A DNA stretch of 30,007 nt from a virus: positions 1-30,007 of the IMG/VR virus record IMGVR_UViG_3300039106_000669; one strand, 5' to 3'. A model generated the notes under the pieces. That model saw only the letters and a program-made list of their open reading frames with translations, ran no database searches and was not told the origin of the DNA. The position numbers were made by a program, and so were the translations under genes. Position 1 is the first letter of the stretch. Each line of letters starts with the position of its first letter. Positions 1 through 30,007 of the stretch are shown here, piece after piece.

Positions 1-999
1 AACCAGAGCGAAAAGAACATTCAGGACTTGTTTTTCCTAGAAAACCGCGACCGCAAGTATGACACCAGCGTGTACCCCATGCGTGGCATCTATCAGGTCA
101 CTGACCAGGACTTTAACTTGAGTCAGTTTGGCCTGTTCCTGAACGCCAACACTCTGTTTATCACATTCCACATCAATGACATGCTGGACAAGATGGGCCG
201 CCGTATCATGGCAGGCGACGTACTAGAGTTGCCCCACTTGAAAGATTATGATCCGCTAGGTGCTGAAGACATGCCAGCGGCTCTCAAACGATACTACGTA
301 GTACAAGAGGCCACTCGAGCCAGTGAGGGCTTCAGTGTCACCTGGTGGCCACATTTGTGGCGTTGTAAATGCACACCTCTAGTAGACAGCCAGGAGTATC
401 AAGACATTCTACAAACACTCAAGGCCACTGACGATCCTGACAGTCAGTCACTAAAGGATTTGTTGAGCACTTACAACAAAAACATTCAGATCACTGATGC
501 ATTAGTAGCACAAGCTGAGTCGGAACTGCCCAAGAGTGGTTACGACACCACTAGCTTGTATGTGGTCCCGCTAAATGAAGATGGCAGTCTGGGTAACCCA
601 CTGGGCCAGAGTATGAACCAGTCAGTTAACGCTGGTAGCGGGGAAGTTGTCAACTTGGACGCTACAACCCCCGACAAATCACAACCAGCATATCTGGGTG
701 GTGATGGTCTGCCACCCAATGGTTGGCCAGCCACTGCTGGTATAGTATTTCCCGACAGCCCTGTTGAGGGTGACTACTGTCTAAGACTGGACTATGTGCC
801 CAATCGTTTGTTCCGATTCAACGGCTCACGTTGGAACAAGGTGGAAGACAGTGTAAGAACAGAAACAGGCATGGGTGCAAACACCACACTACAAGGCAGC
901 TTTGTAAACAACGCAGGCACCTTTACAGATTTCAACGGACAAGAACGCAAGAAATCGCAACCGCTAAGTAAAGCATTGAGACCAGAGGCAGACAATTAA
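1..999 (+). CDS. 14: Neck protein, T4 gp14-like (5' end beyond window)
   Basis: Probable head-completion/neck protein joining the DNA-filled head to the tail. The frame is open from base 1 (nine codons precede the TTG at 28) and no ribosome site is visible, so the true start lies outside the window. The visible part is 332 residues. The segment with RDRKYD, GIYQV, DFNLSQFG and LFITFHINDM, followed by GDVLELPHL, YYVVQ and TWWPHLWR, matches my memory of gp14 of marine T4-like phages, and T4 gp14 has a comparable GDLIYFP segment. The last roughly 100 residues form a Gly/Pro/Asn-rich extension absent from T4 gp14. The stop overlaps the next start (TAATG at 997-1001), indicating translational coupling with gp15, its usual neighbour in T4. 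The family call is from recall, not a search. Confidence 0.75.
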   Translation, partial: NQSEKNIQDLFFLENRDRKYDTSVYPMRGIYQVTDQDFNLSQFGLFLNANTLFITFHINDMLDKMGRRIMAGDVLELPHLKDYDPLGAEDMPAALKRYYVVQEATRASEGFSVTWWPHLWRCKCTPLVDSQEYQDILQTLKATDDPDSQSLKDLLSTYNKNIQITDALVAQAESELPKSGYDTTSLYVVPLNEDGSLGNPLGQSMNQSVNAGSGEVVNLDATTPDKSQPAYLGGDGLPPNGWPATAGIVFPDSPVEGDYCLRLDYVPNRLFRFNGSRWNKVEDSVRTETGMGANTTLQGSFVNNAGTFTDFNGQERKKSQPLSKALRPEADN

Positions 1000-2390
1000 T
1001 GTTACAAGATTTCTTTTACGATGAACAATTAAAACGTTACATACTACAGTTTGTAAAATTGTTCAGTAGTTTTCAAGTACAGTACGGCCAGGATAGAACT
1101 GGCCAACGTACTTTGCTGAGAGTGCCAGTCAAGTATGGCGACACCAGTCGCCAGGCTGCTACTATTATCGCTGGCAACTCTGAGAACGTGATGGCCAGTG
1201 TGCCCATGATCAGTTGCTATATCAGCAACCTACGTTACGACCGCGAGCGTGTGCAGGACCCATCGTTTGTCAGCAACATGAGTATCAGACAGCGTGTGTA
1301 TGATCCAGTAACAGACACTTATGGTACAACACAGGGCAATGCATTCACTGTGGAACGTCTAATGCCAGTTCCACACACTATTGAAATGAAAGTGGACATC
1401 TGGACCAGCAACAGTATGCAAAAGCACCAGCTGATGGAACAAATCCTATGCTGGTTCAACCCTAGTGTGGAATTGCAAAGCACTGACAACTATATTGACT
1501 GGACCAGTTTAACTGTAGTTGAACGAAAAGACATCACCTGGAGCAGTCGAACAGTGCCTGTGGGCACTGATGATGCTATTGATATTGCAACCATTACATT
1601 TGAAATTCCCATTTGGTTAACTACACCAGCCAAGGTCAAGAAGCTGGGTGTTATTCAGAAAATTGTTGCCAATGTGCGTGATGCGTTGGGCAACTTTGAC
1701 ATGGCTAGCATTGAGGGCGGACCATTGTTAGGACAAAAACAAGTGACAGTGCTGGACTATGGTGTGTTACTAATTGGCAATCAACTGCAACTGCTGAAGC
1801 AGGAAGATCTGGTCACTGAAGATAACGACAGTGTTAACGTGGGAGTCAAAGTTGGCACTAGCGATGACTGGCACAAGCTGGTAAACTTATATGGTATACT
1901 GACTGATGGTATTAGTCAGGTGAGGTTGATGCAAGACGACGGTTATACTGAAGTGGTGGGTACTGTGGCATACCATCCCACTGACAGAAACATTTTGTTG
2001 TTTAGTATAGACACCGGAACTAAACCAGCCAACACCATGCCCCCAATTGATGCAATTATCAATCCTTTGCGATCTGGGCCTGGTGCAGGACTACCATTGC
2101 CCACTGAGGGCACTCGTTACTTGTTAACGGATGATATTGGTAGTTTTGATAACGTAGAAGGGCCTGATGCCTGGATCAGTGGTGATGGTAGCAACATTGT
2201 TGCCCATGCCAACGACATCATCCAGTGGAGCAACAACCAATGGGACGTGATATTTGACAGTCAAAACAATGACACACTACATTATGTGAGTAATAAAACT
2301 ACTGGACTCCAATACAAATGGAAAGACGGATTCTGGAGCAAGAGTTATGAAGGTCAATACGAGGGAGGACAGTGGTCTCTAGTTCTTTAA
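999..2390 (+). CDS. 15: Tail sheath stabiliser / tail completion protein, T4 gp15-like
   Basis: Likely gp15, the protein that caps the tail tube and contractile sheath and connects the tail to the neck. The N-terminus (FFYDEQLKRYILQFVKLFSS, then LRVPVKYGD) parallels T4 gp15 (FYNSSFRRYATLMGDLFSNI, IRVPITY). The motif IEMKVDIWTSN and the EQIL-WFNP segment match the ELSIFTRYED and EQILPYFQP region of T4 gp15. At 463 aa it is much longer than T4 gp15 (about 270 aa). The extra C-terminal part is Asp/Gly/Asn/Trp-rich and ends in repeated QW-x-V/W-x2 type segments (NNQWDVIFDS, GGQWSLVL). It starts on the ATG overlapping the gp14 stop and overlaps the following Nudix gene by 19 bases. Function is assigned by family resemblance; the extension has no recognised role. 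Confidence 0.8.
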   Translation: MLQDFFYDEQLKRYILQFVKLFSSFQVQYGQDRTGQRTLLRVPVKYGDTSRQAATIIAGNSENVMASVPMISCYISNLRYDRERVQDPSFVSNMSIRQRVYDPVTDTYGTTQGNAFTVERLMPVPHTIEMKVDIWTSNSMQKHQLMEQILCWFNPSVELQSTDNYIDWTSLTVVERKDITWSSRTVPVGTDDAIDIATITFEIPIWLTTPAKVKKLGVIQKIVANVRDALGNFDMASIEGGPLLGQKQVTVLDYGVLLIGNQLQLLKQEDLVTEDNDSVNVGVKVGTSDDWHKLVNLYGILTDGISQVRLMQDDGYTEVVGTVAYHPTDRNILLFSIDTGTKPANTMPPIDAIINPLRSGPGAGLPLPTEGTRYLLTDDIGSFDNVEGPDAWISGDGSNIVAHANDIIQWSNNQWDVIFDSQNNDTLHYVSNKTTGLQYKWKDGFWSKSYEGQYEGGQWSLVL

Positions 2391-2818
2391 CAAGTGCTGG
2401 TGCATTAGTATATTGCACCAGTACTCAACGATATTTGTTTTTACTACGCAACGGCTCTAAATATGCAGGCATGTGGGGACTGGTGGGTGGTAAACTTCAA
2501 CGCAACGAGTCGGTTATTGACGGTTTGCATCGAGAAATACAGGAAGAGTTGGGACATGTTGAAATGTCTCGTATTATACCGTTAGAAAAGTATGTTAGTG
2601 ATAATGACAAATTTGTCTATCACACATTCCTGGCTATAGTGGAGCAGGAGTTTGTGCCCACACTTAACGAGGAGCATCGTGGCTATTGCTGGTGCTCATT
2701 AAATGACATCCCCAAGCCACAGCATCCTGGTCTCTGGAATACTTTTAATCTGGACAGTGTGGCTGAGAAATTAGCCACCGTGGAAAATACACTCAGCTCA
2801 GTTCAGGCCGTGCTGTAA
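2372..2818 (+). CDS. Nudix hydrolase
   Basis: A 148-aa Nudix-fold pyrophosphohydrolase that would cleave a nucleoside diphosphate linked to another moiety. The Nudix box is complete at residues 40-62 (G, five residues, E46, seven residues, R54-E55-I-Q-E58-E59-L-G), so the metal-binding glutamates are intact. The substrate cannot be read from sequence; a short GWCS-like C-terminal segment with PKPQHPGL loosely recalls sugar-nucleotide or MutT-type members. The start is a GTG inside the gp15 tail, with a GGGAGG run at 2363-2368 only three bases upstream, which is tighter than usual. The next downstream in-frame starts would remove the first beta strand. It continues the gp14-gp15 unit, where T4 carries the terminase genes. 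Its 3' end overlaps the opposing glycosyltransferase gene by 21 bases. Confidence 0.88.
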   Translation: MVSSSLTSAGALVYCTSTQRYLFLLRNGSKYAGMWGLVGGKLQRNESVIDGLHREIQEELGHVEMSRIIPLEKYVSDNDKFVYHTFLAIVEQEFVPTLNEEHRGYCWCSLNDIPKPQHPGLWNTFNLDSVAEKLATVENTLSSVQAVL

Positions 2819-3478
2819 GCAGTACTCAGTAAGAATACGTTCCTTGTGCCATTCGCCGCCTTGTGGCGTGTCGGCAAATTCCTGAAAGCAAGGTGTGCCC
2901 AGGGTATAGTGCAACAGTTTGGCATCAGGGTTAGCACCGTACTCGTCAGGTAACCAGTTCCATTCCTTGGGCAGTTCACCAATGCGTTCATCATCAATCC
3001 AGGTGAATCGATGTAGCTCTGCACCAGTAGCTTGTTCAATAAATGCTGGTGTCAGTTTACGATTGGGGTAACTATTACAGTTCCACAAAATTACACTGGA
3101 CCAGTTTTTGCGTGGATAGTCTTCATTTTTAGCACCCAGGTATTTCACAGGCATACGAGTCTTGTAATCGTGTTTGACCACCATGACATCTTTATCCAAC
3201 TGTCTCATTTCCCACAGCTTGGTAATATCGTCACGCACAATCATGTCACCATCCATAAAGATGGCCCAGCCTTCATACTTCATCAAATGCGGCACTAGGA
3301 AACGACTGTAGATAAAATGGTTACTGCCGTCAGTATGTGTCTCTGTATAATCTTTGAACAAGTTTAGTGCCAGCGGAATAATTTGCACTGGCTGACTTGC
3401 ATGACGAATAATACTGTTTGCACAGGTATGGAATGCGATTGCTTCGCGTGGATCGTAGCCGATAAAAACTGGTATCAT
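2798..3478 (-). CDS. GT8-like glycosyltransferase
   Basis: A 226-aa retaining-type glycosyltransferase candidate with a GT-A fold. The start (IPVFIGYDPRE-AIAFHTCANSI) is typical of GT8-like proteins. A DGD metal/nucleotide-sugar motif (D76-G77-D78, in FMDGDMIV) and a late HYTLGTPCF segment (H190), equivalent to the GT8 HYTG-KPW motif, support the call. No signal peptide or membrane segment is seen, so it should act in the host cytoplasm. Donor and acceptor are unknown. It is the last gene of the leftward enzyme block: its start overlaps the stop of the preceding 2OG oxygenase by four bases (ATGA), so the two are translationally coupled. Possible acceptors are a hydroxylated residue made by that oxygenase, a virion protein, or host surface glycan. 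The C-terminal 21 bases overlap the convergent Nudix gene. Confidence 0.8.
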   Translation of the reverse strand: MIPVFIGYDPREAIAFHTCANSIIRHASQPVQIIPLALNLFKDYTETHTDGSNHFIYSRFLVPHLMKYEGWAIFMDGDMIVRDDITKLWEMRQLDKDVMVVKHDYKTRMPVKYLGAKNEDYPRKNWSSVILWNCNSYPNRKLTPAFIEQATGAELHRFTWIDDERIGELPKEWNWLPDEYGANPDAKLLHYTLGTPCFQEFADTPQGGEWHKERILTEYCLQHGLN

Positions 3479-4206
3479 TTTAACTCCGGCACATAAACAT
3501 CAAACAACAGCAGATTGCGCTCAATGCCCGGCTCTACTGGTTCAACACCATGCCAGCTTTTATCATTCTTAAAGAATGCAAACATACTGTTGGGCAAGTA
3601 AGGCATGGTAGCGGTTCTGTTGAAATCTTTGTACATGTAGTGTGGGCCGCCTGGACAGGTCATGCCTTCACGCTTGGGTGCATACATGCTGGTACCCAAG
3701 TCAGGACGAGTATTGTCTGGAGCAAGATAAAACAACACAGTGATAACTTTACTCTTGCTGTCAGTATGTGGGCCCAACTCGTATCCAGTGTAGTCACGCA
3801 CATACAGACTTTCAAATTTAGTGTTAAAACGAGTGCCCAATCTGCGTTCTACAAAAGTAGAAAACTTGTTTAAGAAAACGTCTCTAAGCTCTGGTGTAAT
3901 CAGTTCAGTAGCGGCTTGCATCCAGGGCTCTCGAATTTCTGCGGGCAATGGGTCAATAGTTTTTTCATTGACTGGCAATACGATACGATTGTCTTCGGGA
4001 TTGTTGTTGGGATCACCGCTTACTACAATCACTCGCCCCATGCTGGTCAGAGTGGCTAGATGTTCTTTTTGTGGCTGATTAGCCACCAGCTGATTGTAGA
4101 AATCCTGTGGCAGTGCATCCTTGATATAGATGTAGGGATAGGGTTCCTCAATCAGCTCAGTGTCTTGAATTTTTTTAGCTAGATAATCAACGGCGGCGGA
4201 ACACAT
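3475..4206 (-). CDS. 2OG-Fe(II) dioxygenase, prolyl-4-hydroxylase-like
   Basis: A 243-aa 2-oxoglutarate/Fe(II)-dependent oxygenase. The facial triad is visible as H147-x-D149 (GPHTDSKSK) and H219 (SWHGVEP), with R230 (ERNLLLF) placed to bind 2-oxoglutarate. The jelly-roll core around them (VITVLFYLAPDN, PNSMFAFFKND) fits 2OG oxygenases of the prolyl hydroxylase type. The reaction would be hydroxylation of an unknown substrate, coupled to decarboxylation of 2-oxoglutarate. Its start overlaps the end of the methyltransferase fusion by 20 bases and its stop overlaps the glycosyltransferase start, so the three genes behave as one translational unit. A hydroxylase directly coupled to a glycosyltransferase suggests hydroxylate-then-glycosylate chemistry, but that is inference. 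Confidence 0.85.
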   Translation of the reverse strand: MCSAAVDYLAKKIQDTELIEEPYPYIYIKDALPQDFYNQLVANQPQKEHLATLTSMGRVIVVSGDPNNNPEDNRIVLPVNEKTIDPLPAEIREPWMQAATELITPELRDVFLNKFSTFVERRLGTRFNTKFESLYVRDYTGYELGPHTDSKSKVITVLFYLAPDNTRPDLGTSMYAPKREGMTCPGGPHYMYKDFNRTATMPYLPNSMFAFFKNDKSWHGVEPVEPGIERNLLLFDVYVPELK

Positions 4207-6316
4207 ACTCTGCTACTCCTTTAAATGCGCCAGCTTTGCGTTCTGCTTCCTGGACTTGTTGTTTGTCATATGTGAACCCTAGACGTTCTAGAGTTGCCAC
4301 CATGTTCATATGCTCGGACAAGTTCTGATTGGTTTCAATCAGCAGGCTCTGCACATTAGGCAATATTAAATCGCCTCCTTGTATAATCAGATGTTCAATA
4401 CCGTCCACATCCAGTTTGATGTGATGCGGTGCTGGCACACCCAGTTCTAGAATGTCGTTCAGCGTGATTGTATATGCGCCCTGCTTGTATGCAGTCTTGG
4501 CTGGATTTAGATTGTGATCTGTTTCCTGCCCCACTGTATGGCAACTGCCGCCAGCTATAAACTGGCTCAGGTTCAATTTACTAAATCCACGAGTGTTGCT
4601 CATGGCCAATGGGTATGCTGTCACATATTTGTCCACATTGTTCAGCTTGATGTTCTGATTGAGGATGGCATAGTTCTGACTCTCAGGCTCAAATGCAAAC
4701 ACCCGCACACGCTTGGTTACTGCGGCAAAAATGGTATACATGCCCACGTTGGCACCAATGTCAATCATGACCTCACCTGGTTTCATGCTGTTTAACCACT
4801 CGATAGTAATGGGCTCTTTGGTAAAGATAGTTTTAACACGGGCTGATGTCACATCGTTGGGAGTGGCATACAGGATGTTAACACCGCGATGTTTGACTGC
4901 TTGTACTTCTTGACGTTCAGGCATTGGCGCAGTAGTTTGTGCCGCTGGTTCAGGCGCAGGCGCTGGTTTGGCTTTTTTAACAGTACGTGGCGCCACCACA
5001 ATATGAAGTTCAGCACCGCTAACAATGGTTTTGGCCACGTTAAAATACTTGCTGAGAAATTTAGTCCACCACTCTTCACCTTCCTGTATCAGGTGAGCGT
5101 TGCGACCGTCTGGCAGGAACTTTTGTGCTGGCCCAGTGTGTACTACAAAGTACCCGATCTCTTTAGTAACTCGTGCTAGATCAAACAACACGTTGGGCAA
5201 CAGGTCGGGTTCAATATGTTCCAGTACATCTGTACATACAACTAGGTCTGCTGGGCGAGCGGCGTCATCCTTGCCTGGTACTGCTGGGTCGTATTCCCAT
5301 ATGGGATATGGCATCTTCTTGGCTAAAGTGCCCTTACCACAGCCATAATCCAGCACAGAAGTAGTGTTTATGCTCTTGGCTAGTTTAACCACCATGTCCA
5401 CACGCTTTTCACCGCTAGTACCGTAAGAAAGGTTTTCTTCATGCAACTTGCGATTCATCTCAGCATATTCTTTGCTGATCACTGGCTCGGACTTGTAGGC
5501 AATTTTCTTGACGTCTCGATCTTTATATGCTTCTTCCAGCTTGGTCTTGGCCATGTGCTGTACTAGACCGTCACCATACAGTGTCACAGTCAGGTCATGT
5601 ATCTCATGCACTTCGTGGAAAAACTGACGAGCATATTCAATCATGGCGTCAGTGGCACGGAATGTTCTGCCGTTAAATGGTACCTGACGGAATGTTTTGG
5701 GTGTCTTGGGGTGTTTGGTGGCGTGTGTGGTACCGTCTTCTAGTACGCTACAGTCCATACCAAAAATGTGTTGGTTCTTGAAACCCAGGAAACGGGCCAC
5801 CACCATGGCTCTCAGTCCGACGTTGCTACCACCGGTGAGAATCCATTCACCACGTGGGTAGTGATTGGGAATGTCGTTCTTGTTGGTGTTGCTGCCATAT
5901 ACGTGCCACAGTTTTACATTGTGGCCCTCCAGCAGATCAAACACTTTGGGATGGCAACAACTGGCCATCATGTATTCCACATCCTTGTGTGGGGTGCCAA
6001 TTAGATCAGCTTTGTGTGCTTGCGGATCAGCGTCCACGTGCCAGGTGGGAATGATACCACGATCAATTAAAAACTGGTGGGCGCCAGCACAGCTGATGAT
6101 ATACTTGAACTTTTTAATTTCTTCCCAGGTGTCATTTAAACTGGGACCAAAGGCCACAATAGCAACAGGTTCGTCAGTGTCTTCGCCAGGTTGAATACGC
6201 CCAGGGATACGTGCAATGGCTGCTCGCATCTGGGCGTCTCGTAGTTCAGGGCTGATAACGTAATGAACTTTGGGTTTTTCGTTTTCGATGTCGAATACTT
6301 TTTCGGTTTTGGCCAT
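4187..6316 (-). CDS. Three-domain fusion: DUF115/MAF-like - class I methyltransferase - FkbM methyltransferase
   Basis: A 709-aa multidomain enzyme. Residues about 48-255 resemble the DUF115/MAF/MptE-like family (GPSL at 57-60, GGSNVGLRA at 162-170, FGMDCS at 185-190), known in flagellin glycosylation and pterin phosphorylation. Residues about 300-443 form a class I SAM methyltransferase (VLDYGCGKG at 321-329, DVLEH at 363-367). A low-complexity Ala/Pro/Lys linker spans about 446-475. Residues about 478-709 are an FkbM methyltransferase (MIDIGANVGMYT at 517-528, FEPE at 542-545, KLDVDG at 634-639). All motifs look intact and no frameshift is seen. FkbM enzymes commonly O-methylate sugars or polyketides, and together with DUF115 this points to glycan tailoring. 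It begins 58 bases after the halogenase stop, behind a possible promoter, and overlaps the next 2OG gene by 20 bases. The actual substrate is unknown. Confidence 0.85.
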   Translation of the reverse strand: MAKTEKVFDIENEKPKVHYVISPELRDAQMRAAIARIPGRIQPGEDTDEPVAIVAFGPSLNDTWEEIKKFKYIISCAGAHQFLIDRGIIPTWHVDADPQAHKADLIGTPHKDVEYMMASCCHPKVFDLLEGHNVKLWHVYGSNTNKNDIPNHYPRGEWILTGGSNVGLRAMVVARFLGFKNQHIFGMDCSVLEDGTTHATKHPKTPKTFRQVPFNGRTFRATDAMIEYARQFFHEVHEIHDLTVTLYGDGLVQHMAKTKLEEAYKDRDVKKIAYKSEPVISKEYAEMNRKLHEENLSYGTSGEKRVDMVVKLAKSINTTSVLDYGCGKGTLAKKMPYPIWEYDPAVPGKDDAARPADLVVCTDVLEHIEPDLLPNVLFDLARVTKEIGYFVVHTGPAQKFLPDGRNAHLIQEGEEWWTKFLSKYFNVAKTIVSGAELHIVVAPRTVKKAKPAPAPEPAAQTTAPMPERQEVQAVKHRGVNILYATPNDVTSARVKTIFTKEPITIEWLNSMKPGEVMIDIGANVGMYTIFAAVTKRVRVFAFEPESQNYAILNQNIKLNNVDKYVTAYPLAMSNTRGFSKLNLSQFIAGGSCHTVGQETDHNLNPAKTAYKQGAYTITLNDILELGVPAPHHIKLDVDGIEHLIIQGGDLILPNVQSLLIETNQNLSEHMNMVATLERLGFTYDKQQVQEAERKAGAFKGVAEYVFRRR

Positions 6317-6340
6317 ATTTGTAGATACTCTAATAGGGTA

Positions 6341-6370
6341 ATTATAACAGAGTATTTACCACACAATCAA
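6341..6370 (-). promoter_or_regulatory. Possible sigma70-type promoter with flanking inverted repeat
   Basis: In the 58-base gap between the halogenase stop and the fusion methyltransferase start, the - strand carries TTGATT (6370-6365), an 18-base spacer and TATAAT (6346-6341). The -10 box sits between two perfect 7-base inverted arms (ATACTCT at 6355-6349 and AGAGTAT at 6331-6325 on the - strand). These could form a hairpin in RNA or an operator in DNA. A GTAAATA late-promoter-like heptamer (6359-6353) overlaps. This is the only good -35/-10 pair noticed in the enzyme block. Confidence 0.4.
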
Positions 6371-6374
6371 GCAT

Positions 6375-7985
6375 CTAATAAGTTTTATGAATATGTTCCT
6401 TCAAAAACTCATAATGAGTGGGCATCTGGTCAATACGGGCCATTACCTCAGCACGATGTGTTAGCCAGGTCTGATATGTTGCTTCTTCATATCCTGGTTG
6501 CTCAAAGAATTGGTTGTCAAGAAAGTCTTTATGGATAGCATCCATGGGATTGTATCCCATTCCGGCTGCAATATAAATGATACCACTCATCGATGCAGAA
6601 TAGCTACGTGTTCTGTGACTGCGTTCTGCAAGTTCTATATAGGAGTTGTACATGCTGGGTAACATGTCGCGCATTTCTGGACTGTATGTGATCCCGCCTG
6701 ACACTTCTTTCCAGTATGGTGTATCATTTCGCATACTTAACGCATAGTGTTGACTGATAAAATTCTTGAATCCCAAAATCTGTTCTTGGAATGCATGGTT
6801 AAACAGGTCCACGTCAAATTGGGTAACGACACCGTTTCGCATGGTCAATGCTGCCACCAATTTGGTAATACCTTCGTGAGTCAACATCAGACCAGTGGAT
6901 TCCAATGGTTCAATAAATCCATTTGACAGCCCAATACCCACTACGTTCTTTTCCCAGGCCCATTTGTGGACTCCATGCTTGATTTTAATATGGCGAAACT
7001 CAGCTGCATCAGCACGTTCAGCATCAGGGAATATCATTCGGTTGCTTTTTAAATGTTTTCTAAAATGTGCTTCTGCTTGCTCTTCAGTTGCATGTTTGCT
7101 ACTGTAAACGTAACCAGTGCCAATCCTACTCCACAGTGGAATGTTCCAGACCCAGCCAGCTTCAATTGCAGTACAACTGGTGTAGTTTTCCATTTCCTTG
7201 GGTTTGTCAATGTAGGGAATAACTGTGGCAACAGCTCGGTCATTTAATAGTGTGTCGTGGAAGGATATAAAAGGCACTCCCATTTTTTGTTCCAGCAACA
7301 ACGACCTAAAGCCAGTACAATCAATAAACAAATCTGCTGTCAGAGCGCCGTTACTTTCTGTTAATATTTCCTTGATGCTGCCATCTTCGTTTAGTGTAGC
7401 ATCAGTAACAGTGTCAATAACGTGTGTCATGCCAGACGGTAAGCACAGATGGTCACGCAAGTATATGCCAAACAATGTGGCATCCATATGGTATGCAGTG
7501 TCAGTTTTGAAATTGAAATTTCGCAGTTCATGAGACTCGTTCTTGGTCATTTTATTTGCATCCGTCATCAAAATTGAATCATGATGGAATTCTGCAAAAT
7601 TACTGGGATCAAGAGTGGGATGTTTGGTTTTATACAGGAACCAATCCATCACTTGCCTTGGCTTGTCAGTTAAATCCATATAGCCAAATGGGTAATGAAA
7701 TTTGTGCGGTTGCTCTTTAGGGTTTTCTCTAAAGTCAATAAACTTGATGCTGGTTTTGTAAGTTGCATTACAATGCGGCATCCAGTCCTGATCTTTAAGA
7801 TCCAACAGGTGCATGAACTGATTGATATGCCCAATAGTACTTTCACCAACCCCGATGATTGGAATACTTGGACTTTCAACAAGAGTTAATTTGATATGTG
7901 GTAGGCGTTTTGAGATTGCAGCCGCGGTCATCCAACCTGAGCTACCGCCTCCGACAATTAGTATTGATTTAATATTGTGGTACAT
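6375..7985 (-). CDS. Flavin-dependent tryptophan-halogenase family protein
   Basis: A 536-aa FAD-dependent halogenase, full length for the family. The FAD-binding motif GGGSSG lies at residues 12-17 and is followed by the family's IIGVGEST segment. NATYK carries K77, in the place of the catalytic lysine of PrnA-type enzymes (K79). The signature WVWNIP is at 278-283, and FIEPLESTG (357-365) contains E362, equivalent to the second catalytic residue. IDCTGF (221-226) is also typical. All catalytic elements are present, so it is expected to halogenate using FADH2, oxygen and halide. No flavin reductase is seen in the window. Substrate is unknown; a phage enzyme of this family, VirX1 from a cyanophage, halogenates varied small aromatics in vitro. 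Its start overlaps the preceding 2OG gene by 17 bases, suggesting joint expression. No convincing ribosome site was seen. Confidence 0.93.
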   Translation of the reverse strand: MYHNIKSILIVGGGSSGWMTAAAISKRLPHIKLTLVESPSIPIIGVGESTIGHINQFMHLLDLKDQDWMPHCNATYKTSIKFIDFRENPKEQPHKFHYPFGYMDLTDKPRQVMDWFLYKTKHPTLDPSNFAEFHHDSILMTDANKMTKNESHELRNFNFKTDTAYHMDATLFGIYLRDHLCLPSGMTHVIDTVTDATLNEDGSIKEILTESNGALTADLFIDCTGFRSLLLEQKMGVPFISFHDTLLNDRAVATVIPYIDKPKEMENYTSCTAIEAGWVWNIPLWSRIGTGYVYSSKHATEEQAEAHFRKHLKSNRMIFPDAERADAAEFRHIKIKHGVHKWAWEKNVVGIGLSNGFIEPLESTGLMLTHEGITKLVAALTMRNGVVTQFDVDLFNHAFQEQILGFKNFISQHYALSMRNDTPYWKEVSGGITYSPEMRDMLPSMYNSYIELAERSHRTRSYSASMSGIIYIAAGMGYNPMDAIHKDFLDNQFFEQPGYEEATYQTWLTHRAEVMARIDQMPTHYEFLKEHIHKTY

Positions 7986-8568
7986 AGTTAATAGTGATTA
8001 CAAGTCTACGGTCATGATGCTTGGGTTTGGTACTTGAATGGAACGACAATCCGTCAAATACACATACTCGATTTTTTACAGGCGCACATCTGGATATCAC
8101 ATTAAAATCAGTTTGTTCAGCATAATCCACAAGACGCTGGTTGTCAATTTGAGTGCCCACATCAGCTAATTTTTTATCATATACAATGGTATCGCCATCA
8201 CTGTCAGATACATAGTAACATGCAGTGATGTGTGGTGATAAGAAATCCACATGTGGCGCATTACAACTGTAATTGTCCTGATTGGCTGGTGTGAGAAACC
8301 CCACTCGAATTCGTAACAGTTTATCAATTGGCCTGTCGACTGCGTCAGCAATATGATATACTACTGGTTTAATAAAAGGATACCAGTTACTGGGTGTTGC
8401 GTTTTCGTCATAAGCCACATGTGCAAGCCCGCCATTTGTGCCGTAATTTTTAAAGGTGACATCATTCACGTAAAACCAGGGGAAGTTCCATTGTAGCAAA
8501 TCAAACTCCAATTGATTTGCATAACTAGGCGTCAGTAAATTATCAATTATTTTTGGCTCTAGCATCAT
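7969..8568 (-). CDS. 2OG-Fe(II) oxygenase
   Basis: A 199-aa 2-oxoglutarate-dependent oxygenase. Fe(II) ligands H106-x-D108 (APHVDFLSPH) and H177 (LSFHSSTKP) are present, with R187 or R188 as the 2-oxoglutarate ligand and the final strands RLVITINY closing the jelly roll. Residue spacing and the FDGLSFHS segment differ from the 243-aa oxygenase at 3475-4206, so this is not a recent duplicate. The double ATG at the start overlaps the end of the U32-like gene by 26 bases, and its stop overlaps the halogenase start. It sits between a candidate oxygen-independent hydroxylase family member and a halogenase, so a shared aromatic or peptide substrate is conceivable but not shown. Substrate unknown. 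Confidence 0.85.
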   Translation of the reverse strand: MMLEPKIIDNLLTPSYANQLEFDLLQWNFPWFYVNDVTFKNYGTNGGLAHVAYDENATPSNWYPFIKPVVYHIADAVDRPIDKLLRIRVGFLTPANQDNYSCNAPHVDFLSPHITACYYVSDSDGDTIVYDKKLADVGTQIDNQRLVDYAEQTDFNVISRCAPVKNRVCVFDGLSFHSSTKPKHHDRRLVITINYVPQY

Positions 8569-9805
8569 GTAACACCGTTGAATTCATTCGCATTTGCAAA
8601 GCACTGTCAATATCATCCATGCCAAATGTTCTTTCACATTCATGACAGTCCCAACACTGGCTGCGACAGTTTAGCAATAGTTTTTCCAACTTTTTGCCCT
8701 GGTCAGAAGACCAAACACCAGCGTGTGGTTTGTACGTGATGTGCCAGTCATTGGCAACCTGTCTAGTGTCAACCCATCCAGGAACCCAGTCATGTATTGG
8801 CCCAAGATTGTTATCATATATTTCGTGAAAATCGTTAGCATACACAGTCTGCTCAACAGTGCTATGTGGTTGCGTAAATTTACCAGTGCCACCGTAAAAC
8901 CAAGCAGCCTTTAGAAAGGGCAAATCTTTGGGGTCAGAGGCTGGCTGTGTCAATCGACCCGAGTACTTGAACACATCTACTAGATCAGCAAACTGTTTAA
9001 ATATTGCAGATGTTGAAGCTACCACGTTGATACCAGATCTGGGACTTAGTGCAAACTCAGGCACACTGCGCCAGGCATTACAACTGAGGTCAGCGGGTCC
9101 TGAAAAATATTCTGTGCTGACTACTTCGCCCACACTGTCATGTTCTTTCTTAAACGGACAATGGTAGATACACGCTTCAGCAATTAGTAAAATAGTAATC
9201 ACTTTCTTTTGTGGGTTTTTACTATTAAGATAATCCTGAGCACGTTTGATACGTTTGAGTTCTTTAAGATTCCTGTTGAGACTGCGATCCAAATTAATAC
9301 TGTTATACCCCAGATATGCCATGTCAATAAATTGCTGTGCATCTGCCACAATCTGATTGACTGTGCTTTTCCAACGCATGTCAGGGCATCTTTGTTGGAG
9401 CACACCCATACGCATCAAATGCTCCGAGCTCATGGTGCAACTACGCAAACCACGATCATAGTAGCTGCCAATCCACTCTACAAATTGTTCACGTATTTGG
9501 TCATGCCAAATTACTTCATGTGGTACTTCAATAGTATTAAAAGTCAGGCTGATTTCAACACCAGTTTCTTCCTGTAGCTTGAACAACCAGTCCACCTGAA
9601 TGTCGCTGGCTTCCACTCCCATGGGATTACCGCATCGCTTTTGTTTGCCTTCCCACTCGTAATAGAAAAACTTACCAAAATATATGTCATGAATATTGGC
9701 CAGATACCGTGGGTCGGCGTTTTTCATTAAATGGTAAAAGGTGTCGGCGTGCTCTCCGCGGAACCTATCAAAGTGAGCTATGGAGAATCTTTTGTTGAAA
9801 TTCAT
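8543..9805 (-). CDS. Peptidase U32-like TIM-barrel protein with Cys clusters
   Basis: A 420-aa protein that I read as a divergent member of the U32 (UbiU/UbiV/TrhP/RlhA-type) superfamily. Support comes from NSINLDRSLNRNLKEL (168-183), like the U32 barrel strand and helix that follow; EACIYHCPFKKEH (210-222), in the place of the U32 cysteine segment; SCNAWRS (241-247); and LVDVFKYSGRL (275-285), which parallels the U32 VDSFKIEGRM motif. Cysteines C212, C216 and C242, plus a C-terminal cluster C380, C384, C387 and C390, could bind an iron-sulfur cluster. Known relatives hydroxylate ubiquinone precursors or RNA rather than act as proteases, so a hydroxylation-type role is more likely than proteolysis. 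The start follows the 138-aa gene by 14 bases. The call is by motif memory; fold prediction would decide it. Confidence 0.6.
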   Translation of the reverse strand: MNFNKRFSIAHFDRFRGEHADTFYHLMKNADPRYLANIHDIYFGKFFYYEWEGKQKRCGNPMGVEASDIQVDWLFKLQEETGVEISLTFNTIEVPHEVIWHDQIREQFVEWIGSYYDRGLRSCTMSSEHLMRMGVLQQRCPDMRWKSTVNQIVADAQQFIDMAYLGYNSINLDRSLNRNLKELKRIKRAQDYLNSKNPQKKVITILLIAEACIYHCPFKKEHDSVGEVVSTEYFSGPADLSCNAWRSVPEFALSPRSGINVVASTSAIFKQFADLVDVFKYSGRLTQPASDPKDLPFLKAAWFYGGTGKFTQPHSTVEQTVYANDFHEIYDNNLGPIHDWVPGWVDTRQVANDWHITYKPHAGVWSSDQGKKLEKLLLNCRSQCWDCHECERTFGMDDIDSALQMRMNSTVLHDARAKNN

Positions 9806-9819
9806 AATAAATTGAAAAA

Positions 9820-10236
9820 TTATTGCGGGCTTGAGTTTGCATTAAGCCTTGTCAAATGCGCCTCATTCCAGGCAATCACCGCTTCAATGTCATCTTTTGG
9901 AATCTCTTGCTTGACGTTGCTGATATGAGTTACCCAGGGCCCTGTATTACTTATTGTACCAGTAGCTTGTATTTCTTTATATAACATGTCCAACTGGTCA
10001 CCAATTGACCCATATCCGATACCACGTGCCACTCGATAGGCGTTTTCGATAAAATCCTGTCGAGTGGTCATATCATTCTTTGTTACTGTACCGTCCTCAT
10101 TGTATTGATCAGCAGTAGTAGTACCGTCAGGAACATCTACCCAGCTAAATGCTGGATGTACTTCAAATTCTTCACCAGGGTTTCGAATTTCACAAATTCT
10201 ACCTGGTTCTCGTGAGTGTAATAGTGCTTTTAACAT
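9820..10236 (-). CDS. Phage protein of unknown function with SIGDQLDMLY motif
   Basis: A 138-aa soluble protein with no signal peptide or membrane segment. Residues about 71-84 (ARGIGYGSIGDQLD) followed by MLYKEI resemble a short motif (YPSIGDQLDALY-type) common in small proteins encoded next to tail-fibre genes in marine phages. I know of no established function for it. The N-terminal half is Asp/Thr/Pro-rich, and the C-terminal part (IEAVIAWNEAHLTRLN) is probably helical. It lies between the last glycine-rich adhesin (15-base gap) and the U32-like gene (14-base gap), so it could be a fibre-assembly factor or minor virion protein. AGGAA (10247-10243) serves as the ribosome site for the ATG at 10236. 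Confidence 0.7.
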   Translation of the reverse strand: MLKALLHSREPGRICEIRNPGEEFEVHPAFSWVDVPDGTTTADQYNEDGTVTKNDMTTRQDFIENAYRVARGIGYGSIGDQLDMLYKEIQATGTISNTGPWVTHISNVKQEIPKDDIEAVIAWNEAHLTRLNANSSPQ

Positions 10237-10251
10237 GTCTTTTTCCTGAAT

Positions 10252-11613
10252 TTATTTATAAGAGTACACGATAACCAATCCGCTTTCCCCTGGTGCGCCA
10301 GTGTTATCATATCCACCGCCGTCGGTCTGATTGCCTGGTCCACCAGAACCTGGGGCGCCATTACCAGCCACAATAATTTTCTTGGGCAGAGAGTTTGCAC
10401 CAGGCGACAAGTTAGTGTGGTCTCGTCGATGTGCCGCACCTCCACCAAAATATCCCCAACCACCACGCCCGCCAGGCCAGTGCCCACCTGAGTTGGTATG
10501 ACCGCTGCCAGCACCACCAGTGAGGTTCACTTGCCCGCCAGAGCCAGCGCCACCGTGTCCTCCCGAATGGTTAGAATAGGTATTGGCACCCCCGCCACCC
10601 GTTGCAGAGCAGTAAGAGCCAAAACTACTCGTGCCCCCGCCACCAGCCGCCGCATAATAACCCACTGCTGTTCCAGCCGCCCCAATAGTGACAGAGACTG
10701 ATGGCACACCAGTGACTGAGAAAAATCCTTCAGCAAAGCCGCCAGCACCACCCGATTCGCAATACCCGGCTCCACCACCGCCACCGCCAATCACTTTTGC
10801 ATGTACGATACTTGCACCTGGGTTATACCAGGTGCCTGAAGAAGCAAAGCTGTCCACTTTTATCAACTGTCCAAGATTCCTAGGTTGTGCGGCCATCTTG
10901 GTACCATCACTAAAAGTAACACCCTGGGTTTGCCCACCAACTGCCAACAAGTGATCAATACTGGGCTCAGATCCATTAACCAAATCAATTCTTGGCCAAT
11001 AAAATTCTATACGAGTGGTAGTGTCGGTGCAATAGTAGTGATACACTCGACTGCTGCCAGTGGTTGTGCCCGACTGCCACTTGCAATCATTTGGGATATT
11101 ACCAGCGTTGTTTCCAAGTTTTCCACCATTTCTGGTATAGTATCCTGAATCAGGATGTATTGTTGTGCCATTATAGTTAACTGGATAACAATGCCCCACA
11201 AACAAGTACCAGACGTTTTGAGTCAGGGAACCTGTGCCACGATAATCCCAGTATGGGTTTGAGTTAGCTGCGCCGTCACTTAAATGAGTAACAGCACCAG
11301 TGCTGGTCTGCAATCCAAAATAAAAGGTACCGCCACTTGTTGAGCTGGTGCGTTTGACCCAGACACTGAAACGATACAACTTGGTATTATCAATGCTTAT
11401 TTGACTGGTGTTCCAACCACCCGATGCATCATTGCCGCCAGTGGAGGTACATTGCCACACCATGGAAGTATTACCCCATGGATCTGTACCAAGATATCTG
11501 TTTTGTTCGTTTGCATCGCCGTTCGCGCTGAAAACACCCACGCCACCAGTACCCGCAGTCCATGTGGTGGGATCTAATAAGTTTGCGTCTGTTGAACCTA
11601 GTGTGATTGCCAT
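10252..11613 (-). CDS. Adhesin-like fibre tip protein, jelly-roll-like N-domain plus glycine-rich C-domain
   Basis: A 453-aa probable receptor-binding protein. Residues about 1-225 are rich in aromatic and polar residues (FSVWVKRTSS, WYLFVGHCYP, RIEFYWPRID) and look like a carbohydrate-binding jelly roll; the family is not identified. GVTFSDGTKM (231-240) is a short linker motif that recurs as GIIFSD in the 218-aa paralogue. From about residue 249 to the end comes a glycine-rich domain shared with the next two genes (AGYCESGGAGG at 282-292, FGSYCSATGGGG, GGHGGAGSGGQVNL) ending in a hydrophobic strand (LVIVYSYK). Glycine-rich tips of this general kind form polyglycine-II lattices in the gp38 adhesins of T-even phages such as S16. 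It starts 4 bases after the preceding stop, with no clear ribosome site. Confidence 0.75.
   Translation of the reverse strand: MAITLGSTDANLLDPTTWTAGTGGVGVFSANGDANEQNRYLGTDPWGNTSMVWQCTSTGGNDASGGWNTSQISIDNTKLYRFSVWVKRTSSTSGGTFYFGLQTSTGAVTHLSDGAANSNPYWDYRGTGSLTQNVWYLFVGHCYPVNYNGTTIHPDSGYYTRNGGKLGNNAGNIPNDCKWQSGTTTGSSRVYHYYCTDTTTRIEFYWPRIDLVNGSEPSIDHLLAVGGQTQGVTFSDGTKMAAQPRNLGQLIKVDSFASSGTWYNPGASIVHAKVIGGGGGGAGYCESGGAGGFAEGFFSVTGVPSVSVTIGAAGTAVGYYAAAGGGGTSSFGSYCSATGGGGANTYSNHSGGHGGAGSGGQVNLTGGAGSGHTNSGGHWPGGRGGWGYFGGGAAHRRDHTNLSPGANSLPKKIIVAGNGAPGSGGPGNQTDGGGYDNTGAPGESGLVIVYSYK
10253..10260 (-). promoter_or_regulatory. T4-type late promoter octamer TATAAATA (candidate)
   Basis: An exact TATAAATA, the T4 late -10 element, lies 17 bases before the 138-aa gene and could drive the leftward enzyme block. 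Caution: it also encodes the Tyr-Lys-stop end of the preceding adhesin. The expected transcript start (about 10247) falls on the ribosome site, leaving almost no leader. The match may therefore be fortuitous. Confidence 0.4.
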
Positions 11614-11617
11614 AATA

Positions 11618-12982
11618 TTATTTAAATGCGTAAACTACTACTGCGCCAGCAGGACCAGCTACGCCAGAACTACCGATTTCACCAATTCCGCCGCTGGCCC
11701 CACTACCAGGTGCAGGGCTAAAATTATCAGCGTTGTTGCCTCGAGTTTTTCCTCCTGGCCCACCAAAAAACCCGCCGCCGCCGGCTGCGGCTTGGCTATG
11801 TGAGCCGTGGTTGGCGTGGCCAGTGCCGCTACCACCCTGCAGATTTACTTGTCCACCAGATCCTGAGCCGCCGTGACCCCCAGCATGTGCTACAGTAGAG
11901 TTGGCGCCACCACCGCCAGTGGCTGACACCAATGCACCAAAACTTGTGGTACCACCAGTACCAGCAACTGCATAATAACCCACTGCCGAGCCACCGCCAC
12001 CAATGGTCACTGTATATGAAGCACCAGGGGTAACTGTGAATACACCTTCAGAAAAACCGCCTGCGCCACCTGATTCGCAATAGCCAGCTGAGCCGCCTCC
12101 ACCGCCCATTGCTTGTACTAAAATTTTTGTACAGTTGTGCGGCACATAGTATGTAAAGGTGCCCGCAGTTGTGTATGACATCACACTAACTGGTGTTCCA
12201 TAGTCTGAGGGCGTGGCTGACTGAACTAATGCTGTTGGGGTTGCACCCAATCTTGAAGCCACAGAGTTATAATTTTGAATTACTTCATTAGCTGACAAAT
12301 ATCTGTTGTAAATCTGAACGACGGCTATGTCTCCCCAATATTGGCTGGCATTGGATGGATCAGTCTGTACGGCATTGTTGTATGCACCGATACTACAAAT
12401 GCCGTGTTTGAATCTAGCATTGGCGCTGGTAATAGAACCCACCACTGTATCTGGTGTAGAATTTATACCTAGCGAATAATATGGACTGGTGTTGTTACTC
12501 CAGCGCCAGGTCATCATGACCCAATTGGATGTTCCGTAATTGGGTAAACTGGTCTGACTATAACCAGACACGTTAAATCCAGAACCATTACCACTGTCAT
12601 ACATACCAATTCTATTAGCACCCGATTCAATAATGACCTGGTGATCACCGCCAGTGCTCAGTCCACGAAACAGTGTTCTCCATTCTGCTGTGGAACTTTT
12701 AACTCTGGTCCAGACTATAGCAGTTAAGTCGCAGTTGTAAAACGCAAGGTCAGCGTCAGTTTTCTTGGCACACCCATAGCTGCCGTTAAAATCCATGTAA
12801 CCACCACTGCCACTGTTGTATGCAGTTGACAATACTGAAAAGTGATTGCCGCGACCGCTGAGATCGTACCAATTGGTACCAGTGCCGGGATAACTGGCTG
12901 GATTACCAGCGTCCAGATGCAATACTAACCCGTCAGACACGGGCGGTAATAAAATTCCTGATGAGTTAAGAGTCGTTGCCAT
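11618..12982 (-). CDS. Adhesin-like protein, LamG-type domain plus glycine-rich C-domain
   Basis: A 454-aa probable host-recognition protein. Residues about 15-245 read as a LamG/concanavalin-like jelly roll: GLVLHLDAGNPASY, WYDLSGRGNHF, MDFNGSYGC, then AVVQIYNRYLSANEVIQNYN at the end, which is the usual closing signature of LamG-like phage domains. The C-terminal roughly 185 residues are the glycine-rich domain shared with both neighbours (SAGYCESGGAGG, GGHGGSGSGGQVNL, ending GAVVVYAFK). Different N-domains on a common C-domain suggest domain shuffling among tip proteins. It follows the 218-aa paralogue by 8 bases. The ribosome site is weak. The likely role is binding a host glycan; the ligand is unknown. 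Confidence 0.8.
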   Translation of the reverse strand: MATTLNSSGILLPPVSDGLVLHLDAGNPASYPGTGTNWYDLSGRGNHFSVLSTAYNSGSGGYMDFNGSYGCAKKTDADLAFYNCDLTAIVWTRVKSSTAEWRTLFRGLSTGGDHQVIIESGANRIGMYDSGNGSGFNVSGYSQTSLPNYGTSNWVMMTWRWSNNTSPYYSLGINSTPDTVVGSITSANARFKHGICSIGAYNNAVQTDPSNASQYWGDIAVVQIYNRYLSANEVIQNYNSVASRLGATPTALVQSATPSDYGTPVSVMSYTTAGTFTYYVPHNCTKILVQAMGGGGGSAGYCESGGAGGFSEGVFTVTPGASYTVTIGGGGSAVGYYAVAGTGGTTSFGALVSATGGGGANSTVAHAGGHGGSGSGGQVNLQGGSGTGHANHGSHSQAAAGGGGFFGGPGGKTRGNNADNFSPAPGSGASGGIGEIGSSGVAGPAGAVVVYAFK

Positions 12983-12990
12983 ATATGTTT

Positions 12991-13647
12991 TTAAGTGTAT
13001 GCATAAACTACCACTATGCCATTCGATGCGGCAGTACCAGTTGTACTTAACCCACTAGCTGGGGCACCGCTGGCACCTGATCCTGGTGCGCCTGCACCAA
13101 CTTTGTCACCATGGTAATGGCGCACGCCATGTGAACCACCAAAGTACCCAGCACCGCCCTTGCCAATACCACCACTTCCCATACTGTTACCATGCCCAGT
13201 ACCAGAACCGCCATTTAACGATACTATACCAGCACCAGCACCTGGTGCTCCACCAGTATGACTTAAATTTTGGTTAGCACCATATCCACCTGTTGCAGAA
13301 CAATAGGATCCAAAACTACTTGTGCCACCATTACCAGCTGCCGCATAATATCCAACTCCAGCGCCACCTGCACCCACAGTGACGGTCACCGTGGAGTTGG
13401 GCGCCAATTCAATCAGCTGTTCTGCGTATCCACCAGCACCACCCGATTCGCAATAACCTGCTGATCCACCGCCAGCACCTTGTACTCGGACAAACACTCG
13501 ATTGGCAGTAGCTGGTTGTGTAAAAGTTCCTGAGGATGTGAAAGTGGTTACAGAGACCAGTTGGCCAGTATCAAGGCCGGTGCTGTATTTTTCTAAATTG
13601 GAATTGTCGGAAAATATAATGCCATTAGGGCCCATTGTAATAGCCAT
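12991..13647 (-). CDS. Short glycine-rich adhesin-like protein
   Basis: A 218-aa protein consisting almost wholly of the glycine-rich domain of the two following genes, preceded by a roughly 27-residue N-terminal piece (GPNGIIFSDNSN). Shared marks are SAGYCESGGAGGYAEQ, FGSYCSATGG and a final strand GIVVVYAYT. It lacks the large N-terminal carbohydrate-binding-like domain of its paralogues, so it may be the minimal form of the tip, a chaperone-like capping subunit, or an adhesin in its own right. It starts one base after the S74 gene stop, with GGAGAA upstream of the ATG, so it is tightly coupled to that gene. Confidence 0.75.
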   Translation of the reverse strand: MAITMGPNGIIFSDNSNLEKYSTGLDTGQLVSVTTFTSSGTFTQPATANRVFVRVQGAGGGSAGYCESGGAGGYAEQLIELAPNSTVTVTVGAGGAGVGYYAAAGNGGTSSFGSYCSATGGYGANQNLSHTGGAPGAGAGIVSLNGGSGTGHGNSMGSGGIGKGGAGYFGGSHGVRHYHGDKVGAGAPGSGASGAPASGLSTTGTAASNGIVVVYAYT

Positions 13648-13648
13648 A

Positions 13649-14299
13649 CTATTCTCCTTTACTACTGTTGATAAAGTCCTTAATGCCGTTTACTTCAACA
13701 CGGAGTTCTTTGATAGCCTCTGCCAGTAACGGCACCAATAGTTCATATTGCACGGTTAAATAATTTTCTCCAGACAGACTGGAACCATTGGGCCCAGCGT
13801 CAAATGGTGCGGGCTTGACTGCTTGTGGCAGTGCTCGTTGAACATCTTGTGCAAAGTGGCCCACACGCACTTCATAATTGTTGTATCCAAATTGTTCAGC
13901 CAACTGATTTTGTGTGTACAAGTACGCAGTCAGCATGTCAACACGGTCTAAAGCATTGTCAATGGTACCAACGACTGTTTTAAGACGTTGATCAGAATAG
14001 TATGCAGTAATGGCATTGGTTGCACGAATTTCACCAGTTGTACCAGATGCGGCTGTACCAATACCTAGCGAAGTTGTTTGGAATGTGCTACCAGCAACCA
14101 ATGCGCTGGGGAATGTACCAGCGCCAATGTCGGCAGCGGTTAATGTTACCGAACCAGTACGCCCAGCAACTGAGCTGACTGGGCTAGCAGTACTAACTGC
14201 ACCAGTCTTGTTCCAGGTGCTTGTAGTGGTACTGTATGTGTAACTGATGTTGTTAATTGTTGCTGTTTGCCCGTTTGTTGGGTTTGATGGAAAAGCCAT
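13649..14299 (-). CDS. Small tail protein with S74 (endosialidase-type) chaperone domain
   Basis: A 216-aa protein. The N-terminus (FPSNPTNGQ, ISYTYSTTTSTWNKTG) is a small beta module frequent in phage fibres, then GRTGSVTLTAADIGAG (46-61), another recurrent fibre motif. Residues about 100-216 form an S74 intramolecular chaperone domain: SDQRLK (102-107) contains the candidate self-cleavage Ser, followed by GHFAQDV (147-153) and YELLVPLLAEAIKEL (185-199), the usual C-terminal helix. S74 domains drive trimerisation of beta-helical fibres and then cut themselves off. Here the domain is on a short separate protein rather than at the end of the giant fibre. Its ATG shares one base with the stop of the giant fibre gene (TAATG at 14301-14297), with GGGAG upstream inside that gene. 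Confidence 0.88.
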   Translation of the reverse strand: MAFPSNPTNGQTATINNISYTYSTTTSTWNKTGAVSTASPVSSVAGRTGSVTLTAADIGAGTFPSALVAGSTFQTTSLGIGTAASGTTGEIRATNAITAYYSDQRLKTVVGTIDNALDRVDMLTAYLYTQNQLAEQFGYNNYEVRVGHFAQDVQRALPQAVKPAPFDAGPNGSSLSGENYLTVQYELLVPLLAEAIKELRVEVNGIKDFINSSKGE

Positions 14300-17200
14300 T
14301 ATAATCTCCCTACCACGATTTCAATTGAGCCCACTTGATCACTATCATAATCAACTAATGCTTTACCAATTACTGTTCCAATTTGTGGGGTGCCTGCATA
14401 GGTTGCAACACCAGGAATGCTACTAGTTACTAACATATCACCTTTTCTAATCTTACCCACCACATTACAGGGCACACGCCCAGTTAGTGCCACTGGCAAT
14501 CCAGTTGCATCTGAGTTCATCAGGTACGCTGGATTGGTAGATATTACACCAGCGACACGATTGTCTGTCAATTGGTTAGACGTGGTAATCTCAAACTGTC
14601 CACCAAAAATCACAACAGTGCCTGGTGGGTACGGACTGTCAGATGCATAAATTTCTGCCAAGTCGGCATATTTTGCTGAACTTGCGATACCCAAGAAGTT
14701 GGTTGCTGTTAGGTTACCACCTGAGTCTCGTAATGCCAAAGTGTTAGCAGTGGCACTAGTGCTAGCGTTGGTTAAACCAGTACTCACGTCCACCCAACTG
14801 TAACCAGTGCCGTCATAAATGTACTTGTACATGGTATCAGTGGTACTGTTATACCACTCATCACCCTGTTGCGGACTACTTGGTGCTGATGTACCAGTGT
14901 AATTGGTAATCAGTGCCTTAGATCCCCTAGTACTAGTGCCACTTACTGTGACATTGACGAATGCGGCAGTACCAGTAAATGTGGGACCAGCTTTGGGTGC
15001 ATAGGTTGCTGATACTGAATTACTCAATGCTGAAATTAAATTACTCAAGGCATTGTCAGCTGATGTTCGGTTGGCAATTTCTAATGATAGTGCCTGACTT
15101 ACTACTGACACTGCATTACTGACAGTGTTAATACCTGCAATGCGAGCAGCCGTTTCTACTGACAGTGCCTGGCTGACTACTGAAATAGCATTGCTTAATG
15201 AGTCAAATTTGGCCAGCACACTAACGCCGTTGATTGTTGCTTCAGTAGTTGCTACAAGGTTGCTGGCTTTAAATGTACCAAACGTAGCGGAACTAAAATC
15301 TCCACCTGCACTTTCTGCGCCCGTCACATACCAGTGCAATTCTTTAGTTGAGTTGTCTAATACCAACGCGGCGTTCTGATCTGCGCCACTGCCGTAGTAG
15401 TGGAATCGAACACCCACGTCTTTACCATCATCCACAGCCCAGGGCTGTGCAATGTTAGCCACGTTGGGCGAGTGCAATTCAATTAAGTTGTCTGAAGTGG
15501 CGTAGTTGTTACTGCCGATGACCACAGTATTACCAGACACGACCAAGTTACCAGAAATAGTAACGTTGCCACTCAATACTGCACCAACTTTAGGTGCATA
15601 GGTTGCTGATACTGAGTTGCTTAATGCGTTAACTGCTGAAATACGATCGTTAATTTCAACGCTCAGTCTGTTACTGACACCACTTACTAGGTTACTCAAC
15701 ACACTCAGTGTATTACTGACTGTATCGATACGAACGCTCAGTGCGTTATCAGCTGATGTTCGGTTGGCAATTTCTAATGATAGTGCATTGCTGACAACTG
15801 ATACTGCGTTACTGACAGTATCAATACGAACGCTTAGTGCGTTATCAGCTGATGTTCGGTTGGCAATTTCTAATGATAGTGCATTGCTGATAACTGATAC
15901 TGCGTTACTGACAGTATCAATACGAACGCTTAGTGCATTATCTGCACTCACACGGTTGGATATTTCAAGTGATACCGCATTACTGACTGTGTCAATACGC
16001 AAACTTAGCGCAGTATCTGCACTGATTCGGTTTGCTGTTTCAAGTGAAATTGCATTGCTTAATGCGTTGTCTGCACTTGTGCGGTTGGCAATTTCAAGTG
16101 AAATTGCATTGCTTAATGCGTTGTCAGCACTAATACGGTTGACCGTTTCTACCGACACTGCATTACTAACAGTGTTGACATCTGCCGCAGTAGCGCCAGA
16201 CACAAACGCCACACCATTGGCGTAGAACAAGTTGTTGGTGTATACTGCGGTGGCAAACACGTTGCCTGCTACACCAATACCACCGCCCACAATAATATCA
16301 CCAGTACTGGTGCTAGTAGCCGGTGTATTTCCATATGTTGTTAAATTTGCAAAAGTCCATGATACTGGGTAGTTGGATATATCTAACCAGAGATTACTAG
16401 TACCATCATTAATTCGATTGTATAGTGTGTTAGTGTTAATCTGGAACCATTGATCACCAGGACTTGACACATTAGGCGCAGTGTTGGATGCTGTGAATGT
16501 AAGACCGCTGCCACCACCACCTGTGCCCACTGCTGTACCGTTGGCAAAGTAGAATGCGCTGGCATAAATGTTGCCAGTGGAACCTATACCACCAGTCACT
16601 GTCAGTGTGCCAGTAGTAGTACTGGAACTGATGGTGTTGCCAGTAATTGAGGTATTACCAGAAATTACAGTATTGCCAGTAAATGTGGGGCTGGCCTTGG
16701 GTGCATAGGTAACAGACACTGCATTACTCAATGCATTGACTGCTGAGATACGATTGGCTATTTCAAGTGATACTGCATTGCTGACGGCGTCAATACGAAC
16801 GCTCAGTGCGTTATCTGCACTTGTGCGGTTGGCTATTTCAACTGATACAGCATTGCTGACAGTGTCAACACGCAAACTTAGTGCGTTATCTGCACTTGTG
16901 CGGTTGGCAATTTCTAAACTAACTGCATTACTGACGGTATCAATTGCGGCAAGTACGTTGGTACCTGCCACCGTTAACGTGCCACCAACACCAAAGTTAT
17001 TGGCTGTGTACCAGCCCAAATTGGCATGGATGTATCGCAAATAAGTGACTGGGCCTGTACCCACATCAATACCAGCACCATCAATGGTAGCACTAGTGCT
17101 AGCATTATTAGCAATTACAATGTTTTTGTCATTTATAGTTACAGTAGTACTATTGATAGTTTGAACGTTGCCATTGACTGTTAAGTTACCCGACAGTACG

Positions 17201-20200
17201 GTATCACCTGTAACGTTCAAGGTACCAATATTGGTAGTACCAGTTAGTGTAGCATTGGCCTTGGGTGCATAGGTAACAGACACTGCGTGGCTTAATGCGT
17301 TAACTGCTGAAATACGATTGGCTATTTCAAGTGATAGAGCCTGACTGATTACGCTGACTGCTTGACTGACGTTGTCAATGCGAACGCTCAGTGCATTATC
17401 AGCACTGGTTCTATTGGCAATTTCTGCACTCAGTGCATTACTAATTAATGATAATCCCTGGCTGATACCGTCAATACGCACACTGACCAGACTGATCAGA
17501 TTGCTCAGTGCATTATCAGCACTGACGCGGCTGGCTGTTTCTACACTTAGTGCTTGGCTTACGACAGAAACTGCCTGGCTGACTGCATCTATGCGAACGC
17601 TCAGTGCATTATCAGCACTTGTTCTATTTGCAATCTCAACTGACAAGGCTTGGCTAACCACGTTCACTGCTGAAATTCGATCGGCTATTTCTACACTCAG
17701 TCTATTACTGACGCCACTTACCAGATTGCTCAATGCACTCAGCGTATTACTGACTGTATCGATCCTCGCACTCAATGCATTGTCAGCACTAACACGGTTG
17801 ACTGTTTCTACACTCAGCGCCTGGCTGACAACTGATACTGCATTGCTGACTGTATCAATGCGAACGCTCAGTGCGTTATCTGCACTAATACGATTGACTG
17901 TTGCAACTGATACCGCATGGCTAACAACTGAAATGGCATTGCTGATAGTGTCAAACTTAGCTAGGACACTAACCCCGTTAATAGTTGCATCACCAGTTAA
18001 TACCAGATTGCCTGTTTTAAATGTACCATAGGTACCAGTAAATACGTTTCCGCCCTCGACACCTGACCCATACCATTCCAGGTAACTGGTGTCATTTGCA
18101 AATCCCAGGAAGGCATTGTTATCGGCACCTGACTTGTAATAATGGAATCTGACACCGATGTCTTTTCCATCATCAACTGCCCAGGGCTGTGCAATGTTAG
18201 CCACATTGGGTGAATGTAATTCAATAATGTTATCAGTAGTAGCATAGTTGTTGCTACCAATGATTGTGGTATTTCCGCTGACCACCAGGTTGGCGGCAAT
18301 GGTAACATTGCCACTAAACGTCGCACCGCTAAGGCGAGCATAGTTAACTGAAACGTTGTTGCTTAATGCGCTGATTAAATTGCTTAGTGCGCTGTCTGCG
18401 CTGATACGATTTGCCGTCTCAACTGATAGGGCTTGGCTAACAATGGATACTGCATTGCTGACTGTGTTAACTGCCGCAATGCGAGCAGCCGTTTCTACTG
18501 ACAGTGCCTGGCTAACAACCGACACTGCGTTACTTACAGTGTCAATACGAGCGTTGGCTGCTGATATGGCGTTACTGGTGACTGATACTGCACCACTAAT
18601 GCTGTCAATACGCAAACTTAGCGCAGTATCTGCACTGATTCGGTTTGCTGTTTCAACACTCAATGCCTGACTTACAATACTGACTGCATTACTAATAGTA
18701 TCGATGCGAACGCTCAGTGCGTTGTCAGCACTAATACGATTGACTGTTGCAACTGATACCGCATGGCTTACAATACTAACCGCATTACTTACAGTATCAA
18801 TACGAACACTCAGTGCATTATCAGCACTGATGCCGTTGGCAATTTCCACAGACAGCGCATTGCTGACCACATTGACTGCTGAAATTCGATTGGCTATTTC
18901 TACGCTTACCGCATTACTGACAGTGTTGACATCAGCAGCCGTAGCACCAGAAACAAATGCCACGCCGTTGGCATAGAATAGGTTGTCTGTGTATACTGCA
19001 TTGGCTCTTAGGTTACCAGATACACCAACACCGCCTGCTACTGTCAATGCACCAGTTGTCAGGTTACCGCTTGCAGTAGTATCAGTGATTGCCAAGTTCG
19101 ATGTTACTGTGACTTGTGGTGTTGTGGTTAGATCCAACCAGAACGAGCTGGTGCCATCATTGGCACGAACATACAGCGTGTTAGTGTCTGTGTTGAACCA
19201 CTCATCACCGCTGCTTGGGCTTGTGGGCGCAGTATTAGATGCAGTATATTTGAATGAGCTGCTAGTATAAGGCGTGCCGTTGGCCCAATAGTAACTGTCT
19301 GTGTAAACTGCGTTGGCTTGTAAGTTACCAGTTACACCAACGCCGCCTGTCACTAACAATGATCCAGTTGTTTTACTGGTGCTTGCTACGTTACTTGTGA
19401 TACTGACATTACCAGTAAATGTAGCACCAGACTTGGCAGCATAAGTTACTGATACTGAATTGCTTAGTGCTGAAATTAAATTACTCAGGGCGTTATCAGC
19501 ACTAGTACGGTTGGCGATCTCGACGCTCAACGCATTACTGACCACATTGACTGCGGAAATACGATTGGCAGTTTCTAGCGATAGTGCTTGACTGACAACA
19601 CTGACCGCATTACTGACTGTATCAATGCGAACACTCAATGCGTTGTCAGCACTTGTTCTATTTGCAATCTCAACTGACAAGGCTTGGCTAACCACGTTAA
19701 CCGCACTAATACGGTCCGCAATCTCAACACTCAATCGGTTGCTTACACCACTTACCAGATTGCTCAAAGCACTAAGTGAGTTGCTGACTGTGTCAATACG
19801 AACGCTTAATGCGTTGTCTGCTGATGTTCTATTTGCGATCTCAACTGATACAGCATTGCTGACCGTATCAATCGCGGCAAGCACATTGGTACCAGAAACT
19901 GTTAAAGTGCCACCTACACCAAAGTTATTGGCTGTGTACCAACCCAAGTTGGCATGGATGTATCGCAAGTAAGTGACTGGGCCCTGTCCCACATCGATAC
20001 CAGCACCATCAACAGTTGCACTAGTACTCGCGTTGTTTCCAATTACGATGTTCTTATCGTTAATTGTTACTATAGTACTGTTGATAGTCTCAACACTACC
20101 GTTAACTGTTAGGTTACCAGACAGAACTGTATCGCCAGTAACGTTCAGGGTACCAATGTTTGTTGTGCCAGTGAATGTGGCATTGGATTTGGGTGCGTAT

Positions 20201-23200
20201 GTTACTGATACACTGTTACTCAGTGCATTAACAGCTGAAACTCGATCAGCAATCTCCACGCTCAGGCGGTTGCTAACACCACTTACTAGATTGCTCAATA
20301 CACTCAGTGTATTACTAACAGTATCAATGCGAACGCTTAATGCATTGCCTGCACTGATGCGGTTGGCAATTTCAAGTGACAGCGCATTGCTGACTACAGA
20401 TACTGCATTACTGACTGTATCGATTCGAACACTCAGGGCGTTATCAGCACTTGTTCTATTTGAGATCTCAACTGATACTGCATTGCTGACTGTATCAATT
20501 GCGGCAAGCACATTGGCACTGCCCACAGTCAATGTACCAGTAACTGTCAATGGTCCAGTTACTGTTAGTGGGTTAGTACCAGAACGGCCAATATAATTGG
20601 TGGCGTTTGCGTTACCAAATACAATGTAACCCTGTGCGCCATCTTGTACACCAGTTACTCGGAATGTGTTTGCTGTGTTGATGTCGCCAATCCAGACGTC
20701 ATCACCCACTCGATAATTGGTACCGTTGCCGTTGTTTGTGGCAACGATTGTGTCAACAAGCAAGTTACCAGTAAAGACGGGCGCACTTAATTTAGCATAG
20801 TTTGCAGATACATAATTGCTTAGTGCAGAGTCAGCACTAATACGATTGGCTATCTCCACGCTCAATGCGTTGCTGACGGCAGCGGCGGCACCGCTGGCCA
20901 CATTGACTGCTGAAATTCGGTTGGCTATCTCTAGGCTCAATGCGTTGCTGACGGCAGAAATGGCATTGCTTAACGCATTATCAGCACTAATACGGTTGAC
21001 AGTTTCAATTGATAATGCGTGACTAACTACGCTAACTGCACTAATACGGTTGGCCGTCTCTAACGACAGGGCCTGACTTACAACTGATACCGCATTGCTG
21101 ACCGTATCAATCGCCGCGGCAACGTTTGCACCATTTACTGTTAATGTAGTAAATGCACCAGTGCTGGCTGTGGCGTTACCAATTGGGGTATTCTGAATGC
21201 CACCCTGTGCTGTAAATGCACCTTGGTATGTCAATGCACCAGTGCCACTGCGGCCCAGCGTCTGAGCGTTGGCATTGCCAAAAACAATATATCCGTTTGC
21301 ATTATTAAATTGGCCCATCACACGCATGGTATCAGCAACATTTATGTCACCGATCCAGGCATCGTCACCTACTTTAAAGTTTGTGCCGTTGCTGTTGTTG
21401 GTAGATGCAATAATATCACCAGTCAGTGTACCAGTGAATGTGGGATTGGATTTGGGTGCGTATGTGGCTGATACGTAATTGCTTAGTGCAGAGTCAGCAC
21501 TAATACGATTGGCAGTTTCAACTGAGATAGCATTACTAACAGAATCTATATTTACACTAAAAGGAGCGCCGTTGGCCCAATAGTAATTAGATGCCAGTAT
21601 GTTACCTAAAACGTTAACGTTACCGTTGGATTGTGTAATTGAAAGTGGCACAGCAGCCGCACCAGCGGCGTTCTGATAGAAGAAGCGCAGGGCATTGGTG
21701 TTGTCTACATCAATGTTCCAGGTGCTGTTGGCTTGCCCAGTAATACCCGAAATGTTTGGCCAAGCCAATACCAACTGGCCACCTTCAGATGTGGGCGAGG
21801 GTGCCGCAATAACCAAATTATTGTTAACTACTGCGGTAGTTTTGTTTACGTATGTGGCTGATACACTATTGCTTAGTGCATTGACTGCGCTGATGCGGTT
21901 GGCTATTTCAAGTGATACTGCCTGGCTGACTGTGTCAATACGAACACTCAGTGCATTGTCAGCACTTGTTCTGTTTACTATTTCAACAGATAGTGCTTGG
22001 CTGACAACTGACACGGCATTACTGACCACATTAACTGCTGAGATACGGTTAGCAGTCTCAACTGATAATGCTTGGCTGACAACTGATATGGAATTGCTTA
22101 ATGAATCTAGCTTTGCCAACACACTAACACCACTAATGGTGGCGTCACCAGTTAGGATCAGGTTACCAGTCTTAAATGTGCCGTAAGTACCGGTAAAGAC
22201 ATTACCACCTTCTGCACCTGAGCCATACCATTCTAGGTAACTGGTATCATTTGCAAATCCAAGAAATGCGTTGTTATCAGCACCTGATTTGTAATAATGG
22301 AATCTGACACCAATGTCTTTACCATCATCTACACTCCAAGGTTGTGCAATATTGGCAATGTTGGGCGTATGTAATTCAATAATATTATCAGTGGTGGCGT
22401 AATTGTTACTACCAATAATCGTAGTGTTGCCACTGACAACCAAATTGGCTGCAATAGTAACGTTACCACTGAATGTAGCACCACTTAGACGTGCGTAGTT
22501 GACAGAAATGTTATTGCTCAATGCACTAATCAGATTGCTTAGTGCATTATCAGCTGATGTTCGATTTGCTATCTCGACAGACAGTGCATTACTGACCACA
22601 TTGACAGCTGAAATACGGTTAGCAGTTTCTACACTCAATGCCTGACTGACGATTGAAACGGCATTACTGACTGTATCAATGCGAACGCTTAATGCGTTGT
22701 CTGCGGATACACGATTGACAGTTTCTACCGATAACGCCTGACTTACAATACTGACTGCATTGCTTGCGGTATCAATACGAACGCTCAGTGCATTATCAGC
22801 ACTGATGCGGTTGGATATTTCGTTACTTACTGCATTACTGACAGTGTCAATACGAACACTCAGTGCGTTATCAGCTGATGTTCTGTTTACTGTTTCTACC
22901 GATAACGCCTGACTTACAATACTGACTGCATTACTGACAGTGTCAATACGAACACTCAGTGCATTGTCAGCACTGGTTCTGTTGGTTATCTCGGCAGATA
23001 GTTGTTGGCTGGTTACTGATACATAATTGCTGATCGAATCAATACGCAAACTCAGTGCGTTGTCAGCAGATATGCGGTTTACAATTTCAATACTCAGTGT
23101 GTTACTGATAGCATCTGGACTAAATGCCACGCCGTTGGCATAATAGTAGTTGTCTGTATAGACTGCGTTGGCTCGCAAATTGCCAGCAATGCCAGCACCA

Positions 23201-23646
23201 CCAGCTACAGTTATAGCACCGGTAGTAGTATTACCACTGGCAGTAGTATCAGTTATTGTTAGATTGGGAAGTACAGTGACAAGTGGTGTTGTGGTTAGAT
23301 CTAACCAGAACGAACTGGTGCCATCGTTGGCACGAACATATAATGTGTTGGTATTGGTATTGTACCACTCGTCGCCATTGCTTGGGCTAGTGGGTGCTGT
23401 GTTGGAGGCGGTGTATTTGAATGCGCTACTGACGAATGGAGTACCATTAGCCCAGTAATAGTTGTCTGTATAAATGGCACCAGTATTAACATTTCCAGTT
23501 ATGCCCGCGCCGCCAGCGACTTTCAATGCACCCGTGCTGGTGCTAGTGCTACTGATATTGCTGGTGATATTTACGTTACCAGCAACGTTGGCATCAGCCG
23601 CAACTGAAATGCCATTCTTGACGACGAAATCTTTGTTAATTGCCAC
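14299..23646 (-). CDS. Giant repetitive tail fibre protein (3115 aa)
   Basis: A single intact 9.3-kb frame for a very long fibre. The start is GTG at 23646 with GGAGAG nine bases upstream; the N-terminus (INKDFVVKNG) matches that of the 801-aa fibre and is probably the attachment end. The body alternates coiled-coil-like tracts built from 14-, 11- and 7-residue units (EIANRTSADNAL, SVRIDTVSNAV, SVVSQAL) with inserted beta modules present in several copies. Hydrophobic spacing in the tracts suggests a trimeric coiled coil with mixed heptads and hendecads. The last roughly 130 residues (KYADLAEIYASD, GVISTNPAYLMNS, ALTGRVPCNVVGKI, GTVIGKAL, ending VVGRL) form a compact C-terminal domain common in phage fibres, possibly of the G2/IMC type. 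It is probably a long tail fibre, or a tape-like shaft of the distal fibre. Confidence 0.88.
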   Translation of the reverse strand: MAINKDFVVKNGISVAADANVAGNVNITSNISSTSTSTGALKVAGGAGITGNVNTGAIYTDNYYWANGTPFVSSAFKYTASNTAPTSPSNGDEWYNTNTNTLYVRANDGTSSFWLDLTTTPLVTVLPNLTITDTTASGNTTTGAITVAGGAGIAGNLRANAVYTDNYYYANGVAFSPDAISNTLSIEIVNRISADNALSLRIDSISNYVSVTSQQLSAEITNRTSADNALSVRIDTVSNAVSIVSQALSVETVNRTSADNALSVRIDTVSNAVSNEISNRISADNALSVRIDTASNAVSIVSQALSVETVNRVSADNALSVRIDTVSNAVSIVSQALSVETANRISAVNVVSNALSVEIANRTSADNALSNLISALSNNISVNYARLSGATFSGNVTIAANLVVSGNTTIIGSNNYATTDNIIELHTPNIANIAQPWSVDDGKDIGVRFHYYKSGADNNAFLGFANDTSYLEWYGSGAEGGNVFTGTYGTFKTGNLILTGDATISGVSVLAKLDSLSNSISVVSQALSVETANRISAVNVVSNAVSVVSQALSVEIVNRTSADNALSVRIDTVSQAVSLEIANRISAVNALSNSVSATYVNKTTAVVNNNLVIAAPSPTSEGGQLVLAWPNISGITGQANSTWNIDVDNTNALRFFYQNAAGAAAVPLSITQSNGNVNVLGNILASNYYWANGAPFSVNIDSVSNAISVETANRISADSALSNYVSATYAPKSNPTFTGTLTGDIIASTNNSNGTNFKVGDDAWIGDINVADTMRVMGQFNNANGYIVFGNANAQTLGRSGTGALTYQGAFTAQGGIQNTPIGNATASTGAFTTLTVNGANVAAAIDTVSNAVSVVSQALSLETANRISAVSVVSHALSIETVNRISADNALSNAISAVSNALSLEIANRISAVNVASGAAAAVSNALSVEIANRISADSALSNYVSANYAKLSAPVFTGNLLVDTIVATNNGNGTNYRVGDDVWIGDINTANTFRVTGVQDGAQGYIVFGNANATNYIGRSGTNPLTVTGPLTVTGTLTVGSANVLAAIDTVSNAVSVEISNRTSADNALSVRIDTVSNAVSVVSNALSLEIANRISAGNALSVRIDTVSNTLSVLSNLVSGVSNRLSVEIADRVSAVNALSNSVSVTYAPKSNATFTGTTNIGTLNVTGDTVLSGNLTVNGSVETINSTIVTINDKNIVIGNNASTSATVDGAGIDVGQGPVTYLRYIHANLGWYTANNFGVGGTLTVSGTNVLAAIDTVSNAVSVEIANRTSADNALSVRIDTVSNSLSALSNLVSGVSNRLSVEIADRISAVNVVSQALSVEIANRTSADNALSVRIDTVSNAVSVVSQALSLETANRISAVNVVSNALSVEIANRTSADNALSNLISALSNSVSVTYAAKSGATFTGNVSITSNVASTSKTTGSLLVTGGVGVTGNLQANAVYTDSYYWANGTPYTSSSFKYTASNTAPTSPSSGDEWFNTDTNTLYVRANDGTSSFWLDLTTTPQVTVTSNLAITDTTASGNLTTGALTVAGGVGVSGNLRANAVYTDNLFYANGVAFVSGATAADVNTVSNAVSVEIANRISAVNVVSNALSVEIANGISADNALSVRIDTVSNAVSIVSHAVSVATVNRISADNALSVRIDTISNAVSIVSQALSVETANRISADTALSLRIDSISGAVSVTSNAISAANARIDTVSNAVSVVSQALSVETAARIAAVNTVSNAVSIVSQALSVETANRISADSALSNLISALSNNVSVNYARLSGATFSGNVTIAANLVVSGNTTIIGSNNYATTDNIIELHSPNVANIAQPWAVDDGKDIGVRFHYYKSGADNNAFLGFANDTSYLEWYGSGVEGGNVFTGTYGTFKTGNLVLTGDATINGVSVLAKFDTISNAISVVSHAVSVATVNRISADNALSVRIDTVSNAVSVVSQALSVETVNRVSADNALSARIDTVSNTLSALSNLVSGVSNRLSVEIADRISAVNVVSQALSVEIANRTSADNALSVRIDAVSQAVSVVSQALSVETASRVSADNALSNLISLVSVRIDGISQGLSLISNALSAEIANRTSADNALSVRIDNVSQAVSVISQALSLEIANRISAVNALSHAVSVTYAPKANATLTGTTNIGTLNVTGDTVLSGNLTVNGNVQTINSTTVTINDKNIVIANNASTSATIDGAGIDVGTGPVTYLRYIHANLGWYTANNFGVGGTLTVAGTNVLAAIDTVSNAVSLEIANRTSADNALSLRVDTVSNAVSVEIANRTSADNALSVRIDAVSNAVSLEIANRISAVNALSNAVSVTYAPKASPTFTGNTVISGNTSITGNTISSSTTTGTLTVTGGIGSTGNIYASAFYFANGTAVGTGGGGSGLTFTASNTAPNVSSPGDQWFQINTNTLYNRINDGTSNLWLDISNYPVSWTFANLTTYGNTPATSTSTGDIIVGGGIGVAGNVFATAVYTNNLFYANGVAFVSGATAADVNTVSNAVSVETVNRISADNALSNAISLEIANRTSADNALSNAISLETANRISADTALSLRIDTVSNAVSLEISNRVSADNALSVRIDTVSNAVSVISNALSLEIANRTSADNALSVRIDTVSNAVSVVSNALSLEIANRTSADNALSVRIDTVSNTLSVLSNLVSGVSNRLSVEINDRISAVNALSNSVSATYAPKVGAVLSGNVTISGNLVVSGNTVVIGSNNYATSDNLIELHSPNVANIAQPWAVDDGKDVGVRFHYYGSGADQNAALVLDNSTKELHWYVTGAESAGGDFSSATFGTFKASNLVATTEATINGVSVLAKFDSLSNAISVVSQALSVETAARIAGINTVSNAVSVVSQALSLEIANRTSADNALSNLISALSNSVSATYAPKAGPTFTGTAAFVNVTVSGTSTRGSKALITNYTGTSAPSSPQQGDEWYNSTTDTMYKYIYDGTGYSWVDVSTGLTNASTSATANTLALRDSGGNLTATNFLGIASSAKYADLAEIYASDSPYPPGTVVIFGGQFEITTSNQLTDNRVAGVISTNPAYLMNSDATGLPVALTGRVPCNVVGKIRKGDMLVTSSIPGVATYAGTPQIGTVIGKALVDYDSDQVGSIEIVVGRL
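15205..15605 (-). repeat. Fibre module A, divergent copy 3
   Basis: Approximate limits. Keeps IELHSPNVANIAQPW and DDGKDVGVRFHYY, but the following strands are replaced (NAALVLDNSTKELHWYVTG, SAGGDFSSATFGTFK). It is the copy nearest the fibre C-terminus. Confidence 0.8.
16935..17240 (-). repeat. Fibre module B, copy 2
   Basis: Approximate limits. Almost identical to copy 1, with a few replacements (NVQTINST for SVETINST, VIANN for VIGNN, GTGPV for GQGPV). Confidence 0.85.
17955..18345 (-). repeat. Fibre module A, copy 2
   Basis: Approximate limits. Same module inside the giant fibre, differing from copy 1 at only a few residues (for example HSPNVAN for HTPNIAN). Confidence 0.85.
19120..19260 (-). 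repeat. Fibre module D, copy 2
   Basis: Approximate limits. Near-identical to copy 1 (GDEWFNTDTNTLYVRANDG). Confidence 0.8.
19865..20175 (-). repeat. Fibre module B, copy 1 (NDKNIVIGN / YIHANLGWYTANNFG)
   Basis: Approximate limits. About 100 residues with GTTNIGTLNVTGDTVLSGN, TINDKNIVIGNNAS, AGIDVGQGPVTYLRYIHAN and GWYTANNFGVGGTL. The second copy is at about 16935-17240. Confidence 0.85.
20575..20780 (-). repeat. Fibre module C, copy 2
   Basis: Approximate limits. NYRVGDDVWIGDIN, TFRVTG and GYIVFGNANATNYIGRSG, clearly related to copy 1 but with many substitutions, so an older duplication than module B. Confidence 0.8.
21225..21430 (-). repeat. Fibre module C, copy 1 (VGDDAWIGDIN / YIVFGNAN)
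   Basis: Approximate limits. A short beta module with NFKVGDDAWIGDIN, TMRVMG and GYIVFGNANAQTLGRSG; the second, more divergent copy is at about 20575-20780. Confidence 0.8.
22108..22505 (-). repeat. Fibre module A, copy 1 (IELH / DDGKDIGVRFHYY)
   Basis: Approximate limits. About 130 residues containing TTDNIIELH, DDGKDIGVRFHYY, SYLEWYGSG and GTFKTGNLILTGDATI. Near-identical to the copies at about 17955-18345 and 24735-25100, and more distant from the one at 15205-15605. Confidence 0.85.
23280..23430 (-). repeat. Fibre module D, copy 1 (GDEWYN / DGTSSFWLDL)
   Basis: Approximate limits. SNTAPTSPSNGDEWYN followed by TLYVRANDGTSSFWLDL. Related segments lie at about 19120-19260, 16375-16500 and 14790-14920, the last near the fibre C-terminus. 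Confidence 0.8.
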
Positions 23647-23698
23647 TTAGTTTCACTCTCCACTAAAGCGGACCCAATACTAATAATGAATAAAAGTA

Positions 23699-26104
23699 TT
23701 AGGTCACAACTGCTGTCCTTTGCACTTTGACGGTCTTGTTGGTACCAGATGCTGATCCAGTAAACAACAATTTCACAATACCGGTCTGGATAGTGGCCGT
23801 AAAGGTTCCGATCGTTCCGTTTGATGTTATTTCGCCGTACTCCACCATATAAACACTGGTGTCATCATGTACGATTAAAATCTCACTACTATGATACTTG
23901 ACTGTACCACCGTTGTCATATACTTGAACAATGTATTTAACAGTTCTGAAATCTGTAATCGGGAAACTGTCAATCTGAGTCTGTGTTACGCCAGCGGCGG
24001 TTACTGCATTGGCACTAAAGCTACTGCTGGTGTTAATTGTAACGTTGCCAGTAAATGCAGGGTTGGCCTTGGGTGCGTATGTAACACTGATACTGTTGCT
24101 CAATGCATTCACTGCACTGATGCGGTTGACAATCTCAAGAGATACTGCATTGCTGACCGTGTCAACACGAACGCTCAGTGCGTTATCTGCGCTGATTCTG
24201 TTTACAGTTTCAACAGACAGGGCTTGGCTGACAACTGATACAGCATTGCTGACAGTATCAATTCTTACACTTAAGGCATTGTCTGCACTAGTGCGGTTGG
24301 CAATCTCAACGCTTACTGCGTTACTGACAGTATTAACTGCCGCAATACGAGCTGCCGTTTCTACTGATAGTGCTTGACTGACAACTGATACTGCATTGCT
24401 GACAGTGTCAACACGCACACTCAGTGCATTATCAGCTGATGTTCTATTTGCAATTTCAAGTGATACGGCATTACTGACAGTGTCAACACGGACGCTCAGT
24501 GCGTTATCAGCACTTGTGCGATTGACAATCTCTACACTTATTGCATTGCTTAACGCATTATCTGCGCTAATGCGGTTGGCTGTTTCTACGCTTAATGCTT
24601 GGCTTACAACTGATACTGCATTGCTGACAGTATCAATACGAACGCTCAGTGCGTTATCAGCTGATGTTCTATTTGCGGTCTCTACTGACACTGCCTGGCT
24701 TACGACCGAAATGGCATTGCTTAGTGTATCAAATTTAGCCAGTACACTGATGCCATTAATGGTGGCATCGCCAGTTAGGATCAAGTTGCCTGTTTTGAAT
24801 GTGCCATACGTACCAGTAAAGGTATTGACACCTTCGGCTCCTGACCCATACCATTCCAGATAACTGGTGTCATTAGCAAAGCCCAGGAATGCATTATTAT
24901 CTGACCCCAACTTATAATAATGGAATCGGAATCCGACGTCTTTTCCATCATCCAGTGTCCAGGGCTGTGCAATATTGGCCACGTTAGGAGCATGGAGCTC
25001 CAGCACGTTGTCAGTTGTGGCAAAGTTGTTGCTACCAACAACTGTGGTATTACCCTGAACAATCAGGTTACCAGTGATTACAACGTTGCTGTAGAAGTTA
25101 CCAATACCACCCACGTTCAGGTTGGCACCGATACCAACGCCACCAGTGACAACCAATGCGCCACTTGATGTTGATGAACTGTTTAGTGAACTTGTTACTT
25201 GTAGGTTAGGAACCAACAAGTTGCCAGTCATTGTATCGCCCGACTTGTGGACGTATGTTACTGAAACACTATTACTCAATGCGCTAATCAGGTTGCTTAG
25301 GGCATTGTCTGCGGAAATTCTGTTTGCTGTCTCAACACTCAGTGCGTTGCTGACGATGGATACTGCGTTGCTGACAGTATCAACACGAACACTTAGTGCA
25401 TTGTCTGCACTGACACGATTGACAGTCTCAACTGATAATGCCTGACTGACAATGCTGACTGCATTGCTTACAACGTTGACTGCTGAAATACGGTTGGCAG
25501 TTTCAACACTTAAGGCTTGGCTGACAACTGATACGGCATGGCTGACTGTGTTGATTTGTACACTTAGTACTGATACCTGTTGGCTCAGTACACTAATAGC
25601 ATTGCTCTGAGTGTCAATACGAACACTCAATGCATTATCAGCACTAATTCTGTTGGCTGTCGCAACTGACAGGGCTTGACTTACAATGCTGACTGCATTG
25701 CTGACAGTGTCAACTCTGACACTTAAAGCATTATCTGCACTCACACGGTTCACTGTTTCAACGCTCAGTGCGTTGCTGACAGTATCAACACCAGAAGTCA
25801 GTGTTGTTAAGATGTTCACGCCGTTGGCGAACAAATGGTTGTCTGAATATATTGCGTTAGCTTGCACGTTGCCGCTAACACCCACGCCGCCTGTTACAAT
25901 CAGTGCGCCTGTGGTCTTGCTGGTACTTGCTACGTTACTGGTTACAGATAAGTTGGCAATGCTGCTGTTACCAGTTCCAGTAATATTACCTAAAAATGTT
26001 CCAGTGGTAGAGATATTACCGGATGTGGCGACGACGCCGTTTGCATCAACGGTTAAATTGCCTACGGTTAGGCCATTTTTTACTACGAAATTGGTATTCG
26101 CCAT
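23699..26104 (-). CDS. Repetitive tail fibre protein (801 aa)
   Basis: A shorter relative of the giant fibre. The N-terminus TNFVVKNGLTVG matches INKDFVVKNGISV of the giant, and the body repeats the same units (SADNALSVRIDTVSNAV, SVVSQALSVE) around one copy of module A. The C-terminal roughly 110 residues are different: QTQIDSFPITDFRTVKYIVQ, then HSSEILIVHDD, YMVEYGEI and a final strand TVKVQRTAVVT. I recall this domain at the ends of structural proteins in marine T4-like phages. Shared N-termini suggest attachment to the same baseplate or fibre site, or serial assembly with the giant fibre. The start is ATG at 26104, about 45 bases after a CTAAATA late-promoter-like site. Confidence 0.85.
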   Translation of the reverse strand: MANTNFVVKNGLTVGNLTVDANGVVATSGNISTTGTFLGNITGTGNSSIANLSVTSNVASTSKTTGALIVTGGVGVSGNVQANAIYSDNHLFANGVNILTTLTSGVDTVSNALSVETVNRVSADNALSVRVDTVSNAVSIVSQALSVATANRISADNALSVRIDTQSNAISVLSQQVSVLSVQINTVSHAVSVVSQALSVETANRISAVNVVSNAVSIVSQALSVETVNRVSADNALSVRVDTVSNAVSIVSNALSVETANRISADNALSNLISALSNSVSVTYVHKSGDTMTGNLLVPNLQVTSSLNSSSTSSGALVVTGGVGIGANLNVGGIGNFYSNVVITGNLIVQGNTTVVGSNNFATTDNVLELHAPNVANIAQPWTLDDGKDVGFRFHYYKLGSDNNAFLGFANDTSYLEWYGSGAEGVNTFTGTYGTFKTGNLILTGDATINGISVLAKFDTLSNAISVVSQAVSVETANRTSADNALSVRIDTVSNAVSVVSQALSVETANRISADNALSNAISVEIVNRTSADNALSVRVDTVSNAVSLEIANRTSADNALSVRVDTVSNAVSVVSQALSVETAARIAAVNTVSNAVSVEIANRTSADNALSVRIDTVSNAVSVVSQALSVETVNRISADNALSVRVDTVSNAVSLEIVNRISAVNALSNSISVTYAPKANPAFTGNVTINTSSSFSANAVTAAGVTQTQIDSFPITDFRTVKYIVQVYDNGGTVKYHSSEILIVHDDTSVYMVEYGEITSNGTIGTFTATIQTGIVKLLFTGSASGTNKTVKVQRTAVVT
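24735..25100 (-). repeat. Fibre module A, copy 4 (in the 801-aa fibre)
   Basis: Approximate limits. The same module in the neighbouring fibre gene (LELHAPNVANIAQPW, DDGKDVGFRFHYY), showing that the two fibre genes exchange or share sequence. Confidence 0.85.
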
Positions 26105-26154
26105 GTCAATTTTCCATAACTTCTGTGGTCCTGCATAAATCGAACCAGTTTATG

Positions 26155-26161
26155 TATTTAG
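26155..26161 (-). promoter_or_regulatory. Late-promoter-like CTAAATA
   Basis: CTAAATA on the - strand in the 91-base gap before the 801-aa fibre. The predicted transcript start near 26149 gives a leader of about 45 bases. It matches the TATAAATA/CTAAATA type of T4-like late promoter. Confidence 0.55.
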
Positions 26162-26195
26162 CTATCAGAATTACTTTTGCTATCGCGCACAGCAA

Positions 26196-26636
26196 TTAAC
26201 TGTTGTTGATAGACACAGACACGTTTCCGCTAGTGGTATCAAAACTTAGGAATCTCATGCTAGCCACAGTATTTTGAGTTATAGAAAAGTTGTTGGACTT
26301 CAGGTTGTTATGTGCATTGGGCAGTGTGATAGTCACGTTGGCGCTGGTGGCGTTCTGGATAACCACATCAATTGCTCGCCCAGCTTGTACATTGGAATAG
26401 CTGACTGTCACGTCCTGAATACACTTGCGATGCACTAGAGAATCCCCACCATTGGAAAAGTCCAATGCTAGGGTAGTGATGTTTGTTCCGCTAATACTTG
26501 ATTTTAATACTTGTGAGCCAGATGTAGTTAAGTTGCCTGTAATTGCCACATTTCCAGCTGTGATATTCAGATTGCTAGTGCCATCGGCAAGAACGATGCT
26601 GTATGATCCTGAACTAATGCGTTTAATAGCTGCCAT
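26196..26636 (-). CDS. Probable small virion structural protein
   Basis: A 146-aa, beta-rich, Ser/Asn/Thr-rich protein with no signal peptide or membrane segment. The N-terminal third (SYSIVLADGTSNLNITAGNV, AITGNLTTSG) uses the same kind of repeated beta strands as the fibre genes that follow. The middle (KCIQDVTVSYSNVQAGRAID) and end (MRFLSFDTTSGNVSVSINNS) suggest a beta sandwich. No family is recognised. The context, between the 332-aa structural candidate and the fibre genes, points to a minor fibre or baseplate-linked component. The ATG at 26636 lies behind an AGAGAG ribosome site and an ATAAATA promoter-like element. Confidence 0.7.
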   Translation of the reverse strand: MAAIKRISSGSYSIVLADGTSNLNITAGNVAITGNLTTSGSQVLKSSISGTNITTLALDFSNGGDSLVHRKCIQDVTVSYSNVQAGRAIDVVIQNATSANVTITLPNAHNNLKSNNFSITQNTVASMRFLSFDTTSGNVSVSINNS

Positions 26637-26658
26637 AAAATACTCTCTGGTTATTGTT

Positions 26659-26665
26659 TATTTAT
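26659..26665 (-). promoter_or_regulatory. Late-promoter-like ATAAATA
   Basis: ATAAATA (AATAAATA as an octamer) on the - strand just after the terminator of the 332-aa gene and 23 bases before the 146-aa gene. Predicted transcript start near 26653. Confidence 0.55.
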
Positions 26666-26669
26666 TTGC

Positions 26670-26704
26670 TTTCAAAACAGAAAGGGTTACTTTGCAGTAA
26701 CCCT
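26670..26704 (-). terminator. Intrinsic terminator after the 332-aa gene
   Basis: On the - strand a perfect 8-bp stem (AGGGTTAC / GTAACCCT, 26704-26697 with 26690-26683) and a 6-base loop are followed by the T-rich tail TTCTGTTTTG. It lies just after the stop at 26726. Confidence 0.8.
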
Positions 26705-26725
26705 GTTCCGTTAAGTCGTTAATGC

Positions 26726-27724
26726 TTAGGCATTTTCGATCTGTACAATAGAACCAGTTGGAGAACTCAATGTCCACTGTACTGACAAGCCGTCTAGTGC
26801 GCTGTCACCGGTCTTGGCCACCAATGTAGCACGGTGTGCTGTCAACTTGGTAACGTAATAAGTACCACCAGATTCAGCAGTAGCAACCATGTAAGCATAA
26901 CCTGTTGCAGGTGTAGAATCAGTACCTAGTTTCACTTTGCCAATGCCGTCAGATGTTTTGACTTTGTAAGTGCGTGTGTTTACTTGTTTGATGACGTCAG
27001 CGGCACGGCCTGTGGAACCTGCACCACTTGTGTTAGCGTACATGATGATAGCGTTTTCTTGGTTAGTTGCTGAACCAGGTGCGCCACTATCTGTAGTCAA
27101 TGCTGGAGTTTGTGCGCTGGGCATTGTTCCACCGTTTACTTGACTCCATGATAGGTTTGGTAAACCAGTGTAACCAGAACCTTCTTCAACAACAGCAATG
27201 CTCTTAACACGGAATGTAACTGTTGCTTGTGCATTTGATCCGCCTGCTCCTGTAATAGCCCAAGTAGTAATACCTGTACCATCAATGCTGGTAAATTCTC
27301 CACGGCCGCCTGTTAACGAAATTGATGATACATTACCAGAGCCGTTTGTGTTAACAGTAATAACTGGATCAACACTAGCTTGTGATTCTAAACCTGTTAG
27401 TACAACGGCTGCACCTGTTTGGTTAATTGTATAACCAGTGTTAGTACCGCCAACTGTAATGGCTGCAATTTCCCATGTAACTGCTGTTGTAGCTGTTACA
27501 CCACCTGGTAGTGTTGGTGCGGCAACTGTTAGGCCTGGGAATGTTTTGTATGTATTGTTAATTTGAATAGCACCAACAGTACCATTGCTGACGCTGGCTA
27601 GACCTTCACCGCCGATACGATCGTCGGAGTAGTTTTGGCTGTTAGACAGGTTGCCAGTAATCTGGTAACCGCCGGTACCGATGTTGCGGTTACCGAAATA
27701 TTTCTTATGTAGAGGACGTCCCAT
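26726..27724 (-). CDS. Probable virion structural protein (332 aa)
   Basis: A Gly/Thr/Ser-rich, beta-dominated protein. The short basic N-terminus (GRPLHKKYFGNRN) followed by GTGGYQI is, in my recollection, typical of a conserved structural protein of marine T4-like phages. The central part holds strand repeats such as VEEGSGYTGLPNL, and the C-terminal roughly 90 residues (VNTRTYKVKTSDGIGKVKL, MVATAESGGTYYVTKLTAHR) form a compact domain. No enzyme motif is seen. It is separately transcribed: a CTAAATA promoter-like site and an 80-base structured leader precede it, AAGGAG is the ribosome site, and a strong terminator follows. Such isolation fits a high-copy virion protein, perhaps head decoration, but this is inference. 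Confidence 0.75.
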   Translation of the reverse strand: MGRPLHKKYFGNRNIGTGGYQITGNLSNSQNYSDDRIGGEGLASVSNGTVGAIQINNTYKTFPGLTVAAPTLPGGVTATTAVTWEIAAITVGGTNTGYTINQTGAAVVLTGLESQASVDPVITVNTNGSGNVSSISLTGGRGEFTSIDGTGITTWAITGAGGSNAQATVTFRVKSIAVVEEGSGYTGLPNLSWSQVNGGTMPSAQTPALTTDSGAPGSATNQENAIIMYANTSGAGSTGRAADVIKQVNTRTYKVKTSDGIGKVKLGTDSTPATGYAYMVATAESGGTYYVTKLTAHRATLVAKTGDSALDGLSVQWTLSSPTGSIVQIENA

Positions 27725-27746
27725 TTTATTTTCTCCTTAAAAATCA

Positions 27747-27802
27747 CGGCGTTCTAGGCCGTACGCGGTTGAACTTCCGCATAAAACTTACCCTGTGTAA
27801 GT
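27747..27802 (-). promoter_or_regulatory. Structured 5' leader with three small hairpins
   Basis: Between the CTAAATA site and the ribosome site the - strand carries ACTTAC/GTAAGT (27802-27786, 6 bp, 5-base loop), GCGG/CCGC (27780-27765, 4 bp) and CGGC/GCCG (27761-27747, 4 bp) in series. The first would sit almost at the transcript 5' end, a common mRNA-stabilising arrangement. Confidence 0.45.
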
Positions 27803-27811
27803 CGTACTATC

Positions 27812-27818
27812 TATTTAG
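27812..27818 (-). promoter_or_regulatory. Late-promoter-like CTAAATA
   Basis: CTAAATA on the - strand immediately after the T-rich tail of the upstream terminator and 87 bases before the 332-aa gene. Predicted transcript start near 27806. Confidence 0.6.
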
Positions 27819-27820
27819 CT

Positions 27821-27855
27821 GAAAACAGAAAACCCCCAGCATCACTGCTGAGGGT
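27821..27855 (-). terminator. Hairpin terminator (second of a pair)
   Basis: The - strand stem ACCC-x-CAGCA / TGCTG-x-GGGT (nine pairs, one mismatch) is closed by a GTGA tetraloop of the GNRA type and followed by TTTTCTGTTTTC. No gene ends just before it; the nearest stop is about 100 bases upstream, beyond another hairpin. Confidence 0.7.
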
Positions 27856-27896
27856 CCCGTCTTCCCATCCCATTGAGAGTCTTTGTTATTTTAAAT

Positions 27897-27904
27897 TATT
27901 TATG
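27897..27904 (-). promoter_or_regulatory. Late-promoter-like CATAAATA between two terminators
   Basis: CATAAATA on the - strand, 22 bases after the first terminator hairpin. A transcript starting near 27891 would meet the second terminator after about 40-65 bases, with no sizeable reading frame between. Confidence 0.35.
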
Positions 27905-27921
27905 CCAGTTGCTTGTATAGC

Positions 27922-27953
27922 CACAAGAAAGCCCCTTGCGGGGCTTTCATTTT
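27922..27953 (-). terminator. Intrinsic terminator after the 75-aa gene, possibly bidirectional
   Basis: Perfect 9-bp stem GAAAGCCCC / GGGGCTTTC (27948-27940 with 27935-27927 on the - strand) with a GCAA tetraloop. It begins right after the stop codon. The T-run is short on the - strand (CTTTCTTG) but good on the + strand (TTTCATTTTT). Confidence 0.75.
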
Positions 27954-28180
27954 TACGCTTGGTCTACAAACTTCTTGAGTTCTTCTGCCTTAGCCACAAT
28001 TTCTGTGCTTGACGGAAAATCTGGTAAACTTGGAAACGGATGCGTTCCTCGATTGGCGTCAGTTAACTTAGAGTGATACTCATCAGTTAATGATTGCCGT
28101 TGTTGGAAGACTGGCGTTACGAGGATTTCGTTAGCCATTTTGAGAAGTTCGAGACGGATCTCGTAAGGTGTTTTGCTCAT
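27953..28180 (-). CDS. Small conserved-looking protein downstream of the capsid gene (75 aa)
   Basis: The start is set at the ATG at 28180 because GGAGAAAAAT stands directly before it; an upstream in-frame ATG at 28267 lies in the gp23 terminator and is not credible. The protein has an N-terminal helix (KTPYEIRLELLKMANEIL), a polar middle, then PFPSLPDFPSSTEIV and a final helix (KAEELKKFVDQ). I recall small proteins beginning YEIRLE and ending in a PTTE-IV-A-EL type helix in several marine T4-like phages, with no known function. It has its own late-promoter-like site and terminator, so it is expressed separately from gp23 and probably late. Confidence 0.75.
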   Translation of the reverse strand: MSKTPYEIRLELLKMANEILVTPVFQQRQSLTDEYHSKLTDANRGTHPFPSLPDFPSSTEIVAKAEELKKFVDQA

Positions 28181-28218
28181 ATTTTTCTCCTTTGTGTGTA
28201 TGTGTGTTAAACACGAGC

Positions 28219-28234
28219 TGTAGCTGTTGCTACA
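28219..28234 (-). promoter_or_regulatory. 5'-end hairpin in leader of the 75-aa gene
   Basis: On the - strand TGTAGC-AACA-GCTACA forms a perfect 6-bp stem with a 4-base loop, starting at about the predicted transcript start (28233). It parallels the 5' hairpin in the leader at 27786-27802. Confidence 0.45.
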
Positions 28235-28238
28235 ATAA

Positions 28239-28245
28239 TATTTAG
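28239..28245 (-). promoter_or_regulatory. Late-promoter-like CTAAATA
   Basis: CTAAATA on the - strand between the gp23 terminator and the 75-aa gene, about 60 bases before its start codon. Confidence 0.6.
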
Positions 28246-28265
28246 TGTGCGAAACTTCAGTCAAC

Positions 28266-28290
28266 AAAAAACCCGCCGAAGCGGGTTTTT
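28266..28290 (-). terminator. Strong intrinsic terminator after gp23
   Basis: The - strand reads AAAAACCCGC-TTCG-GCGGGTTTTTT: a CCCGC/GCGGG stem closed by the very stable C(UUCG)G tetraloop, extended by A-T pairs and a six-T tail. Its symmetry would let it stop + strand transcripts too. Confidence 0.9.
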
Positions 28291-28320
28291 GTATAATCGC
28301 CTGTTGCGACCAGTAACTGA

Positions 28321-29523
28321 TTACTGGAAGCTAGCGTTAGCGATTGTGATCTCGCCTAGGTAGTCGGCTGCGTTACCTAGAGAAGATGCTGTGTTTGTCA
28401 ACTCAACATATCCGTAACGAGTCATGAAGCCCACGACTGGTTCGAATGTTGCTGGGTCTAGAACAACACCACTGCTCATCAATGGAATGTATGGGCAGTA
28501 GAATGCGGCTGCATCAGCTTCGCTTGTACCTTTGTAACCAACCAATACTGGTGTGTTGTCAGGTGCATAGCTGTCAACGTAAACACGCATTGCGCCATTC
28601 AATGTACCAACAAACTTAGTGTTTGTAGGTGCTTCGAATGTACCTTCTGTTGTACGAGCAAATGCGCTTGTAGTAGCAGATTGTAGGATTGTCAATGCTT
28701 GTGGGCTTACGATTGCCCAGTTACCAGCACCGCGACGTGTACGTGCGGCAATCTTGTTAGCAACACGGTTGATTAGAACAGCTAGAGCAGCGTGTTCGTC
28801 ACCAACGAATGTAGCTGTACCAGATACAGCAGCTTGGTCAAATGCTTCTTCAGTTGGTGCTAGGCTACGTAGGCTACCGATGATCTCTTGGTCGATTTCA
28901 ACAGTAATTTCTTGTGCCAAAGCTGCCATGATTTCTGCTTCAACATCTAGGCCGTGCATAGACTGTGCGTCTTGAGCGGCTTCAAATGTCCAACGTGCAG
29001 ACAACTTACGTGTCTTAGCTTCAACAACTTGCTTCAAGATCTGAACGTTGATACGTTGACCAGGGTTACCTTCTAGTGCGCTTGTAGCGGCACCACGGTA
29101 GCTAGTAGCAGTAGAACCGCCAGAAGCTTGTGCTTGTGCTGAATAAGCGGCAGCGATCTTGAATGGGCTCAGAGCCTCATCGCCAACTGCTGTGCTGTTA
29201 CCAAAGCCTGAGCTATCAGTCATTTGGTCTGCGTAACGTACACGCAATGTGTGGATTTGAGCCACAGGGCCAGTCATGGGCTGTACACCAACGATTTCGT
29301 TAGCGATAACAGTGGGCATAACACGGCGGATAACTGGTAGAATCACGCGGTTTAAAGTCGCGATGTTACCAGCTGAAGTTGAACCAGCAGTTGCGGATTC
29401 AGCTAGGTGCTTGCGAGTGTTTTCTAAGATAACACTCATGCTGGTGCGGCGAGAACCTTGTAGTCCTTCTAACAGGGCGTCTTTGGTCTCTCCCCAGCGG
29501 CTTTCTAGTAGTGCTTGTTTCAT
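28321..29523 (-). CDS. 23: Major capsid protein, T4 gp23-like
   Basis: The main head shell protein, 400 aa, shorter than T4 gp23 (521 aa). Identity rests on the LNRVILPVIRRVMPTVIANEIVGVQPMTGP region, a hallmark of gp23, with VRYAD, the KLSARWTFEAAQDAQSMHGLDVE segment and the C-terminal FMTRYGYVE. Before these lies a charged propeptide of about 42 residues. HLAE followed by SATAG (cut after E42) fits the L-x-E rule of the T4 prohead protease gp21 and is the likely maturation site. The ATG at 29523 is preceded by AGGAGAAAC. It follows the scaffold gene by 19 bases, as in T4, and is closed by a strong terminator. No intron or insertion is seen. Confidence 0.95.
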   Translation of the reverse strand: MKQALLESRWGETKDALLEGLQGSRRTSMSVILENTRKHLAESATAGSTSAGNIATLNRVILPVIRRVMPTVIANEIVGVQPMTGPVAQIHTLRVRYADQMTDSSGFGNSTAVGDEALSPFKIAAAYSAQAQASGGSTATSYRGAATSALEGNPGQRINVQILKQVVEAKTRKLSARWTFEAAQDAQSMHGLDVEAEIMAALAQEITVEIDQEIIGSLRSLAPTEEAFDQAAVSGTATFVGDEHAALAVLINRVANKIAARTRRGAGNWAIVSPQALTILQSATTSAFARTTEGTFEAPTNTKFVGTLNGAMRVYVDSYAPDNTPVLVGYKGTSEADAAAFYCPYIPLMSSGVVLDPATFEPVVGFMTRYGYVELTNTASSLGNAADYLGEITIANASFQ

Positions 29524-29542
29524 TTAAGTTTCTCCTATTTAC

Positions 29543-30007
29543 TTACTTTAGCCCTGCTAGACGTCTGATTTCAATGACGTTATTATCGTCATCTGACACA
29601 GGCGCCGTTTTAGCAGCTTTGTCTCCAGTTACGGCTGTACGACTCTCGGCAATCATCTGCTTTTGTGGGGCTGATGACATTTGGCCTTTGGTCTCCAGAA
29701 CGGCTGGAAGATACTTTTCAAATGCAGATTGCAATTTATCAGTCTGCACTGATTCAAGAAGTTGTACCATAATGGCTTGCTTCTCTTTGTTTAGTGGTTT
29801 CATAAGCTCATTCAACTTTGTGGTGCGTTGAGTTTGCTCACTGATCACTTTGATCTCTTTGTTTTTGTGTTCAACTAAACGAGCCTTTTCCAGGACTTGT
29901 TTGCGAGCTTCTGCTAGGGCCATATCCTTTTTCTGGATCTGACTCTTTAGCTTGCTGATCACTTGGTTCTCATTTAGGTGAGTCATAGTGTATTCAGAAG
30001 CAAAAGC
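29543..30007 (-). CDS. 22: Prohead scaffold (core) protein, T4 gp22-like (5' end beyond window)
   Basis: The internal scaffold on which the gp23 shell assembles, later degraded by the prohead protease. It is highly charged and largely alpha-helical/coiled coil (KLKSQIQKKDMALAEARKQ), with LLESVQTDKLQSAFEKYLPAVL and the C-terminal NVIEIRRLAGLK, an ending typical of gp22 proteins in T4-like phages. The ATG at 29986 would give 147 aa, but the frame stays open through seven more codons to the window edge and no ribosome site precedes that ATG. T4 gp22 is about 270 aa, so this is probably only the C-terminal part. It sits directly before gp23, the canonical order. Confidence 0.82.
   Translation of the reverse strand, partial: AFASEYTMTHLNENQVISKLKSQIQKKDMALAEARKQVLEKARLVEHKNKEIKVISEQTQRTTKLNELMKPLNKEKQAIMVQLLESVQTDKLQSAFEKYLPAVLETKGQMSSAPQKQMIAESRTAVTGDKAAKTAPVSDDDNNVIEIRRLAGLK

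Follow-up and report, generated by a model that had tools for sequence, protein, structure and literature searches.

Three consecutive genes of a tailed phage encode paralogous adhesins that probably act as a three-slot receptor-binding tip module, in which the chains most likely sit together in one tail tip. The DNA analyzed, referred to here as the window, is the 30,007 bp of IMG/VR virus record IMGVR_UViG_3300039106_000669. The virus is a large T4-related phage: a profile search of the window found a T4-type major capsid gene (gp23) at 28321 to 29523 (E 2e-101), and one contig of the near group of relatives (L054) is 354 kb long. The isolate relatives closest in the major capsid protein are the jumbo phages PA5oct, MIJ3, and Phosso, at approximately 66% identity, yet the order of the tail-tip genes is one common to cyanophages. 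On the minus strand of the window, the genes run from a giant repetitive fiber through a short S74-chaperone fiber subunit and proteins A, B, and C to D138. The genes are as follows, in that direction.

14299 to 23646, minus strand: giant repetitive fiber protein of 3115 aa, probable shaft; no Pfam match
13649 to 14299, minus strand: fiber subunit carrying an S74 intramolecular chaperone of endosialidase (PF13884), the gene immediately before the triplet
12991 to 13647, minus strand: adhesin slot 1, protein A, 218 aa; head MAITMGPNGIIFSDNS and a TNF-like/glycine-rich C-domain (about 12997 to 13554)
11618 to 12982, minus strand: adhesin slot 2, protein B, 454 aa; LamG/ConA-like N-domain (about 12260 to 12982) and glycine-rich C-domain (about 11624 to 12187)
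10252 to 11613, minus strand: adhesin slot 3, protein C, 453 aa; CBM4-like jelly-roll N-domain (residues 8 to 215, about 10969 to 11592), GVTFSDGT linker, and glycine-rich C-domain (about 10258 to 10857)
9820 to 10236, minus strand: D138, 138 aa, phrog_1787 family
8543 to 9805, minus strand: phrog_1458 protein, 420 aa, between D138 and the halogenase and kept in close relatives
7969 to 8568, minus strand: 2OG-Fe(II) oxygenase-like protein (weak match, under the cut-off), between D138 and the halogenase
6375 to 7985, minus strand: flavin-dependent halogenase, a relative of VirX1 (PDB 6qgm) at full length and a conserved neighbor of the adhesin genes

The 3115-aa protein, with repeat units of the type SNAVSVVSQALSVETANRISA, and its 801-aa neighbor (23699 to 26104) lie in a tandem-repeat region in which most repeats are 75 to 96 bp.

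The shared glycine-rich domain

The initial annotation described three tandem paralogs with a common C-domain, and both the open reading frames and the homology bear this out. The C-domains (residues 32 to 217 of A, 266 to 453 of B, and 253 to 452 of C) are pairwise 49 to 53% identical, match one another within the window at E 1e-39, and all carry PF21722 (Gly_rich_2), with 35.8, 40.1, and 30.2 bits for A, B, and C (E 1e-8, 5e-10, and 6e-7), against a gathering cut-off of 24.3 bits. The phrog_863 profile, that of cyanophage gp38, matches the three proteins at E 1e-43 to 6e-32; isolate homologs are annotated as gp38 or tail fiber assembly, and gp38-like genes stand beside D138 in the neighborhoods of Syn33, S-BM1, P-RSM6, and S-SZBM1. 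The likeness to cyanophage gp38 covers the sequence family and the gene order, together with a glycine-rich tip bearing variable loops.

An AlphaFold2 model of protein A, built on 40 sequences, predicts a C-domain that is well ordered rather than unstructured (pLDDT 88, pTM 0.82). The best match to this model among solved folds is the tail fiber gp24 of Pam3 (7ypx; Z 20.0, 181 residues, rmsd 2.6, 27% identity), against which a model of protein C gave Z 20.5. Next came the Bxb1 tail tip (Z 14.5), followed by ALK/LTK, whose TNF-like/glycine-rich domain gave about 9 to 10. S16 gp38 (6F45), which has a polyglycine-II sandwich fold, was absent among the fold matches listed, and its fold could still apply; a search of solved structures by sequence with the C-domain returned chance matches only. 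Pam3 gp24 is a trimer, with its chaperone at 3:3 stoichiometry, in which glycine-rich loops, variable at their distal tip, extend from the TNF-like domain (PMC9608196). The window proteins resemble this aquatic myophage fiber (7ypx, 7yfw) in the TNF-like sandwich that runs into glycine-rich loops, and in a separate small chaperone (gp25 there; here perhaps D138). Unlike gp24, which is one gene giving a trimer of identical chains, the window has three paralogous genes with insertable lectin domains. In addition, an N-terminal alpha-helical bundle drives trimerization of gp24, whereas the A model has no helix, and its head is modeled, with low confidence, as a short stretch rich in strands; the window proteins are therefore classed as sharing the gp24 fold and not as gp24 orthologs.

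Within the C-domain, variability peaks at residues 171 to 190 and 201 to 210 of A (2.1 to 2.4 bits per column), which belong to the glycine-rich part. The locus had been contrasted with S16-type gp38 on the ground that variation here was in the N-domains and there in the glycine-rich loops; that contrast fails, because the C-domain has a variable loop of its own inside the glycine-rich part. Because of this loop, and because 9 of 25 near triplets are bare in all three slots, the glycine-rich domain is itself presumably a receptor binder, and the lectin domains are additions to it. The gp38 of S16 and T2 is encoded by a single gene and sits at the tip of the gp37 trimer; the window differs in having three fixed slots, into which lectin domains are inserted N-terminally.

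The motif AGYCESGGAGG is present in A, B, and C, as had been reported, and its cysteine is found in 60 of 75 copies. A second cysteine (SYCSATGG) had also been called conserved, but the position is Cys in 22 of 55 readable near-group copies and V, L, I, M, F, or A in the others. A conserved disulfide between the two is ruled out by the variability of the second.

N-terminal domains, copy number, and slot identity

Protein A has a 31-aa head and no N-domain. The N-domain of protein B is LamG-like, scoring 24.5 bits with PF13385 (Laminin_G_3), below the cut-off of 27.6, and matching phrog_25721 at E 2e-30; LamG relatives in the same sequence cluster score 70 to 88 bits with Laminin_G_3. By model, the N-domain of protein C is a jelly roll with the CBM4 fold, matching CBM4-2 (2y64; Z 12.8, 150 residues, rmsd 2.6, 12% identity), and no CBM match was found for it at the sequence level. 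Both are putative lectins, and they are mutually unrelated in sequence, as first proposed (a LamG to jelly roll profile comparison gave a probability of 0.7%). In bare copies among the relatives, MAxTLG at the start is followed without a break by the motif G-[IV]-xFSDGT, whereas decorated copies have the extra domain between the two; the N-domains are therefore insertions at one point. The exception is protein B of the window, in which the FSDGT motif is not visible after the LamG domain.

Relatives were collected with protein A as query, which gave 27 loci, and with a D138 alignment, an anchor independent of copy number, from which the best 80 of 485 matches were taken. The alignment was used because a single-sequence D138 search gave one contig only. 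A tblastn search with protein A in phage records gave no match, probably because of low-complexity filtering. Copy number had been expected to vary among close relatives, but all 25 complete loci, the window included, have three copies, which rules it out as a source of diversity there. When each unique locus had to include 900 bp or more of sequence before its first copy, the count was three copies in 24 near, 13 far, and 8 cyanophage-like loci; a further 12 cyanophage-like loci have two copies and 9 have one. L072 is listed apart, its middle copy probably being truncated where the contig ends. All complete far loci thus have three copies, and one or two occur only in some cyanophage-like loci. 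Two loci with shorter upstream sequence (L088 and L092) have three as well. More than three copies were found in none of the 67 complete D138-linked loci (that count without L072, plus L007), a limit that rests on few independent lineages, the loci being related by descent.

Some single loci depart from this layout. In S-CREM1 (L032:6360-7166), in-frame stops break the first glycine-rich copy, of which the record annotates just a 122-aa piece, and the part downstream still reads as the domain. Syn9 gp39 (L035:6696-7965) contains a partial internal duplication of the glycine-rich domain in one gene, and at L070:6941-7330 the middle glycine-rich copy is separated from the last by a small open reading frame of its own, about 130 aa long.

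As judged from their sequences, the C-domains keep slot identity among relatives. In subgroup I of the C-domain tree, the clades follow position, with 14 rows for the first (97/93), 14 for the second (92/82), and 13 of 14 for the third (96/93); subgroup II has position clades of its own, with one permuted locus (L013). The slot-specific positions are few and mostly conservative. The triplets of the far group, the S-RIM44/Sf group, P-TIM40/L116, and L097 each cluster with themselves, and triplication or homogenization therefore took place separately in at least five lineages.

The N-domains differ among relatives on these orthologous C-domains, with the slot lineage kept; there is no fixed trio of N-domains, and architectures vary from slot to slot. 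The C-domains of L069 and L005 are 79 to 89% identical overall, and L069 has LamG where L005 has a jelly roll in slot 1 (C-domains 79% identical) and LamG where L005 is bare in slot 3. In the same way, slot 3 holds a jelly roll in L012 and is bare in L057 (C-domains 78% identical), and slot 1 holds LamG in L008 and is bare in L065 (84%). The window shares the order none-LamG-jelly roll with L004, L015, L016, and L078. Other architectures are jelly roll-none-none (L005), LamG-none-none (L008), none-none-jelly roll (L012), and LamG-none-LamG (L069). Near loci have no decorated slot in 9 cases, one in 9, two in 7, and three in 0, and at least 10 architecture changes map onto the D138 tree. The absence of fully decorated loci was considered as proof of a heterotrimer and rejected, as 0 of 25 is not significant with approximately 0.7 expected for independent slots. 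The LamG domain in slot 2 of the window is closest to that in slot 1 of L008 (65% identity); the attached C-domains are 50% identical, and same-slot C-domains 60 to 63%. The initial view of a conserved C-domain under variable N-domains stands for presence and absence but not for divergence, since in most pairs listed N-domains of the same type are 48 to 65% identical and C-domains 50 to 62%. The middle copy carries the same extra C-terminal domain (phrog_1325) in two distant lineages, L070 and P-TIM40. It is plausible that swaps of N-domains change receptor specificity.

Proposed assembly of the tip

The fixed trio, taken together with the known trimeric fold of the Pam3 relative, suggests that three chains cooperate in one tip, perhaps as a heterotrimer. 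By model, each chain ends in a TNF-like sandwich extending into a glycine-rich loop bundle like that of Pam3 gp24, with variable distal loops that probably touch the host. A short common head (MAxTLG ... GITFSDGT) would join each chain to the fiber. Comparison of the loci shows that LamG-like or CBM4-like domains are gained or lost between MAxTLG and GITFSDGT in any of the three slots, so that the phage could gain a sugar-binding arm at this single insertion point with the tip fold untouched. The three chains most likely share the tip, whether each occupies one position of a three-fold axis or the three act as adhesins that cooperate, and the single downstream D138 may help all three to fold. 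In nearly all loci read, D138 comes immediately after the glycine-rich copies, a position from which we infer that it is a probable Tfa-like tip chaperone; it gave no meaningful Pfam or PDB match, including none to a Tfa family by sequence.

The three genes might instead encode independent adhesins, each a homotrimer on a separate fiber or used in alternation, as a hedge across several receptors. Three separate homotrimers on three fibers would be expected to have the same genes, the closest solved relative, Pam3 gp24, forms its trimer from a single protein, the N-domains differ between copies, and phages with one or two copies exist. We regard this as a serious possibility while leaning somewhat against it, for it does not explain why all 25 close relatives, and several lineages that cluster apart, have three copies, why the slots keep their identity, or why one D138 serves for all.

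A true heterotrimer, with each chain once around the three-fold axis, is a specific form of the shared-tip reading that we put forward tentatively and with rather more doubt than belief. The trimeric fold of the Pam3 relative, the number three fixed in separate lineages, and the phrog_1325 domain on the middle copy of two distant lineages are consistent with it, as is the asymmetric decoration that never reaches all three slots (0 of 25, not significant). A precedent is found in phage Mysterious, in which gp35, gp36, and gp37 form a heterotrimer of beta-sandwich proteins in the tail tip region (PMC13252515); these too are three consecutive gene products, but that phage is of another type, and the heterotrimer shown there is only proposed here. 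Relatives with one or two copies mean that three chains are not demanded by the fold, and the paucity of slot-specific positions also counts against it.

Plain tandem duplication without co-assembly, in which the copies are a recombination reservoir for receptor specificity as the initial annotation held, is unlikely: N-domains do move between slots, copies from the same genome cluster in P-TIM40 and the two-copy cyanophages, and Syn9 and S-CREM1 have duplicated and interrupted copies, but the number should then vary and is constant in close relatives, and the near-group slot lineages are old and not homogenized.

The linked halogenase and the significance of the tip

The halogenase of the window matches VirX1 at full length (residues 5 to 533, E 8e-144) and contains the halogenase motifs GGGSSGW (GxGxxG type) and WVWNIP (WxWxIP). 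Of the 74 loci for which 5 kb or more of downstream sequence is available, 68 encode a VirX1-type homolog downstream of the adhesin and D138 genes; the six that lack it (L036, L040, L041, L042, L045, and L101) are all single-copy, and five come from one cyanophage group. VirX1 itself belongs to cyanophage Syn10 (L128), where it is CPUG_00131, a full-length match, in the same kind of gene neighborhood: two glycine-rich genes are followed by a D138 homolog, another halogenase, and VirX1. The position of VirX1 two genes past the tip genes in Syn10, together with the linkage in 68 of 74 loci, makes the adhesins candidate natural substrates, and this gene order suggests that the tail tip may be the substrate of VirX1-type halogenases. 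The halogenase belongs to a cluster of possible modifying enzymes at 2798 to 8568 of the window, along with two 2OG-Fe(II) oxygenase-like proteins, an MptE-like/FkbM methyltransferase protein, and a family 8 glycosyltransferase.

For the cyanophage halogenases, one proposal, a speculative one, is protection from antibiotics (PMC2984593), and another is that they decorate capsular polysaccharide, products related to it, or small molecules (PMC7824862). The part of the literature covered names no adhesin as a halogenase substrate. We consider it quite improbable that the tip is an obligate heterotrimer, a phage analog of C1q, with lectins on one or two arms and modified by the downstream halogenase and 2OG oxygenase; if true, this would supply the natural substrate of the viral halogenase. 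The linkage offers a concrete candidate substrate, one that can be checked, for enzymes about whose function in cyanophages there is debate. Most work on phage adhesins treats them as a single protein repeated by symmetry, and a tip of exactly three co-inherited paralogs that serve as sockets for lectins would, if true, show that host recognition can be built and varied in another manner.
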